From positions 1,054,001 to 1,118,000 of the forward strand of contig NZ_JABUOU010000001.1 of NCBI RefSeq assembly GCF_013344475.1: 64,000 nt of DNA. The letters run 5' to 3'. Position 1 is the stretch's first letter. Each line of letters opens with the position of its first letter. The position numbers and the translations under genes were made by a program. This DNA is from Martelella limonii (lineage in GTDB: Bacteria > Pseudomonadota > Alphaproteobacteria > Rhizobiales > Rhizobiaceae). Below are positions 1-64,000 of this stretch, in pieces. The notes below the pieces were generated by a model. It did no database searches. It was not told the origin of the DNA and saw only the letters and a program-made list of their open reading frames with translations.

Positions 1-581
1 AGAAGATCCTCGCCACCGGCCGTCAGCTGGTGACGAAGGGCGGCTTCAATGCTGTCGGGCTATCCCTGATCCTCAATGCCTCAGGCGTCCCGAAGGGGTC
101 TTTTTACTACTACTTCCCGTCAAAGGAGGCTTTCGGAGAGGCGCTGCTGCAGGACTATGTAGCGGAGTACCGGACGCGCCTCGATCAGTTGATGAAGATG
201 GACTTAACGGCAGCGGAAAAGCTGATGACCTTCTGCGCCGCCTGGCTTGACCAGGAACGCCAGGCGGGACTGGTCAGCACCTGTCTCGTGGTCAAGCTCG
301 GCGCCGAAGTTGCCGACCTATCGGAGAGCATGCGCAAAGTGCTCGATGATGGCGTGACGATTTTGATCGCGATCCTGGCAGATCTGCTGCGGGAGGGCGC
401 CCGCGACGGCTCCCTTCTGCCGCAGCACGATCCCGATGCAGTGGCTGAAGCGCTCTACGCCGAATGGCTGGGTGCTGCGATCCTGTCGAAACTCGCTGCT
501 GATCAACGCCCGCTGGAGCGGGCAATGAACGATACGAAAGCGCGTCTGATCGCGGACGCGCGCAAAGGAGAAAACCAATGA
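1..581 (+). CDS. TetR family transcriptional regulator (5' end outside window)
   Basis: This is a repressor-type DNA-binding protein. The frame is open from base 3, and the residues before the first GTG (base 30) read as normal TetR helix 1, so the true start lies upstream of the window. The helix-turn-helix ends in the typical GVPKGSFYYYFPSKEAFG block, followed by an all-helical ligand-binding domain. The stop codon overlaps the ATG of the next gene (ATGA), so the two are translationally coupled and the regulator probably controls the reductase that follows. The ligand is unknown. The family call is strong; the control relationship is inferred from arrangement alone. Confidence 0.9.
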   Translation, partial: KILATGRQLVTKGGFNAVGLSLILNASGVPKGSFYYYFPSKEAFGEALLQDYVAEYRTRLDQLMKMDLTAAEKLMTFCAAWLDQERQAGLVSTCLVVKLGAEVADLSESMRKVLDDGVTILIAILADLLREGARDGSLLPQHDPDAVAEALYAEWLGAAILSKLAADQRPLERAMNDTKARLIADARKGENQ

Positions 582-1558
582 AAGCTGCAGTTCACGACGT
601 TTTTGGCGAACCGAAAGACGTTATTGAAACCCGCGAGGTTGCCTTGCCGGAACCTTCTGCAGGCGAGGTGCGGGTTGCAACGCTCCTCTCGCCGATCCAC
701 AATCACGATCTCTGGACGATCCGCGGCAATTACGGCTACAAGCCGCCCCTGCCCGGCGCGATCGGCGGATCGGAAGCCGCAGGTATCGTCGACGCTGTCG
801 GTGAAGGCGTCGACACGGCGCTTGTCGGAAAGCGTGTTGCCATTGCAGGCGTACACGGAACCTGGGCGGAACACTTCATCGCGCCCGCTGCCGGCGTGCT
901 GCCGCTGCCCGAGCAGATTTCCGACGCGATGGGCGCGCAGCTGATCGCGATGCCGTTCTCCGCCATTTCAATGCTCGATATGCTGAAGGCCGGCAAGGGC
1001 GACTGGATCATCCAGACGGCTGCCAACGGTGCTGTCGGGCGGGTGATGGCCATCCTGGCCGAGGCCCGCGGGGTTCACCTCCTGAACCTTGTGCGGCGCG
1101 ATGAGGCCGCCGCAGACCTTCGCGCTGAAGGCATCAAGAATGTCGTGTCCACTTCGGCCGATGGCTGGAAGGACGAGGCGCGGAAGATCATCGGTGAAGG
1201 CCGCGTCATGTCCGCAATCGATTCCGTCGGCGGCGATATTGCCGCAGATCTGGTCGACCTTCTCGCATCCGACGGTGAGTTGGTCGTTTTCGGCACCGCG
1301 ACTGGTGCGCCTATGCCGCTCTCATCGGGCGCCCTGATCATGAAGCAGATCACGGTCAAGGGCTTCTGGGGCGCGCGCGTCAGCGCCGAAATGGAGCCCG
1401 ACAAACGCATCCGCCTGATCACCGAACTGGTCACACTCGCGGCAAAAGGTGTTTTGACGCTTGATGTTGGCGGCATTTTCCCGCTCGACCAGGTGAAGGA
1501 AGCGATGGATGCAAGCCTGACGCCCGGCCGCGCCGGCAAGGTGATGCTGAAGCCTTAA
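578..1558 (+). CDS. MDR-superfamily zinc-type alcohol dehydrogenase-like reductase
   Basis: This 326-residue medium-chain dehydrogenase/reductase has an N-terminal GroES-like fold (IGGSEAAGIVDAVGEGV) and a nucleotide-binding fold starting near IIQTAANGAVGRVMAIL. It lacks the cysteine-rich structural zinc loop and the usual zinc-binding GHE motif, so it belongs with the zinc-free quinone oxidoreductase/enoyl reductase branch rather than true alcohol dehydrogenases. It probably uses NADPH to reduce quinones or enoyl/enal compounds. It overlaps the upstream TetR gene by four bases and ends before a hairpin shared with the convergent operon. The substrate cannot be named from sequence. Confidence 0.85.
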   Translation: MKAAVHDVFGEPKDVIETREVALPEPSAGEVRVATLLSPIHNHDLWTIRGNYGYKPPLPGAIGGSEAAGIVDAVGEGVDTALVGKRVAIAGVHGTWAEHFIAPAAGVLPLPEQISDAMGAQLIAMPFSAISMLDMLKAGKGDWIIQTAANGAVGRVMAILAEARGVHLLNLVRRDEAAADLRAEGIKNVVSTSADGWKDEARKIIGEGRVMSAIDSVGGDIAADLVDLLASDGELVVFGTATGAPMPLSSGALIMKQITVKGFWGARVSAEMEPDKRIRLITELVTLAAKGVLTLDVGGIFPLDQVKEAMDASLTPGRAGKVMLKP

Positions 1559-1583
1559 ACAGAAGCAACAACGCCTCCTGAAA

Positions 1584-1622
1584 GAAGTGGCTCGGATTGT
1601 CTCAACAATTTCGGGCCTCTTC
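1584..1622. terminator. Bidirectional hairpin between convergent genes
   Basis: An imperfect inverted repeat runs from GAAGTGGCTCGGATTGT on the left to ACAATTTCGGGCCTCTTC on the right, with a very short loop. It lies between the reductase stop (1558) and the end of the minus-strand hydrolase (1667). A T run is lacking, so termination efficiency is uncertain. Confidence 0.5.
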
Positions 1623-1666
1623 TGACGGTGTATCTGCGCCTCGGAAATGGCGGAGCTAGGGTGTGC

Positions 1667-2518
1667 TTACGCGTTCCAGGCGATCGTCTTCTGGGATTGC
1701 TCGCCGAGGCCTTCGATACCGAGGCGCATTCGCTGGCCTTCCTTGAGATAGATCGGCGCAGGCTTCTGGCCCATGCCGACGCCGGGCGGCGTGCCGGTGG
1801 AGATGATGTCGCCAGGCTGCAGGCTCATGAACTGCGACAGATAGCTGACGAGATGGCGCACGCCGAAGACCATCGTCCTGGTCGAGCCGTCCTGATAGCG
1901 GTGGCCATCGACCTCGAGCCACATGGCAAGGTCCTGGGGATCATCGATCTCGTCGCGCGTGACCAGCCAGGGACCGATCGGGCCGAAGGTATCGGCGCTC
2001 TTCCCCTTGACCCACTGGCCTGAGCGCTCGATCTGGAATTCTCGCTCGGACAGGTCGTTGACCACGCAATAACCGGCGACGTGATCCATCGCATTGGCCT
2101 CATCGACATAGCGGGCTTCCTTGCCGATGACGACGCCGAGTTCGACCTCCCAGTCGCTCTTCTTCGAGTTTCTGGGAATGCGGACATCATCGTTCGGGCC
2201 GACGATGGCGCTGGTCGCCTTCATGAAGATGATCGGCTCCTCGGGGATCGCAGCACCCGTTTCGGCGGCGTGGTCGGCATAGTTGAGACCGATGCAGATG
2301 AATTTGCCGACGCTGCCGACGCAGGGACCGATACGGCTTTCCCCCGGCAGCACCGGCAGGCTGGCGATATCTGCAGCGCGGATGCGTGACAGGCCATGGT
2401 CTGAAAGCGCCTCTCCCGCAATATCGGCGACAATCGCGGATATGTCGCGATAACTGCCATCGGTGTGGAGGATGGCAGGGCGCTCGGCGCCCCTTGCGCC
2501 GACTCGTAGCAGTTTCAT
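1667..2518 (-). CDS. FAH-family hydrolase, probable 2,4-diketo-3-deoxy-L-fuconate hydrolase
   Basis: This 283-residue fumarylacetoacetate-hydrolase-family protein has family landmarks including FICIGLNYADHAAE, the metal-ligand block DWEVELGVVIGKEAR, and the C-terminal DIISTGTPPGVG. In non-phosphorylative L-fucose pathways a member of this family cleaves 2,4-diketo-3-deoxy-L-fuconate to pyruvate and L-lactate. It is the last gene of the minus-strand operon and sits 15 bases after the L-fuconate dehydratase gene, which is the main basis for the specific reaction. Ureidoglycolate lyase-like annotation is the usual generic alternative. Family is certain; substrate is inferred from the neighbours. 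Confidence 0.85.
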   Translation of the reverse strand: MKLLRVGARGAERPAILHTDGSYRDISAIVADIAGEALSDHGLSRIRAADIASLPVLPGESRIGPCVGSVGKFICIGLNYADHAAETGAAIPEEPIIFMKATSAIVGPNDDVRIPRNSKKSDWEVELGVVIGKEARYVDEANAMDHVAGYCVVNDLSEREFQIERSGQWVKGKSADTFGPIGPWLVTRDEIDDPQDLAMWLEVDGHRYQDGSTRTMVFGVRHLVSYLSQFMSLQPGDIISTGTPPGVGMGQKPAPIYLKEGQRMRLGIEGLGEQSQKTIAWNA

Positions 2519-2533
2519 GATCCTATTCCCTGA

Positions 2534-3820
2534 TTACGACGCCTTGGGCATCGTGTGTGCAAAATTGCGTATCGTTTCCGGTTTCATCTCGATGGAGAAG
2601 CCCGGCTTTTCCGGCGGCATGTAGGCAGCCCGTTCGATCCGGCAGGGGTCGACGAAGTGCTCGTGCAGATGATCGACATATTCGATCACCCGCCCCTCCT
2701 TGGTGCCGGAGACGACGAGATAGTCGATCATCGACAGATGCTGGACATATTCGCAGAGCCCGACGCCGCCGGCATGCGGCCAGACCGGAAGGCCGAATTT
2801 CGCGGCCATCAGCAGCACCGACAACACCTCGTTCAACCCGCCGATGCGGCAGGCATCGATCTGGACGATGTCGATCGCGCCGCCGGCGATGAACTGCTTG
2901 AACAGGATGCGATTCTGGCACATTTCGCCGGTCGCGACCTTGACCGGCACCACCGCCTCACGGATTTTCCTGTGGCCGGCGACATCGTCCGGGCTTGTCG
3001 GCTCCTCGATGAAATAGGGCCGGAAGGCGCTGAGCGCCCTCACCCAGTCGATCGCCTGATCAACCTCCCAGACCTGGTTGGCGTCGATCATCAGCGTGCG
3101 ATCCTCGCCGATCACCTCGCGCACAATCTTCAGCCGCGCCACATCCTCGTCGCGATCCTGCCCGACCTTCATCTTGATATGGGTGAAGCCGGCATCGACC
3201 GCTTCCTGCGCCAGACGCCGGAGCTTGTCATGGCTGTAGCCGAGCCAGCCTGCGGAGGTCGTGTAGCAGGGATAACCGTTCGTCTTCAGTTCCGCGATGC
3301 GCTCTGCCTTGCCGGCCTCCGCCTTGCGGAAGATGGCGAGCGCTTCCTCCGGCGTGATCGCGTCGGTCAGGTAACGGAAATCGACGATCGAAACGAGCTG
3401 TTCCGGCGTCATATCGGCGACGAGCTGCCAGACCGGCTTGCCTGCCGCCTTCGCCATCAGGTCCCAGGCGGCGTTGACAACGGCGCCCGTCGCCAGATGC
3501 ATGGCGCCCTTGTCCGGCCCGATCCAGCGCAGCTGGCTGTCGCCGGTGACATGGCGCCAGAAGCGGCCGGGATTTTCGGCAATCCAGTCGAGCGAGAGCC
3601 CCCTCAACCGGGCCTCCAGCGCGCGGATCGCGGCGCAGACGACCTCATTGCCACGGCCGATCGTGAAGGTCAGGCCGTGGCCCTCGAGCCCGTCATCCGT
3701 TTTAAGGATGACGTAGGCGGCGGAATAGTCCGGATCGGGGTTCATCGCGTCGGACCCATCAAGCTTGGCCGAGGTCGGGAAACGCAGATCGTGGATGGAA
3801 AGTCCGGTAATGGTGGTCAT
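2534..3820 (-). CDS. L-fuconate dehydratase (enolase superfamily)
   Basis: This 428-residue mandelate-racemase-subgroup enzyme dehydrates L-fuconate to 2-keto-3-deoxy-L-fuconate. The KxK pair is in HIKMKVGQD, metal ligands are in MIDANQVWE, FIEEPTS and KVATGEMCQNR, and the late histidine is in WPHAGGVGLCE. These match L-fuconate dehydratases, including the typical length and the tail KPGFSIEMKPETI. The ATG at 3820 (MTTITGLSIHDLRFPTS) is chosen because the open frame further upstream only reads antisense to nothing recognisable and overlaps the SDR gene. It lies between the SDR and FAH-hydrolase genes of the same pathway. Confidence 0.9.
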   Translation of the reverse strand: MTTITGLSIHDLRFPTSAKLDGSDAMNPDPDYSAAYVILKTDDGLEGHGLTFTIGRGNEVVCAAIRALEARLRGLSLDWIAENPGRFWRHVTGDSQLRWIGPDKGAMHLATGAVVNAAWDLMAKAAGKPVWQLVADMTPEQLVSIVDFRYLTDAITPEEALAIFRKAEAGKAERIAELKTNGYPCYTTSAGWLGYSHDKLRRLAQEAVDAGFTHIKMKVGQDRDEDVARLKIVREVIGEDRTLMIDANQVWEVDQAIDWVRALSAFRPYFIEEPTSPDDVAGHRKIREAVVPVKVATGEMCQNRILFKQFIAGGAIDIVQIDACRIGGLNEVLSVLLMAAKFGLPVWPHAGGVGLCEYVQHLSMIDYLVVSGTKEGRVIEYVDHLHEHFVDPCRIERAAYMPPEKPGFSIEMKPETIRNFAHTMPKAS

Positions 3821-3845
3821 GTCGTGCACTCGGTCTTGCGGTCGC

Positions 3846-4577
3846 TCAGGCGGTCCAGCCGCCATCGATGATATGGGCCTGGCCCGTGGTATAGGTCGCG
3901 CCGGCGAGATAGACGGCGAGATCGGCGATCTCTTCCGGCGTGCCGATACGACCAATGGGCTGGCGGGCGATGAAATCGGTCCGTGCCTTTTCATAGTCGC
4001 CCGTCGCCTTCAGCCGTTCCTGCAGCGAGGGGCTGTCGACCGTTCCGGGGCAGATCGCGTTGCAGCGTATGCCCTTCGTCACATAATCGGCGGCAATCGA
4101 CTTGGTGAGGCCGATCACGGCGGCCTTGGTGGTCGAATAGGCAAAGCGGTTCGGCACGCCCTTCAGCGAGGAAGCGACAGAGGACATGTTGATGATCACG
4201 CCGTGTTCGCGCTCCAGCATGCCCGGCAGGAACGCCCGCACGGTGCGCACCATCGCCTTGACGTTGAGGTCGTAGGCGAAATCGAGATCGCCGTCCTTCA
4301 TGTCCAGAACCGAACCGGCATGGACGACGCCGGCGCAATTGAACAGGATGTCGATCGCGCCGATTTCACGCGCGGCATTGACGACGGCCGCGTCCGACAA
4401 CACGTCCAGAAGCCGTGTGGTGACGCCATCCATGCTTTCCAGCTCGGCGAGTTTCTCGGCGTTGATATCGCTTGCGATCACTCTTGCGCCGGCCCTTGCA
4501 AAAGCCGTGACGGAGGCCGCGCCGATGCCTTGCGCGGCGGCGGTGATGAGGCAGGTCTTGCCGGTGAGGTCAGTCAT
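3846..4577 (-). CDS. SDR oxidoreductase, probable 2-keto-3-deoxy-L-fuconate dehydrogenase
   Basis: This 243-residue classical short-chain dehydrogenase has the cofactor motif AAAQGIGAAS, the structural NNAG-like NCAG, and the active site YSTTKAAVIGLTK. In the L-fuconate pathway this step oxidises 2-keto-3-deoxy-L-fuconate at C4 to the 2,4-diketo acid, normally with NAD. Two starts are possible: an ATG overlapping the upstream stop (4592), or the ATG at 4577, which has AAGGA eight bases ahead and gives MTDLTGKTCLITAAAQ. The latter is preferred. The neighbouring dehydratase and hydrolase support the assigned step. Confidence 0.86.
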   Translation of the reverse strand: MTDLTGKTCLITAAAQGIGAASVTAFARAGARVIASDINAEKLAELESMDGVTTRLLDVLSDAAVVNAAREIGAIDILFNCAGVVHAGSVLDMKDGDLDFAYDLNVKAMVRTVRAFLPGMLEREHGVIINMSSVASSLKGVPNRFAYSTTKAAVIGLTKSIAADYVTKGIRCNAICPGTVDSPSLQERLKATGDYEKARTDFIARQPIGRIGTPEEIADLAVYLAGATYTTGQAHIIDGGWTA

Positions 4578-4588
4578 GGGCGTGTCCT

Positions 4589-5695
4589 TCATGTGATTGT
4601 CTTCTGCGATCCTTCGACCGCCATGCGGGCGATCGCCTCGAAATCCCAGGCGATGCCAAGGCCGGGTTCATCCGATGGTACGGCGCGTCCGTTGCGCATG
4701 GTCATGCCGCAAAGCGTGATCGCGTCGAGCTGTGGAATGTATTCGACCCAGCGCGCATTGGGCACGGCCGCGCAAAGCGACACATGCAATTCCATCAGGA
4801 AGTGGGGCGCGACCGCGACGTTGAAGCATTCCGCCATATGCGCAACCTTGAGCCACGGCGTTATGCCGCCGATGCGGCCGACATCGACCTGGACGATGGA
4901 GCAGGCGCGCCGTTCCAGATATTCGCGGAAATGCGCGGCGGAATAAAGGCTCTCGCCGACCGCGACCGGCACGGATGTGTGGCGCGAAAGCACGGCATGG
5001 CCTTCGATATCGTCGGCCGGCAGCGGCTCTTCCAGCCAGCCGATGTCGAAGCGCTGGTAGACGGCGGCGCGACGCACCGCCTCATCGACATTGAAGGCCT
5101 GGTTGGCGTCGGTGAAGATTTCGAAGGCCGGCCCGACAGCCTCGCGCACCGCGCCGATGCGGGCGGCATCCTCCGAAAGCGGTCGCCCGACCTTGAGCTT
5201 GCAACCCGAAAAGCCGTCGGATTTCGCCCGCACCGCATCCTCGACCAGCGCTTCCGTCTCAAGATGCAGCCAGCCGCCTTCGGTGGTGTAGAGCGGTATT
5301 TCGGACTTCGCGCCTCCCGCCAGGCGATAAAGCGGCAGGCCGAGCCTGACCGCCTTCAGGTCCCAAAGCGCCGTATCGATGGCGGCAAGCGCGATGGATG
5401 TGATTGCGCCGACCGCCGTTGCGTGGGTCAGGAAAGTCAGATCGCGCCAGATGCTTTCGATGTCGAACGCTTCGCGGCCGATCAGCGCCGGCAGCAGCGT
5501 CCGTTCCAGAAGCGCCATCACCGAAGGGCCGCCCGTGCCGATCGTATAGGAATAACCCGTACCGGTAACGCCGTCAGAATCGGTAATGCGCACGATCGGC
5601 GTTTCCTGGGAGACGAAAGACTGGATCGCATCGACGCGCTTCACCTTCGGCTTCAGGTCGACCATCACGATTTCGGCGCGGACGATCTTCCCCAT
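4589..5695 (-). CDS. Mandelate racemase/muconate lactonizing enzyme family protein
   Basis: This 368-residue enolase-superfamily protein is a second, distinct member next to the L-fuconate dehydratase. Visible residues are the KxK pair in GCKLKVGRP, metal ligands in FTDANQAF, WLEEPLP and AVGESLYS, and a late histidine in APHFLMELH. The catalytic set is complete, so it is probably an active racemase or acid-sugar dehydratase, but the substrate cannot be read from these motifs. It overlaps or abuts the SDR gene and follows the ABC ATPase gene by two bases, so it is cotranscribed. It may feed a second sugar acid or epimer into the same pathway. Confidence 0.85.
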   Translation of the reverse strand: MGKIVRAEIVMVDLKPKVKRVDAIQSFVSQETPIVRITDSDGVTGTGYSYTIGTGGPSVMALLERTLLPALIGREAFDIESIWRDLTFLTHATAVGAITSIALAAIDTALWDLKAVRLGLPLYRLAGGAKSEIPLYTTEGGWLHLETEALVEDAVRAKSDGFSGCKLKVGRPLSEDAARIGAVREAVGPAFEIFTDANQAFNVDEAVRRAAVYQRFDIGWLEEPLPADDIEGHAVLSRHTSVPVAVGESLYSAAHFREYLERRACSIVQVDVGRIGGITPWLKVAHMAECFNVAVAPHFLMELHVSLCAAVPNARWVEYIPQLDAITLCGMTMRNGRAVPSDEPGLGIAWDFEAIARMAVEGSQKTIT

Positions 5696-5697
5696 GG

Positions 5698-6789
5698 TCA
5701 GGCCCTCAGGCTCTTGCCGGTGTCGGCGTCGAAGACGTGCAGACGATCGAGGTCGAGGGTGAAGGTCAGTTTCTCGCCATCGGCCAGCGGCCGCGGATCG
5801 AGCATCTTCGCCTGCACCTCCTTGCCGCCCAGCTCGGTGTAGATGATGGTCTCGGTGCCCAGCGGCTCGGAGATCAACACCTGCAGGTCGACCTCCAACG
5901 AGCGGTCCTCGGCATGCAGCGAATGACCCTTCGGCGCGAAGGCGTCCGGACGGAAGCCGATAATGACCTTGTCACCTGACGAGACCTTCGACGCGATATC
6001 GCCAGGCAACGGCACCAGCGCGCCATCGGAGAGCCGCGCCGCGCCGTTCTCGGCAACGCCCTCAAGCTGGTTCATCGGCGGAGAGCCGATGAAGCCTGCA
6101 ACAAAGGTGTTCACCGGGTTTTCAAAGACCTCCGTCGGAGTGCCGACCTGCTCGACATAGCCGTCGCGCATGATCACGATCCGGTCGGCAAGCGTCATCG
6201 CCTCGACCTGGTCGTGGGTGACGTAGATGACCGTGGTCTTGACCCGCTGATGCAGCTTCTTGATCTCGACGCGCATCTGGCCGCGGAGCTTCGCATCGAG
6301 GTTCGACAGCGGCTCGTCGAACAGGAACACATCCGGATGGCGCACGATGGCGCGGCCCATGGCGACGCGCTGGCGCTGGCCGCCGGAAAGATTGGCGGGT
6401 AACCGGTCCATGAAGGGTTCGAGGCCGAGAATGCCTGCCGCCTCGTCGACGCGCGGCTTGATGTCCTCCGGCGTCATGCCGGCGATCTTCAGGCCGAAGC
6501 CGAGATTTTCCCTGACTGTCATGTGCGGATAGAGCGCATAGGACTGGAACACCATCGAGATGTTGCGCGCCCGCGGCGGCAGGGTGTTGACGACCCGGTC
6601 GCCGATGCGGAGCTCTCCGCCGGAAATGTCCTCGAGCCCGGCGATCATCCTGAGCGTCGTCGACTTGCCGCAGCCCGACGGGCCGACAAGGACCACGAAC
6701 TCGTTGTGGGCGACGTCGAGATCGATGCCGTGGACGACTTCAAGCGCGCCGTAGCGCTTGACGATTTTGGAAAGGTGCACTTCGGCCAC
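5698..6789 (-). CDS. Sugar ABC importer ATP-binding protein (UgpC/MsmK type)
   Basis: This 363-residue ATPase energises the neighbouring CUT1-type importer. Walker A is GPSGCGKST, the signature LSGGQRQR and Walker B VFLFDEPLSNLD. The C-terminal third is the TOBE-type regulatory domain normal for MalK/UgpC proteins. The gene abuts the permease genes upstream and the enolase-superfamily gene downstream, in one minus-strand operon whose solute-binding protein is first. The likely substrate is L-fucose, L-fuconate or a related sugar, inferred from the catabolic genes. Confidence 0.93.
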   Translation of the reverse strand: MAEVHLSKIVKRYGALEVVHGIDLDVAHNEFVVLVGPSGCGKSTTLRMIAGLEDISGGELRIGDRVVNTLPPRARNISMVFQSYALYPHMTVRENLGFGLKIAGMTPEDIKPRVDEAAGILGLEPFMDRLPANLSGGQRQRVAMGRAIVRHPDVFLFDEPLSNLDAKLRGQMRVEIKKLHQRVKTTVIYVTHDQVEAMTLADRIVIMRDGYVEQVGTPTEVFENPVNTFVAGFIGSPPMNQLEGVAENGAARLSDGALVPLPGDIASKVSSGDKVIIGFRPDAFAPKGHSLHAEDRSLEVDLQVLISEPLGTETIIYTELGGKEVQAKMLDPRPLADGEKLTFTLDLDRLHVFDADTGKSLRA

Positions 6790-6793
6790 GGGA

Positions 6794-7657
6794 TTATCCT
6801 TTCACGCCGCCGAACGTCAGTCCGGCAATCAGGTGCTTTTGTACGATGAAGGTGAGGATCAGCGCCGGGATGATGATCAGCACGGCCATGGCGCTCATCC
6901 CGGTCCAGTCGACGGTGAACTGGGCGGTGAAGTCCATCAACCCGACCGGCATGGTCTTCGACGCCGTGGTGCGGGTGAGCTGGCTTGCCAGCGCGAATTC
7001 GTTCCAGGCCGTCAGAAAGGCGAAGATGCCGGCAGAGGCGAGGCCCGAACGGGCAAGCGGAAACTCGACCTTCCAGAAGGCCTGCCACCGGGTGCAGCCG
7101 TCGATCTGGGCAGCCTCGGAAAGATCGGCCGGGATCTGCCGGAAGAAACCGTCGGTGAGCCAGATCGTGAACGGGATGTTGATCGCCATGTAGACGAGGA
7201 TCAGGCCGAACTTGGTGTCGATCAGACCGACCTTGCTCCACAGGATGAAGAGCGGCAGCGACAGCGCCACGCCCGGCACGGTGCGCGACAGCATGAACGA
7301 CAGGAACAGCGCGCCCTTGCCCTTGAACCGGTAGCGGGCGAAGGCATAGCCGCCCATCATCCCGACCAGGATCGCGACCACGGTGGAGGTCAGCGAAATC
7401 ACCAGCGAATTGATGAAATAGCGCTCGACCGGCAATCCCTGCTGGCGGTCGGGCAAAAGTCCGAAAATGCCGAGGAAATTATCGAGCGTCCAAACCTGCG
7501 GGATCCAGACCGGCGGGCGGGCCATGACTTCGACATTGGGACGAAAGGCGGTCAGCACCACCCAGGCGCCGGGGACGACCAGGATCATCATCGCGATGAA
7601 CAGCGTGATCCGGAGCAGCCAGCGCTGCCAGGGCTTTTCGATGGTGCGCGCGCTCAT
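6794..7657 (-). CDS. Carbohydrate ABC importer permease (MalG-like)
   Basis: This 287-residue inner-membrane permease has about six hydrophobic segments. The first is ITLFIAMMILVVPGAWVVL. The ATPase-contact loop is EAAQIDGCTRWQAFWKVEFP. The start overlaps the stop of the partner permease by four bases, giving equal expression of the heterodimer. It acts with the adjacent ATPase and solute-binding protein in sugar uptake. Confidence 0.92.
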   Translation of the reverse strand: MSARTIEKPWQRWLLRITLFIAMMILVVPGAWVVLTAFRPNVEVMARPPVWIPQVWTLDNFLGIFGLLPDRQQGLPVERYFINSLVISLTSTVVAILVGMMGGYAFARYRFKGKGALFLSFMLSRTVPGVALSLPLFILWSKVGLIDTKFGLILVYMAINIPFTIWLTDGFFRQIPADLSEAAQIDGCTRWQAFWKVEFPLARSGLASAGIFAFLTAWNEFALASQLTRTTASKTMPVGLMDFTAQFTVDWTGMSAMAVLIIIPALILTFIVQKHLIAGLTFGGVKG

Positions 7658-8556
7658 TGGGCCCCTCCCATGAAGACGCGGGCCTTCGACAGATTGCGGT
7701 AGAACATGATGGTAAAGCCGATCGAAAGCAGGATCGAGATGTAGCCCATGGCGTTCGCCATCCCCATCTGCGCGTTCTGGTATCCGGTGCGCGTCATCAG
7801 CGTCCAGATCAGTTCGGTGCGTCCGGCGGGGCCGCCATTGGTCATGATCTTGACCATGTCATAGGCGCGCGCGACATCGAGCGAGCGGATGGTCATCGCG
7901 ATCCAGATGAACGGCATCAGGAAGGGCAGCGTGATGTGGCGGAACACCTGCAGCGCGTTGCAGCCGTCAACCTTCGCGGCCTCGATCGGCTCCTTCGGCA
8001 TGGCGAGCAGGCCGGCCATCAACAGGATCGCGAAGATCGAGGTCGACATCCACATTTCGGCGACGATGATCGAGAAATTGGCGAGCCAGCCATTGACCAG
8101 CCACGGGATCGGCTTGTCGATCAGATCGAGCGCGAACAGCGCATTGTTCACCAGGCCAACGGAATCGTTGAACAGGTACTTGAACTGGAAGCCCACAAGG
8201 ATCGGCGAGAACATCATCGGAAACATCATGATGGTTCTGAGCGTCCGCTGGCCCCAGGTGATGCGGTTAACGAGCAGTGCCAGACCGAGCCCCAACAGCA
8301 TTTCCAGATTGAGCGCGATGGTGATGAACACCACGGTGCGCCCGAAGGCCCACCAGAAGTCTTCATTGCCGATCAGTCGCCTGTAATTGCGCAGGCCGAC
8401 AAAATTATAGAGCGAGTCCGGCCGCACCAGATTGTAGCTGGTGAAGCTCGTCCAGAACGACACCAGAAGCGGCACCAGCACCACCGCCATAATGACGATG
8501 ATGGCCGGCATCAGCAAAAGATAGGGTGTCGCCTGCGGAGACCTGAAGAACTTCAT
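7654..8556 (-). CDS. Carbohydrate ABC importer permease (MalF-like)
   Basis: This 300-residue inner-membrane permease is the first of the pair. It has several transmembrane segments (the first is YLLLMPAIIVIMAVVLVPLL) and the coupling loop EAAKVDGCNALQVFRHITLP. The gene lies about 90 bases downstream of the solute-binding protein gene and overlaps the second permease gene by four bases. Confidence 0.92.
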   Translation of the reverse strand: MKFFRSPQATPYLLLMPAIIVIMAVVLVPLLVSFWTSFTSYNLVRPDSLYNFVGLRNYRRLIGNEDFWWAFGRTVVFITIALNLEMLLGLGLALLVNRITWGQRTLRTIMMFPMMFSPILVGFQFKYLFNDSVGLVNNALFALDLIDKPIPWLVNGWLANFSIIVAEMWMSTSIFAILLMAGLLAMPKEPIEAAKVDGCNALQVFRHITLPFLMPFIWIAMTIRSLDVARAYDMVKIMTNGGPAGRTELIWTLMTRTGYQNAQMGMANAMGYISILLSIGFTIMFYRNLSKARVFMGGAQ

Positions 8557-8649
8557 GTCGCGCCTTCGGAAAGTTCAGGAAATCGGAAAGTCTGTTCAGC
8601 CGGAGCCGATGACGCCGCCAGCCTTGGCCGGCGGCGTCAGGTGGGCAGG

Positions 8650-9978
8650 TCAGTAGTAGCCTGCGTCTTCCATGATCATGGTCGCCTTGTCGGCGGCGTC
8701 ATCGAGCGCTTCCTGCGGGGTCTTCTCGCCGACGATTGCAGCCTGCAGCTCGGGCCACAGAACGTTCGAGACCTGGATCCATTCCGGAATCAGCGGCGGG
8801 GTGCGGGCGTCAGCCAGCGATTCCTGCCAGACCTGGAACATTTCGGCGAGGTTCTCCTTGCCGTTCTCGTTGAACCAGTTGATCACCTCTTCATAGGTGG
8901 CAGAGCGGGTCGGCAGGTTGCCGGCCATCGCTTCCATGAGCTCGCTCTCGTCATTGGTCATGAACACGGCAAAGGAAACGGCGGCATCCTTGTTGTCGCA
9001 ATCCTCAGTCACCGAGAACGAATGCGAACCGGACCAGCCGCCGCGCTTGCCCGACGAGCCGACCGGGGCCACGGCATACCCGAGGTCATCCGCGATCTTG
9101 GATGAAGACGGATCCGCAAAGAAGGCGGCGAAACCCGGCCAGTCCAGATCGATGGCGAGTTGGCCCGCGGCCATCGCCTGGCCGATATCGTCCCAGGTGT
9201 AATTGACCGTGCCGGCCGGCACCGCGCCGGCGTCGTAGACATCGATAAACCACTCCAGGGCGGCAACGCCTTCCGGCGAATTGAAGACCGGTTTGAAATC
9301 GGCGTCGAACATATCGCCGCCATTGGCCCGCAGGATTTCCATGAAGCGGCCCGACATGCCCTCGTCCTTGCCGGCAAACGCGGTGCCATAGAGGTTCGGC
9401 GGATCGGCGAAGAAAATCACCTGGTCGCGAAACTCGTCAAAGGTCTTCGGCGGGGCAAGGTCGGTGCCATATTTCTCCTTCCACGCCGTCTGGTTTGCCG
9501 GATCCGCGTAGAGGCTCTTGCGATAATAGAGGTTCGACACGTCGGTGACACGCGGCAACTGGACGAGGCGGCCATCGACCTTGGCGGACTCAAGCGTCCC
9601 CGGGACATATTTGTCGAGCTCCGACTGCGGAATGAACTCCGACAGGTCGATATAGAGGTCGCCATATTGCGGGGCGAAGCTGGTGTGGTTCGAGCCAAGG
9701 CACCAGGAGATGCCGCCGGTCGCGATATCCTGCTTGATCTCGCGGTCAAGCTCGAAATGGTTCTTGGAAGAAACGATCTCGACCTTGGCGCCGGTCATCT
9801 CCTCCCATTCGGGGATGCGCGTGTAGAGCTTCTCGTACTGGGTGCCGCCAATCAGCTTCACCTGAAGCGTATAGCCCGGAAAACTGCCGTAGTCGAAGTC
9901 ATCGGCCTGTGCGCCAGCCGCAAGGCCGCCGAACGCGCAGGTAGTAATCAGCGCTGTTGTCAGAAAATTCCGTCGCAT
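8650..9978 (-). CDS. Extracellular sugar-binding protein of ABC importer
   Basis: This 442-residue family-1 solute-binding protein is first in the minus-strand operon. The preferred start at 9978 gives an export signal, MRRNFLTTALITTCAFGG, then an AGAQA-type cleavage site before DDFDYG; the longer frame to 10026 has no role as a signal. The body contains KLIGGTQYEKLYTRIPEWEE, as in sugar-binding proteins. Transcription should start in the divergent region shared with the IclR gene, where a putative operator is present. The likely ligand is a fucose-related sugar or acid, inferred from downstream enzymes. Confidence 0.9.
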   Translation of the reverse strand: MRRNFLTTALITTCAFGGLAAGAQADDFDYGSFPGYTLQVKLIGGTQYEKLYTRIPEWEEMTGAKVEIVSSKNHFELDREIKQDIATGGISWCLGSNHTSFAPQYGDLYIDLSEFIPQSELDKYVPGTLESAKVDGRLVQLPRVTDVSNLYYRKSLYADPANQTAWKEKYGTDLAPPKTFDEFRDQVIFFADPPNLYGTAFAGKDEGMSGRFMEILRANGGDMFDADFKPVFNSPEGVAALEWFIDVYDAGAVPAGTVNYTWDDIGQAMAAGQLAIDLDWPGFAAFFADPSSSKIADDLGYAVAPVGSSGKRGGWSGSHSFSVTEDCDNKDAAVSFAVFMTNDESELMEAMAGNLPTRSATYEEVINWFNENGKENLAEMFQVWQESLADARTPPLIPEWIQVSNVLWPELQAAIVGEKTPQEALDDAADKATMIMEDAGYY

Positions 9979-10026
9979 GTCTGTCCTCCTCAATCCCTCA
10001 AGTCCAGAAAAGACTTGATCCTCCAT

Positions 10027-10043
10027 ATTTGAAAAGTCTATTC
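10027..10043. promoter_or_regulatory. Putative IclR operator in the divergent importer/IclR region
   Basis: ATTTGAAAAGTCTATTC contains an imperfect inverted repeat (GAAAA/TATTC, three-base gap). It lies 49 bases upstream of the importer start on the minus strand and in front of the divergent IclR gene. The same element, with 15 of 17 bases identical, recurs at 12733-12749 before the oxidoreductase operon. The IclR gene sits between the two sites. Binding is inferred. Confidence 0.5.
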
Positions 10044-10159
10044 GTATATAAGCATCAATTTGGCGCAGCCGTCAACGTCGCTCTTGATATCGGGCGGGAA
10101 CGACGTCAGTTTCGCAGCAAATTCAGGGTGAAGTTTCACCCGTGCCGCAAGGAACGAAC

Positions 10160-10915
10160 ATGGCTTCAGAAGACTCCGACCGCTACCGCGCCCCTGCCCT
10201 CGACAAGGGGCTCGACATATTTGAGCTGCTGGCCGAGACCGACGGATCGCTGAGCCAGGCGGAGATCGCGAAGTCGCTCGGCCGCACACCCAACGAAATC
10301 TACCGCATGCTCGACCGGCTGGTGCGGCGCGACTATATCCGCCGCACGCCGGAGGACCGCTACGAGATCACGCTGAAGATGTTCGAACTGGTCCATGCCA
10401 GACCGCCACTGCGCCGGCTGGTCAACCAGGCGATGCCGCTGCTTCAGCACGTGGCGCAGGAGACGGGACAGTCCTGTCATATCGTCGTGTTCGACCGCAA
10501 CGCCGCCGTCGTCGTCGCGCAGGTTGATGCGCCGAGCTACTGGAGCCTCGCCGTTCGCGTCGGCACGCGACTGAAGCTTACCTCGACCGGCTCCGGCCTC
10601 GTCTTCCTCGCCTTCTCTTCGCCCGAAAACCGGGCGTTGATGCTGAAGGGCGCCGGCGAGACGCTGACGCCGGAGACCGAAGCCCGTCTCGAGGGGATCC
10701 GCAAAGCGGGGTACACCATGATGCCGAGCGAGCAGATCGCAGGCGTCACCAATCTTTCAGCGCCGGTCATCGGGCCGCTCGGGTCGGTGATGGCGGTCGT
10801 CACATCGCCTTATACGGAGCGCCTTGACCGCACGATCAAAGACGACCGGGCGCGCACCCTGGAATTTGTGCGCGCGGCAGCCGCAAGCCTTTCCAAAGGC
10901 CGTCCCGATCCGTGA
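10160..10915 (+). CDS. IclR family transcriptional regulator
   Basis: This 251-residue regulator has an N-terminal winged helix (SLSQAEIAKSLGRTPNEIYRM, residues about 30-50) and a C-terminal IclR effector domain (VRVGTRLKLTSTGSGLVFLAF). The ATG at 10160 with AAGGA seven bases upstream is preferred over a GTG at 10142. It is divergent from the sugar importer operon and followed by fuconolactonase-like and mutarotase genes, so it probably senses an L-fucose pathway intermediate. Its likely operator occurs both in its own divergent promoter region and before the 12.8 kb operon. Confidence 0.9.
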   Translation: MASEDSDRYRAPALDKGLDIFELLAETDGSLSQAEIAKSLGRTPNEIYRMLDRLVRRDYIRRTPEDRYEITLKMFELVHARPPLRRLVNQAMPLLQHVAQETGQSCHIVVFDRNAAVVVAQVDAPSYWSLAVRVGTRLKLTSTGSGLVFLAFSSPENRALMLKGAGETLTPETEARLEGIRKAGYTMMPSEQIAGVTNLSAPVIGPLGSVMAVVTSPYTERLDRTIKDDRARTLEFVRAAAASLSKGRPDP

Positions 10916-10968
10916 GACGAGAGGCCCGGCCGCCGCAAACAGATGCCCACCGAGGCAAGGGAGGAACA

Positions 10969-11793
10969 ATGCGCATCATCGATACTCACCTTCATCTCGT
11001 CTACAAGGACCGGTTCTCCTATCCCTGGCTGAAGGATGCCCCGGCGCTCGACCACCAGATAACGGCTGAGGACTATTTCGCCCGCGCCGGAAAGCTCGGC
11101 ATCGATGCCGCGCTGCATATGGAAGTCGATGTCGCGGAGACCGACATGGAGGCCGAGACCGTCTTCATGGTCAGCGCGCACCAAAAGATCGCTGGCGCGA
11201 TCGCCGCCTGCCGGCCGGAGAGCCCGGACTTCCCAGCCTATCTGGAACGGATTGCCGCCATCCCCGGCGTGCGCGGGCTGAGACGCGTGCTCCATGTGGT
11301 GCCGGACGATGTCTCGCAGGCACCGCTCTTTGCAGAAAATATCCGTCGCCTGGCCGGCCACGGCCTCACCTTCGACCTCTGCGTTGCCGCCCGCCAGCTT
11401 CCGCTTGCAATCGCCCTCGCCGGAAAATGCCCAGAGGTACAGTTCGTGCTCGACCATTGCGGCGTGCCCGACATCGAAAACGAGGCCTATGCGCCTTGGG
11501 CCGAAAATATCTCCGAATGCGCGCGACTGGCCAATGTCACCGCCAAGATTTCCGGCGTGATCGCCTATGCCGGGGCGGACTGGAACACGGAGAAACTCCG
11601 CCCCTACATCTCTCACGTCCTCGACGTGTTCACCTTCGACCGCGTGGTCTGGGGTTCGGACTTTCCCGTCTGCACCATCCACGCAAGCCTTGAAGACTGG
11701 GTTGCGAGCACAAAGGAAATCGTCGCTGGAGCAACGCAGCAGGACCAGGAAAACCTGTTTTCCCGCAATGCCATGAGGCTCTACCGCCTCTAG
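10969..11793 (+). CDS. Amidohydrolase, probable L-fuconolactonase
   Basis: This 274-residue amidohydrolase-2-type TIM-barrel enzyme starts MRIIDTHLHL, with the metal-binding HxH at residues 7-9. It has FVLDHCGVPDIE in the middle and the catalytic aspartate block VWGSDFPVC near the end. Members next to L-fuconate dehydratase hydrolyse L-fucono-1,5-lactone to L-fuconate. The start at 10969 is set by GGGAGGA five bases ahead. The gene follows the IclR gene and precedes a mutarotase gene. Other sugar lactones or 2-pyrone dicarboxylate lactones are possible substrates; context favours fuconolactone. Confidence 0.87.
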   Translation: MRIIDTHLHLVYKDRFSYPWLKDAPALDHQITAEDYFARAGKLGIDAALHMEVDVAETDMEAETVFMVSAHQKIAGAIAACRPESPDFPAYLERIAAIPGVRGLRRVLHVVPDDVSQAPLFAENIRRLAGHGLTFDLCVAARQLPLAIALAGKCPEVQFVLDHCGVPDIENEAYAPWAENISECARLANVTAKISGVIAYAGADWNTEKLRPYISHVLDVFTFDRVVWGSDFPVCTIHASLEDWVASTKEIVAGATQQDQENLFSRNAMRLYRL

Positions 11794-11825
11794 ACGCAAT
11801 TCAGACAAACCAAGGGAGAAACCCC

Positions 11826-12155
11826 ATGCAGCGCATCGGGATGGTCATCGGGCTCAGCGCCGACAAGGTCGCCGAATACAAGGAGCTTCACGCCAATGTC
11901 TGGCCGGACGTGCTGGACATGATCAAGGCGTGCAATATCCGCAACTACACGATCTTCCTGCGCGAGCCGGAGAACCTGCTGTTTTCCTATTACGAATACA
12001 CCGGGGACGACTACGAGGCCGATCAGGCGAAGATGGCGGCCGACCCCAAGACCCGGGAATGGTGGGCGGTCTGCATGCCCTGCCAGAAACCGCTCGACAC
12101 CGCCGCGGAAGGCGAATGGTGGGCCGAGATGGAAGACGTCTTCCATCTCGCTTGA
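11826..12155 (+). CDS. L-rhamnose/L-fucose mutarotase family protein
   Basis: This 109-residue RhaM-type dimeric alpha-beta protein interconverts sugar anomers. Family features include RIGMVIGLSADKVAEYKELH at the N terminus, IRNYTIFL, and the closing WWAVCMPCQKPLDT. An AGGGAGAAA ribosome site precedes the ATG. It is last in the plus-strand IclR-amidohydrolase set, which suits supply of the correct L-fucose anomer to a dehydrogenase not found in this window. Whether it prefers L-rhamnose or L-fucose cannot be told from sequence. Confidence 0.87.
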   Translation: MQRIGMVIGLSADKVAEYKELHANVWPDVLDMIKACNIRNYTIFLREPENLLFSYYEYTGDDYEADQAKMAADPKTREWWAVCMPCQKPLDTAAEGEWWAEMEDVFHLA

Positions 12156-12188
12156 CGGCGGTGCCTATGGCGCTTTCCGGAGCGGACT

Positions 12189-12521
12189 TCAGATCTTCTT
12201 CACGAATTCCGATTTCAGTTTCATGGCTCCGAAACCATCGATCTTGCAGTCGATATTGTGATCGCCTTCGACAAGCCGGATGTTCTTTACCTTGGTGCCG
12301 ACCTTGAGAACCTGGCTGGAACCCTTCAGCTTCAGATCCTTGATGACGGTCACCGTATCGCCATCGGCGAGCAGATTGCCATTGGCGTCCTTGAATTCCG
12401 GCTCGACGGCCGTATCGGCACCGGCCGACCATTCGTTGCCGCATTCGGGGCAGATCAGCAGCGCACCGTCTTCATATGTGTAACTGGACTGACATTTGGG
12501 ACAGGGCGGAACTTCGCTCAT
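12189..12521 (-). CDS. yjdM: YjdM/PhnA-type zinc-ribbon protein
   Basis: This 110-residue protein has an N-terminal zinc ribbon ([22 protein letters not shown], Cys pairs at residues about 6, 9, 25 and 28) and a C-terminal SH3-like domain ([20 protein letters not shown]). Length and layout match YjdM, historically called PhnA although not a phosphonoacetate hydrolase. The ATG at 12521 gives [11 protein letters not shown]; the longer open frame has no matching extension. It is convergent with the mutarotase gene. The function of the family is poorly defined. Confidence 0.9.
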
Positions 12522-12732
12522 GATCATCCTGATCGTGTTGGCGGTGGGGTGCGCGGAATGGCACCAGGAAGATCGCGCGGCACATGGTCCGGTGATCGCA
12601 AGACCCGCGCTTCCTAGTGCGAAACGAACGGCTTGTCGAGTGCGGAGGGCTGCTTTCACGGGTTCATGATGCAGCACAGCAACGGCAGGGAAAACACACG
12701 CCATGGAATGCGCGCCCTTGCAATCAATCCAA

Positions 12733-12749
12733 ATTTGAATACTCTATTC
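12733..12749. promoter_or_regulatory. Second putative IclR operator, before the oxidoreductase operon
   Basis: ATTTGAATACTCTATTC matches 15 of 17 bases of the site at 10027-10043 and forms a cleaner inverted repeat (GAATA-CTC-TATTC). It lies 37 bases upstream of the GTG start of the oxidoreductase gene. The two sites would place both operons under one regulator. Confidence 0.5.
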
Positions 12750-12785
12750 AGATAAGAATGATATTCTAACCTGAAGGAGGAGCAG

Positions 12786-13850
12786 GTGTCAGAAAAGGCT
12801 CGCAACCCGGCGCAAAGCTGGGCGGCGGTTCGCGCCCCGCGCCCCATCGTCATCTTCGGCGCCGGCTCGATCGTGGGTGACGCCCATTTGCCGGCCTATC
12901 GCATGGCCGGCCTGCCGGTCGCCGGCATCTACGACATCGATCCCGAGCGCACGGCAAAGGTCGCCGCCGAGTGGGATATCACCCCGTTCGCAAGCGTTGA
13001 TGAAGCGGCTGCCGTGCCCGGCGCGATCTTCGACCTCGCTCTGCCGCCGGTTGCGCATCTGGACGTACTGAACCGCCTGCCCGATGGCGCGGCCGTGCTG
13101 CTACAGAAGCCGATGGGCCGCAATCTCGAGGAAGCGACGGCCATTCTGGACATCTGCCGCGCGAAGAAGCTGACGGCGGCGGTGAACTTCCAGCTTCGCT
13201 TCTCGCCGATGATGCTCGCCATCCACGATCTTTACCGGAGCGGCGCGCTCGGCGAACTGGTCGATGTCGAGATGCATGCCAACATGATGACGCCCTGGGA
13301 CCTGTGGCCATTCCTGAAGACCATGGACCGCGTCGAAATCCTGCTGCACTCCATCCATTATCTCGACCTGATACGCCATTTCCTCGGCAATCCGGCGGGC
13401 GTGCACGCCCGCACGATGGGCCATCCGCTGTCGACCATGGCCCAGACCCGGACATCGGCAATCCTCGATTATCCAGACCCGGTCCGCGCCGTGCTTTCGA
13501 TCAACCACAATCATGATTTCGGCCCGAAATTCCAGGACTGCTATTTCCGTTTCGAGGGCACCAGGGGGGTCGCGCGCACGACGCTCGGGGTCAACCTCAA
13601 CTATCCCAAAGGCGTGCCGGATGAATTGTGGTTCTGCGCGAAAGGCGGCGAATGGCAGCAGATCCCGCTTGCCGGCACCTGGTTCCCGCATGCCTTCGTC
13701 GGCGTGATGAGCAATCTCCAGCGCTTCGTCTCAGGCGATGATGACCGCCTGGTCACCTCGGTCGAGGACGCCTGGAACACCATGGCGCTGGTCGAGGCGG
13801 CCTACCGGTCGAGCGCTTCGCCCGCGACTCCGATCAAGGAAAGACCATGA
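12786..13850 (+). CDS. Gfo/Idh/MocA family oxidoreductase
   Basis: This 354-residue NAD(P)-dependent oxidoreductase has a Rossmann motif IVIFGAGSIVGDAHLPAYR and the family lysine in LLQKPMGRN. The second domain is an open beta sheet including NFQLRFSPMMLAIHDLYRSG. The start is GTG, supported by GGAGGAG about seven bases upstream; an ATG start is absent. It is the first gene of a four-gene set in which every junction overlaps by one to four bases. The substrate is probably a sugar or cyclitol derivative but is unknown. Confidence 0.88.
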   Translation: MSEKARNPAQSWAAVRAPRPIVIFGAGSIVGDAHLPAYRMAGLPVAGIYDIDPERTAKVAAEWDITPFASVDEAAAVPGAIFDLALPPVAHLDVLNRLPDGAAVLLQKPMGRNLEEATAILDICRAKKLTAAVNFQLRFSPMMLAIHDLYRSGALGELVDVEMHANMMTPWDLWPFLKTMDRVEILLHSIHYLDLIRHFLGNPAGVHARTMGHPLSTMAQTRTSAILDYPDPVRAVLSINHNHDFGPKFQDCYFRFEGTRGVARTTLGVNLNYPKGVPDELWFCAKGGEWQQIPLAGTWFPHAFVGVMSNLQRFVSGDDDRLVTSVEDAWNTMALVEAAYRSSASPATPIKERP

Positions 13851-15010
13851 CTGCAGACAATGATGACCTGCCGCTTGCCGGCATACTTGTGCTGGACATG
13901 TGCCAGTTTCTCTCCGGCCCCTACTGCTCCCTGCGCCTGCAGGACCTCGGCGCCCGGGTGATCAAGATCGAGCGCCCCGGTCTCGGCGACCTGTCGCGGC
14001 GGCTCTATCTGTCCGACACCGAAATCGGCGGCGATTCCACCATCTTCCACGCCATCAACCGCTCCAAGGAAAGCCTCGCCATCGACATGAAGGACGAGGC
14101 CGATGTGACCGCGCTGAAGACGCTGATCGGCAAGGCCGATGTCGTGCTGCAGAATTTCCGTCCCGGCGTGATCACCCGGCTCGGCCTCGATTACGAGACC
14201 GTCAAGGCGTACCATCCCGGCATCGTCTACGGCTCGATTACCGGCTATGGCGATGAGGGCCCCTGGGTCGACCGGCCTGGGCAGGACTTGCTCGCCCAGG
14301 CCCGTTCCGGCGTGATGTGGCTGAATGGCGACGAGGAGCAGGGTCCGGTCCCCTTCGGCCTCGCCATTGCCGACATGCTGGCGGGCGCGGCCTTGTGCCA
14401 GGGCGTTCTTGCCGCGCTGGTGAAGAAGGGCCGCACCGGCAGGGGCGCCCATGTCGAGACCAGCCTTCTCGAGGCGCTGATCGATTTTCAGTTCGAGGTG
14501 CTGACCACCCATCTCAATGACGGCAGGCGTCCGCCGAAGCGCTCGTCCTTTCGCTCCGCACACGCCTATCTGTCCGCGCCCTACGGCGTTTATCCGACCG
14601 CAGACGGCTATCTGGCGCTGGCCATGATGCCGATCGACCAGCTTGCCGATGCGCTGGGGATCGGCGCGCTCGCCCCCTATCGCGGAAAGCCGGATCTCTG
14701 GTTTTCCGCCCGCGACGACATCAAGCGCATCATCGCTGACGTGCTGAAGGAGCAGGCCACCGAGCACTGGCTCGCCATATTGGAGCCGGCAGACATCTGG
14801 TGCGCCAAGGTGCTCGATTGGCCGGAGCTCATGGATCATGCCGGCTTCAAGGTGCTCGACATGCTGCAAACGGTAACGCGCGAGGATGGCATCGAAATCC
14901 GGACCACGCGCTCGCCGCTGAGGGTCGATGGCAAACGCATGCAGACCCGCCGCGCAGCGCCGAGGATCGGGGAGCAAAGCACGGCCATACGCGCGGAGTT
15001 CGGACTGTGA
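13847..15010 (+). CDS. CaiB/BaiF family III CoA-transferase
   Basis: This 387-residue family III CoA-transferase has the family landmarks LDMCQFLSGPYCSLRLQDLGA, VIKIERPG, LQNFRPGVITRLGLDY and GSITGYGDEGPW. The expected catalytic aspartate is in RPGQDLLAQARSG (about residue 147). It would move CoA between carboxylic acids. ATGA overlaps couple it to the oxidoreductase gene before and, through GTGA, to the binding-protein-like gene after. With the downstream MaoC hydratase it points to acyl-CoA chemistry on an unidentified acid. Confidence 0.9.
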   Translation: MTADNDDLPLAGILVLDMCQFLSGPYCSLRLQDLGARVIKIERPGLGDLSRRLYLSDTEIGGDSTIFHAINRSKESLAIDMKDEADVTALKTLIGKADVVLQNFRPGVITRLGLDYETVKAYHPGIVYGSITGYGDEGPWVDRPGQDLLAQARSGVMWLNGDEEQGPVPFGLAIADMLAGAALCQGVLAALVKKGRTGRGAHVETSLLEALIDFQFEVLTTHLNDGRRPPKRSSFRSAHAYLSAPYGVYPTADGYLALAMMPIDQLADALGIGALAPYRGKPDLWFSARDDIKRIIADVLKEQATEHWLAILEPADIWCAKVLDWPELMDHAGFKVLDMLQTVTREDGIEIRTTRSPLRVDGKRMQTRRAAPRIGEQSTAIRAEFGL

Positions 15011-16137
15011 CAATCAAACTGAGAGGCATGACCTGGAGCCACCCCCGCGGCTATGATCCCATGGTGGCAAGCGCCAGCGTCTGGCAGGAAAGGACCGGAG
15101 TTGCGATTGCGTGGGACAAGCGCAGCCTCCAGGATTTCGAGAGCTTTCCGGTAGAGGAGCTGGCACGGCAATACGACATGATCGTCATCGACCATCCCCA
15201 TGTCGGCCAGATCACGGCGGAAAACTGCCTGACGCCGCTTGATGTCGAAGGTCGCGAGGATGAACGCAGGGGATTGGAAGACGGCTCTGTCGGTGCCTCC
15301 TATGCAAGCTATCACTACAATGGCCGTCAATGGGCTTTCCCGCTGGATGCCGCAGCCCAGGTTCTGGCCTATCGGGAAGACCTGCTGCCAGCGCCTCCCG
15401 ACGATTGGCAAAGCCTGATCACGCTCGCCCGCGCGGGCCGGGTCATGCTGCCGCTTCGCCCGCCGCACAATCTGATGACATTCTACACCCTGGCCGCCAA
15501 CACCGGCAGCCCCTGCCGCAATGACGGTCCAGGCCCACTGATCGACGCGGCCGACGGCATGGCCGTCTTCGAAAAGCTGGCTGAGCTTGCGCGCCTTGTG
15601 CCGGCGAATAATTTCGCCATGGACCCCATCGCCGTGCTCGAGGCGCTCGCCGCGCCCGCCCCTGAAGCCGCGCTCTCGCCCTACATCTATGGCTATGCGA
15701 ATTACGCGATTGATGGCTTCCGTTCGCATCGCCTGACTTTCAAGGACATCCCGGCGCTCGGCGAAAACGGCCCCTGCGGCTCTGCGCTGGGCGGCACGGG
15801 CATTGCTGTTTCTGCCTTTTCCCCAAACAGGCAGGCCGCCACGGATTATGCCTATTGGGTGGCAGGCGGCGCTGTTCAGTCCGGGCTCTACCCGGAGGCC
15901 GGCGGACAGCCCGGCCATGACGCCGGCTGGAGCGCCGAGGCGGTGAACGTCAGGACCCATGACTTCTACCGCAACACCCGGAAAACACTCGAGACCTCCT
16001 ACCTGCGCCCGCGCCATGACGGCTATATGCGCTTCCAGGCCGAGGCTTCAGAGGCGCTCAATGCGGCACTCCGGGACGGCGCCCCCCCCCATGCCACAAT
16101 TGCCCGGCTCAACCGGCTGTTCGAGGAGAGTTTCTGA
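15007..16137 (+). CDS. Solute-binding-protein-like protein without signal peptide
   Basis: This 376-residue protein reads like a family-1 extracellular solute-binding protein (MTWSHPRGYDPMVASASVWQ, then a periplasmic-binding fold). Its GTG start overlaps the CoA-transferase stop, and no in-frame upstream start supplies an export signal. The mature-like sequence begins at once with TIKLRGMTW. No permease or ATPase gene accompanies it. It may be a cytoplasmic binding protein or an enzyme built on that fold. A run of nine C lies near its 3' end. Fold is likely; location and role are open. Confidence 0.75.
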   Translation: MTIKLRGMTWSHPRGYDPMVASASVWQERTGVAIAWDKRSLQDFESFPVEELARQYDMIVIDHPHVGQITAENCLTPLDVEGREDERRGLEDGSVGASYASYHYNGRQWAFPLDAAAQVLAYREDLLPAPPDDWQSLITLARAGRVMLPLRPPHNLMTFYTLAANTGSPCRNDGPGPLIDAADGMAVFEKLAELARLVPANNFAMDPIAVLEALAAPAPEAALSPYIYGYANYAIDGFRSHRLTFKDIPALGENGPCGSALGGTGIAVSAFSPNRQAATDYAYWVAGGAVQSGLYPEAGGQPGHDAGWSAEAVNVRTHDFYRNTRKTLETSYLRPRHDGYMRFQAEASEALNAALRDGAPPHATIARLNRLFEESF

Positions 16138-16583
16138 TGGAACGTCCGCGCCATTTCGAGGATATTGCCGTCGGCGAGGAGCGCCGCACCTATGGCCGCA
16201 CGATCACCGAGACCGATTTCGTGGTCCATGCCGGCCATACCGGCGATTTCTTCCCGCACCACATGGACGCCGAACACATGAAGTCGACGTCCTTCGGGCA
16301 GCGCATCGCCCATGGCACGATGACATTCGCGATCGGCATCGGTCTGTCGGCGTCGGAAATCAACCCGCTTTCCTTCACCTATGGCTACGAACGCCTGCGC
16401 TTTCCCAAACCGGTATTTATCGGCGACACCATCCACACCGTACTGACGATCGCGCGCTGCGAGGACGACCCGAAACGGCCGGACTACGGCCGCGTGATCG
16501 AGGAGGTGCGCGTGAAGAACCAGCGTGACGAGGTGGTCATGGCCTGCGACCACGTCTACCTCGTGCAACGCAGGGCTGTCTGA
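16137..16583 (+). CDS. MaoC family dehydratase
   Basis: This 148-residue hot-dog-fold hydratase begins RPRHFEDIAVGEERRTYGRT. It has the hydratase-2 type active site around DFVVHAGHTGDFFPHHMD, and PVFIGDTIHTVLTI later. It would hydrate or dehydrate an enoyl-CoA. The ATG overlaps the stop of the preceding gene by one base. It closes the operon and, with the CoA-transferase, suggests activation of an acid to its CoA ester followed by hydration. Confidence 0.9.
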   Translation: MERPRHFEDIAVGEERRTYGRTITETDFVVHAGHTGDFFPHHMDAEHMKSTSFGQRIAHGTMTFAIGIGLSASEINPLSFTYGYERLRFPKPVFIGDTIHTVLTIARCEDDPKRPDYGRVIEEVRVKNQRDEVVMACDHVYLVQRRAV

Positions 16584-16629
16584 GCGATTGAAGGGATGCG
16601 CTCTGCGCCGAAAGACCGGCGACGCTGCA

Positions 16630-16854
16630 AGGCTCGGTCGCGATGCCCTTGGTCGTGCGGAAAGACAGCAGGCCCTCCAGTCCTTCTCCCGGCCGAAGCC
16701 TGAAAGCGTGTCGCCGCCGGACGGCAATTCCATGCCGCCGGCAAAACACTCATTGATGAATGATCTGTCCTGCATCAATGTCGCAGGCAAGCTCCAGCGC
16801 GTGTGCGGCCTCGCCGGCCAAGCGCTCCAACTGGATGCGCAAGGCCGAGCCGAA
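16630..16854 (-). pseudogene. Aldehyde dehydrogenase C-terminal remnant
   Basis: Three minus-strand frames read in order as the end of an aldehyde dehydrogenase: a helix ending CDIDAGQI, then INECFAGGMELPSGGD with LSGFGREK, then GLEGLLSFRTTKGIATEP. The frame breaks once after AGQI and again after GREK, so it cannot be translated. Only about 75 codons remain. It lies in the 480-base gap between the MaoC gene and the acetone carboxylase regulator, antisense to both. It is probably the leftover of a gene lost when the flanking operons were joined. Confidence 0.7.
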
Positions 16855-16923
16855 TGAAGGGCACGGTTCCTGAACAGCAAGCAACAGCGGCCCGCAAGAA
16901 TGCCGGCGGGGCCGCGGCGAGAC

Positions 16924-16940
16924 TGTCCGAAATTCATACA
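16924..16940. promoter_or_regulatory. Putative regulator site upstream of acxR
   Basis: TGTCCGAAATTCATACA matches 14 of 17 bases of the perfect inverted repeat at 24122-24138; the left half-site TGTCCGA is intact and the right half is worn. It lies 125-141 bases before the regulator gene, a common place for an activator site. Autoregulation is inferred. Confidence 0.45.
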
Positions 16941-17064
16941 CAACGGAACGCATGCAATTGGTATTATCGGCATATTCGCTCTAATGGTTTCATGGAGGTC
17001 ACGATCAGAGTGTAAGCCTCAACGGCAACAGCTCTCTGGCGGGCTATCTTTTCGGGAGGAGAAG

Positions 17065-18861
17065 ATGGAGCGCATTGCACGAAAGAAGGAATGGGAAGAT
17101 TTCATGTCCACGGGACAGGCGCCTGCGGACATTCGTCATGACGTTCTGGAAAGCTGGAAGCGTTCTCTGCGGCACGCGATTGCCGAACGCACCATGGCTC
17201 CCGTTCTCGATGAGGAGCGCCTGGAAGGTCGCCGCGCGCGGGCGCGAAGACTTGAGAAGGCCTCGCAAAAGGCCATGCACCGGGCGGGAAACCTGCTGAT
17301 CGGAACGCGCGACATTCTTCTGCTCAGCGACGATTCCGGGGTGGTGATCGAAGCCGCCGGCGACCCTCACACGCTTGCCGATGCGCAGGAAAATCACCTT
17401 TACCCGGGCGGCCAGTGGATCGAGGAAGCGATCGGCACCAACGCCATCGGCACGGCGCTTTATCTCGGCGTGCCGACGCTCATCCGCGATGCCGAGCATT
17501 TCTGCGAGGCGATCCAGCGCTGGAACTGCGCGGCGACGCCGATCATCGAACCGGGAACCGGGCGCGTCATGGGCGTGCTCGATATTTCCTGGCCGGGCGC
17601 GATCATGCAGCCCAATGCCGTCGCACTGTCGTCGGCGCTGGCCTTGCAGGTGGAGACAGAGCTGAACCAGATGCTCGGCCACGAGCGCGAGCTGCTGCTC
17701 GAATATTCCCACATTCGCCGACTGAGGCGCGGCAATGATCAGACGCTGGTCATGGATCGCAATGGGTCGAGCGTGTTTTCGACGGAGGATTTCGCGCGGT
17801 TCTGCGAAGATGACGATGCCCTTCGCCAGTTGCCGAAGCTTCTGCCCACGCTGATCGACCGGCCCGCGGGACAGATCGGCGAGGTCCTGGGCGAATGCCT
17901 GAACGGCGCCGATTTCGAGGTAATCGAAGCCGAGGGCGAGGCAATTGGCATCATGGTCTCGCTGCGCCGTTCGCGACCGCTGGCGCGCAATTGGGCAGGC
18001 ATGGAGTTGCAGCAGATCGCCAGCGTCGGACAGGTTTCGGCCGAACTCTGCGCGCAGGCCCAGAGACTGGCCGAGACGCCGATCTCGATCCTGATCGAAG
18101 GCGAGACGGGAACGGGCAAAAACGCTCTCGCCAAGGCGATCCACAATGCCAGCAGACAGGCCCACGGCCCGTTTGAGGTGATCGACTGCGCCCAGCTGAC
18201 CGAGGATACCTTGCGCGCGCTGATCGCTTCTGCCCGCGACACCGAGGCTGGCGGCATGCTGTGCCTCTCGAGCCCTGGCGCGATTTCGCCATCGCTGCAA
18301 AAGCTGCTGTTCACGCTCGTCGAACTGGTGTCCGAACGCGGGGGCCGGATCATCGCGCTTTCGGCCCGCTCGCTTTACGACGAGATGCGCGCCCACAATT
18401 TCCGCAGCGATCTCTATTACCGGATCGCAGGCGCGCGCCTCCATATCCCTCCCCTCCGGGAACGCTCCGGGGAAATCGAGCCGCTGCTGCGCCGGCTCGT
18501 CCAGAGCCATGCCAAGGAAACCGGCAGGCGCGAATTGCGGTTCACCTCCGGCGCCATGAGCGCGTTGCAGGCCTATGCCTGGCCGGGCAACCTGCTCGAG
18601 ATGCGCAATCTGATCACGGCGCTCGATGCGCTGTCGCCAAGCGGGCTGATAACCGAGCGCACGCTCCCCCGCGAGTTTCATCAGCGCGCGCAATCCGATC
18701 GTACGGAGACACTCCGCGATGTCGAACGGGCGGAAATCCTCGGCGCGGTGAAGGCCGAAGACGGCAATCTCTCCCGCGTGGCAAAACGCCTCGGCATAGC
18801 CCGCTCCACGCTCTACCTCAAGCTCGACAGCTACGGCATTTCGCGCGAGCGAAAGGACTGA
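17065..18861 (+). CDS. acxR: AcoR/AcxR-type Fis-family regulator with degenerate AAA+ domain
   Basis: This 598-residue regulator of acetone metabolism has an N-terminal GAF-type sensor (LYPGGQWIEEAIGTNAIGTAL), a central AAA+ domain and a C-terminal Fis HTH (NLSRVAKRLGIARSTLYLKL). Walker A is intact (GETGTGKN, about residue 346). The sigma54-contact GAFTGA loop is missing, and the span to Walker B is shorter than normal. Walker B reads GGMLCLSSPG where the family has LDE. It therefore probably does not activate sigma54 polymerase. The start at 17065 has a GGGAGGAG site. It stands directly before the acetone carboxylase genes. Confidence 0.88.
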   Translation: MERIARKKEWEDFMSTGQAPADIRHDVLESWKRSLRHAIAERTMAPVLDEERLEGRRARARRLEKASQKAMHRAGNLLIGTRDILLLSDDSGVVIEAAGDPHTLADAQENHLYPGGQWIEEAIGTNAIGTALYLGVPTLIRDAEHFCEAIQRWNCAATPIIEPGTGRVMGVLDISWPGAIMQPNAVALSSALALQVETELNQMLGHERELLLEYSHIRRLRRGNDQTLVMDRNGSSVFSTEDFARFCEDDDALRQLPKLLPTLIDRPAGQIGEVLGECLNGADFEVIEAEGEAIGIMVSLRRSRPLARNWAGMELQQIASVGQVSAELCAQAQRLAETPISILIEGETGTGKNALAKAIHNASRQAHGPFEVIDCAQLTEDTLRALIASARDTEAGGMLCLSSPGAISPSLQKLLFTLVELVSERGGRIIALSARSLYDEMRAHNFRSDLYYRIAGARLHIPPLRERSGEIEPLLRRLVQSHAKETGRRELRFTSGAMSALQAYAWPGNLLEMRNLITALDALSPSGLITERTLPREFHQRAQSDRTETLRDVERAEILGAVKAEDGNLSRVAKRLGIARSTLYLKLDSYGISRERKD

Positions 18862-18877
18862 TTTCGCGTCCGCAAGA

Positions 18878-18906
18878 TGTCCGTCCGGACGCATGAAAAC
18901 CGGACA
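18878..18906. promoter_or_regulatory. Clustered TGTCCG/CGGACA half-sites before acxA
   Basis: TGTCCG (18878-18883), CGGACG (18886-18891) and CGGACA (18901-18906) are the same half-sites seen at 24122-24138, here with different spacing. They lie 83-111 bases upstream of the acxA start. They are probably binding sites for the regulator encoded just before. I found no convincing -24/-12 promoter nearby. Confidence 0.45.
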
Positions 18907-18988
18907 CTCCCGGCATTCACAAAAGGTGCATCCTCTCAATCGTGGCCGTCCCCTCTCGGGATGGCCGGAACAATGGGAGGAGTTTTTC

Positions 18989-21142
18989 GTGTCACTTGAG
19001 CAGAGAAGCAACCGTTCGGTCCAGGTGCTCGGCATCGATGCGGGCGGGACGATGACCGATACGTTCTTCGTCGATTCCGACGGGGATTTTGTGGTCGGCA
19101 AGGCGCAGTCAACGCCCGACAATGAGGCGCGCGGACTGATCGAATCGAGCCGAGAGGGACTGGAGCGCTGGGGCCTGTCGCTTGAGGATGCGCTGGGCTC
19201 GATCCAGACCGGCGTCTATTCCGGCACGGCCATGCTCAACCGCGTGGTTCAACGCAAGGGTCTCAAGACCGGTCTCATCGTCAATGCGGGCATGGAGGAT
19301 TTCCACCGCATGGGCCGTGCCTGCCAGGCCTATCTGGGGATGGCCTATGAGGACCGCATTCACCTCAACACCCACTATTACGACGATCCGCTGGTGCCGC
19401 GCCACCTGACGCGCGGCGTCATGGAGCGGGTCGACATGTTCGGCACGGTGGTCATTCCGTTGCGCGAGGATACCGCCCGCCAGGCGGCGAAGGAACTGAT
19501 CGCGCAGGATGTCGAAGGCATCGTGATTTCGCTGCTGCACAGCTACAAGAACCCCGCGCATGAACGCCGGGTGCGCGATATCGTCGAGGAAGAGGTCGCC
19601 AAGGCCGGCAAGCAGACCCCGGTCTTCGCATCGACCGACTACTATCCGGTCCGCAAGGAAACCCACCGCACCAATACCACCATCCTGGAGGCCTTCGCGG
19701 CCGAGCCGTCACGCCAGACCCTGAAGAAGATCTCGGCCGAGTTCAAGGAGAACGGATCGAAGTTCGATTTCCGGGTCATGGCCACCCATGGCGGCACCAT
19801 TTCGTGGAAGGCCAAGGAGCTGGCGCGCACCATTGTCTCCGGCCCGATCGGCGGCGTGATCGGCGCCAAATATCTCGGCGAGGTGCTGGGCTACAAGAAC
19901 ATCGCCTGCTCGGATATCGGCGGCACATCGTTCGATGTGGCCCTGATCACCCAGGGCGAACTGACGATCCAGAACGACCCGGACATGGCGCGGCTGGTGC
20001 TGTCGCTTCCCCTGGTCGGCCTCGATTCGGTCGGCGCCGGCGCGGGCTCGTTCATCCGCCTCGATCCCTATACCAAGGCGATCAAGCTGGGGCCGGATTC
20101 GGCGGGCTATCGCGTCGGCGTCTGCTGGGAGGAGTCGGGTATCGAGACGGTGACCATCTCCGACTGCCACGTGATCCTCGGCTATCTGAACCCCGACAAC
20201 TTCCTCGGCGGTCAGGTCAAGCTCGACCGGCAGCGCGCCTATAACGCGATGAAGGAACAGGTTGCCGATCCGCTCGGCCTGACGGTGGAAGAAGCGGCCG
20301 CAGGCGTCATCGAACTGCTGGACAGCGAGCTGCGCGACTATCTGCGCTCGATGATTTCCGGCAAGGGCTATTCGCCGTCCTCCTTCACCTGCTTCAGCTA
20401 TGGCGGCGCAGGGCCGGTCCACACCTACGGCTACACCGAAGGGCTGGGCTTCGAGGATGTGATCGTTCCGGCCTGGGCTGCGGGCTTCTCCGCCTTCGGC
20501 TGCGCGGCGGCGGACTTCGAATACCGCTACGACAAGTCGCTCGACATCAACATCGGCGAAACGGCCTCGGAGGAAGCCAAGGAGATCGAAGCGAAAACGC
20601 TGAACGCAGCCTGGCATGAACTGGCCGAACGGGTGCTCGAGGAGTTCGAGCTGAACGGCTATTCGCGCGATCAGGTCCGCCTGCAACCCGGCTATCGGAT
20701 GCAGTATCGCGGCCAGCTCAACGATCTGGAAATCGACAGCCCCATCGGTTCGGCCAGGACTGCCGAGGACTGGGACAAGCTGGTCGATGCCTTCAACGAC
20801 ACTTACGGACGGGTATATGCCGCCTCCGCGCGCTCGCCGGAGCTCGGTTTTTCCGTCACCGGCGCGATCATGCGCGGCACCGTGCCGATCCCGAAACCCC
20901 GCATTCCGAAGGAGGAAGAAGGCATCCCGACGCCGGCTGAGGAGGCCAAGCTCGGGACCCGCAAATTCTACCGCAAGGGCAAATGGGTCGATGCGCAGCT
21001 CTACCGCATGGAAAGCCTGAAGCCCGGCAACCGGGTCACCGGGCCTGCGATCATCGAATCCGACGCCACCACCTTTGTCGTACCAGGCGGTTTTGAAACC
21101 TGGCTCGACGGTCACCGGCTGTTCCATCTGAAAGAAGTGTAA
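18989..21142 (+). CDS. acxA: Acetone carboxylase beta subunit (hydantoinase A/oxoprolinase family)
   Basis: This 717-residue subunit belongs to the alpha2-beta2-gamma2 enzyme that carboxylates acetone to acetoacetate with ATP hydrolysis to AMP and two phosphates. The N-terminal nucleotide-binding motif is VLGIDAGGTMTDTFFVD, and later blocks are SDIGGTSFDVALI and FSYGGAGPVHTYGY. The GTG at 18989, with GGGAGGAG six bases upstream, gives the same length as known AcxA; the open ATG frame to 18893 would cover the operator cluster. The acxB gene follows 22 bases on. Confidence 0.95.
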   Translation: MSLEQRSNRSVQVLGIDAGGTMTDTFFVDSDGDFVVGKAQSTPDNEARGLIESSREGLERWGLSLEDALGSIQTGVYSGTAMLNRVVQRKGLKTGLIVNAGMEDFHRMGRACQAYLGMAYEDRIHLNTHYYDDPLVPRHLTRGVMERVDMFGTVVIPLREDTARQAAKELIAQDVEGIVISLLHSYKNPAHERRVRDIVEEEVAKAGKQTPVFASTDYYPVRKETHRTNTTILEAFAAEPSRQTLKKISAEFKENGSKFDFRVMATHGGTISWKAKELARTIVSGPIGGVIGAKYLGEVLGYKNIACSDIGGTSFDVALITQGELTIQNDPDMARLVLSLPLVGLDSVGAGAGSFIRLDPYTKAIKLGPDSAGYRVGVCWEESGIETVTISDCHVILGYLNPDNFLGGQVKLDRQRAYNAMKEQVADPLGLTVEEAAAGVIELLDSELRDYLRSMISGKGYSPSSFTCFSYGGAGPVHTYGYTEGLGFEDVIVPAWAAGFSAFGCAAADFEYRYDKSLDINIGETASEEAKEIEAKTLNAAWHELAERVLEEFELNGYSRDQVRLQPGYRMQYRGQLNDLEIDSPIGSARTAEDWDKLVDAFNDTYGRVYAASARSPELGFSVTGAIMRGTVPIPKPRIPKEEEGIPTPAEEAKLGTRKFYRKGKWVDAQLYRMESLKPGNRVTGPAIIESDATTFVVPGGFETWLDGHRLFHLKEV

Positions 21143-21164
21143 CGGTCAAGGGAGGAGAAACATC

Positions 21165-23474
21165 ATGAATGTACAAACCGATATCCGCGGCATCGTGCGT
21201 GGCGGCCAGACGCTGAAACAGCACCGCGACGAGATCATGGAAAAAACCAAGAGAACGGGCCACTATGCGGGCCTCACGGAGCGGACGCTGCACAAGGAAA
21301 GTCCGATCCTCTACAACAAGCTGTTCTCGCGCCTGCGTGCCGGCGTCGTGGATGCCCGCGAAACCGCGAAGAAGATCGCCGCAAGCCCGATCGTGGAGCA
21401 GGAAGGCGAGCTTTGCTTCACCCTCTACAATGCGGCTGGCGACGCGATCCTGACATCGACGGGGATCATCATCCATGTCGGCACCATGGGCGCGGCGATC
21501 AAATACATGATCGAGAACGACTGGGAGGGCAATCCCGGCGTCAAGGACAAGGATATCTTCTGCAACAATGATTCCCTCATCGGGAACGTGCACCCCTGCG
21601 ATATACATACGATCGTTCCGATCTTCCACAAGGGCGAGTTGATCGGCTGGGTCGGCGGCGTGACCCACGTGATCGATACCGGTGCTGTCGGTCCGGGCTC
21701 CATGACCACCGGTCAGGTCCAGCGCTTCGGCGATGGCTACTCCATCACCTGCCGCAAGATCGGCGAGAATGACGAACTGAAGCGCGACTGGCTCCATGAA
21801 AGCCAGCGCGCGGTGCGCACCACCCGCTACTGGATGCTGGATGAACGCACCCGCGTCGCCGGCTGCCACATGATCCGCAAGCTGGTCGAGGAGGTGATCG
21901 CCGAAGAAGGGATCGATGCCTACTGGAAGTTCGCCTATGAATCGGTCGAGCATGGCCGCGTGGGCCTGCAGAACCGCATCAAGGCGATGACCATTCCGGG
22001 GGTCTATCGCCAGGTCGGCTTCGTCGACGTGCCCTACAACCATGAAGATGTGCGCGTGCCGTCGGACTTTGCCAAGGTCGACACCATCATGCACACGCCG
22101 TCGGAAATGACGATCCGGCCGAATGGCACGTGGCGTCTCGATTTCGAGGGCTCGAGCCGCTGGGGCTGGCATACCTATAATGCCCATTCCGTCAGCTTCA
22201 CCTCCGGCATCTGGGTGATGATGACCCAGACGCTGATCCCGACCGAGATGATCAATGACGGGGCGGCCTACGGCACGGAATTCCGTTTGCCGAAAGGCAC
22301 CTGGATGAACCCGAACGACCGGCGCGTGGCGTTTGCCTATAGCTGGCACTTCCTCGTCAGTTCGTGGACGGCGCTGTGGCGCGGCCTGTCGCGGTCCTAT
22401 TTCGGGCGCGGATATCTGGAAGAGGTCAATGCCGGCAACGCCAACACCTCGAACTGGCTGCAGGGCGGCGGGTTCAACCAGTATGACGAGATCCATGCGG
22501 TGAACTCGTTCGAATGCGCGGCCAACGGGGTCGGCGCTTCCGCAATCGCCGACGGCATCAGCCATGCCGCCGCGATCTGGAACCCGGAAGGCGACATGGG
22601 CGACATGGAGATCTGGGAGCTGGCGGAACCGCTGGTCTATCTCGGACGCCAGATCAAGGCGTCGTCGGGCGGTGCAGGCAAGTATCGCGGCGGCTGCGGC
22701 TTTGAATCGCTGCGCATGGTCTGGAACGCCAAGGACTGGACGATGTTCTTCATGGGCAACGGCCATATCAGCTCCGACTGGGGTCTGATGGGCGGTTATC
22801 CGGCAGCCTCCGGCTATCGCTTCGCAGCCCATGATACCGGGTTGAAGGAAAAGATCGCCAATGGCGACCCGATCCCCTTCGGCGGCGATACCGACCCCGA
22901 AAACCCGACCTTCGACGCGCTGGTGAATGCCGAGGGCATCAAGCGCGACAAGCAGGCGATCACCACAGAGGAGATGTTCAAGGATTACGACCTTTATCTC
23001 AACTACATGCGCGGCGGGCCGGGCTTCGGCGATCCGCTGGATCGCGAGCCGCAGTCCGTGGCAACCGACGTGAACGGCGGATATCTGATCGAACGTTTCG
23101 CCGAAACGGTCTATGGCGTCGTCCTGAAGAAAGGCGCTGACGGCCTGTTCACGGCCGACGAGGCTGGCTCCAAGGCCCTGCGCACGAAGATCCGCAAGGA
23201 GCGTCTCGAAAAGGCCCAGCCGACCCGCGAATGGATGGCGAAGGAGCGCGAGCGGATTCTCGCAAAGGATGCCGGCACCCATGTCCAGCAGATGTTCGCG
23301 GCAAGCTTCAAGCTCGGCCCGAAATGGGAGGAAGGTTTCCGCAAGTTCTGGGACCTGCCCGACGACTGGCAGCTGAAGGAGGCGGATCTTCCGATCCCGT
23401 CCTATGGCCGCGAGTATTCGATGGACCTTTCCGATCTGCCGGATGTGAAGACCGTTCAGTTCGTCGAGGAGTGA
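21165..23474 (+). CDS. acxB: Acetone carboxylase alpha subunit (hydantoinase B family)
   Basis: This 769-residue subunit is thought to carry the carboxylation site with manganese in known acetone carboxylases. The sequence has the family blocks ILTSTGIIIHVGTMGAAIKY, DIFCNNDSLIGNVHPCDIHT and GAGKYRGGCGFESL. GGGAGGAG precedes the ATG. Length is close to the Xanthobacter protein (about 776). A strong terminator-like hairpin lies immediately after it, before acxC. Confidence 0.95.
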   Translation: MNVQTDIRGIVRGGQTLKQHRDEIMEKTKRTGHYAGLTERTLHKESPILYNKLFSRLRAGVVDARETAKKIAASPIVEQEGELCFTLYNAAGDAILTSTGIIIHVGTMGAAIKYMIENDWEGNPGVKDKDIFCNNDSLIGNVHPCDIHTIVPIFHKGELIGWVGGVTHVIDTGAVGPGSMTTGQVQRFGDGYSITCRKIGENDELKRDWLHESQRAVRTTRYWMLDERTRVAGCHMIRKLVEEVIAEEGIDAYWKFAYESVEHGRVGLQNRIKAMTIPGVYRQVGFVDVPYNHEDVRVPSDFAKVDTIMHTPSEMTIRPNGTWRLDFEGSSRWGWHTYNAHSVSFTSGIWVMMTQTLIPTEMINDGAAYGTEFRLPKGTWMNPNDRRVAFAYSWHFLVSSWTALWRGLSRSYFGRGYLEEVNAGNANTSNWLQGGGFNQYDEIHAVNSFECAANGVGASAIADGISHAAAIWNPEGDMGDMEIWELAEPLVYLGRQIKASSGGAGKYRGGCGFESLRMVWNAKDWTMFFMGNGHISSDWGLMGGYPAASGYRFAAHDTGLKEKIANGDPIPFGGDTDPENPTFDALVNAEGIKRDKQAITTEEMFKDYDLYLNYMRGGPGFGDPLDREPQSVATDVNGGYLIERFAETVYGVVLKKGADGLFTADEAGSKALRTKIRKERLEKAQPTREWMAKERERILAKDAGTHVQQMFAASFKLGPKWEEGFRKFWDLPDDWQLKEADLPIPSYGREYSMDLSDLPDVKTVQFVEE

Positions 23475-23481
23475 TCCCACC

Positions 23482-23526
23482 GGGCGCCGCGAAAAAACCG
23501 CCATTCTGCGCGGCGCCCCTTTTTAT
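23482..23526 (+). terminator. Terminator-like hairpin between acxB and acxC
   Basis: GGGCGCCGCG (23482-23491) pairs perfectly with CGCGGCGCCC (23509-23518) across a 17-base loop, and CTTTTTATT follows. This is a textbook intrinsic terminator placed inside the operon, seven bases after the acxB stop and 15 before the acxC start. It may act as a partial terminator or protect the acxAB message. Confidence 0.8.
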
Positions 23527-23540
23527 TCAGGAGAAAGACA

Positions 23541-24044
23541 ATGGCTTACACCAAGGCAAAGATCAAAGACCTCGTCGATGGCAAGATCGACCGCGACACG
23601 CTCCAGACGATGCTCTCGACGCCCAAGGATGCCGACCGTTTCGTCAAATATATCGAGATCCTGCAGGAACAGGTGCCATGGGAGGACAGGATCATCCTGC
23701 CGCTGGGACCGAAGCTCTACATCGTGCAGCGCCCCTCGGACAAGAAATGGGTGGTCAAATCCGAGGCCGGGCACGAGTTCTGCGACTGGCGCGAGAACTG
23801 GAAACTCCATGCCGTAATGCGGGTGCGCGAAACGGCCGCCGAGATGGAGGAACTCTATCCCCGGCTGATGGCGCCCTCGTCGAACTGGCAGGTGATCCGC
23901 GAATATTACTGCCCGAAATCGGGCGACCTGCTGGATGTCGAGGCGCCGACGCCCTGGTATCCGGTGATCCATGACTTCGAGCCGGATATCGATGCCTTCT
24001 ACACTGAATGGCTGGGGCTCGAGGTGCCGGAACGCGCGGCCTGA
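23541..24044 (+). CDS. acxC: Acetone carboxylase gamma subunit
   Basis: This 167-residue small subunit has the size of known AcxC (about 168). It has KIKDLVDGKIDRDTLQTML at the N terminus and WYPVIHDFEPDIDAFYTEWL at the C terminus. It may bind zinc, with cysteines in EFCDWREN and EYYCPKSGDLL. AGGAGAAAG precedes the ATG. The gene is separated from acxB by a terminator-like hairpin and followed by a second one. Confidence 0.93.
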   Translation: MAYTKAKIKDLVDGKIDRDTLQTMLSTPKDADRFVKYIEILQEQVPWEDRIILPLGPKLYIVQRPSDKKWVVKSEAGHEFCDWRENWKLHAVMRVRETAAEMEELYPRLMAPSSNWQVIREYYCPKSGDLLDVEAPTPWYPVIHDFEPDIDAFYTEWLGLEVPERAA

Positions 24045-24069
24045 TCGCGGAACTCAGACCGTCAACAGG

Positions 24070-24101
24070 ACGCCGCGCAACCATCTCCGCGCGGCGTTTT
24101 G
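24070..24101 (+). terminator. Intrinsic terminator after acxC
   Basis: ACGCCGCGC (24070-24078) pairs with GCGCGGCGT (24089-24097) across a ten-base loop, followed by TTTGT. It separates the acx operon from the alcohol dehydrogenase gene, which must therefore have its own promoter. Confidence 0.8.
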
Positions 24102-24121
24102 TCGCTTCCCTTTCGAGAAGC

Positions 24122-24138
24122 TGTCCGAGATTCGGACA
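24122..24138. promoter_or_regulatory. Perfect inverted repeat upstream of the alcohol dehydrogenase gene
   Basis: TGTCCGAGATTCGGACA has seven-base arms TGTCCGA/TCGGACA around three bases. It lies 79 bases before the dehydrogenase start, just after the acxC terminator. The element recurs before acxR (14 of 17) and as half-sites before acxA, so it is the likely site of the locus regulator. Confidence 0.6.
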
Positions 24139-24216
24139 CATTCAGCCGGTTTTTGAGGAGTACACTTCCTTCAGAAGGTTGCTTTGCAGCCGTTAGAAAA
24201 CAAGGGAGGCGTTTCG

Positions 24217-25254
24217 ATGAAAGCACTCGTTTATAACGGACCTGGAGAAAACGACTGGGTCGAAAAGGAAAAGCCGGGCATCCAGAAGCCCACCGATGTC
24301 ATCGTCAAGATCACCAAGACGACCATTTGCGGCACCGATCTTCACATCCTCAAGGGCGATGTGCCGGCGGTGACGCCGGGCCGGACGCTCGGGCATGAAG
24401 GCGTCGGCATTGTCGAGGAAGTCGGCAATGCCGTGGTCAACTTCAAGCCCGGCGATCCGGTGCTGATTTCCTGCGTGACCTCCTGCGGCAAATGCGCCAA
24501 TTGCAAGCGCCAGCTTTACGCCCATTGCTCGGATGGCGGGTGGATTCTGGGTCATCTGATCGATGGCACCCAGGCCGAATATGTCCGCATTCCCCATGGC
24601 GACAACTCGCTCTACCCGATCCCAGAGGGCGCCGACGAAGAAGCGCTGGTGATGCTCTCCGACATCATGCCGACCGGTCTTGAGATCGGCGTGCAGTATG
24701 GCCACGTGAAACCGGGCGATACGATCGCGATCGTCGGCGCGGGTCCCGTGGGCATGTCGGTTCTGTTGACGGCGCAGTTCTATTCACCGGGACGGATCAT
24801 CATGGTCGACATGGACCCGTCACGTCTTGAACTCGCAAAGCAGTTCGGCGCGACTGACACCGTTCATGTCGGGTCCGAGGATGCGGTCGAGAAGATCATG
24901 GCGATGACTGACGGTCTCGGCGTCGATGTCGCGATCGAGGCGGTCGGTGTGCCCGCAACCTTCGACATTTGCCAGAAGATCGTGTCGGCGGGCGGCAATG
25001 TCGCCAATGTCGGCGTCCATGGCACCCCGGTGGAGCTGCATATCGAGGAGCTGTGGATCAAGAACATCAATATCTCGATGGGTCTGGTCAGCACCAATAC
25101 CACCCCGATGCTGCTCAAGACGCTGAGCGCCGGCAAGGTCGATCCGGGCAAGCTGGTGACCCACCGTTTCGCGCTCGACAAGATCATCGATGCCTATGAG
25201 GTGTTCGGCAATGCCGCGCGCGAAAAGGCGATGAAAGTCATCCTCAACGCCTGA
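24217..25254 (+). CDS. Zinc-dependent alcohol dehydrogenase, probable 2-propanol dehydrogenase
   Basis: This 345-residue medium-chain dehydrogenase has catalytic zinc ligands in TICGTDLHIL and LGHEGVGIV. It has a complete structural zinc loop (four cysteines in SCGKCANCKRQLYAHC) and the NAD fold IVGAGPVGMSVL. Next to acetone carboxylase it would oxidise 2-propanol to acetone, feeding the carboxylase. It has its own AGGGAGG ribosome site and an upstream regulator site shared with acxR and acxA. The specific alcohol is inferred from context; the family also includes other secondary-alcohol and formaldehyde-type enzymes. Confidence 0.87.
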   Translation: MKALVYNGPGENDWVEKEKPGIQKPTDVIVKITKTTICGTDLHILKGDVPAVTPGRTLGHEGVGIVEEVGNAVVNFKPGDPVLISCVTSCGKCANCKRQLYAHCSDGGWILGHLIDGTQAEYVRIPHGDNSLYPIPEGADEEALVMLSDIMPTGLEIGVQYGHVKPGDTIAIVGAGPVGMSVLLTAQFYSPGRIIMVDMDPSRLELAKQFGATDTVHVGSEDAVEKIMAMTDGLGVDVAIEAVGVPATFDICQKIVSAGGNVANVGVHGTPVELHIEELWIKNINISMGLVSTNTTPMLLKTLSAGKVDPGKLVTHRFALDKIIDAYEVFGNAAREKAMKVILNA

Positions 25255-25909
25255 CCGCCCCTGCAGCCCACGCTTGATACGCAAGGCATTCTCCGCCGGA
25301 TACTGAGGACATCAAACCATTATGTTCATGGGTCTCTGGCGGAGAGCAAGATTGTATCCGCCATGCCTCACAAGCACGCATGGATTGTCATCGCGACGAG
25401 CGACCGTTGAACTCCGGTTTTGCGGTCGGCTAATTGTAATCCTGATCCCGTTTTTATGCCTTGATGCTCCCGAAAGCATCAGTGAAGTGGCCGGCAAAAG
25501 TTGCGAGTTTTGAAACACCGCCTTCGGCTCTTTATGAGAGCCACCCTGACCACTTTGAATGCCAAACGCCTCACCCTTGAAGCATCGCAAAGCCACGCGC
25601 TTGACGGGCAGAAATATTGACGGGACATGTTGCTCGAAGATAGCGTCCGTCGTGGATAGCGCTGTCGAATGACGGCATGCTTCCCGGTCGCTGGAATGCA
25701 TCGTGTCGCCACGCATTCCTCGCATGGCGCAAACGTCTCTTGGCAGTATCGATCGTCGAAGTTTCAGCGAGCGCGTGAAGGTCCGGTCGATCCTGGCGTG
25801 TTCCGGAAACTGGTCGACCTGCTTTCCAATGTTCACAAGCGGTGCGACCGTCGCCTTTGAACAGGCATCGGCTCGGCCGCTTTCGGGTCAAGCAACATGT
25901 GCCCGAGAA
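25255..25909. other. Long intergenic region without a convincing gene
   Basis: These 655 bases lie between the alcohol dehydrogenase stop and the end of the minus-strand FCD regulator. Open frames up to 174 codons occur on the minus strand, but none shows a recognisable domain, a good ribosome site or protein-like composition. It may hold a decayed gene. Confidence 0.5.
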
Positions 25910-26602
25910 CTAACGCGCCAGAGTGTGATCGGATCGCGGCCCGCGCTCTTTCAGCGTTTTGAGGAGCACTTCATACGCGCTGTCGATGTCCTCCCGCAGG
26001 GCGGAGACCGCGCCCCCCGCATCGCCCGCGCAGATTCGCTCATACAGAGCGCGGTGCTGCCGGTTCGACGCCTTGTAGTGACCATGGCGTTGCAGCAAGT
26101 GGAACTGCGGATTGATGCGGAGCCAGAGCGTGGCGATGATATCAAGCATGAGCGCGGAGCCCGCCTGCGTGTAGATCGCGAAATGGAATTCGTAGTTGCG
26201 GTGGATGAAATCACGCACCTGCCCCTGGGCTTCCGCATCTTCCATGCGTTGCAAAAGGGCCTCGAGTTTCGCCTCGAACGCCGGCGTCCGATTCGCCACA
26301 GCCCAGGTGACAGCCGAGGCCTCGATCTCGGAACGGACCTTGCGCAAATCCTCGAGCTGCGCCGCGCCAAGCAGCGGCACCCCGATCGACCGGCCCGAAA
26401 CGACCGTCAGCGCGCCCAGCGCCATCAGCCGGGAAATCGCCTCGCGAACGGGCATCGGACTTACATCCAGCGCTGTGGCGATGCTCGCCACGGTGACCGA
26501 TTCTCCTGGCGCGATCTCGCCCTGGAGGATCAGGTCGCACAGGCGCTGGTGCACAAGAGCCTGAAGCGTCTCCTTCTTCAACGGCGTTACATTTTCGAGC
26601 AT
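25910..26602 (-). CDS. GntR/FCD family transcriptional regulator
   Basis: This 230-residue protein has an N-terminal winged helix (SVTVASIATALDVSPMPVREAISRLMALG) and an all-helical FCD ligand domain (RSEIEASAVTWAVANRTPAFEAKLEALL; metal-type histidines in NYEFHFAIY and RQHRALYERI). The start at 26602 (MLENVTPLKKETL) is chosen because the 16 residues upstream are not part of the family. It is divergent from the ribose-type transporter operon and probably controls it in response to a sugar acid. A palindrome in the transporter promoter is the likely operator. Confidence 0.92.
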   Translation of the reverse strand: MLENVTPLKKETLQALVHQRLCDLILQGEIAPGESVTVASIATALDVSPMPVREAISRLMALGALTVVSGRSIGVPLLGAAQLEDLRKVRSEIEASAVTWAVANRTPAFEAKLEALLQRMEDAEAQGQVRDFIHRNYEFHFAIYTQAGSALMLDIIATLWLRINPQFHLLQRHGHYKASNRQHRALYERICAGDAGGAVSALREDIDSAYEVLLKTLKERGPRSDHTLAR

Positions 26603-26663
26603 GGTGAATCCCTTTGTCCTGAAGGGGGAAGGTACGAAATTTCTGGTCAAAGAGAAAGATGTT

Positions 26664-26691
26664 TTGACTTTTGATCAAAGATATTTAATCT
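26664..26691 (+). promoter_or_regulatory. Probable transporter promoter with operator palindrome
   Basis: TTGACT (26664-26669) and TAATCT (26686-26691) are spaced 16 bases apart and form a plausible sigma70-type promoter. The ten-base palindrome TTTGATCAAA (26670-26679) fills part of the spacer, where a bound FCD regulator would block polymerase. The position is upstream of the solute-binding protein gene at 26740. Confidence 0.5.
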
Positions 26692-26739
26692 TGAGTTCTG
26701 TCGGGCGATCGGGAGAGTCGCCTTTAACGGGAGGAAATC

Positions 26740-27846
26740 ATGATTGGACGTTTACTTGCGGGCGCTGCCTGCGCCATCGGCCTTGCCGGAGCAGTACAGG
26801 CCGCCGAGCCCTACAAAGTCTTTCTTTCGATGAGCTACATCGGCAATGACTGGCAGGCCGAAGCCTCGAACATGATCAAGGCGCTGGCCGCATCGGAAGA
26901 CTACAAGGATCGCGTGAACCTTGAGGTGCAGGTCGCCGGCCCCAATGCCCAGCGCCAGATCCAGCAGATCAATGCCATGGTGCAGGCGGGCGCGGATGCG
27001 ATCGTGGTCTACCCGATCTCGCCCACGGCGCTGAACAGCGTGGTCCGCAGCGCCTGCTCGCGCGGCGTGACGATCATCGCCTACGATGCTGAAATCACCG
27101 AGCCCTGCGCCTACAACGTCACCATCGATCAGGCCGAAGCGGGCCGTAAGACCGCCGAATGGCTGGTCGAAAAGATGGGCGGCATGGGCGATGTCGTCAT
27201 GGTAACGGGCGTGCCCGGAACCTCGGTTGACACCGCCCGCACCACGGCCGCGAAGGAAGTCTTCGCCGAGCATGAGGGCATCAACATCGTCGGCGAAGCC
27301 GTAGGCATGTGGAGCCAGGCGGTGGCAAGGACCGAGCTCAACAAGCTGATGGCGACCCGCGACTGGTCCGCGATCGACGGTCTGTGGATGCAAGTTGGCT
27401 GCTATACCGCCAATGCCATGCAGCTCGAGGCGGGGCAGGCGCCCGAGGATCTGCTGCCCTGCGCCGGCGAAGGCTCGAACGGCGGCCGCATCCAGATGTT
27501 GCCCACCGATACTGCGGTCGATGGCGCCGCATCCCCCTATGCGCCAATGGGCGCGCAACGAATTTCCTATGCTTCTCCGCCATATTCCGGCGCGCTGGCG
27601 CTGAAGCTGGCCGTCGACAAACTCGATGGAACCGATATTCCGCAGCACACCACCCTGCCGCTGCCGTTGGTTACCAACGAAACGGTCGAGCTGTGCGAAA
27701 CCGGGAGCTGGGAAGAACAGAAGGCCGGCTGCAACGTGTTCCAGCCAAGCCTGGTGTCGAACCCCGGCTGGTTTGCCTCGATCTTCTCGGAAGAACTGCC
27801 GCAGCTCGGCTTGAACGCTGCCCTGGTGGGCCAGCCCGAGCGCTGA
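26740..27846 (+). CDS. Ribose-type sugar ABC transporter substrate-binding protein
   Basis: This 368-residue periplasmic-binding-protein-4 family member has a signal peptide, MIGRLLAGAACAIGLAGA, cleaved before AEPYK. The mature protein starts with KVFLSMSYIGNDWQAE and contains VQAGADAIVVYPISPTALN and VVMVTGVPGTSVDTART, as in RbsB-like proteins. GGGAGGAAATC precedes the ATG. It delivers a sugar or sugar acid to the ATPase and permease encoded next. A stable hairpin follows the gene. The ligand is unknown. Confidence 0.93.
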   Translation: MIGRLLAGAACAIGLAGAVQAAEPYKVFLSMSYIGNDWQAEASNMIKALAASEDYKDRVNLEVQVAGPNAQRQIQQINAMVQAGADAIVVYPISPTALNSVVRSACSRGVTIIAYDAEITEPCAYNVTIDQAEAGRKTAEWLVEKMGGMGDVVMVTGVPGTSVDTARTTAAKEVFAEHEGINIVGEAVGMWSQAVARTELNKLMATRDWSAIDGLWMQVGCYTANAMQLEAGQAPEDLLPCAGEGSNGGRIQMLPTDTAVDGAASPYAPMGAQRISYASPPYSGALALKLAVDKLDGTDIPQHTTLPLPLVTNETVELCETGSWEEQKAGCNVFQPSLVSNPGWFASIFSEELPQLGLNAALVGQPER

Positions 27847-27860
27847 TCCCCTGCCCCGAT

Positions 27861-27881
27861 CCGGCGGCAGCCTGCCGCCGG
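27861..27881 (+). other. Intercistronic GC hairpin after the binding-protein gene
   Basis: CCGGCGGCA (27861-27869) pairs with TGCCGCCGG (27873-27881) around a three-base loop, with no T run. Such hairpins often stabilise the binding-protein message or reduce downstream transcription, giving more binding protein than transporter. Confidence 0.6.
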
Positions 27882-27912
27882 TCCCCTCTTCCCAAGTATT
27901 CGCGAGGACGCC

Positions 27913-29472
27913 ATGTCATCCGCAACCGCTGTCGCGGTCTCCGGCCTGACCAAGGCCTACGGACCGACCGTGGCCAATGACCAGGTCGAATTTTCCGTTG
28001 CCCCGGGCAAAGTCCACGCATTGCTGGGCGAAAACGGCGCGGGCAAGTCGACCACAATGAAGCTGCTGTCGGGTCTCGTGCGGCCAGATGCCGGCAGCAT
28101 CCGCATCGACGGACGGGATGTCGTTCTGCGTTCGCCGCGCGATGCCCATGCGGCCGGCGTACAGACCGCCTTCCAGGAGCTGACCCTGGTGCCCGATCTG
28201 ACGGTGCTCGACAACATGCTTCTGCCACGCGCGCCCTGGACGCCGCTCGGCACGCTGAACCGCGGCCGCACCCGCCGCGCCGTATGCGCCCATTTCGAAG
28301 CGCTCGACCTTTCCGTCGATCTTGACGCGCTCGCCGGCGAACTGACGCTCGCGGTCCGCCAGAAGATCGAAATCGCCCGGGCGCTCTATCGCAATCCCCG
28401 GATCCTGTTGCTGGACGAGCCGACCTCGGCCCTGTCGGGCAGCGATGTCGACTGGCTCGGGCGCATCATCGCCGATGCGGCGGCGCGTGGCATCACGGTG
28501 CTGTTCATATCGCACCGCATGCCAGAAGTGCGCGCCTTTTGCGACACGCTGACGATCCTGCGCAACGGGCGCTCGGTGCATTCGGCAAAGGTCGCCGATG
28601 TCACCGATGCCGAGGTGGTCGAAATGATCATCGGCCGCTCGGTCGAAAACGCCTTCCCACCGCCACGCCCCTCGCGCGACCGGCACGGCGAAACGCCGGT
28701 GTTGGCAACACGCGGCCTGTCCGCCGGGCCCAAGCTCAAGGATGTCGACATTGCGCTTCACCGGGGCGAGATCCTAGGCATTGCCGGATTGCAGGGCATG
28801 GGTCAGGAAGCGCTGTTTTCCGCGCTTTTCGGACAGGCACACCTCTCAAATGGCCATGTCGAGCTGGACGGCAGCCCGCTGCACCTGCGCTCGCCCGCCG
28901 ATGCTCTGCATCCCTCCGTCGCGATCGGGCTTGTGCCCGAAGAACGCAAGACCCAAGGTCTGTTCCTCAAGCTGCCGGGGCGGCAGAATGCCAGCCTGCC
29001 GGTGTTGGACCGGTTCAGCCGTGGCCCGCTGCTGGATGAAGCCGCCGAGGCGCGTGCTGCTGCCGGGGCCTTTGCCGCCGTCGAGGTTGACGGGCGGGCG
29101 CATTATCTGCCCGCCGGCGCTTTTTCGGGCGGCAACCAGCAGAAGATCGTGCTGGCGAAATGGCTGGTGGCGCAAAGCCGCATCCTGCTCCTCTTCGATC
29201 CGACGCGGGGCATAGACGTGGGCACCAAGGAACAGCTCTACGCATTGCTGCGCGCCTATTCCGACGCCGGCGGCTCTGTACTCATGCATTCGACCGAAAT
29301 TCCCGAACTGGCGCATCTCTGTGACCGGGTCGGGGTGCTTTACGAGGGCCGCGTGAGCCGCTGGCTCGAAGGCGAAGCCCTGACCGAGAACGCCATCATG
29401 GAAGCAACGCTCGGGGGCTGCGATCCGCTGCACGCCGCTAACCCCAGCGCCCGCCAGGAGATCCCGGCATGA
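27913..29472 (+). CDS. Sugar ABC transporter ATP-binding protein with two ABC domains (RbsA-type)
   Basis: This 519-residue double ATPase has a first Walker A GENGAGKS (about residue 40) and Walker B ILLLDEPTSAL. The second half has the degenerate P-loop GIAGLQGMGQE, signature FSGGNQQK and Walker B LLLFDPTRGIDVG, the usual CUT2 layout. It overlaps the permease gene by four bases (ATGA). It energises import of the same sugar as the preceding binding protein. Confidence 0.94.
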   Translation: MSSATAVAVSGLTKAYGPTVANDQVEFSVAPGKVHALLGENGAGKSTTMKLLSGLVRPDAGSIRIDGRDVVLRSPRDAHAAGVQTAFQELTLVPDLTVLDNMLLPRAPWTPLGTLNRGRTRRAVCAHFEALDLSVDLDALAGELTLAVRQKIEIARALYRNPRILLLDEPTSALSGSDVDWLGRIIADAAARGITVLFISHRMPEVRAFCDTLTILRNGRSVHSAKVADVTDAEVVEMIIGRSVENAFPPPRPSRDRHGETPVLATRGLSAGPKLKDVDIALHRGEILGIAGLQGMGQEALFSALFGQAHLSNGHVELDGSPLHLRSPADALHPSVAIGLVPEERKTQGLFLKLPGRQNASLPVLDRFSRGPLLDEAAEARAAAGAFAAVEVDGRAHYLPAGAFSGGNQQKIVLAKWLVAQSRILLLFDPTRGIDVGTKEQLYALLRAYSDAGGSVLMHSTEIPELAHLCDRVGVLYEGRVSRWLEGEALTENAIMEATLGGCDPLHAANPSARQEIPA

Positions 29473-31526
29473 CTGATCAGCACCTTGGCTCTACCCCCCA
29501 TACCGCCACTCTTTCGGGCCTGCGCAGCCTGAAGCGCGCCCAGGCGGTCATCGTCGCAGCACTTGTCTTTTCCGGGTTGATGCTGCTGAACAGCTTTCTG
29601 AGCCCCTATCCGCTGAGCTATTTCGACATTTCCTTCCTTGCAAGCGGCGGGGCAACCACCGCCATCGCTGCTGCCGGTCAGACACTGGTGATCCTTTCCG
29701 GTGGGTTCGACCTGTCAGCCGGCGCCGTGGTTTCGCTGGTCAATGCGGTTCTGGCGACCTCCATGGACCCGGCGAACGCCGAGGCTTCCGTGCTGCTGTG
29801 GACCGCCGTCGGGATCGCAACCGGCATGGGCGTCGGCGCGGTAAATGGTTTTTTCGTCGCGGTGATGCGGCTTCAGCCGATAGTGGTGACGCTCGCGGTC
29901 ATGTTCATCGTTCAGGGGCTGACGCTGCTGATCATGGCGACGCCCGGCGGCTTCGTCTCGCCGTCGCTGGCATCATTCTATCTCGGCGACACGCTGCCGG
30001 GACTGCTGCCAGCGCCGCTGACCCTGCTCGGCGTGCTGATCCTGGCATGGCTCTGGCTGAAGCGCACGGCGTTCGGCGTGGCGCTCTTCGCGGTCGGCAG
30101 CGATCCCGAGGCGGCCCGGGCGACCGGCCTCAGGACCCGCACCGTCACCTTCGTCACCTACATGCTTGCAGGCGGTCTCTACGGACTGGCCGGGGTCTTC
30201 GTCAGCGCCCAGACCGGCAGTGGCGATCCGCTGGTGGGCAACGCGTTGCTGCTGCCGACCTTCGCCGCCGTCGTCATCGGCGGCACCCGGCTCGGCGGCG
30301 GCAAGGGCGGCATTCCCGGCACGATCCTCGGAGCCTATATCCTGATGATCGTGGTCAACCTGCTGCTGTCGCTCAACGTCTCGGCCTATTACGCGACCAT
30401 CGCCGAAAGCGCCGTGCTGCTGGTTGCGGTGCTGGCAGGTTCGCTGAGCAAGAACAGCCCGCTTTCGCAGCGCTTGCGTGAGTTGAAGGACGCGCTTGCC
30501 GCCCGCCGCAAGGGCTGGCTGGTGTCGCAACGCCCGAAGGCCGACCGCAGACTTGCCTTCACACAGCCATCCGGAACCGCGCCGAAGCTGAGCCTCATGC
30601 AGCGTTATGGCGCGACGCTGCGTCATGCGCTTCCGGCCTGGCTCTGCCTTGTGCTGGTGCTGATCGCGACGCAACTGGTGCTCGGCGGCGTATTCACCGG
30701 ATGGCGCTACTGGGATTCGCTGCTGGTGCTCTCTAGCTTCCTCGCTATCCTCGCGTTGGGACAGGGCGCGGTGATCCTGACCGGCGGGCTAGACCTGTCG
30801 CTGCCCTGGTGCATCGCGCTTTCGGGCGTGCTGATGACCGGACTGGTCGGAGGCCAGGACGCGGGTCTTCTGGTCGCGCTGCCGGTGGTGTTCGCCGTGG
30901 CCGCGCTGATCGGGCTTGCGAACGGGCTCGGCGTGGTCGCTTTGGGGCTATCGCCGATCGTGGTGACGCTGGCGATGAACGGCATCCTGCAGGGTGCAGC
31001 GCTGATTTGGTCCGGCGGCACGCCGGCGGGCTTTGCGCCGCCCGCGCTGCGCTGGCTCATGACCGGCAAGATCCTCGGCGTGACCCCGGTCATCCTGTTC
31101 ATGATCGCCTTTGCCGCCCTCGCGATCCTGCTTCTGGGCCGCACCGTCTTCGGCCGCCGCGTCTATGCCGTCGGCAACAGCGCGCTCGCCGCGCGCCTGT
31201 CGGGGGTGCGCACCGGGCGGGTGATCGTCTCGGTCTATATCCTGTCAGCGCTCTGCGCCGCGTTGGTGGGCGTGTTGCTCGCCGGGTTCTCCGGACAGGC
31301 GAGCCTCGGCATGGGCGACGACTATCTGCTGCCCTCGATCGCCGTGGTGGTGGTCGGCGGCGCGCTGATCACCGGCGGGCGCGGGCATTACGCTGGCATG
31401 CTGGGCGGCGCGCTGCTGCTGACCGCGATGCAGACCCTGCTCGCGGGCACCGCCCTGCCCTTTGCTTTCCGATCCGTATTCTTCGGCCTCGTCATCCTGA
31501 TGGCCGTGATCGCCCTGCGCGAATGA
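29469..31526 (+). CDS. Fused tandem RbsC-type ABC permease
   Basis: This 685-residue membrane protein is twice the usual length of an RbsC permease. The N half has TLVILSGGFDLSAGAVVSL and GGTRLGGGKGGIPGT. The C half repeats the pattern with AVILTGGLDLSLPWCIAL and VVGGALITGGRGHYAGM. A hydrophilic linker (about residues 335-375) joins them. CUT2 importers normally use two copies or two separate permeases, so this gene encodes both in one chain. The start overlaps the ATPase stop. Confidence 0.92.
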   Translation: MTDQHLGSTPHTATLSGLRSLKRAQAVIVAALVFSGLMLLNSFLSPYPLSYFDISFLASGGATTAIAAAGQTLVILSGGFDLSAGAVVSLVNAVLATSMDPANAEASVLLWTAVGIATGMGVGAVNGFFVAVMRLQPIVVTLAVMFIVQGLTLLIMATPGGFVSPSLASFYLGDTLPGLLPAPLTLLGVLILAWLWLKRTAFGVALFAVGSDPEAARATGLRTRTVTFVTYMLAGGLYGLAGVFVSAQTGSGDPLVGNALLLPTFAAVVIGGTRLGGGKGGIPGTILGAYILMIVVNLLLSLNVSAYYATIAESAVLLVAVLAGSLSKNSPLSQRLRELKDALAARRKGWLVSQRPKADRRLAFTQPSGTAPKLSLMQRYGATLRHALPAWLCLVLVLIATQLVLGGVFTGWRYWDSLLVLSSFLAILALGQGAVILTGGLDLSLPWCIALSGVLMTGLVGGQDAGLLVALPVVFAVAALIGLANGLGVVALGLSPIVVTLAMNGILQGAALIWSGGTPAGFAPPALRWLMTGKILGVTPVILFMIAFAALAILLLGRTVFGRRVYAVGNSALAARLSGVRTGRVIVSVYILSALCAALVGVLLAGFSGQASLGMGDDYLLPSIAVVVVGGALITGGRGHYAGMLGGALLLTAMQTLLAGTALPFAFRSVFFGLVILMAVIALRE

Positions 31527-31537
31527 AGGAGATTGCC

Positions 31538-32332
31538 ATGAACGATACCCCCCGTATGATCCTCCCAGGCCTCGCCGGAAAACGCGTCGCCATTACCGCC
31601 GGCGCGGGCGGCATCGGCCTTTGCATCGCGCGCGAACTGGCCCGCCAGGGCGCCCGGCTGGCGATCTGCGACGTCGACCCAACCGCGCTGGAAACTGCCT
31701 CCGCCGAACTCGGCGCAGAGGTCGCGATGCTCGCCGACGTCTCGGACGAGACCCAGGTCGCGGCCTTCTTCAAGGCCATCGAGACAGGCATGGGCGGGCT
31801 GGATGCGCTGGTGAACAATGCCGGCATCGCCGGCCCGACCGGCGGCGTCGACGCGATATCGCCCGCCGACTGGCGACGCTGCATCGATATCTGCCTGACC
31901 GGGCAGTTTCTGTGCACCCATCATGCCGTGCCGATGCTGCGCGCGGCCGGCGGCGGAGCGATCGTCAACATGTCGTCGTCGGCCGGCAGGTTCGGCTACG
32001 CCTTCCGCACCCCCTATGCCTCGGCAAAGTGGGGCGTCGTCGGCTTCACTCAGAGTCTTGCCAAGGAGCTTGGGCCCGACAATATCCGGGCCAATGCCAT
32101 CCTGCCGGGCATCATCGCCGGGCCGCGCATCGAAAAGGTGATCGCCGCCCGCGCCGAGCAGACCGGCCTCAGCCACGAGGCGATGACAGAGCGTTACCTG
32201 TCCAACGTCTCTCTTCGGCGCATGACCCCGCCGGACGATGTCGCCGACATGGCCGCCTTCCTGATTGCCGATACCGGGCGCAACCTTTCGGGGCAGAGCT
32301 TCCCCGTCGACGGCAACGTGGAGACGCTGTGA
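31538..32332 (+). CDS. SDR-family sugar or sugar-acid dehydrogenase
   Basis: This 264-residue classical short-chain dehydrogenase has the cofactor motif ITAGAGGIGLCIARELA, NNAGIAGPTGG, and the active site YASAKWGVVGFTQSLAKELG. GAAGGAG lies before the ATG at 31538. In this operon it is a candidate for oxidising a sugar to its lactone or a hydroxyl of the acid. It overlaps the next dehydrogenase gene by one base (TGATG). The substrate is unknown. Confidence 0.88.
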   Translation: MNDTPRMILPGLAGKRVAITAGAGGIGLCIARELARQGARLAICDVDPTALETASAELGAEVAMLADVSDETQVAAFFKAIETGMGGLDALVNNAGIAGPTGGVDAISPADWRRCIDICLTGQFLCTHHAVPMLRAAGGGAIVNMSSSAGRFGYAFRTPYASAKWGVVGFTQSLAKELGPDNIRANAILPGIIAGPRIEKVIAARAEQTGLSHEAMTERYLSNVSLRRMTPPDDVADMAAFLIADTGRNLSGQSFPVDGNVETL

Positions 32333-33273
32333 TGACTGCCCCTATCGCCTGCGTCGGCGCCGGCCTGATCGGCCGCGCCTGGTCCATCGTCTTCGCCCGC
32401 GCTGGCCACGAGGTGCGGCTCTGGGACGAAAAACCCGAAGCGCCTCGTGCAGCCCGGGCCTTCGCCACCAAGATGCTGCCCGAGCTGGAACGGCTCGGCC
32501 TCATCGATTGCACCGCCGAGGAGGCGCTTGCACGCATCCGACCCGTCGCCACGCTCGAAGAGGCGCTGGACGGGGCGGAGCACGTGCAGGAAAGCACGTT
32601 CGAGGAGATCGGCGTGAAGCGCGCCATCTTCGCGCGGCTCGACGCGATCGCGGGGCCGGAAACGGTTCTGGCCTCGTCTTCTTCCGCCCTTCTGCCCTCG
32701 GCGATCTCAGAGGGACTGGCCGGACGTCACCGGGTGATGGTGAACCACCCGATCAACCCCGCCTATCTGGTCCCGGCGGCCGAACTTGTGCCGGCGCCCT
32801 GGACAGATCCCGCCCTGATGGACCGCACCGCCACCATGCTGCGGGCGGCGGGAATGCGCCCCATAGTCATGAACAGGGAGATCGACGGCTTCATCATGAA
32901 CCGGATGCAGGGCGCGCTGCTGCACGAGGCGTTCCGGCTGGTTGCAGACGGCTATGCCAGCGCCGGGGACATCGATATCGGCCTCAGCGAGGGGCTTGCG
33001 CTCCGCTGGTCCTTCATCGGACCGTTCGAGACCATTGACCTCAACGCTCCCGAGGGCGTGCGGCAATATGTCGAACGCTACGCGGGCATCTATGACGGCC
33101 TTTCCGGGCAGGCCGCCGCCGACTGGCGCGGTGCCGCGCTGGATCGCATCGAGTCGGAGCGCCGCGCCGCGCTCCCAGCAGAAGACATCGCCGACCGGCA
33201 AGCCTGGCGTGACCGGCGGCTCATGGCGCTTGCCGCCCACAAGCGGCACGCCGCAAACGAAATCGGAGACTGA
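32332..33273 (+). CDS. Lambda-crystallin-type 3-hydroxyacid dehydrogenase
   Basis: This 313-residue 3-hydroxyacyl-CoA-dehydrogenase-fold protein starts with the Rossmann motif IACVGAGLIGRAWSIVFAR. It has SSSSALLPSAISEGL, the substrate-site block VNHPINPAYLVPAAELVPAP, and FIMNRMQGALLHEAFRLV. The family includes L-gulonate 3-dehydrogenase and L-carnitine 3-dehydrogenase, which make beta-keto acids. The next gene encodes a beta-keto acid cleavage enzyme. The context suggests oxidation at C3 of an aldonate; no thioesterase domain is fused as in some carnitine enzymes. Confidence 0.9.
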   Translation: MTAPIACVGAGLIGRAWSIVFARAGHEVRLWDEKPEAPRAARAFATKMLPELERLGLIDCTAEEALARIRPVATLEEALDGAEHVQESTFEEIGVKRAIFARLDAIAGPETVLASSSSALLPSAISEGLAGRHRVMVNHPINPAYLVPAAELVPAPWTDPALMDRTATMLRAAGMRPIVMNREIDGFIMNRMQGALLHEAFRLVADGYASAGDIDIGLSEGLALRWSFIGPFETIDLNAPEGVRQYVERYAGIYDGLSGQAAADWRGAALDRIESERRAALPAEDIADRQAWRDRRLMALAAHKRHAANEIGD

Positions 33274-33277
33274 GACA

Positions 33278-34204
33278 ATGCCTGACAAAGTGATTATCAC
33301 CTGCGCCGTAACAGGCGCGATCCACACGCCGACCATGTCGGAATACCTGCCCATTACCCCCGACGAGATTGCCGAGGCCGCGATCGGCGCCGCCGAGGCC
33401 GGGGCCGCGATCCTGCACCTGCACGCGCGCGACCCCAAGACGGGCAAGCCCGACCAGTCGCCGGAAGCCTTCGCCCCCTTCCTCGGCCGCATCAAGCAGT
33501 CGACTAATGCGGTGGTGAACATCACCACCGGCGGCTCGCCCTACATGACCGTGGACGAGCGCACCAAACCGGCGGCGCAGTGGTCGCCAGAGGTCGCCTC
33601 GCTCAATATGGGGTCGATGAATTTCGGGTTCTTCCCGCTGTTGGCGAAGTACAAGGAATTCAAGCATGAATGGGAACGCGAGCACCTGGAAGGCTCGCGC
33701 GACCTGGTGTTCCGCAACTCGTTCAAGGACATCGAATATGTGCTGGAGACCTGCTACGGCAACGGCACGCGGTTCGAATTCGAGTGCTACGACATCTCGC
33801 ATCTCTACAACCTCGCCCATTTCGCAGATCGCGGGCTGGTGAAGCCGCCATTCTTCGTGCAATCGGTCTTCGGGCTTCTGGGCGGCATCGGCACCCACCC
33901 CGAAGACGTGATGCACATGAAGCGCACCGCCGACCGGCTGTTCGGCAGCGATTTCCGCTGGTCGGTGCTGGGCGCGGGCAAGGACCAGTTCCGCATCGCC
34001 GCCCAGGCGGTCAGTATGGGCGGGAACATCCGCGTCGGACTGGAGGACAGCATCTGGATCGCGCGCGGCAAGCTGGCGGAGAGCAATGCCCAGCAGGTCG
34101 AAAAGGCGCGCGCGCTGGTCGAAGGGCTCGGGCTCGAGATCGCCACCCCGGACGAGGCCCGCGCAATGCTGGCGCTGAAGGGCGGCGACGCCGTGAATTT
34201 CTGA
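33278..34204 (+). CDS. Beta-keto acid cleavage enzyme (BKACE, DUF849)
   Basis: This 308-residue TIM-barrel zinc enzyme begins KVIITCAVTGAIHTPTMSEY and has the metal motif ILHLHARDPKTG, NITTGGSPYM and the conserved GLEDSIWI. BKACEs condense a beta-keto acid with acetyl-CoA, giving acetoacetate or a related product and a new CoA ester. It sits four bases after the 3-hydroxyacid dehydrogenase gene, which should make its substrate. In carnitine breakdown (CdhA/CdhC) the same two enzyme types act in sequence. Here the sugar transporter and lactonase point to a sugar-derived keto acid. Confidence 0.92.
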   Translation: MPDKVIITCAVTGAIHTPTMSEYLPITPDEIAEAAIGAAEAGAAILHLHARDPKTGKPDQSPEAFAPFLGRIKQSTNAVVNITTGGSPYMTVDERTKPAAQWSPEVASLNMGSMNFGFFPLLAKYKEFKHEWEREHLEGSRDLVFRNSFKDIEYVLETCYGNGTRFEFECYDISHLYNLAHFADRGLVKPPFFVQSVFGLLGGIGTHPEDVMHMKRTADRLFGSDFRWSVLGAGKDQFRIAAQAVSMGGNIRVGLEDSIWIARGKLAESNAQQVEKARALVEGLGLEIATPDEARAMLALKGGDAVNF

Positions 34205-34221
34205 CAGGGAGGAAGACGGTT

Positions 34222-35100
34222 ATGAAGATCGACATTCTGCTGGACGTGAAGACCACGCTGGGCGAAGGCCCGGTCTGGGATGTGGAGAGCCAGCGGCTCT
34301 ATTTCATCGACTCGATGGACGGGCGGGTGTTCCGCTGCACGGCCGAAGGTGCCGAGCTGCGCGCCTGGGACGTGCCCGGCAAGATCGGTTCCATGGCGCT
34401 TCGCAAGGACGGCGCGGGCGCGATCGTGTCGCTGGACAAGGGCTTCCACCTGCTGGATTTCGAAAGCGGCGACTGCCAGTTGCTGCATGATCCCGAGCCG
34501 GGGATGGACACCACCCGCCTCAACGACGGCAAGTGCGACCGTCGCGGTCGGTTCTTCGCCGGGTCGATGGACATGATGGAGGAAGGCCCGAAAGGCGCGC
34601 TCTACCGGGTCGATCCCGATCTGAGCGTCACCAAGGTCGATGACGGCATCATCTGCTCGAACGGTCCGTGCTTTTCACCGGACGACAGGACCTTCTACTT
34701 CACCGACACCTGGACCGGCGAGGTCTGGGCCTATGACTACGACATCGAGACCGGCGCCGTTTCCAACCGCCGGACCTTCACAAAGGTCGACACCGCAAAC
34801 GGCGGCGCGGCGGATGGCGCAACCGTCGATGCCGAAGGCTATTACTGGCTGGCACTGGTCTATGACGGGCGGCTCTGCCGTTACGCCCCCGACGGCACGC
34901 TCGACCGCGAGATCGAAATGCCGGTGAAGAAGGTAACCAGCGTGCAGTTCGGCGGGCCGAACCTCGATGTGCTCTATGTCACCTCGATGGCCAAGCCCCC
35001 GCTGCCGCGCTTTCCCGGCGACGGCGTTCTTCGCGGCAGCCTTTTCGCGATCACGGGGCTCGGGATCAAGGGACTTCCCGAACCACGCTTCGGCGGTTGA
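34222..35100 (+). CDS. SMP-30/gluconolactonase family lactonase
   Basis: This 292-residue six-bladed beta-propeller has the N-terminal TTLGEGPVWDVESQRLYFID, metal-site blocks RLNDGKCDRRGRFFAGSM and CSNGPCFSPDDRTFYFTDT, and GGAADGATVDAEGYYWLAL. It would hydrolyse an aldonolactone to the free acid, following the SDR step. AGGGAGGA precedes the ATG at 34222. It is the last gene of the importer and catabolic operon. Confidence 0.92.
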   Translation: MKIDILLDVKTTLGEGPVWDVESQRLYFIDSMDGRVFRCTAEGAELRAWDVPGKIGSMALRKDGAGAIVSLDKGFHLLDFESGDCQLLHDPEPGMDTTRLNDGKCDRRGRFFAGSMDMMEEGPKGALYRVDPDLSVTKVDDGIICSNGPCFSPDDRTFYFTDTWTGEVWAYDYDIETGAVSNRRTFTKVDTANGGAADGATVDAEGYYWLALVYDGRLCRYAPDGTLDREIEMPVKKVTSVQFGGPNLDVLYVTSMAKPPLPRFPGDGVLRGSLFAITGLGIKGLPEPRFGG

Positions 35101-35199
35101 CGGCGGCGCAAACGCGCCCGCAAAGGCATGCTGTCGCCCGTCGCGCTCGAACGGCAGCACAAGATCCAGATCGAGGGTATCTACGAAACTCGGGACTAT

Positions 35200-37143
35200 T
35201 CACCCTTTAAAAACGGGAGGATGACCGGATAGAAAGCCCTCGACGTCTTGTTCCGAAATCGGGGGCGAGAATACAAAGCCTTGGATGATTGTGCCGCCGA
35301 GCTTCTCCAGTGCAGCCAACTCTTCCTTGGTCTCAACACCTTCAATAATGCAATCCAGTTCCATATCGTGCCCGAGCGCCAGAAGCGATTTGACGATCTT
35401 GTAGCTGGCGGGTTTCTTGTGAAGATCAGTTACGAAGCTCCGGTCAATTTTGATTGCGGAAAGCGGCAAGGAATGCAGTCGTGAAAGGCTGGAATAACCA
35501 GTACCAAAATCGTCAAGCGAGATGCCGCAGCCGAGTAGGTTGAGCATCTCAATCGACCGTTCCATCTGCTCGAAGTCGTGCATAAAGGCCGTTTCTGTGA
35601 TTTCCAGATCCAGGCGGCGCGCATCGAAGCCGCTGCCCTCGATGATGCCCACCAATGCAAGGACGCCATCATGAGAATTCAAATCGTGCACGGATAGATT
35701 GAAGGAAAGACGAATATCATTGTGCCAATTTCTTGCGACCGCCAGTGCATGTCGCAGCAAATGCTTTGTTAGGAAGCCGCTGAGGCCAGCGCGCTCTGCA
35801 ATAGGAAAGAACAGGGCTGGAGAAATCTGACCCAGTATCGGGTTCGTCCAGCGAGCCAATGCTTCAAACCCCAATACCCGTTGCGTTCGAATATTAATGA
35901 TGGGCTGGAAGACCACAGAGAGTTCATCTTCAAGATTTGCCAGCTTGAGCGCTTGTTCGATGCGCGAGTCATCGTTGAGCCGACTTTCGTGCTCTGCACT
36001 GAACAGGACGGCTGCGCCTCGCCTATTCCGTTTTGCATAATAAAGCGCGTAATCTGCGCGGTCGAATAGTTGTTCCGTGGTCGAAGCGATGTCCGGATAA
36101 ACGGCAATCCCCATGGACGCCGATATCTGGACCGTCGCTTCGGGCAAATTAAACGGAAGAAGCAGACGCTCCAGCAGCTCTTTGGAATTGACAACAAGGA
36201 TGTCGTCTTCGGCTGCTTCCATCATAATAATGGCAAACTCATCTCCGCCAAGACGGTATAAACGGCAGTTGGGTGGTAGTGTCGATAATCTTGCCCCTAC
36301 TTCGATCAGCAGATTGTCTCCAACCGAATGGCCATAGATATCATTGACAGGCTTGAATCCGTCCAGATCCATCACACCAAGTGCCAATCGTGTTCCGCTT
36401 TCCTTCGCGGACTCGATGCTGGCGGGCAAATGCGCAAAAAATGCACGGCGGTTGGGAAGATTGGTGAGACTGTCAAGATTTGCCAGACGCAGGTTCTCGT
36501 TGCTGAGTGCTTCCGTTTGTTGTTGCCCGATTATCATTTTCTCAAAGTTTCGGTAATTTGTCATGAGAATGACCAGCATTACAAAGCAAACAAGAGCGAC
36601 GTTGATAGATATAGCGATAAAGACGGGCTGCCCAACAGACGAAAAGAAGGCCACAAATGTTCCATTGACGATGCCCGTCACCAGGAATGCGGCGGACCGC
36701 AGATGGGCCAGACAGAAGATGCAGCAGATGACCGTTATCGCCATATAAAAGGCTATATGTGACTGGGCATAGGGATCGCCATAGGGGAACAGCGAGAGAG
36801 ACCAAGCGGAGAACGTGATAGCCAGAATGGCTGCGATGCGGTTGGTTTTTTTCAGCGCGGCATGCGCGGCTTCAAGACTTGGTCGTGTGTTCCTAACGTT
36901 CCACCAGAACACGATACGCGTGCCAGCAGTCAAGGTGAACGCTCCTGGTATCAGCATCGTCAGCCAGATTGGTGCTTCAGCCATATGTGTGATGGCAAGC
37001 GCCCAGGTGTTGGCAATGAGTATCAGGTACATCATGGGCATTTGGCGGGCGAACGACTGGTACTGAGCTTGGAGAAGCTCCGGATTATCGGACCGAACCG
37101 TCATAATCTGGCTGGCCATATCCCAGTATTTTTTTATCGTCAT
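35200..37143 (-). CDS. Membrane-bound GGDEF/EAL cyclic-di-GMP protein
   Basis: This 647-residue protein has several membrane segments (about residues 35-200), then a diguanylate cyclase domain with intact GGDEF (299-303) and a phosphodiesterase domain with intact EAL (427-429) plus DDFGTGYSSL. Both motifs look catalytically competent. The inhibitory RxxD site expected before GGDEF is absent. The N-terminal region is not a standard named sensor. It is transcribed alone, convergent with the sugar operon. It probably tunes adhesion or motility. Confidence 0.93.
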   Translation of the reverse strand: MTIKKYWDMASQIMTVRSDNPELLQAQYQSFARQMPMMYLILIANTWALAITHMAEAPIWLTMLIPGAFTLTAGTRIVFWWNVRNTRPSLEAAHAALKKTNRIAAILAITFSAWSLSLFPYGDPYAQSHIAFYMAITVICCIFCLAHLRSAAFLVTGIVNGTFVAFFSSVGQPVFIAISINVALVCFVMLVILMTNYRNFEKMIIGQQQTEALSNENLRLANLDSLTNLPNRRAFFAHLPASIESAKESGTRLALGVMDLDGFKPVNDIYGHSVGDNLLIEVGARLSTLPPNCRLYRLGGDEFAIIMMEAAEDDILVVNSKELLERLLLPFNLPEATVQISASMGIAVYPDIASTTEQLFDRADYALYYAKRNRRGAAVLFSAEHESRLNDDSRIEQALKLANLEDELSVVFQPIINIRTQRVLGFEALARWTNPILGQISPALFFPIAERAGLSGFLTKHLLRHALAVARNWHNDIRLSFNLSVHDLNSHDGVLALVGIIEGSGFDARRLDLEITETAFMHDFEQMERSIEMLNLLGCGISLDDFGTGYSSLSRLHSLPLSAIKIDRSFVTDLHKKPASYKIVKSLLALGHDMELDCIIEGVETKEELAALEKLGGTIIQGFVFSPPISEQDVEGFLSGHPPVFKG

Positions 37144-37409
37144 TGCATTGTCCCGCCTGATCGAGTTCCACGCAATCGTCCAGTGTTTTCAGGAAGAACT
37201 ATGGCGCTCGACTGCAAAAATATAATACGCCCGTCTTAGAACGTATCTGCCAAACGTGTTTGTCAAAGTTATGCGGCGTCACGCCATGGCCTTATACTAA
37301 ATATACAATTTAAGTAATTCTACAACTGAGCTCCTCCCCAGAAACGCGTTCTGCAAGCAGATGAGCTTGGCAGATGTGCAGGCGATAGCCCAGAGCCGAT
37401 GCGCTCTGA

Positions 37410-37933
37410 CCCATCATCATAACACTCTGCGGCAAGGTGGCGATGCTCTCGCGCGACGGGCTCGATCCGAAGGCTATCGATCTGACGATTGTGGATCAGA
37501 GCCTCGAAGACGAGCACATCTTCGGTCCGGAAGCGGCCGGCCCGCCCGCCGGAATGAGCGCGGATCGCTGGCAGTTCATCCGGCTCGACCGAGAGGCCGA
37601 TGCGCGCGATGCAATTGCCCGGCTCGATCTGCCGGTGCTTGCCATCTGGGGCGCGGACGACTTGAATGTCAATCCCGTGCGCAATGCGGCGAACTTTCGT
37701 GACGCGTTGACAGGAAGGGAGAAGGAGACCGAAATCATCATCTGGCCCGAGGCCGCGCACGGCCTTCTGAAAGCCTCCGCCTATATTGGCAACTGATCGG
37801 TGACTGGCCATGGTCTGCAATGGTCCGGTTCCTTCTCGAGGGCCGCCACGCCCATGCGCCCGGCGCGCTTGACGCCCTCCCCGGATGGATTCTGGCCAGA
37901 AGTCAAGACGGCGCCGCAGCACGGTCGCAATAG
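37410..37933 (+). pseudogene. Alpha/beta hydrolase C-terminal fragment, frameshifted
   Basis: The frame around 37437-37790 reads LPVLAIWGADDLNVNP (catalytic-Asp region) and IIIWPEAAHGLLKAS (catalytic-His region), the end of an alpha/beta hydrolase. The frame then stops at 37796. The next frame continues naturally from 37790 as QLIGDWPWSAMVRFLL to a stop at 37933, showing a frameshift. The nucleophile half of the enzyme is missing upstream. The gene is dead. Confidence 0.7.
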
Positions 37934-38126
37934 CGGGACATCGTCGTAAGGGATAAAGTCTTGCCGTCGGTCGCGCCGCAGAGGAAATAAGCCCGGTCAA
38001 TTGGATCTGCTGCGGCTCAGCAGCATCGCCTCGATCTCATCGAGTTGCGATTGCAGATCGACGCCCTCCTCGACTCTCCAGAGACGCAGTGCGAACAGCC
38101 CCTCGACGGCGTCATCCATCGCCATC

Positions 38127-38342
38127 ATGGGGTCTGTGGAGCCCGAAAAGGGTGGCGCGGCAGGCTCGCTCGAGGGCACAGGCTATGAACTGGGCACCGG
38201 CCTCGGCATCACCGTCTTTGGCGTGTCCATGGCCAGCGTATTGATGGCCAGCGTCTTCGGCCGGACAATCGAGATCCCGTCGGACCTGGCATTGCCGCTT
38301 GCCGAGCAGGCCGGCAGGCGTCGGACAGTCCTTGCGCGTGTT
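38127..38342 (+). pseudogene. MFS efflux transporter C-terminal remnant
   Basis: One frame reads AAGSLEGTGYELGTGLGITV then FGVSMASVLMASVFGRTIEI, which matches the last helices of QacA/SmvA-type drug efflux proteins. No start, no earlier helices and no ribosome site are present. It abuts the hydrolase fragment and the end of the ABC exporter gene. The 37144-38344 interval appears to be a graveyard of truncated genes; nothing else is recognisable there. Confidence 0.55.
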
Positions 38343-38344
38343 GA

Positions 38345-40126
38345 TCAGGCCCCGCGCGTAAGGCCGGCATAGACGCCATCAAGCGCCATCAGCCGGTCGT
38401 GACTGCCCTGCTCGACGATGCGGCCCGCCTGCATGACCACGATCAGGTCGGCGTGGCGGATGGTCGAGAGGCGGTGCGCGATGGTGATCGTCGTGCGCCC
38501 TTTCGACATCTGGTCCAGCGCCTGCGACATCGCGCGTTCGGTGCGGGTGTCGAGCGCGCTGGTCGCCTCGTCGAGCAACAGCACACGCGGATCGCGAAGA
38601 ATGGTGCGGGCCAGCGCCAGGCGCTGCTTCTCGCCGCCGGAAAAGCGGTAGCCGTCATCGCCGACCAGCGTGTCATAGCCCTCGGGAAGGGACGCGACAT
38701 GGTCGTGGATCTGGGCGATCCGTGCGGCCACAACCAGTTCGTCGTCGCTCGCCTCCGGCTTGGCGAAGCGCAGGTTCTCCGCCACCGAGGCATGCAGCAG
38801 ATAGGGGTCCTGAGAGACGACGCCCAGCATGTCTGACAAGGACTGAAAGCTGAGGTCGCGCAGATCGACACCGTCGAACCGGATTGCGCCGCTGTCGACA
38901 TCATAAAGCCGCGCCAGCAGGTATCCGAGCGTGGTCTTGCCCGACCCCGTGGGACCGACGATCGCGACATGGCTGCCGGCCGGAATGGACAGGCTGATGT
39001 CGTGGACGGCGGGACGCCCCTCCTCGCGATAGGCGAAGCTGACGTGATCCAGCGCGACATCGCCGCGCATCGCGGCCCGCGGGATCGTCACGGCATCGGC
39101 GCGCTCGGTGATCTCGACCGGCTTGTCCAGATATTCGAAGATCCGCGCGAACAGAGCGCGCGTCTTGCGCGTGTCGCGCCCGATTTCCAGCAATTGCTCG
39201 AACGGCCAGAGCAGCTGTTCCTGCAGCGCGATCATGGCGACCAGCGTTCCGATAGAGGCGGGATTGCCGGTCTGCATCAGCAGCCCGCCCGCCAGCAAGG
39301 TCATCGCCGGCAGGATCGCCAGCGCCAGGCCGATCAGCGACCATTGCCACTCGCCGGCGGTCCGCGATTTCATTTCCAGCTTTGCCAGATCCTTGGAAAT
39401 ACGGGCGAAACGCTGCGTCAGGTGCGCGCCCCTGCCCATGGTCCGCGCGAGGATGATGCCCGAGGCCGAAAGCGTCTCCTGGACGGCGACCGACATGTCG
39501 GCGGCGCGCGCCTGCTGCTGGTAGGTCAGCGCCTCGCGCATCCGCGCCACGCGGCTGCTGATAAAGACCGTTCCCGGCACGATGAACAGGACGAACAGCG
39601 CCAGGCGCCAGTCGAGGATGAGAATAGCGATCGCCGTCATGATCACCGCGCTCAGCGAGCGTCCCAGCTCATTGGCGGTATCGGTGACCAGCGATTGCAG
39701 CCCGTCTATGTCGCTGGCGATCCGCGACTGAACCTCGCCAACGCGGGTTCCGGTGAAAAAGCGCAGCGACAGGCTTTGGAGGTGGGCATAGAGCCGCACC
39801 CTCAGATCATGCAGGACCGTTTGTCCGATGCGCGAGGAGAGAATGACCTGACCGGCTCCGATGATGGCCGACAACAACGCGACAAGGACCATGCCTGCAA
39901 CAAGCCAGAGCAGCAGGCCGATATCGTTTTGCGGCAGGGCCTGATCGATGATCGCGCGCAGCAGGAATGGGCCCGCAAGGCCGGTCGCGGAGGCAACCAC
40001 CATCAGCAGCATGACCATGGCGATCCGCTTTCGATAGGGAGCGAACAAGGCCAGCACGCGCCGCATCGACACATGCCTGGCGGCAAGGCCGTCATAGGCA
40101 TCGGGGTCGTTCAGATGATCTGACAT
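38345..40126 (-). CDS. ABC exporter, transmembrane and ATP-binding half-transporter
   Basis: This 593-residue MsbA/LmrA-like half-transporter has a six-helix membrane domain (first segment about residues 35-60), then Walker A GPTGSGKTT, signature FSGGEKQR and Walker B VLLLDEATSALD. It would work as a homodimer exporting lipids or drugs. The stop lies 2 bases past the MFS remnant on the opposite strand. It lies just downstream of the two-component and RND genes on the same strand, separated by 21 bases from the kinase gene, so it may be part of the same efflux response. Confidence 0.92.
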   Translation of the reverse strand: MSDHLNDPDAYDGLAARHVSMRRVLALFAPYRKRIAMVMLLMVVASATGLAGPFLLRAIIDQALPQNDIGLLLWLVAGMVLVALLSAIIGAGQVILSSRIGQTVLHDLRVRLYAHLQSLSLRFFTGTRVGEVQSRIASDIDGLQSLVTDTANELGRSLSAVIMTAIAILILDWRLALFVLFIVPGTVFISSRVARMREALTYQQQARAADMSVAVQETLSASGIILARTMGRGAHLTQRFARISKDLAKLEMKSRTAGEWQWSLIGLALAILPAMTLLAGGLLMQTGNPASIGTLVAMIALQEQLLWPFEQLLEIGRDTRKTRALFARIFEYLDKPVEITERADAVTIPRAAMRGDVALDHVSFAYREEGRPAVHDISLSIPAGSHVAIVGPTGSGKTTLGYLLARLYDVDSGAIRFDGVDLRDLSFQSLSDMLGVVSQDPYLLHASVAENLRFAKPEASDDELVVAARIAQIHDHVASLPEGYDTLVGDDGYRFSGGEKQRLALARTILRDPRVLLLDEATSALDTRTERAMSQALDQMSKGRTTITIAHRLSTIRHADLIVVMQAGRIVEQGSHDRLMALDGVYAGLTRGA

Positions 40127-40147
40127 GGATAGTCTCGCTGAAAAAAG

Positions 40148-41203
40148 CTAATCCGGGCGCGGCAGCCGGATCTCGACGGAAAGGCCGATGTTTTGGGAGG
40201 GAAGGATCAGCGCGTCGCCGCCATGCGCCCTGGCAATCGCCTTGACGATGGGCAGGCCGAGACCCGAACCGCCCCTTGCCCTGCCGCGCGACTCGTCCGC
40301 ACGCCAGAACCGCTCGAAGGCGCGTGCGCGGTTTTCGGCGGAAAGGCCGGGGCCGGTGTCGGTGCAGCGGAAGAAGACATGCTCTGTCGAAACGCCTGTC
40401 TCCACGAGCACGGTGCTTCCCGGCGCATAACGGCAGCAGTTTTCCATAAGCGCGACGAAGGCCTGCCGCAACCGTGCGCGATCGGCGGTCGTCACAGCGC
40501 GGCCCAGTTGCCGGGTCGCGGTGATCCCGGCCGTTGCGAGCGGCTCCTCAAGGGCGTTCATCGCCGCCGCCGCCTCTTCCGCAAGGTCGAGACGCCCGAC
40601 CTGCAGGTCAAGCTGACCGGCATTGCCGAGCGCCAATGTGCGCAATTCCTCCACGATGGCCGACAGATCGTCGACATGTTCGATCAGCCGGGCATAAAGC
40701 TCCGGGCTGGCGGTAAAGGCGCCATCCGACAGGCCCTGCAGGCGCCCGCGAAGAATGGTGAGCGGCGTCCTGAGTTCATGCGCGATCGCCGAGTTGGAAT
40801 ATTGCAGCTCGGTCTCGGCACGCTGCAGCCGTTCCGCCATCTGGTTGAAGTCATCGACAAGATCGCCGGCCTCGCCGAAATTGCCGCCGCGCAATGAAGC
40901 GCGCGCCGAAAAGTCGCCTTCCGCGACACGGCGGGCAGCCTCGGCAACCGACTTCAGCGGTTCCACGATCCGTCGTGCAAGGATCCAGCCGAGCAGTGAA
41001 GCCGAGGATATGCCGATGCCAAGAAGCAGACCCAATGTGACAATATCGCCCGTGCGCAGGAAATCGTCGTTCGTAAACTCCGGATAGAGCCATTCGTAGA
41101 TGAAGAAGAAATAGGCAATCAGCCCGAAATAGACGACGGCGAAGGCGAGCAGCGTCAACGCGATCATCGCGCGGACGATCCGGGAATTCAGGTTTCTAGA
41201 CAT
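40148..41203 (-). CDS. Sensor histidine kinase (BaeS-like)
   Basis: This 351-residue membrane kinase has two transmembrane helices (about residues 10-35 and 55-75) and a HAMP linker. It has an H-box SAIAHELRTPLTIL and an ATP-binding domain with FRCTDTGPGLSAENRARAFE and GRARGGSGLGLPIVKAIA. The ATG at 41203 overlaps the end of the response-regulator gene; the longer frame lies inside that gene. Its short periplasmic segment suggests envelope-stress sensing. It pairs with the adjacent regulator and probably controls the RND pump. Confidence 0.92.
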   Translation of the reverse strand: MSRNLNSRIVRAMIALTLLAFAVVYFGLIAYFFFIYEWLYPEFTNDDFLRTGDIVTLGLLLGIGISSASLLGWILARRIVEPLKSVAEAARRVAEGDFSARASLRGGNFGEAGDLVDDFNQMAERLQRAETELQYSNSAIAHELRTPLTILRGRLQGLSDGAFTASPELYARLIEHVDDLSAIVEELRTLALGNAGQLDLQVGRLDLAEEAAAAMNALEEPLATAGITATRQLGRAVTTADRARLRQAFVALMENCCRYAPGSTVLVETGVSTEHVFFRCTDTGPGLSAENRARAFERFWRADESRGRARGGSGLGLPIVKAIARAHGGDALILPSQNIGLSVEIRLPRPD

Positions 41204-41897
41204 TGGTGCTGTCCAACCGGTAGCCGACGCCGCGCACGGCGGTGAGCAGGCCATCCGCTCCGGCGGCGGAAAGCTTGCGGCGCAGATTGCTGACATGGCT
41301 GTCCACCGTGCGATCGAGCGCTTCGCTCTCCGGCATGCAGGCGTCAACCAGTTCCGCGCGCTCGAATGCCCTTCCCGGGTTAGCGGACATATGGGCGAGG
41401 ATGCGGAACTCGGTCCGCGTCAGGTCGAGCACCACCGCCCCGGCTGGGCTATCGACCGATGCGCGATAGGCCTGAGGATCGACAGTCAGCGGACCGACGC
41501 GCAGCACCTCGGCGGCCGTGCGCCCGATGGTCCGGCGCAGCACGGCCTTGGCGCGGGCCACGACCTCGAGCGGGTTGAACGGTTTGACGACATAATCGTC
41601 GGCGCCGATGCGCAACGCCTGGAGCTTGTCGAGATCCTCCGCAAGTGCTGTCACCATGATCACCGGCGTATCGCCGCGCCGGCGGATTGCTGCCAGCACC
41701 TCATAACCATCCTGTCCGGGCAGCTTGATGTCGAGCACCACCAGATCGGGACGCAGTCGCAGATGATGGGCAAGCCCCACAGTGCCATCGCCCGCGGTAA
41801 TGACCCGGAAGCCCTCGCGCGCCATATAGGTGCCGATGATCTCGGCGATCTCGGGTTCGTCTTCGATAATCAGGATCAGAGCATTGTTCATGGCCAT
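41196..41897 (-). CDS. OmpR/PhoB-family response regulator (BaeR-like)
   Basis: This 233-residue regulator has a receiver domain with IIEDEPEIAEII, the phospho-acceptor in LVVLDIKLPGQDGYEV and the conserved lysine in ADDYVVKPFNPLEV. The C-terminal winged helix reads LDRTVDSHVSNLRRKL. Starts at 41897 (MAMNN) or 41891 (MNN) are both possible. The gene lies 71 bases after the RND pump gene and overlaps the kinase gene, so the pump, regulator and kinase are probably cotranscribed. Confidence 0.93.
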   Translation of the reverse strand: MAMNNALILIIEDEPEIAEIIGTYMAREGFRVITAGDGTVGLAHHLRLRPDLVVLDIKLPGQDGYEVLAAIRRRGDTPVIMVTALAEDLDKLQALRIGADDYVVKPFNPLEVVARAKAVLRRTIGRTAAEVLRVGPLTVDPQAYRASVDSPAGAVVLDLTRTEFRILAHMSANPGRAFERAELVDACMPESEALDRTVDSHVSNLRRKLSAAGADGLLTAVRGVGYRLDSTNV

Positions 41898-41968
41898 GTC
41901 TTCGATCTTTGAAATGCCGCCCGGAGCGTTCCCCGTGCATCCATGCGGATGGCGGGGAACGCCCGAAC

Positions 41969-44900
41969 TCATTGTGCCGGCGCGGCGGGTTCCGGGTTGT
42001 TGGCAACATCCTTCTTCCGCGTTCCGTGCAGCGTCAGTCGACTGACTGTAACGTAGAGCACCGGCACGAAGAATACCGCAAGCGTGGTGGCCGACAGCAT
42101 GCCGCCGAACACGCCGGTTCCGATCGCGTTCTGGATCTCGGAGCCGGCGCCCTGCGCGAGCATCAAAGGCACGACGCCGAGGATGAAGGCCAGCGACGTC
42201 ATCACGATCGGCCGAAGCCGTAGCCGGGTTGCCTGCAGTACGGCCCGATGGAGGCTCATCCCGTCATGTCTCAGATGGCGGGCATATTCGACCAGAAGAA
42301 TGGCGTTCTTCGCCGAAAGCCCGATAATGGTGATCAGGCCAACCTTGAAGAAGACGTCATTGTCCATTCCGCGTGCCAGCACCGCCAGCACCGCGCCGAG
42401 CACGCCAAGCGGCACGACCAGCATCACCGAAAGCGGGATCGACCAGCTTTCATAAAGTGCGGCCAGCACGAGGAACACGATCAGCATCGAGGCGGCCAGC
42501 AGCATTGGCGTCTGCGTGGCGGATTGCCGTTCCTGCAGCGATTGCCCGGTCCATTCCACCGCGAAGCCGCGCGGCAATTGTTGCGCCAGACGCTCCATCT
42601 CGGTCATCGCCGCGCCGCTTGAAACACCCGGCGCCGCCGAGCCCGAAATGTTCGCGGCCGGATAGCCGTTATAGCGCTGGACCTGCAGCGGCGTCGTTTC
42701 CCAGACCGGCTCGACCACTTCCGATAGCGACACCATGCCGCCATCGATGTTGCGCACCTTGAGACGCAGGACATCCTCGACATGCATCCTTGCGGGCGCA
42801 TCGGCCTGCACGACCACCTGCTGAAGCTGCCCGTTATTGGGGAAGTCGTTGACATAGGTCGACCCGATCGCCGTCGAGATCATGTCGCTGATGGCCGAGA
42901 AGGACACCCCGAGCGCCAGCGCCTTCTGTCGATCGATCTTGAGCGCGATGCTCTGGCCATCGGGCAGCCCGTCCGCCATCACGCCGGTTACCAGCCTGCT
43001 TTCGGCGGCGAGCGCGATCAGCTGGTCCTCTGCCGCCTTCAGCGCCGCCGGCCCGGCATTGGCACGGTCCTCGAGCCTCAGCGCGAAGCCCGATGTGGTG
43101 CCGAGCGATTCGATTGCCGGCGGTTTCATGATCATCGCCATGCCTTCGGGAATGTCGGCCATCGCGGCTTCCGCCGCCGCAATCTCCTGGTCAACCGTGG
43201 TGTCGCGGTCGCCCCAGTCCTTCAGGCTGGTAAAGGCCTGCGCGGCATTGGTACCGGAGCCGGAAAAGCCGAAGCCGAGGATCACGAGACTTTCGACGAT
43301 ATCGGGCCGTGTCGCGGTATGGGCCTCATAGGCCTTGACAACCTCGCGCGTGCGCTCGGCGGTGGCGCCGGCCGGAAGCTCGAACATCGCCATAAAGCTG
43401 CCCTGGTCCTCTTCCGGCACGAACGATGTCGGTATCTTCGAATAACCGTAGCCGAGTGCCGCAATCAGCGCGACATAGATGACGAGCATCCGCCCGCCGC
43501 GCCGCAGGACCCAGCCGACAGAGCCGGTATAGCGCTTCGCCAGCGCACCGAATCCTCTGTTGAACCAGCCAAAGAAGCCGCCTTTGGCATGGGGCTTGAC
43601 AGGTTTCAGGATCGTGGCACACAGCGCCGGCGTCAGCGTCAGCGCAAGGAAGGCGGAGAACAGGATCGAGACCGCCATCGACAGAGTGAACTGGCGATAG
43701 ATCGCGCCGACGGACCCGGCTGCCATACCCATCGGGATGAAGACCGCCGCAAGAACCAGCGTGATGCCGACGATCGCGCCCGAAATCTCGCGCATCGCCT
43801 GACGGGTCGCGTCCCTTGGCGACAGGCCCTGCCGCGCCATGATGCGTTCGACATTCTCGACGACGACGATCGCGTCATCAACGATGATGCCGATGGCGAG
43901 CACCATGCCGAACATGGTCAGAACGTTGATAGAATAGCCGGCAAGCTGCATCACCGCGAAGGTGCCAAGAAGCGCGATCGGCGCAACAATGGTCGGGATC
44001 AGCGTGTAGCGGATGTTCTGCAGGAATAGCAGGATCACCAGAAAGACCAGCACCATCGCCTCGATCAGCGTATGGACGACCTTGGTGATCGAGACCTTCA
44101 CGAAGGGCGCGGTGTTGTAGGAGATCGCGATCTCCATATCCTGCGGCATTGATGGCCTCAGTTCCGCCAGGCGCTTTTCGATCGCCGCGGCGGTGCTGAC
44201 GGCGTTGGCGCCGGGCCGCATCTGGATCGCGGCGGCAGCGGCCGGTTTGCCATTGCTGCTGACGCTGAAGGCCAGCGTCTGGGCGCCGAGTTCAACCCGC
44301 GCCACATCCGAAAGCAGAAGCCGTCCGCCATCGGGTTTGGCCCTGAGCGGGATCGCCGCGAATGCCTCCGGCGTGGTCAACTGGCCATGGACGGTGAGCG
44401 GCGTCGAGACCTTCGTTCCCGGAACCGTCGGTTCGTCGCCGACCCGGCCGGGCGAAACCTGCGCGTTCTCGCGGGTGATCGCCTCGGTCACATCGGCCAT
44501 GGTCAGGTCGTAGGCCGCAAGCCTTTCCGGATCCACCCAGACGCGCATGGCCCGTGGCGAACCGAACTGCTGGACGCGCCCGACGCCCGGCAGACGCTTC
44601 AGCTCCTCGCTTATATTGCGGGTCATGTAATCGCCAAGGGCAAGTTCGTCGGTCTCACCGCTGACCGAGCGGAGCGTGAGCACCATCAGGAAGCCGGATT
44701 CGGCGGCCTCGACGCTGATGCCGCCGCGCCGGACTGCCTCGGGAAGCTGCGCTTCGGCATTCTTCAGCCGGTTTTGAACATCCACCTGCGCCATATCCGC
44801 ATTGGTTCCGGGCTTGAACGTCACCATGATGTTGGCGCCGCCGGTCGAGTCGGCGGTGGATTCGTAATAGAGCACGTTCTTGACGCTCGAGAGTTCCTTC

Positions 44901-45097
44901 TCGATGGGCCGAACGACGCTGTCATTGACCGTATCGACGCTTGCGCCGGTATAGGTCGCGAAGATGCTGATGCTTGGCGGCGCAATGTCCGGAAAGCGGG
45001 CTACCGGAAGCTTCGGAATGGCGACGAGCCCGGCGAGCGCAATGAAGATCGCAATCACCCAGGCAAAGACCGGGCGGTCGATAAAGAATTGTGGCAT
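41969..45097 (-). CDS. RND efflux pump inner-membrane protein (HAE1 family)
   Basis: This 1042-residue AcrB/MexB-like trimeric proton-driven pump begins MPQFFIDRPVFAWVIAIFIA and has the proton-relay aspartates in GIIVDDAIVVVENVER (TM4). Two large periplasmic loops and 12 helices are evident, at full family length. It follows the membrane-fusion protein gene by 12 bases. No outer-membrane TolC-like gene lies in the window, so it must use one encoded elsewhere. Substrates are probably drugs, dyes or bile-type compounds. Confidence 0.95.
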   Translation of the reverse strand: MPQFFIDRPVFAWVIAIFIALAGLVAIPKLPVARFPDIAPPSISIFATYTGASVDTVNDSVVRPIEKELSSVKNVLYYESTADSTGGANIMVTFKPGTNADMAQVDVQNRLKNAEAQLPEAVRRGGISVEAAESGFLMVLTLRSVSGETDELALGDYMTRNISEELKRLPGVGRVQQFGSPRAMRVWVDPERLAAYDLTMADVTEAITRENAQVSPGRVGDEPTVPGTKVSTPLTVHGQLTTPEAFAAIPLRAKPDGGRLLLSDVARVELGAQTLAFSVSSNGKPAAAAAIQMRPGANAVSTAAAIEKRLAELRPSMPQDMEIAISYNTAPFVKVSITKVVHTLIEAMVLVFLVILLFLQNIRYTLIPTIVAPIALLGTFAVMQLAGYSINVLTMFGMVLAIGIIVDDAIVVVENVERIMARQGLSPRDATRQAMREISGAIVGITLVLAAVFIPMGMAAGSVGAIYRQFTLSMAVSILFSAFLALTLTPALCATILKPVKPHAKGGFFGWFNRGFGALAKRYTGSVGWVLRRGGRMLVIYVALIAALGYGYSKIPTSFVPEEDQGSFMAMFELPAGATAERTREVVKAYEAHTATRPDIVESLVILGFGFSGSGTNAAQAFTSLKDWGDRDTTVDQEIAAAEAAMADIPEGMAMIMKPPAIESLGTTSGFALRLEDRANAGPAALKAAEDQLIALAAESRLVTGVMADGLPDGQSIALKIDRQKALALGVSFSAISDMISTAIGSTYVNDFPNNGQLQQVVVQADAPARMHVEDVLRLKVRNIDGGMVSLSEVVEPVWETTPLQVQRYNGYPAANISGSAAPGVSSGAAMTEMERLAQQLPRGFAVEWTGQSLQERQSATQTPMLLAASMLIVFLVLAALYESWSIPLSVMLVVPLGVLGAVLAVLARGMDNDVFFKVGLITIIGLSAKNAILLVEYARHLRHDGMSLHRAVLQATRLRLRPIVMTSLAFILGVVPLMLAQGAGSEIQNAIGTGVFGGMLSATTLAVFFVPVLYVTVSRLTLHGTRKKDVANNPEPAAPAQ

Positions 45098-45109
45098 GAT
45101 CTTTGACCC

Positions 45110-46264
45110 TTAATGCCTATCAGCTGCTGTTGCAGCATCCTGCTGTGCGCCCACCGGGCTCACGCGCAATCCGTCCTGAACGCGATCCTGTCCGCGAATG
45201 ACGATCATCTCGCCCGCTTTCAGCCCCGCGGTGACGACAACGCGTCCGTCGATGGCATCGCCGAGAACCACCTTTCGCCGCGCGGCCCGGCCATCGGCCG
45301 TCACGACCACGAGCTGCGCCTCGCCGGCGCCGTTGCGCACGACCGCTTCTTCCGGCACCAGCAGCGCATCGGGAAGGACGCCGCGCGGCAGGCGGACACG
45401 GACATACATGCCCGGCAGCAGATTGAGACCGGGGTTTTCCACCTCGATCCGGACTGCGGCATCCCCGGTTCCCGGATCGACCGTGACATCGGAAAGCGCC
45501 AGCCGGCCGGCACGGGGATGCGGCTTGCCGTCAGCGTCGAGGATCTCCGCCGACCCAAGCCCCTCCTTGGCGGCAGACTGCACGCCGTCAAGCTTCGTTG
45601 CCGGCAGGCGCAGGTCGACATAGACGCGGTCCAGCTCCTGCACCACCGCAAGCTCCGTCTGGCTGGAGGCAAGCGCGCCCTCGTCGGCGACCGTGCGGCC
45701 GACATAGCCCTTGATCGGCGAGCGTATCGTTGCGAAATCGAGGTCGAGCGCGCGCCGGTGCGCGACGGCCTTCGCTTCGGCAAGATTTGCCTCTGCTGCA
45801 GTCAGATCATTCTGCGCTTCCTCGTAATTCTTGCGGCTGGTCACGTTTTCCGCGATCAACGCCTTTGCCCGCGCCAGCCCCTGGCGGGCATGGGCCAGCG
45901 CTCCCTCGGCCCGCATCACCCCAGCCTTGGCCGTATCGAGATCGGCCTCAAGCAGCGCGGGATCGATTTCGAAGAGGACCTCGCCGGCCTCGACCTCGGT
46001 CCCGCCTTCGACAAGCCGCTTCTTGATGATGCCGGTGACCTGCGGCCGGATCTCGACCCGCCGATAGGCCGCCACGCGCCCGGGAAAGGCCTCGATCAGG
46101 ACCACGCGCTCCGGCTCAAGCGTCAGCGTGGTGACCTGCGCGGGAGCTTGCGTATTTGCAGACGGGTCTTCGATCTGCGAGACCGCCTCGTGGCGGAAAA
46201 TCAGAAAGATTGCGAGGGCGACGACGCCAACGATAGCGGTGATAAAAGAAAGGCGGTGCGACAT
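45110..46264 (-). CDS. RND efflux membrane-fusion protein
   Basis: This 384-residue periplasmic adaptor has an N-terminal membrane anchor (FITAIVGVVALAIFLIF), lipoyl halves (RRVEIRPQVTGIIKKRLVEG and IRSPIKGYVGRTVADEG) around an alpha hairpin, and a beta-barrel domain. The start at 46264 is preferred because the longer frame to 46429 reads without a domain. It is first in the pump-regulator operon. A dead IS3-type remnant lies about 225 bases upstream of the start. Confidence 0.93.
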   Translation of the reverse strand: MSHRLSFITAIVGVVALAIFLIFRHEAVSQIEDPSANTQAPAQVTTLTLEPERVVLIEAFPGRVAAYRRVEIRPQVTGIIKKRLVEGGTEVEAGEVLFEIDPALLEADLDTAKAGVMRAEGALAHARQGLARAKALIAENVTSRKNYEEAQNDLTAAEANLAEAKAVAHRRALDLDFATIRSPIKGYVGRTVADEGALASSQTELAVVQELDRVYVDLRLPATKLDGVQSAAKEGLGSAEILDADGKPHPRAGRLALSDVTVDPGTGDAAVRIEVENPGLNLLPGMYVRVRLPRGVLPDALLVPEEAVVRNGAGEAQLVVVTADGRAARRKVVLGDAIDGRVVVTAGLKAGEMIVIRGQDRVQDGLRVSPVGAQQDAATAADRH

Positions 46265-46489
46265 GAAAGGCGTCCAGGCTGGTGTACTTCGCCCGCACCT
46301 GACATGCGCCCTTCGATGTTCGGTTGAGAAATGATGGAGATTTCGTGGAGGCCGGCGGATACCCGCAATCCTCCGGAAGCCAGAGGAAAAACGCTGGCGC
46401 AAAATACAGGCGGGATATTCTCGCCCCAAAACCCAGGATCTGACGGCAATTCAGGCCGTTTATGATCGAGTATCGCCTCTCCATGGAGA

Positions 46490-47313
46490 TTGCACCTGAG
46501 GTCTCACGACCAGAAACTCTTGACGCGAGGCGTAAATAGCCCCGACGATGCATCCATTCGTGAAGCGATGAAGAAGGTGGCCTCCCAGCGCCGGCGCTGC
46601 GGCTACCGGCGGATCCATGTGATGCTGGATCGGCAAGGGATCGTCATGACCCTGAAGAAACTCCGTCGGCTATAACGGGAAGAGAAGCTGACCGTGCGCA
46701 CGCGCGGCGGTCGCAAGAGGGCATTGGGAACAAGACGACCATTGACCTTGCCTTTTCGCAAACCAACGAGCGCTGGAGCCTGGATTTCATCCGTGATGCC
46801 TTCACAGATGCCTGCACTTCCGGGTGCTGGCTGTCGTGGATGACTTCACCCGCGAACGCTTGCGCCTCATCGCGGACACATCGCTGTCTGGCGCTCGTCT
46901 CGCTCGGCAACTGGATGCGCTCATTGACAGGCGCGGCAAGCCAAGGACGATTGTCTCCGACAACGGCACGGAGATGACCAGTATGGCGATCCTCAAATGG
47001 TGCCAGGAGACCCATGTCGAATGGCACTCCATCGTTCCCGGCAAGCCGATGCAGAACAACTTTATCGAAAGCTTCAATGGCAGCTTCCGCGACGATTGCC
47101 TCAACGAGACGCTGTTCTCATCACTCGCCCAAGCGCGCGATGACATATCTCCTTTGAAGGAGGATTACAACGCAAACAGACCACACTCATCGCTGTGAAA
47201 TATCACGCCCAACGCGTTCGCAATGAGAATGGCACCGGAAAGACAGGCCGCTTGAGGCCAGATTGACAACCCAAGACTCTCCTAAAAATGGAGGTAAGTC
47301 GGGGCGCAGGTCA
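46490..47313 (+). pseudogene. IS3-family (IS407-like) transposase orfB remnant with right end
   Basis: The DDE transposase of an IS3 element is readable across three frames: HDQKLLTRGVNSPDDASIRE, RRRCGYRRIHVMLDRQGI, then [19 protein letters not shown] and [23 protein letters not shown] near 46674 replaces a Tyr codon, two frameshifts fall near 46740 and 46810, and a TGA at 47196 interrupts the tail. The right end finishes GGGGCGCAGGTCA (47301-47313), typical of the family. orfA and the left end are missing. It cannot move on its own. Confidence 0.85.
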
Positions 47314-47354
47314 ATCGCATTCGCTGCTATTTTGAGCTCACACGTCTTTCCCTC

Positions 47355-47837
47355 TTACGGCAAATCGAAATGAAGTTGCTTCGAGTCGGCATAGATTTCC
47401 GTCAGACGACCCGCTTCATCACTGTTCCACGCGACCGAAAAGTAAGACCATCCAATCGGCGCCCAACGCTCTAAATCACGCCGATTGATCAGGGAGCCAT
47501 TTTTACTTCTTTCAAGGTATCGAGCGATTTCGTCCGGCTCGCCAAAGAACATCGCATCTGCGGTACTACGCACCACCGGCTTAAAACCTGACTCGTTGAG
47601 CCAGTTTGTCAGGTCTTCCTCACAAGAGCCAATCGGGAAGGACTTCAAAACACCGCTTTCGAAATTGACTGACATGCCGAACACGATAACAGGCCGGAGC
47701 GTCAACAACGGAGCCTCATGCAAGGCATCACATTTCTGGGCATCAGCGAAAGCATCGCGCGTGAAGCTCGACATGAAAAAGGAGATCAGAAAGCCCGCCG
47801 AAGCCGCGACAAACACCCCGCGCATGAATTGTGGCAT
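47355..47837 (-). CDS. Hypothetical protein with N-terminal hydrophobic segment
   Basis: This 160-residue protein of unknown function starts MPQFMRGVFVAASAGFLISF, a signal or membrane segment, followed by a soluble region with cysteines (KCDALHEAPLL, GSCEEDLTNWL). The start at 47837 is set by AAGGAGG six bases upstream, inside the end of the preceding gene. It forms a two-gene unit with the gene at 47839. Base use is more AT-rich than the sugar operons. An export-system partner or immunity role is only a guess. Confidence 0.65.
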   Translation of the reverse strand: MPQFMRGVFVAASAGFLISFFMSSFTRDAFADAQKCDALHEAPLLTLRPVIVFGMSVNFESGVLKSFPIGSCEEDLTNWLNESGFKPVVRSTADAMFFGEPDEIARYLERSKNGSLINRRDLERWAPIGWSYFSVAWNSDEAGRLTEIYADSKQLHFDLP

Positions 47838-47838
47838 A

Positions 47839-48228
47839 TTAGCCTCCTTGCCCATCTGGCGGCGGGTAAAGTCCTTTGCACTTACGAAGCGAAGCTCTCT
47901 GAGCCAATTGGTTTTCGACACCAAAGATCAAGCTGGCATCGAAGTCGAATTCAAGTGTGTTGTCGGTCGTAAAGCTTGCCGCCGCGCCAACCCCTAGCCC
48001 TAAAACCTTTATCTCGTAGGCTCCTAACTCCACATCGGTTCTTCGGAAATTATCAGCCTTGCCATCGGCGGCAATAAGCGTTGGGACGGACAGAAGTGGA
48101 GCGAAACTCACTGAGACATTTGCCTCATCACTCCGATATAGATCAGAGGAGCCGCCGCCGACTCTACCATTAAACCGCGTTAAGTCAGAGTTGGAATAGC
48201 CCATAGAAACATGCGTTCTGCTTTTCAT
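47839..48228 (-). CDS. Hypothetical protein, beta-strand-rich
   Basis: This 129-residue protein has no recognised domain. It has polar and aromatic alternating stretches (RVGGGSSDLYRSDEANVSVS; VGAAASFTTDNTLEFDFDAS) that suggest beta structure, and no signal peptide. The stop codon lies beside the Shine-Dalgarno of the following gene, so the two are coupled. It lies between the IS remnant and the double-glycine peptide gene in a lower-GC accessory block. Confidence 0.55.
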   Translation of the reverse strand: MKSRTHVSMGYSNSDLTRFNGRVGGGSSDLYRSDEANVSVSFAPLLSVPTLIAADGKADNFRRTDVELGAYEIKVLGLGVGAAASFTTDNTLEFDFDASLIFGVENQLAQRASLRKCKGLYPPPDGQGG

Positions 48229-48854
48229 TTCGATACCCCGTCATCCAAACCAACAAGTCTGGCAATTTCATCCCGAACACAGTGTCTTGAGCGTTTTCGA
48301 ATGTGATATAGGCCAAACAAATTCTGCCAATATTCGTTGGCCATATTAGCAGAAGCCCAGAAAACTGAAAAACCGCAACAGGCTCAAACGCTAAGCAAAA
48401 TGAAAGCTTCGCGTTTCAACCGGTTGCTTGCACCGCGCCATTTGGCGTATCAAAATCCGCTCAGGCTCTAACCGCAGCCGAATGAAAATACAGTGGCAGG
48501 TCAAGCCAGCATCGGCTGTGATTACAGCGCCTACCTGATGGGCGCGACCTTTCTCCTCGGGCAGGGCCGGTCTCGTCCGGCTTCTCAAAATTGCTTCTGC
48601 CGCAAGCGGCTCAGCCGTCACAGTCACTTTGTGGATAAGGCTTTTCAAGTTCACTCTGCGGAATAACTGCCATGGTGGTGCCTCCCAGAAGAGCTTCACG
48701 CCGCTGAGGATCCCACAGACCGTGCCGATGCGATCGCCACCAGACCTTGCACCGGATCAAGTTCACCATGTACATATATGAAAATAATTTAATAAAAAAG
48801 GCACTTAAATACCACCGTACCATCACCACTTCATAGTCGTGCATTTTTCACGAT
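48229..48854. other. AT-rich intergenic region before the peptide gene
   Basis: About 620 bases separate the hypothetical gene on the minus strand from the plus-strand peptide gene. Short open frames exist (up to 102 codons on the minus strand) but lack ribosome sites or recognisable sequence. The last 100 bases are AT-rich and probably hold the peptide promoter; I could not fix a convincing -35/-10 pair. Confidence 0.5.
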
Positions 48855-48867
48855 AGGAGTGAAGAAA

Positions 48868-49266
48868 ATGTTCGACACTTACAACGAAAACAATCGTTAT
48901 TCTGAAATGAATTCTTCGGTAGATTCAGGAGAAACACAATTTTCCGAACTGAAACCGCAGGATTTGCAGATGGTTTCTGGCGGAAAGAGCTTTTGGTCTT
49001 CAGCATGGGGCATTGCCACTGAAGTAGCTGGGGCAACTGGAGCCGGCGTGATTGGAAAAATCATACATTCGGCTGTCTCAAGCCCGAAATCCCCTGTACC
49101 AATTGGATTGGTCAGAACAGAAAACATTGGCAGACTGCCAGAAACACAACCGGTCATTTCCGTGGGCGCTCCGTCAAATGTCGCCGAAGTCGGGTCGCGT
49201 GTGGGCCTTTTGGAAGACCTCTCAGAGGTCGCTGAGATTGCCGAAATCGGCAGTGCCATACTCTAA
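48868..49266 (+). CDS. Double-glycine-leader peptide, candidate bacteriocin/microcin precursor
   Basis: This 132-residue precursor has a leader (residues 1-39) ending ELKPQDLQMVSGG, the classic acidic-hydrophobic leader cut after GG by C39 peptidases. The 93-residue core begins KSFWSSAWGIATEVAGATGA, a Gly/Ala-rich hydrophobic stretch, then a middle rich in Pro and Val, and an acidic tail LLEDLSEVAEIAEIGSAIL. It has no cysteines. The ATG at 48868 is preferred, with AGGAG (48856-48860) seven bases ahead. C39-ABC, NHLM-type ABC and HlyD genes lie within 10 kb. No modification enzyme is present. The toxin role is inferred. Confidence 0.75.
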   Translation: MFDTYNENNRYSEMNSSVDSGETQFSELKPQDLQMVSGGKSFWSSAWGIATEVAGATGAGVIGKIIHSAVSSPKSPVPIGLVRTENIGRLPETQPVISVGAPSNVAEVGSRVGLLEDLSEVAEIAEIGSAIL

Positions 49267-49302
49267 CTGAGCCAATCGCCCTGTCGGGCACCTCCAAGAT
49301 AC

Positions 49303-49347
49303 AGGCCTCCAGCCCTTGCGACGCAATAGACGTGAAGCTGGAGGCCT
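49303..49347. repeat. Perfect 11-bp inverted repeat after the peptide gene
   Basis: AGGCCTCCAGC (49303-49313) and GCTGGAGGCCT (49337-49347) pair exactly across a 23-base loop. A shorter GCCC/GGGC hairpin lies just before, near 49279. No T run follows. They may slow or end transcription of the peptide gene. The 290 bases from here to the kup stop show no convincing gene. Confidence 0.55.
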
Positions 49348-49634
49348 TAGCCGGCAGGCCATCGAAGTCGAATGGCTCCATCTCTGGAGAAACGTCCCAA
49401 TCTGCAGGTCCGGCGCGGCGGTATTCACGACCGTGCCGGGCCCAGACGAGCAAGCGCTGCTCACGGTCTCTGCCACAAGCATCGAAGTGGTGGACAGGCC
49501 AGACGCGGCTTCAGGCATGCAGCCATTCGCATGGACATCGGTCGATCAGAGCCGGTGCGATTTGGACGGAACTCCTGCACCAGTTGGCCGGAAGGCGGCG
49601 AAATCGAACCGCGCCGCCCAGAGTATAATCCCTG

Positions 49635-51578
49635 TCATCTTTGTCCCTCTTTTTTTATTGACGCAGAAGAGACAGAGGATTTAGCTTGGCGGCGATATGC
49701 TGAGATCTCGATCTGCATGCCGAGTTCAACCACCTTTTCAGGCGGAAGATTGTAAAACGCTGTAGCGCGGAGGGCGTTGCGTGCAAGGGCGCAGAAAAGC
49801 CTCTCCTGCAAGCTCAGAAGGGTGAAGCCTGTCTCCGAAGGGATAACTGTTTCACGCCCCAGAAAATATGTCACATTGTTGACATCGAGGCTGTCGTCGA
49901 TTTCTGCCAGCAGGCGCAAGGCGACCGGCACGTTGGGTGACTGCATGAAGCCGTAATGAACGTGCAGCCCCTGAAAATTCATTCCGAGCTGCTTCACGTC
50001 GAGGCGATTGCGTGCATTGATGCGCGGCACTTCATGGCTGACGACGTTTAGCAGAATGACCTTTTCATGCAGAACCGGCAGATGTTTGAACTGTTGCATC
50101 AGCGCGGGCGACGTTTCTGACAATGATGCTGCGAGAAAGACCGCCGTCCCGGGAACGCGCGGAGCGTTGCTGGCTTGAGCGGCCTGAAGGAACTCACCGA
50201 GATCCTGGCCATTGCTGGAAAGGAAGGTGAGGAGCCGTTGGCGGCCGAACGCCCATGTGCGCATGATGATGAACATCGCTGCGCCAATGGCAATCGGTAG
50301 CCAGCCACCATCCATGATCTTTACGCTGTTGGCCGCAAAGAACGTGAGATCAATCGCCGCGAGACCTGCGGTGACAGGCAAAACCAGCCAGACCTTCCAA
50401 CGCCAGCGATCGATCATGACGAAATACAACAGAATGGTGGTGACGACCATCGTGGCGCTGACGGCAATGCCGTAGGCTGCGGCCAGATTTTCAGAACTGC
50501 GAAATACGATGACAAGCGCGACGGTGGATAAGGCCAGAAACAGGTTGATCGACGGAATGTAGATTTGGCCGGTTTCTTCGGAAGAGGTCTGACGAATTCT
50601 AACGCGGGGGAATTGCCCCAACTGAACCGCCTGGCGCGTCAGCGAAAAGGCGCCGGAAATCACCGCCTGGGAGGCAATCACCGTGGCCGCCGTTGCAAGC
50701 AGCATCAGCGGAATGCGCATCCAGTCCGGTGCAAGGCCGTAGAAGGGTTGCTGGGCATGAACGCTGCCGGTGAGGACCAATGCACCCTGACCGAAATAAT
50801 TGATCACCAGACAAGGAAACACGCAGCCAAACCAGGCGAGACGAATAGGAGGGCGGCCGAAATGCCCCATATCCGCGTAAAGAGCCTCACAGCCGGTTAC
50901 CGCGAGGAAGACTGATCCCATGACAATGGCCGCGGCCGTCGGCCGCATAAAGCCAAATTCAACGGCGTAGGCGGGGCTCAGCGCTTTCAGCACCACGGGA
51001 TTGTGAAAAATCTGAACAGCGCCAAGCACGGAAATTGTGGCAAACCACACAAGCATGATTGGACCGAACCAGGCCGCAACGCGCGCCGTTCCGCTGGACT
51101 GCCACGAGAACAGCGCCAGCAGGATCACGATTGTGATCGGCACGATATAATGCGCAATAGCCGGTTCGATTGTGCGGATGCCCTCAACGGCACTCAAAAC
51201 CGAAATTGCAGGCGTGATCATGCCGTCACCATAAAGCAGGGCAGCACCAAAAAGGCCGATGATGATGAGGGCAGTCTGCCCGATTCCCGGTTTGCCGCGC
51301 CATGGCTGAAGCAAGGCAAGGAGCGCAAGAATGCCGCCTTCGCCGTTGTTGTCGGCGCGCATCACCAGAAGCAGGTATTTGAGGGAAACCACGATTACGA
51401 GCGACCATACTATCATTGATAGAATGCTGAGTATGGAATTTTCATCGATTGTTACTGTGCCGATTGCCGCGCGGAAGGCATAGAGTGGGCTGGTGCCTAT
51501 ATCGCCATAGACAATCCCAAGCGCAGACAAGGACAATATTGCTCGGCCAGCAGGCTGATCCCCGTTCTTATTGCTCAT
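49635..51578 (-). CDS. kup: Kup-family potassium transporter
   Basis: This 647-residue potassium uptake protein begins with the family block LSALGIVYGDIGTSPLYAFR, then has about twelve helices and a cytoplasmic C-terminal domain ending in a plain soluble region. AAGGA lies nine bases before the ATG. It is downstream of the NHLM-type ABC genes on the same strand with a 146-base gap. Whether it belongs to the export operon is unclear; potassium uptake could offset ion leakage caused by a pore-forming peptide, but this is speculation. Confidence 0.95.
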   Translation of the reverse strand: MSNKNGDQPAGRAILSLSALGIVYGDIGTSPLYAFRAAIGTVTIDENSILSILSMIVWSLVIVVSLKYLLLVMRADNNGEGGILALLALLQPWRGKPGIGQTALIIIGLFGAALLYGDGMITPAISVLSAVEGIRTIEPAIAHYIVPITIVILLALFSWQSSGTARVAAWFGPIMLVWFATISVLGAVQIFHNPVVLKALSPAYAVEFGFMRPTAAAIVMGSVFLAVTGCEALYADMGHFGRPPIRLAWFGCVFPCLVINYFGQGALVLTGSVHAQQPFYGLAPDWMRIPLMLLATAATVIASQAVISGAFSLTRQAVQLGQFPRVRIRQTSSEETGQIYIPSINLFLALSTVALVIVFRSSENLAAAYGIAVSATMVVTTILLYFVMIDRWRWKVWLVLPVTAGLAAIDLTFFAANSVKIMDGGWLPIAIGAAMFIIMRTWAFGRQRLLTFLSSNGQDLGEFLQAAQASNAPRVPGTAVFLAASLSETSPALMQQFKHLPVLHEKVILLNVVSHEVPRINARNRLDVKQLGMNFQGLHVHYGFMQSPNVPVALRLLAEIDDSLDVNNVTYFLGRETVIPSETGFTLLSLQERLFCALARNALRATAFYNLPPEKVVELGMQIEISAYRRQAKSSVSSASIKKEGQR

Positions 51579-51724
51579 AACATCTTATCCTTCGGAATAT
51601 TCAGGCCTGGGCGCAATGCCGCAAGCAGCGTGACCGAGGCCGGAAACCGGTACAGAACGGCATCTGCCTGTTTCAACAAACCGAGCCGCTTCACACCCAT
51701 GCTCGAGCAAGAACTGCGGTGCTT

Positions 51725-54571
51725 CTAAATCAACTGTCGTCTCGCCAGCGCGGTAAAGGCAGCATCGTTCTTTACGAGATCGTCGAATGTTCCGCTCTCA
51801 GCGATCCTGCCATTCTCGAAAACATATATACGGTCGGCGTTGCGTATCGTTGAAAGTCTGTGAGCGACAATAACGCGCGTTGCCCGCATGCGTTCGAGTG
51901 CTGCACTCACGTGAGCTTGTGTGACATTGTCGAGAGCGCTTGTCGCTTCATCGAACAACACGATGCGCGGCTTGCGAACAAGGGCGCGGGCTATCAGCAG
52001 ACGTTGCTTTTGGCCTCCGGACAAGGTTGAGCCACCCTCGCCAACCAATGTCTGCAATCCCATCGGCATTGCCGCAATGTCAGGCTCGAGGGCGGAATCG
52101 ATGACGGCCTGACGGATGTCGTCTTCCATAAAGACGCCATTGACCGTGATGTTATCGAGAATACTGCCGCCAAGAAGCTTTCCGTCTTGGAGAACGACAC
52201 CGATCTGCCGCCGCAGCGCGGTCAGATCAAGCTTTGCGATGTCATGTCCGTCATATGCAACGACACCCTTTTGCGGTGTCGCAAATCCCAGCAGCAGCCT
52301 GATCAAGGTCGATTTGCCACTGCCTGATGCGCCGACGACCGCTACAAACTCACCGGGATAGATATCGATACTGACATCATCCAGAACGGGCCGATCGCCC
52401 TCTTCATAAGAGAAGGTGGCATGCGCCAACGTGATGCGCCCGCTCAACGCACCCGGATCGAGTTTCGAGCGCGAAACCTCCGGCTCCGCAGTTCTGATAG
52501 GTCCGGTGCGTTCATAGAGCGGTTTCAGCGACGCCAGCGTGACGAGCGCGCCTGCAAAACCGGCAATACCACCATAAAACTGCCCGAATGCTGCACCGAA
52601 CGCGACAAATGTGCCGGTTGACACATCTTCCACGTAGAAGGCGAAGAAAGCGAGCGCAACGATTTGGAAGATCGTGAGCACGCCGCTTGTCAGCAACCCC
52701 TCACTGTATGAAAGTACGTTGGAACGTAACTGAAAATGCATGCTGCGGGCAAACCGCTCTATCCAGTCTGAAAATGCCAACCTTTCCGCCCCGCCGGCCT
52801 TCAGTGTGGAAATCCCGGCTATGAACTGGAATGTCCGCGAGGAGAGTTTTCCGCTCAGTTCGTACTGCTCGCGTTGGTAAAGAAGCTGCAGATAAGCAAA
52901 AATACAGCTGATCAGCGTAACGAATACCACGAAACAAACAGCAATCCCTGCGAGAACGGGCTGGTAGTAGATCATGATTGCCAGGCTGATCGCCGAAAAG
53001 AGGCCGCTGACGAGCGCTGAAAGCGTTGATCCACTCAATGCTTGACTGAGCGCATTGATACCGGACGCACGACTCGCGAGATCGCCCACTTCGTATTGCT
53101 GGAAAAACGATGCTGGCAGGCGCAACAAGCGATCCCAGACAGCGTTTTGCATCAAGGCATCGACACGCCCGCTCATGCGCAGCTGCGTCAACGCTCTTGC
53201 CATGCCAAATCCAAGCGACGCAAAGGCAGCGGTGACCAGAACGATGGTCACCTGGATCAACTGGTTGTATTCGGCCTTCGGAATAATGGTATCGAAGATG
53301 TGGGCAGACACGAATGGCGTCAACAGCGCCAGCAGCGCAGTACAGGCGGATGCAATCATGACTGTGCCAAATGCACCGGCATTAGTGCGAAACACAAAAC
53401 CGAGAAGAGCCCGCGGCGTCACCTCGCCGTCCGGCAGCGGTCGGTAAAATACATAAGCCTCCGGCAGAAGCGTTGCCGCAAGCTGCTTGTTGACTTTACG
53501 CTCCCTGCCATCGGCATCGATATGGCGATAGCCGTTGCGGACAGGAATGAGGCATGCCGGCTCTCCGGCCTCGGTGAAGCTGAGAAAGGCGCCATGGTCG
53601 CCGCGCCACCACTCTTCAGGCAACCGGGCACGCCGCATGCGCACATGATTGAACCGGGCCAATCCCGCAACCGCTTCACCGCGTTCCGCTGGAGGTCCGG
53701 CCAGTTTTGCTTTCAGGGTGATACCATCCACCGAAGCAACGCGCGCTGCACAGCGAAACAACGCATCGGCCTCCAGCGGTCCCGCGGAAGAATTCGCTTT
53801 GCCATCGAGGAGTGCGGCAAGCTTTCCATCTGCTGCATTCAGCCGAATCTCCGCCGCCAGATCGCGGCGTGAAACATTGTCCTGCATGTTCCGGCGTTCA
53901 ATTTCGAGTGTCGTTGCAATGCCTTCAAGCGCCATCCGCTTAGCCTGCGCACGGCCCTGATGCTGTCGCCCGGTCTCCGCCAGCGCCGCGCTGTCATGCA
54001 CCTGCACAAGGGTTGGGGATGTTGCTTGCGCCCAGAACGCATCGGTCAGCGGAACAAGGCCAGGACCGACATTACGCGCGTCGCCGGAGGCAAACACTTC
54101 GTCTGTTTCGAGCCAGAGCAACGCTCCGCCGGAACAAACGGCCGTGCCAGGCGCAAGCTCGACAGGCTGACCGGCGCGCAACGGGACAATTCCGCGGGGT
54201 GCAATGGCGGACGGGCAGCACGCCAGCAAGCGGCAGAGCCAACTGTCTATCTGCGTCGCATGCGGAGAATCCTCTGCGGCCGTGATACTCGTTTCTGGCG
54301 TTGGGATCACAAGAATGTCGGGGACATTGCCAGTCATCTCAACATCGGCAAAGCCCGAAAATACGTCACCTTCGGAAAGACGCATGAGATGGCGCAGAGG
54401 TCCGTAAATCTGGAAGTCAGGATCAACGGCAAACACGTCGACCCTCCCCTTTTCGACCTGAAACACACCGGCCACTGCATTCAGCGGTATGGAACGCGGC
54501 ATTCGAGCAGCGTCCTGGGCATCACGAAGTGGCAGGGGTAGATCTGATTGCCGGCTATCAGGATCGGTCAT
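51725..54571 (-). CDS. NHLM-type bacteriocin export ABC protein without peptidase (ABC2)
   Basis: This 948-residue protein has a long N-terminal soluble region (about residues 1-390), which includes a cyclic-nucleotide-binding-like part (GVFQVEKGRVDVFAV), then a six-helix ABC membrane domain and an ATPase (Walker A GASGSGKST, signature LSGGQKQR, Walker B IVLFDEATSALD). This layout fits the second ABC protein of NHLM microcin systems. It follows the C39-ABC gene by 12 bases. It probably forms a heteromeric exporter with that protein. The long N-terminal region is a hallmark of this family. Confidence 0.88.
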   Translation of the reverse strand: MTDPDSRQSDLPLPLRDAQDAARMPRSIPLNAVAGVFQVEKGRVDVFAVDPDFQIYGPLRHLMRLSEGDVFSGFADVEMTGNVPDILVIPTPETSITAAEDSPHATQIDSWLCRLLACCPSAIAPRGIVPLRAGQPVELAPGTAVCSGGALLWLETDEVFASGDARNVGPGLVPLTDAFWAQATSPTLVQVHDSAALAETGRQHQGRAQAKRMALEGIATTLEIERRNMQDNVSRRDLAAEIRLNAADGKLAALLDGKANSSAGPLEADALFRCAARVASVDGITLKAKLAGPPAERGEAVAGLARFNHVRMRRARLPEEWWRGDHGAFLSFTEAGEPACLIPVRNGYRHIDADGRERKVNKQLAATLLPEAYVFYRPLPDGEVTPRALLGFVFRTNAGAFGTVMIASACTALLALLTPFVSAHIFDTIIPKAEYNQLIQVTIVLVTAAFASLGFGMARALTQLRMSGRVDALMQNAVWDRLLRLPASFFQQYEVGDLASRASGINALSQALSGSTLSALVSGLFSAISLAIMIYYQPVLAGIAVCFVVFVTLISCIFAYLQLLYQREQYELSGKLSSRTFQFIAGISTLKAGGAERLAFSDWIERFARSMHFQLRSNVLSYSEGLLTSGVLTIFQIVALAFFAFYVEDVSTGTFVAFGAAFGQFYGGIAGFAGALVTLASLKPLYERTGPIRTAEPEVSRSKLDPGALSGRITLAHATFSYEEGDRPVLDDVSIDIYPGEFVAVVGASGSGKSTLIRLLLGFATPQKGVVAYDGHDIAKLDLTALRRQIGVVLQDGKLLGGSILDNITVNGVFMEDDIRQAVIDSALEPDIAAMPMGLQTLVGEGGSTLSGGQKQRLLIARALVRKPRIVLFDEATSALDNVTQAHVSAALERMRATRVIVAHRLSTIRNADRIYVFENGRIAESGTFDDLVKNDAAFTALARRQLI

Positions 54572-54583
54572 GAATCTGGTTTC

Positions 54584-56776
54584 TCAGTGAGAGGCCACGA
54601 GCCGTGCGTAGTGCCCGCCGTGGTCCTGTATCAATGTCTCGTGTGTCCCGCGTTGCACGATCCTCCCCTGATCGAGCACCATGATCTCGTCGCTGTCACG
54701 TATTGTAGAGAGCCTGTGCGCGATGATAATACAGCTGCAGCCACGTCGCCTCAGGTTCAAATCGACGGTCTTCTCGGTTACGGGATCCAGTGCAGATGTG
54801 GCTTCATCCATAATCAATACCGCCGGATTCCGCGCGAGAGCACGTGCTATCTCGAGGCGTTGGCGTTCGCCTCCGCTGAGATTACGGCCTGCCTCTGAGA
54901 CGACAGCGTTGATGCCTTTCTCACGGACGAGAGCTGCCTGATCGAGGCAGGCGTCGGCAACGGCGCTGTTGATCGCCTGGTCGGATATCGAGCTATCCCA
55001 GAGGGTGATGTTGTCACGCAATGTGCCGCTGAAGACATTGATCTCCTGGCTAACCACGCCAAGTCCTGATGTCAGCGACAACCGGTCCATTTTCTGGACG
55101 GGCCTTTCGTCGAAAAGAACCTCGCCTTGCCACGGCTGGTAGAGCCCGGCAACCAGCTTGCCGATGGTGGATTTTCCCGAGCCGCTTGTTCCAACAAGGG
55201 CAACACGCATGCCCGGTTGGAGCAAAAGGGAAAAGTCTTCGAGCAGCGGCTTTTCGAGCCGGCTATACCCGAAGGTGATGGCGCGAAGTTCCACCTTGCC
55301 AATGAGCGGCAACGTTTCCCTTGAAGCGGCCGTACCCCCTGGAGAGGTCACCTCCGGTCTGGTGGCATCATAATTGATGAGGTCCTCGACACGGCTGAGA
55401 TCGACCTGCGTTGTCTGCAGCGAGGAGCCAAGGCTTACAAGACCTGCGATGGGTCCATTGAAACTGCCGACCAGAACCTGAAACGCGATAAGGTCTCCGA
55501 CGGTCATCCTGCCGTCCAGAACCAACAAGGCGCCGACGCTGAGAATAGCGACATTGCCGAGGGCGCCAAGGCTGCCGGGGAGAAGGCTGAGAATGCGGTT
55601 CTGGCGCCCGATCGTCTGGGACAGAGACACATACTGTGCCTGCACCCCTCCCCAGCGTGCAAACAGGTCATCTTCGAGCCCGGCAGCCTTGACCGTTTCG
55701 ATTGCCGAGAGACCACTCATGATCGCCGAGCTTTGCTCGGCGCCATTTTTTGCGAGGAGATGGCGTGCATTCTCAAACCTTATCCATACAATGCGCGCCA
55801 TGACGAGGTTGAAAGCGGCAAGAAAAACGACGATCGAAGCCAGAAAAGGGCTGTAGGAAAACATCATCGCGCCGTAGACGATGATGGAAATGATCCCCAC
55901 GATACTGAACGCGAGGGGGCCGGACACCATGGATGCAACACGATTGGCAGATGCCAGTCTGTTGGCAATGTCACCGGCATAGCGTTGGCTGAAAAAGTCG
56001 GCCGGCAGATGCAGGAGCCGCCAGAACACGTTTCGCGTCATGCCGATGCTGACCTTTGCGGAAAAGCGCATCAGGAAATGTTGCTGCAGCCAGCTCAGCA
56101 GCATACTAAGGCCGCCCGCCACAAGATAAATGGCAAGCAGCGGCCTCACCCAGTCTTGCTGCCCTCCAATCAGAAAGTCATCGACGTAGATCTTGCTCAG
56201 CGCCGGGATCACGATGCCGGGTATCACAAGCAGCAAGGTCACCAGCAGGATGAAGGCAAATGGCCCCCCTGTGCCGCGTGCGAACCTGCGAAGTTGTCGC
56301 AAAACCGAAGGTTTTTCGCCGCCGCGTGTGAAATCCGGGCCCGGCTGGATGGTGATCGCGATGCCTGTGAAATTGCGGTCCATCTCGGCCCAGCTGATAT
56401 GCTGCCGCCCCTGAGCCGGATCATTTATCTGGGCGCCCTTGCGATCGATCTTCTCCAGAACCACGAAGTGATTGAAGCGCCAAAAGATGATCGCAGGCAG
56501 CCGCAGATCACGGAGCTTGCCCAGTCCAGCCTTGAACCCTTTTGCTTCGCAGCCGAAACGCCTGGCCGCCTCCATCACGTTCCAGGCATTTGAGCCATTT
56601 CGCGAAACACCGCATTCAACACGCAGCCGCTCCAGCGGAACCCAGCGGCCATGATAGGCAAGCACCATCGCCAGACAAGCCGCGCCACATTCGACAGCCT
56701 CCATCTGCAGGATGGTCGGCGTGTTGCGGCTGCGAAAAATGCCCCTCGGCCTCCACGGCGGAAAACGTCTTTTCAT
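54584..56776 (-). CDS. C39 peptidase-ABC bacteriocin exporter (NHLM ABC1 type)
   Basis: This 730-residue exporter would cut the double-glycine leader and move the core across the inner membrane. The C39 domain has Gln24 and Cys30 in QMEAVECGAACLAMVL, His103 in FNHFVVLEK and Asp119 in INDPAQGR, so it looks active. A membrane domain and ATPase follow (Walker A GTSGSGKST, signature LSGGERQR, Walker B VLIMDEATSALD). The ATG at 56776 with CGGAG ahead is chosen over one at 56791. It begins just after the adaptor stop codon. Confidence 0.92.
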   Translation of the reverse strand: MKRRFPPWRPRGIFRSRNTPTILQMEAVECGAACLAMVLAYHGRWVPLERLRVECGVSRNGSNAWNVMEAARRFGCEAKGFKAGLGKLRDLRLPAIIFWRFNHFVVLEKIDRKGAQINDPAQGRQHISWAEMDRNFTGIAITIQPGPDFTRGGEKPSVLRQLRRFARGTGGPFAFILLVTLLLVIPGIVIPALSKIYVDDFLIGGQQDWVRPLLAIYLVAGGLSMLLSWLQQHFLMRFSAKVSIGMTRNVFWRLLHLPADFFSQRYAGDIANRLASANRVASMVSGPLAFSIVGIISIIVYGAMMFSYSPFLASIVVFLAAFNLVMARIVWIRFENARHLLAKNGAEQSSAIMSGLSAIETVKAAGLEDDLFARWGGVQAQYVSLSQTIGRQNRILSLLPGSLGALGNVAILSVGALLVLDGRMTVGDLIAFQVLVGSFNGPIAGLVSLGSSLQTTQVDLSRVEDLINYDATRPEVTSPGGTAASRETLPLIGKVELRAITFGYSRLEKPLLEDFSLLLQPGMRVALVGTSGSGKSTIGKLVAGLYQPWQGEVLFDERPVQKMDRLSLTSGLGVVSQEINVFSGTLRDNITLWDSSISDQAINSAVADACLDQAALVREKGINAVVSEAGRNLSGGERQRLEIARALARNPAVLIMDEATSALDPVTEKTVDLNLRRRGCSCIIIAHRLSTIRDSDEIMVLDQGRIVQRGTHETLIQDHGGHYARLVASH

Positions 56777-56792
56777 GTCGGCGCTCCGCATG

Positions 56793-58070
56793 TCATCTGT
56801 TGATACCGAGCAGCTTCCGGATCGCCGGGATGACCAGGACGATCGGAGGGACCTGCTCGACCATGACTTCGGCATCAGCCAAAGTGCCGGTGCTGACTTT
56901 CAGGTCGGGGCCATTGCCAGAGCTCCACTTCAGCCCTGAAGGGGTCGACGTATCTTTTTCCAGCCGCACGCCGAGAGATATCGGAGGGCGTTGACCTGCG
57001 AGCGTTCTCGCCAGATCCGGATTCCCAAGCTGGCGTTCTATCGCAGCATTACTTTGGGGATCTTCGCTGACCCACACAACCTTTCCGAGGATCGTGCCAA
57101 AGCGGGCAGGCTCCACGGTGGATGGCGATACACTCACGTCCATCCCCTTGACGATTTTCTTTCCATGAAGCGGATCGGCGAAAAACACACCTTCAATCTC
57201 TTCATCCACAGGTCGGATAGTGAGAATCGTCTCGCCTGGCTGAACAAAAGAACCGACGGCAGCAGCGATTTCAACGACACGCCCGTCCATGTCCGAGATG
57301 ACTTTCCCGCCGCTTTCGAGGGTCTCCTCGATATCGGAGAGATTCTCCTCGGCATTCAATATCCGGTCATCCATCGCCTGGAGAGCCGTGTCCTTCTGGT
57401 TTTCAATCTGAAGCCGCCTGGAAACCAGCTGCTCCTTGTTGAACCTCGCTTCATCAAGGTTGCCGGATGCTTGAATAAGATCGTCACGAGCCTGCTCCAG
57501 CCTCAACGGGGTGACAAGGCCTTCCTCGCTTGCCTTTTCAAAGCCCGTAAGAATTTTTTCCCGGCTTTTCACCCGCCGCTCATTCCAATCGATTTGCCGC
57601 TGCAAATCCCTTTCGTTCTGATCGATTTCCGCAAGCTGTTGGCGGAGCAACGTGTTCCAATAGGTGTTCAAGAGCTCCTGCTCGCTTCTCAGCGAGCGCA
57701 AGGTGCGTTCCGCATCAAGCTTGTCATGCGCAATCGAGGCGATCTCGATGGACGCCAGGCGATCCCCTTCTTTAACTGCCCCGCCGAGCCGAACCGGAAG
57801 CGATTTCACGACCCCGGAATGGGTAACTGTGAAGTCTCTGGCTGCGCCGAACGCAGGGCCCAAAACTCCCGGACCCCGAACAAGAGTTGTTATGGTTCCG
57901 AAAACGCTCCAATAGATCGCACCCGCAAAAACAAGCGTGATCGCGATTGCAACCACCCAACCGCTCGGACCAACCACGCGCATCACGCTCTCAGTACTCT
58001 CAGAGCTTTGAAGTTGCTTCAGCGCAGCCTCGCGGTAGAGACGGCTTGATGTGTCATTGGTCTGGGACAT
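56793..58070 (-). CDS. HlyD-like secretion adaptor of NHLM system
   Basis: This 425-residue periplasmic adaptor has one N-terminal transmembrane helix (about residues 37-57, VVAIAITLVFAGAIYWSVF). A lipoyl half reads FTVTHSGVVKSLPVRLGGAV. A long coiled-coil hairpin (about 115-245) and a C-terminal barrel region follow. It links the inner-membrane exporter to an outer-membrane channel that is not in this window. The stop lies next to the peptidase-ABC start. Two overlapping small open frames precede it. Confidence 0.88.
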   Translation of the reverse strand: MSQTNDTSSRLYREAALKQLQSSESTESVMRVVGPSGWVVAIAITLVFAGAIYWSVFGTITTLVRGPGVLGPAFGAARDFTVTHSGVVKSLPVRLGGAVKEGDRLASIEIASIAHDKLDAERTLRSLRSEQELLNTYWNTLLRQQLAEIDQNERDLQRQIDWNERRVKSREKILTGFEKASEEGLVTPLRLEQARDDLIQASGNLDEARFNKEQLVSRRLQIENQKDTALQAMDDRILNAEENLSDIEETLESGGKVISDMDGRVVEIAAAVGSFVQPGETILTIRPVDEEIEGVFFADPLHGKKIVKGMDVSVSPSTVEPARFGTILGKVVWVSEDPQSNAAIERQLGNPDLARTLAGQRPPISLGVRLEKDTSTPSGLKWSSGNGPDLKVSTGTLADAEVMVEQVPPIVLVIPAIRKLLGINR

Positions 58071-58073
58071 GAA

Positions 58074-58175
58074 TCAGCAGGATTCCTTACATTGGAGCTT
58101 TGAAAAATGCCTGTCGCTCATCAAACAGAAACGCCTGGGCAGCACCGTCCCGATGCGCAGGAAGGAAGCAACCAT
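58074..58175 (-). CDS. Alternative small ORF (33 aa) coupled to the adaptor gene
   Basis: ATG at 58175 has GGAGG five bases upstream. The 33 residues end HFSKLQCKESC and include three cysteines. The TGA stop at 58074-58076 is three bases before the adaptor ATG, a spacing that suits translational coupling. Only one of the two overlapping frames need be real. The sequence does not decide between them. Confidence 0.3.
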   Translation of the reverse strand: MVASFLRIGTVLPRRFCLMSDRHFSKLQCKESC

Positions 58176-58215
58176 CAGATCCTCCAATAGAAAAAACTGG
58201 TCCGTGCATCTCCAT
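58087..58215 (-). CDS. Small ORF (42 aa) before the secretion adaptor gene
   Basis: ATG at 58215 is preceded by TTTGGAGGA, a strong ribosome site. It encodes 42 residues with VFSIGGSDGCFLPAHRDG near the start, including a Gly-Gly and one cysteine. It ends at TAA 58087. It overlaps another small frame in a different register. It may be a leader peptide that couples translation of the adaptor, or a second small secreted peptide. It is not recognised as any known family. Confidence 0.35.
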   Translation of the reverse strand: MEMHGPVFSIGGSDGCFLPAHRDGAAQAFLFDERQAFFKAPM

Positions 58216-58403
58216 GGCAATCCTCCAAATAAAAATGTCGCGGATCGTTTAATTTAACGTCCATCCTTGCGGCAAAACCGACTATTATCCCCTGGAATTT
58301 GATCTCGATGAATCCATATTTATTTCCACAACATGGACTTTAACTGTGTTGTCAGTGGAATGGATCACGCTCGAACGAATGCCAATCATACACCTACTCG
58401 GGA

Positions 58404-58922
58404 CTATTCAACTTCCGCTAGATCATTGAGTCGTTTGAACGCCGCTGAAAAGCCCTGAAGCGATGCCGCAAACGGAACTTTCTTGTCGCTGTTGGCGACC
58501 GCTCCGGTCACGGTCAGGCTCGAGCCGGATTTCATTCCGTCGACGATTTCCCGATCCAGGTTGATCTCAACCAGACACCCCCGCGGCAAGCAGGTCGAAA
58601 ACTCCAGCTGCTGCTCCGCGGCCTTTTCATCAAGCGAAAGAAAAAGCGGCTCTGCCACCGCGAGGCCGAAGGGCATCACGATGAGACCGAGCAGGCCGCC
58701 ATCCTCGCCCGCTATCAACTCCACGGAGAATACCGTATCACCGGAAGCGCTATCGACCTGCCTCTGCGACATGACGCATTGATCACCTTTGTCGTCGCTG
58801 ATGCAGTTGACCTGCCAGTCTTGATAGGTTTCGTGCAACTCGTTCGCGCCGCCAGGCAAAGCCGCAGCGGCTGGCAAAAATGATGTTGCGACCAAAACAC
58901 CCGAAGCAAAAAGTCTCAGCAC
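58404..58922 (-). CDS. IalB-family secreted protein
   Basis: This 172-residue protein has a signal peptide (MLRLFASGVLVATSFLPAAAA) and a mature domain matching invasion-associated locus B proteins: TYQDWQVNCISDDKGDQC, VMSQRQVDSASGDTVFSVEL and STCLPRGCLVEINLD. It is probably exported to the periplasm or envelope. The start is a GTG with AAAGGA about nine bases ahead. It lies between the autotransporter gene and the secretion operon on the same strand. Family function is poorly defined outside Bartonella. Confidence 0.88.
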   Translation of the reverse strand: MLRLFASGVLVATSFLPAAAALPGGANELHETYQDWQVNCISDDKGDQCVMSQRQVDSASGDTVFSVELIAGEDGGLLGLIVMPFGLAVAEPLFLSLDEKAAEQQLEFSTCLPRGCLVEINLDREIVDGMKSGSSLTVTGAVANSDKKVPFAASLQGFSAAFKRLNDLAEVE

Positions 58923-58994
58923 TTCACTATTCCTTTTGAATTCTTGTATTGCGGCCGATGAGGCGGCTTCGGCTTGGAAGATGTCATTCGTGCT

Positions 58995-61900
58995 TCAGAA
59001 ATTGAACTGCATGCGGGCGTAGCCGCCGTAGGAAGATGTGTTCTCCGAGATTGAGCCTCCGGCCTTGAGAGACAGGGATAGTCGTTCGCTCAGATCCATG
59101 TTCAACCCGGCAGCCAGCTCGAACTGGTTCCTGTCGCTGCTCGATGTGATCGCAACATCGTCATCGAACACACTGCCCCCGATCAGTCGCGACGCGAGAT
59201 CGAAGTTTGAGCCGCTCAGCGTGGACGACACGCCCGCCCGCACGAACCCGACAGCCGCATGATCCGCCCAGTTGAATGCACGCCCAAGTTCCAGCGAAGA
59301 GCTTAAAACCAGCGAATTATGTGCGACCGGATCGACTTCCCAGTTCAGCGGTCCGGATCCGTCTTCCTGGAATCCGTTCTGGAACAGACGCGTGCCGGCA
59401 AGCGCGATGGATGGTTTTGCGTAATAGTCATCGAACGGCAAGACGGCATAGGCGCGCAGTTCCGCCGTCACGAAACCTCCGGCCAGATCGGCGCCCGCCC
59501 CGTAGGACTGATTGCCGATCGCGTATCTGCGGGCCTGATCATAATTGTAGTAGCCGCCGCCAAAGGTCGTTGACAGTGTAAAGACGCCGACCTCGCGCTT
59601 GAACGCAGCGCCGCCGCTCCAAAGATAGCCGTCCTGGTCGAAATTGCTGCCATCGACCCGAACATGCTGAACACGGCCGCCGGCCTCGATGAAGGTGTCG
59701 CGGGCGATTTCCGTCTGCACAGCCCCTTCAAAACCGGCGGTATACTCATCGAACCCGAGTGTGGAATCCGTCTCGTCTTGATGAAACACATCACCGACAA
59801 CCTGTCCCCAGACGCATTCACGCTGATGATAGAAGGTTTCCCCCGCCGCGGGATCAAGAATAGGACAGCTCTGCAGCAGGCTGTGGACCGCCTGAGAGGC
59901 TTCGACCTGGCGCGACGCACTGATCAGGCTTTCGTCCAGGGTGTGATGTCCATAGATCTCCTCAACGGCCTCTCCGGTTGGTGCGTTCAGGATGTCGGTC
60001 GCCAGAAGGCCGAGCGCATCTGTCTTTTCTTGATCGACATCGCCCTTGCGGACGCTTCCCATGACGGAGTTGAAATGGCCGGCAAATTCAAGCGCATTCG
60101 CATCCAGCGACTGGCCACTCCCGGCGCCGGTATAATCGACAACAAACATACTCGTCAGTTGCGTCGGATCGCCTGTGTCTTGAAGCGCATAGGCGACCGT
60201 CGCGCTGTTGATCATCTGCACCTCTCGTGCAGAAAGTGCAGCACCATCTTCTGTCTTCAGGAATGTGAATTCGCCGCTGTCGCCATTGACGAAGTTGGTC
60301 CGGCCAGTCCACCAGCCACGTGCCCCGCCCGAAAGGTTGACCGTGTCCCTGGCCTTGCCAAGATCAAGCGTGATCACGTCATTGGTCAGCGTGGCGGCAG
60401 GAGACGTCTGGGCCAGATCGACCTGAATGACGCCGGTTGCCGTTTGCGTGAAGGCGCCCGTGGTGATCCTTGCCTTGTCAACTACGCCAAAGCCACCTGC
60501 AGACATCGCGCCGGCATTGGTAATCGCCGACCGGTCGCTGCCACCAAGATCAACCTTATTGCCCAGCGCATATCGGCCACCCTCGGAATTGACGAGCTCG
60601 GCTGGATAATCGCCGCCCCGAACATCAATGCCGCCAGCCAGATTGCCAAGGTTGGATATCCTGAGCCCGGCCTTTCCATCGGAACCAATGACGATCGAAG
60701 ACGATCCGGCACTTCGCAAGGTCCCGCTATTGCTCACACGGTTGGAGATCACTTCGACGCCATCTTCCTGGGCCCGCGAACGCCCACCCATGATCGCAAT
60801 CGTCTCATGGGCTTCCGGGTTCGTCGTCGCAACAACACCGCCCTCGGCGATCGTGATCGTGACAACGCCCTCCTTGCTGTCCATGGAATCATTCACGGAA
60901 AGGGACGAGGCCTGCGCAAGAATGGCGCGAGACTTCTCACCGGCAGCGATCACCTGCCCCGAGACAGTGATATAGACGCCGCCCGAATGGCTCGACTTGT
61001 CACCGCCGCTGGCGCTCTGCGCAAATATGCCATGCGCGCCCTTGCCCAGAACCAGGATGCTGCCTGCAATATCAGCTGTAATCAGACCGCTATCGCCCTT
61101 CAGGCCGGCACTGCCGATCTTGAGACCCAGCGACGAAGCCGCCGCTCCGCCGCCGCCGCCAGTCGACTGCAACCAAAGACCGTGGGCGGAATCGCCAAAT
61201 GTGGCAATCGAGCTATCCTTCGACAGCGTCACCGTGATCGGCCCGCCATCGCCGCCCTTCGCGCCATCAGGATGGGGCGAAACGCCGAAGACGCCAGACC
61301 CAAACGCTTCAACCAGCGAATCAAGTACATCCTGCAGAGAATCCTGCGGACTGCCCGCGGCCCCGCCGCCGCCGCCGACAGACTGAGCGGAGATCCCGAC
61401 CGCACCCTTGCCAAGCGTCATAACAGACCCGGTATTGGCGACACTGATCGCGCCCCCCTTGCCGCCGCCGCCGCTGCTGCCGGTGACTGTTGCTGCCAGA
61501 TAGGCCCATTCTGTGCCCTCGCCGCCAACGCCGCCTCCACCGCCAATGGTTTGAGAATAGATCGCCGTCGCATAGTCACCGAGTGTGAAAACGGAACCAG
61601 CATTATCGACAGTCAAATCACCGCCATCACCGCCAGATCCAGCACCACCGCCAATGTCAACAACCAGCGCCAGACTGAAAGGCTTCTTAACTTCAGTATT
61701 GTCTATATACCCTTTAATTCTTTTATTAGCATCCTCATACTTCTTTTTTATGTCATTGCGAATGTTAATAATTTTATCTCTAGCTGCCATAGCATTCTTT
61801 TCTAGAGATCTATCAGATACATTATATTTATTAAATATACTATAATATTCCTTGTAGAGAGAATCGAAACTTTTTTGAAGTTCCTTTATTTCTGGCGTGT

Positions 61901-64000
61901 CTTCGCGAGCTAATAATTTATTTTTTTCTATAGTGGCTTGATATTCCTCTATAGTACGTTCGCTTTCCTCATTCGCAAGTTTCGAGACCTGCCAATCAGA
62001 AGCCAATTGCGCGATCTGCCCGGCATTTGCAGATGTGGCATTGCCGCCAATACCGCCACCACCGCCAACAGATTGCGCATAAATGCCGTAAGATGTCTCC
62101 CCGAAGGTCGAAATGGAAGCAGCGTTCGAAACCGAGACGCTGCCACCAGTGCCGCCACCCTTGCCACCGCCGCCGAGATTGAAGGAGGCGGCCAGCTTGA
62201 CAGGTCTGTGCCGGAATAGTTCCAGGTTCTGGATCCTGGTGAACACAAAAGAACCGGCATAGACGTTCCCGCCATCACCGCCGCCGCCGCCCACGGACTG
62301 CGCAAATATCCCGTAAGAACCGGCATCAAAGGTGGAAATCCGGCCGCGATTTTCGACAGTTACGCTGCCGCCATGCGCGCCAGTGCCTCCGGAGCCGCCG
62401 ATATTGACATTCGCGGTTAAGTCAAAGGAATTGAATCTTGGCTCCGTTTTGCCAAAGCCCAATATGCCGACAATACTGTTCCCACCCTTGCCGCCGTTGC
62501 CGCCGATCGACTGGGCGTAAATGCCCGACGACGTGGCGCCGATCGTTCCCAGATCGGCTTCATTGGAAACAGAAACGGCGCCACCTTGTGAACCGCCGCC
62601 GCCGCCGCCGCCAATCGTGGTATCGACCGTGAAATTTCTGCCGGCCGTGCCGAAGAGGGACGCCTCGGTGGCCGTCCCACCAACGCCGCCATTACCGCCC
62701 GTGGATTGCGCAAGAATGGCGTCGGATTCGGCTCCGGCCGTCGTGATCGCTCCCTTGTTATCGATCGTCACTTTCCCGGCACTGGATCCGGCGCCGCCGG
62801 ATCCACCAAGCGTGGTGCTATACGCATCGTCTCCCTCCGATCCGATAAGTTGGCTGGCTGAAGACAGTGTGAAGCCTGCAGAACCACCATTCCCGCCGAT
62901 GGATTGCGCCGAAATCCCGTGTGAGCGAAGTCCCGCCGTGGTAATCACACTTCCCGTCTCATTGGTGACACGCACATCATCGCTGACGCTCGCATTGCCG
63001 CCATCGCCGCCAATCGTGGTGGGGACCGCAAAGCTACCCTGGCCAACCTCAACTGCTGCGCTGATGGTGACGCCCGAAGCGCCGCCATTCCCGCCAAGAC
63101 TAAGGACCTCGATCCCCGGTGCATGCGCGCCCGCGGTGGTCAGGGCACCGGAATTCGTGACGGAAACCTTGCCGCTCCTGCCGCCATTGCCGCCGTTGCC
63201 GCCAATCGTCGTGGTGATCGCTGCATTGCTCTCTGCAACCTGAACTGTTGCGCTGATGGTGACGCCCGAAGCGCCGCCATTCCCGCCAAGACTATGTGCC
63301 GCGATGCCTGGTGCATGTCCGCCAGCGGTGGTCACGACACCAGAATTCGTGACGGCGACCTTGCCGCCACTGCCGCCATTGCCACCCTTGCCGCCAACCG
63401 TCGTGGTGATTGCGGCGGACATGCTATCGGGACCGGGAACACCCACGGTTCCATCGACGACAAGTCCGGATGCTCCGCCACTACCGCCAACGCTCTGCGC
63501 CAGGAGCCCTGTCGCATGCAGTCCCGATGTCCCGATATTCCCGCTATTGTCAACGCTTACGCTACTTGCCTTGCCGCCATCTCCCCCATCACCGCCATGG
63601 AGGATATCGACCGACGCGATGGAGACGGTGCCACCCGTGAGCGTGCTGGAAACACCGCCGCCACCGCCAAGGCTTTGCGCCGATATGCCGCGACCGAGAT
63701 CGCCATAGGTGGTCAGCATACCGCGGTTCGTCACATCGACCGCGCCGGAACTGCCGCCATTGCCGCCAGCGCTTGCCAGAGACCATTGCCCAAGCTTGAT
63801 CGCGACCTCGTCATTGACCAAAGTCCCCGAGGCACCGCCGCCGCCGCCAAGGCTCTGGGCCAGAATCGCACTCGAAGACTTTCCGCTCGCGGCTGTCTGC
63901 AGCTTGCCATCGGCATCAAAAACAGCCGCCGTCCCGGTCGTGATCTTGCCGTCATTCGTGACATTGACCGCGCCAGCCCTGCCGCCATTGCCGCCGCTCT
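58995..64000 (-). CDS. Giant glycine-repeat autotransporter (N terminus outside window)
   Basis: At least 1,667 residues are encoded; the frame stays open to the window edge, so the start and signal are missing. The passenger repeats the pattern I-x-AQS-(L/V/I)-GG-(N/G)-GG every 40-65 residues, as in alphaproteobacterial autotransporters with beta-helix passengers. The last 280 or so residues form the outer-membrane barrel and end YARMQFNF, with the expected terminal Phe. A lysine-rich non-repeat insert interrupts it (see separate entry). It is probably a surface adhesin. The IalB-like gene follows on the same strand. Confidence 0.93.
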   Translation of the reverse strand, partial: SGGNGGRAGAVNVTNDGKITTGTAAVFDADGKLQTAASGKSSSAILAQSLGGGGGASGTLVNDEVAIKLGQWSLASAGGNGGSSGAVDVTNRGMLTTYGDLGRGISAQSLGGGGGVSSTLTGGTVSIASVDILHGGDGGDGGKASSVSVDNSGNIGTSGLHATGLLAQSVGGSGGASGLVVDGTVGVPGPDSMSAAITTTVGGKGGNGGSGGKVAVTNSGVVTTAGGHAPGIAAHSLGGNGGASGVTISATVQVAESNAAITTTIGGNGGNGGRSGKVSVTNSGALTTAGAHAPGIEVLSLGGNGGASGVTISAAVEVGQGSFAVPTTIGGDGGNASVSDDVRVTNETGSVITTAGLRSHGISAQSIGGNGGSAGFTLSSASQLIGSEGDDAYSTTLGGSGGAGSSAGKVTIDNKGAITTAGAESDAILAQSTGGNGGVGGTATEASLFGTAGRNFTVDTTIGGGGGGGSQGGAVSVSNEADLGTIGATSSGIYAQSIGGNGGKGGNSIVGILGFGKTEPRFNSFDLTANVNIGGSGGTGAHGGSVTVENRGRISTFDAGSYGIFAQSVGGGGGDGGNVYAGSFVFTRIQNLELFRHRPVKLAASFNLGGGGKGGGTGGSVSVSNAASISTFGETSYGIYAQSVGGGGGIGGNATSANAGQIAQLASDWQVSKLANEESERTIEEYQATIEKNKLLAREDTPEIKELQKSFDSLYKEYYSIFNKYNVSDRSLEKNAMAARDKIINIRNDIKKKYEDANKRIKGYIDNTEVKKPFSLALVVDIGGGAGSGGDGGDLTVDNAGSVFTLGDYATAIYSQTIGGGGGVGGEGTEWAYLAATVTGSSGGGGKGGAISVANTGSVMTLGKGAVGISAQSVGGGGGAAGSPQDSLQDVLDSLVEAFGSGVFGVSPHPDGAKGGDGGPITVTLSKDSSIATFGDSAHGLWLQSTGGGGGAAASSLGLKIGSAGLKGDSGLITADIAGSILVLGKGAHGIFAQSASGGDKSSHSGGVYITVSGQVIAAGEKSRAILAQASSLSVNDSMDSKEGVVTITIAEGGVVATTNPEAHETIAIMGGRSRAQEDGVEVISNRVSNSGTLRSAGSSSIVIGSDGKAGLRISNLGNLAGGIDVRGGDYPAELVNSEGGRYALGNKVDLGGSDRSAITNAGAMSAGGFGVVDKARITTGAFTQTATGVIQVDLAQTSPAATLTNDVITLDLGKARDTVNLSGGARGWWTGRTNFVNGDSGEFTFLKTEDGAALSAREVQMINSATVAYALQDTGDPTQLTSMFVVDYTGAGSGQSLDANALEFAGHFNSVMGSVRKGDVDQEKTDALGLLATDILNAPTGEAVEEIYGHHTLDESLISASRQVEASQAVHSLLQSCPILDPAAGETFYHQRECVWGQVVGDVFHQDETDSTLGFDEYTAGFEGAVQTEIARDTFIEAGGRVQHVRVDGSNFDQDGYLWSGGAAFKREVGVFTLSTTFGGGYYNYDQARRYAIGNQSYGAGADLAGGFVTAELRAYAVLPFDDYYAKPSIALAGTRLFQNGFQEDGSGPLNWEVDPVAHNSLVLSSSLELGRAFNWADHAAVGFVRAGVSSTLSGSNFDLASRLIGGSVFDDDVAITSSSDRNQFELAAGLNMDLSERLSLSLKAGGSISENTSSYGGYARMQFNF
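61690..62000 (-). other. Low-GC lysine-rich coiled-coil insert in the autotransporter
   Basis: Within the Gly-rich passenger a stretch of about 100 residues is Lys/Glu-rich and without glycine repeats (ERTIEEYQATIEKNKLLARE, SLEKNAMAARDKIINIRNDI). It reads as coiled coil. By count, bases 61741-61980 are 73/240 G+C (about 30 percent), far below the flanks. The frame is uninterrupted. It looks like an acquired domain spliced into the repeat array. Confidence 0.75.
63057..63294 (-). repeat. Tandem 192-bp near-identical repeat units in the passenger
   Basis: A block of more than 40 bases beginning TGCGCTGATGGTGACGCCCG (plus strand) occurs at about 63057 and again at about 63249, exactly 192 bases (64 codons) apart, in frame. 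The units encode GNGGASGVTISA. Recent duplication is likely, and unequal crossing over could change repeat number. Confidence 0.7.

Follow-up and report, generated by a model that had tools for sequence, protein, structure and literature searches.

The window, by which we mean the whole stretch of 64,000 nucleotides of the Martelella limonii genome that was analysed, ends within a giant autotransporter gene on the minus strand, and one linker of the encoded passenger holds an AT-rich insert. The features of this locus are as follows.

58995-64000, minus strand: C-terminal 1,667 codons of a type Va-like autotransporter gene, with an open reading frame that runs past the window end
59064-59813, minus strand: autotransporter beta-barrel (PF03797, E 8.6e-23, 81.8 bits, cut-off 26)
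61533-61640, minus strand: intact repeat core after the insert, matched by the core profile, with A/T-shifted third codon positions
61641-62054, minus strand: inter-core linker of 138 residues that holds the insert, with both ends resembling those of ordinary linkers in the family
61680-61985, minus strand: insert proper, 102 codons, rich in Lys and Glu and lacking Cys (GC 0.307, GC3 0.255)
61684-61956, no strand assigned: best-fit AT-rich segment (GC 0.28 versus 0.61 on either side)
61692-61811, minus strand: predicted helix, model residues 76-115 (pLDDT block means 88-96, falling at the last residues)
61824-61895, minus strand: predicted helix, model residues 48-71 (block means 91-96)
61905-61952, minus strand: predicted helix, model residues 29-44 (block means 65-91)
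61962-62024, minus strand: low-confidence predicted helix (block means 52-65), the greater part of which falls outside the best-fit AT-rich segment
62055-62159, minus strand: intact repeat core before the insert, matched by the core profile, with coordinates counted from a string match

The autotransporter gene comprises 2,544 codons in the assembly; its start lies outside the window, and it extends to G000:C1:1120629. Its GC content is 0.60, and a hydrophobic stretch is present at the translated N terminus. The C-terminal beta-barrel that characterizes type Va autotransporters was recovered as PF03797 (E 8.6e-23) when the barrel part was searched alone, whereas the 1,667-residue stretch searched as a whole matched no Pfam or NCBIfam family. 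Downstream of the gene, an IalB-family protein (window 58404-58922, minus strand; PF06776, E 6.1e-27) lies between the autotransporter and a set of NHLP/NHLM bacteriocin-type export genes (window 51725-58070, minus strand), all of which scored above the cut-off, namely ABC2 (TIGR03797), ABC1 with a peptidase (TIGR03796), and an HlyD-like adaptor (TIGR03794). At least three further giant autotransporters of the same kind occur in the genome (G000:C1:1039792-1042902, C5:2867-3769, and C38:176418-177824), one of which ends approximately 11 kb ahead of the window. Elsewhere in the window, the RND efflux and regulator region at 40086-46350 shows 92% identity to the Martelella mediterranea plasmid NZ_CP020331.1, and the sequence at 46554-47314 has a 79.5% match to an Ensifer plasmid region annotated as an IS3 family transposase.

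The passenger is a chain of cores of approximately 36 residues, roughly GxGGxGGxVxVxNxGxIxTxGxxSxGIxAQSxGGGG, which are connected by linkers. A core profile, started from the window's own protein and refined iteratively with a 5-bit threshold on the same 41 glycine-repeat ORFs from Martelella and its relatives in which it was then used, found 948 cores and 907 linkers; these ORFs comprise the window's gene and those obtained from 39 of the 40 loci selected among the matches, with locus L038 yielding none. The linkers have a median length of 25 residues, a 95th percentile of 60, a 99th percentile of 103 and a maximum of 163, although some of the very long ones contain missed cores and the core register near the barrel may err by one or two. 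The original prediction described a domain that interrupts the GGxGG repeats. We found instead that the insert lies wholly within a 138-residue linker, in a position where length is variable, and that both flanking cores match the core profile. The insert enlarges a linker, and no repeat is broken. If the cores are taken as the units of a stalk, the insert would occupy the position of a side domain, in a loop between intact units.

The insertion site itself is ordinary, as linkers vary much among the related proteins. Long linkers, taken as those that have at least 45 residues and three GG pairs or fewer, number 59 in the C-terminal 65% of the proteins and occur in 32 of the 41 ORFs. Their contents differ and include runs of acidic residues, short helix-favouring stretches of basic character, and a helix-favouring linker of 138 residues in the congener G012. 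Counted from the barrel, linkers of at least 45 residues are concentrated at two positions, seven cores from the end, where 25 of 36 ORFs have one, and ten cores from the end, where 11 of 36 do. The insert itself sits five cores from the end, a position at which most linkers are short (median 24) and 3 of 36 ORFs, the window's own included, have one of at least 45 residues; the insert is thus located away from the commonest hot spot. The linker that holds it differs from the others in composition. The remaining long linkers have GC contents of 0.54-0.75, and the window's linker has the lowest GC content among the 648 linkers of at least 20 residues in the 41 ORFs, none of which is similar to it in sequence.

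The low GC content of approximately 30% that was originally reported for 61690-62000 agrees with both the fitted AT-rich segment and the insert proper (0.28 and 0.31, respectively). Fitted edges within two log units of the best fall at 61671-61689 and 61944-62008, and the edges of the insert, which were set by eye on the protein sequence, are close to these. The description of approximately 100 lysine-rich residues was also accurate; among the 102 residues, Lys is the commonest (16), followed by Glu (13), Ile (10), and Asn (9), with a single Gly and no Cys. The GC contents at the first, second, and third codon positions are 0.40, 0.26, and 0.25 in the insert compared with 0.63, 0.51, and 0.66 in one flank and 0.61, 0.61, and 0.65 in the other. 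When the amino acids of the insert were encoded with codons drawn from the rest of the gene, the expected GC3 was 0.593 ± 0.046 and all 5,000 draws gave 0.40 or more, compared with 0.255 in the insert (z −7.4). Codons from 14 other long ORFs, which were taken from the mechanical ORF list of the window, gave an expectation of 0.674 ± 0.045 (z −9.3).

The reading frame is maintained, as had been stated; the minus-strand frame from 58995 to beyond 64000 is open across the AT-rich segment, and only one of 20,000 base shuffles of the insert reached such an open frame, which indicates that the insert is coding and has been maintained as a frame. The other five frames were rejected as the origin of the segment because all of them contain stops (3, 4, and 10 on the plus strand; 7 and 18 on the minus strand). 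To place the segment in its genome, we used a sample of 38 stretches plus the window, approximately 818 kb with two fully masked contigs dropped and a GC content of 61%. Eight tracts of 270 bp with a GC content of at most 0.36 occur in this sample, including that of the insert, and two of them are lower in GC than the insert's (0.237 and 0.259). Three of the other tracts are covered by open frames with a GC content of at most 0.51 in every 150-bp piece, and the remaining four have no covering open frame. Therefore, the insert is the sole AT-rich islet within an otherwise normal ORF in the sample. AT-rich open frames elsewhere in the genome include L114 1061-1741 (whole-frame GC 0.37) and L135 9122-9743 (GC 0.40).

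The insert was modelled alone, without an alignment, using AlphaFold2 (127 residues, five models). The best model has a mean pLDDT of 78.2, and the other four range from 53 to 64, so that the confidence comes from one model of five. In the best model, block means of 88-96 were obtained for model residues 31-110 (window 61707-61946), and this confident helical part falls inside the AT-rich segment. When the insert was folded within its repeats, again without an alignment, the mean pLDDT was 41, yet the insert was still helical; the repeat flanks remained below 50. The hydrophobic periodicity of the whole insert peaks at 3.6 residues, a value reached by a fraction of 0.0025 of shuffles. By thirds, the corresponding fractions are 0.378, 0.027, and 0.009, and the first 32 residues thus lack helical periodicity. 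The candidate side domain is predicted to have a helical fold. The coiled coil that was originally proposed is an imprecise description; the model has several helices separated by turns, the periodicity of the whole insert is 3.6 residues, and the first third shows none. A Foldseek search with the model returned best E values of 0.75 against PDB and 0.25 against viral models, with none at or below 0.001. VIA-align rows reached Z 8.9, with FadA, Snf7, ING4, and others tied, a range that is common for helical bundles. Nothing was drawn from the resemblance to a FadA-like adhesin hairpin (Z 8.9, rmsd 7.9 over 109 residues), which is tied with unrelated helical proteins.

Searched on its own, the segment had no relative in the collections covered. 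The other 40 glycine-repeat ORFs contain no insert-like stretch, and the finding that was to count against the original prediction, conservation of the segment with the same base composition in all homologous passengers, is not what we observed. In three overlapping draws of genomes, the insert matched itself. This was the sole match among 101 relatives; it was accompanied by two weak rows (E 0.021 and 0.046) among 397 genomes of the order and by nine (E 0.026-0.087) among 398 genomes of the phylum. No match was obtained in the 12 other Martelella genomes beyond one row at E 0.55 (G001). The weak protein matches are partial and have 25-42% identity, which is what helical stretches rich in Lys and Glu would be expected to give; they were not accepted as relatives. 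Plasmids and phages gave no match with tblastn, and genome contigs and viral contigs gave no confirmed relative of the insert under an exact 8-residue prefilter, which detects close relatives only. The C-terminal 534 residues also had no relative in the genome contigs under the same exact-peptide search, which is likewise confined to close relatives. Best E values were 0.029 in Pfam (five families, all under the cut-off), 0.0055 in NCBIfam (far under the cut-off), and 0.53 against PDB sequences. A PHROGs match to phrog_26988, a family of unknown function, passed the default threshold (E 3.2e-4 over 37 residues) and was attributed to helical composition.

The C terminus of the host protein is related to proteins in 18 of the 101 relatives at E 1e-10, itself counted, including 12 of the 13 Martelella, and in 8 of 394 genomes of the family at 1e-20, itself counted. 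The closest passenger, that of G214, shows 27-29% identity in the C-terminal part, and no close ortholog was found in these draws; its linker at the corresponding place has 46 residues and is unlike the insert in sequence. With no ortholog carrying an empty site and G214 at 27-29% identity, gain and loss are indistinguishable. A search for repeat pairs of at least eight bases revealed no long terminal or direct repeats at the edges of the insert, a search to which shorter target duplications are undetectable. All of the repeat pairs at the edges are short, and the longest inverted pair has 15 nt at 80%, a figure given without a shuffled control.

We consider it reasonably probable that the insert is a helical side domain on the passenger stalk, derived from AT-rich DNA that was recently captured at an insertion-tolerant site. 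Among the readings of the codon data, an origin outside the lineage is the most likely, and the AT-rich codons point to a recent arrival from an AT-rich source. On balance, the original observation holds, its placement is corrected, and its interpretation receives partial support. For the horizontal acquisition that it suggested, the evidence is compositional, namely a codon and base composition unlike that of the host gene, and no donor appeared among the genomes, plasmids, phages, and viral contigs searched. The stalk would consist of the 36-residue cores joined by linkers of variable length that can tolerate very different sequences, probably because, to judge from known autotransporters, the linkers protrude and lie outside the packed stalk. 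Into one of these linkers, a coding segment of approximately 300 bp, AT-rich and probably foreign to the lineage, would have been inserted in frame. The insert would then be exported along with the passenger, with which its lack of Cys is compatible, and would fold outside the cell into a small helical domain that projects from the stalk and may act by binding a partner or as a spacer for the stalk. The foreign origin and surface display of the segment, the way in which its helices pack, and its function in contact or adhesion are what we infer.

The main rival explanation is that the linker and the following core of a related, AT-richer autotransporter were recombined into this gene, so that the insert was already a passenger linker on arrival. 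The A/T shift at third codon positions extends past the insert into the following core, where the 30-codon window 1656-1685 has a z of −3.49 (residue numbers, here and for L037 below, are counted from one codon upstream of the ATG). No other window that avoids the insert is as extreme (the next in rank elsewhere in the gene has −3.02), and the shift is compatible both with the insertion of a domain and with the replacement of a longer stretch. It is a hint that repeat sequence may have arrived together with the insert, which would favour an exchange with an AT-rich passenger. The native-looking linker ends agree with such an exchange, for which the repeats could have supplied the homology. However, no AT-rich passenger is present among the 41 ORFs, in which the lowest whole-ORF GC is 0.56, and the segment has no relative in the collections searched. 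We regard this exchange as unlikely, though it is the strongest of the alternatives. The core at 61533-61640 has an ordinary-looking protein sequence despite its shifted third positions.

Less likely still is local growth, in which an ordinary linker lengthened and diverged at its present site and its AT-richness owes nothing to transfer. The codons for Lys, Asn, Ile, and Tyr are AT-rich, and a long orphan linker in the G012 passenger L037 has a host-like GC content, so that linkers may either grow in place or ameliorate after they have been acquired. Nevertheless, the amino acids of the insert alone would predict a GC of 0.43 and a GC3 of 0.59, compared with the 0.31 and 0.255 observed. With GC3 so far below the expectation for the same amino acids, the lysine content alone does not explain the AT-richness. 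Drift in a genome of 61% GC is also not expected to yield a GC3 of 0.25, and the maintained open frame argues for selection as a protein.

Palindromic elements of the Rickettsia type occur as many dispersed palindromic copies. The insert is in frame, helical, foreign-looking, and placed at a tolerant site, as would be expected of a selfish mobile coding element of this type or of the PARCEL type; PARCEL repeats, according to the available part of their description (PMC2996958), are amphipathic coding sequences believed to spread from one genome to another and to enter surface proteins, with tandem 25-residue repeats and dyad symmetry. Against this, the insert has one full match in its own genome, itself, and the five other matches measure just 15-23 bp; neither tandem 25-residue repeats, nor dyad symmetry, nor a long palindrome was found in it, and the other genomes in the draw of 101 relatives have no match. 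A mobile element is thus very improbable. An assembly or sequencing artefact, to which a contig end approximately 1.6 kb from the gene start might point, is hardly credible with a frame that is open through 102 codons and both joins in a genome listed at 100% completeness and 0.54% contamination.

The preferred reading, a captured side domain, has a counterpart in the SPATE proteins. Domains d2-d4 of Hbp, Pet, and EspP are, in the available accounts, likewise extra domains in loops of the passenger stalk, and d3 forms an alpha-helix according to the accessible portion of PMC9289746. The SPATE stalk is a beta-helix and that of Martelella is a glycine-repeat chain; the likeness is one of description rather than sequence comparison. 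Moreover, the insert differs from the SPATE side domains in its foreign base composition and in having no counterpart in the relatives compared. In the part of PMC3521207 available to us, secretion of Hbp continued after its side domains had been removed, although for some of them the amount fell by up to about half, and also after they had been exchanged for a protein that is believed to adopt a helical hairpin. The insert would be a natural counterpart to such engineered display on Hbp. If foreign domains do enter passenger linkers, the contacts of a surface stalk could be changed in one step with secretion undisturbed, and a fresh capture that retains the donor base composition would permit dating of the event and a search for the donor. 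Within a limited library, the literature search returned no paper on glycine-rich-repeat autotransporter passengers in Rhizobiales or on Martelella autotransporters, and the available part of PMC3419190 does not mention an insert of this kind.

The giant glycine-repeat autotransporters of Martelella and its relatives share the same cores and linker positions, and several have long charged or helix-favouring linkers. The closest parallel to the window's linker is residues 966-1103 of L037, which also has 138 residues, favours helix (as scored with Chou-Fasman values), and lacks Cys. This linker is an orphan too, matching itself and one marginal row (E 0.008) in the 101 genomes. In contrast to the insert, it has a host-like composition (GC 0.54, GC3 0.72) and lies seven cores from the end, and the two have no sequence similarity. 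It is possible, though rather doubtful, that such linkers are standing sockets for foreign coding DNA, into which lineage-specific helical or acidic domains are plugged, ameliorated, and replaced; the insert would then be fresh and the L037 linker older. A second long helix-favouring linker is present in L037 at residues 1262-1358 (97 residues). Strongly acidic linkers with runs of Asp occur seven cores from the end in passengers of several congeners, namely L035, L045, L046, L051, L053, and L055 (near residues 1219-1345).
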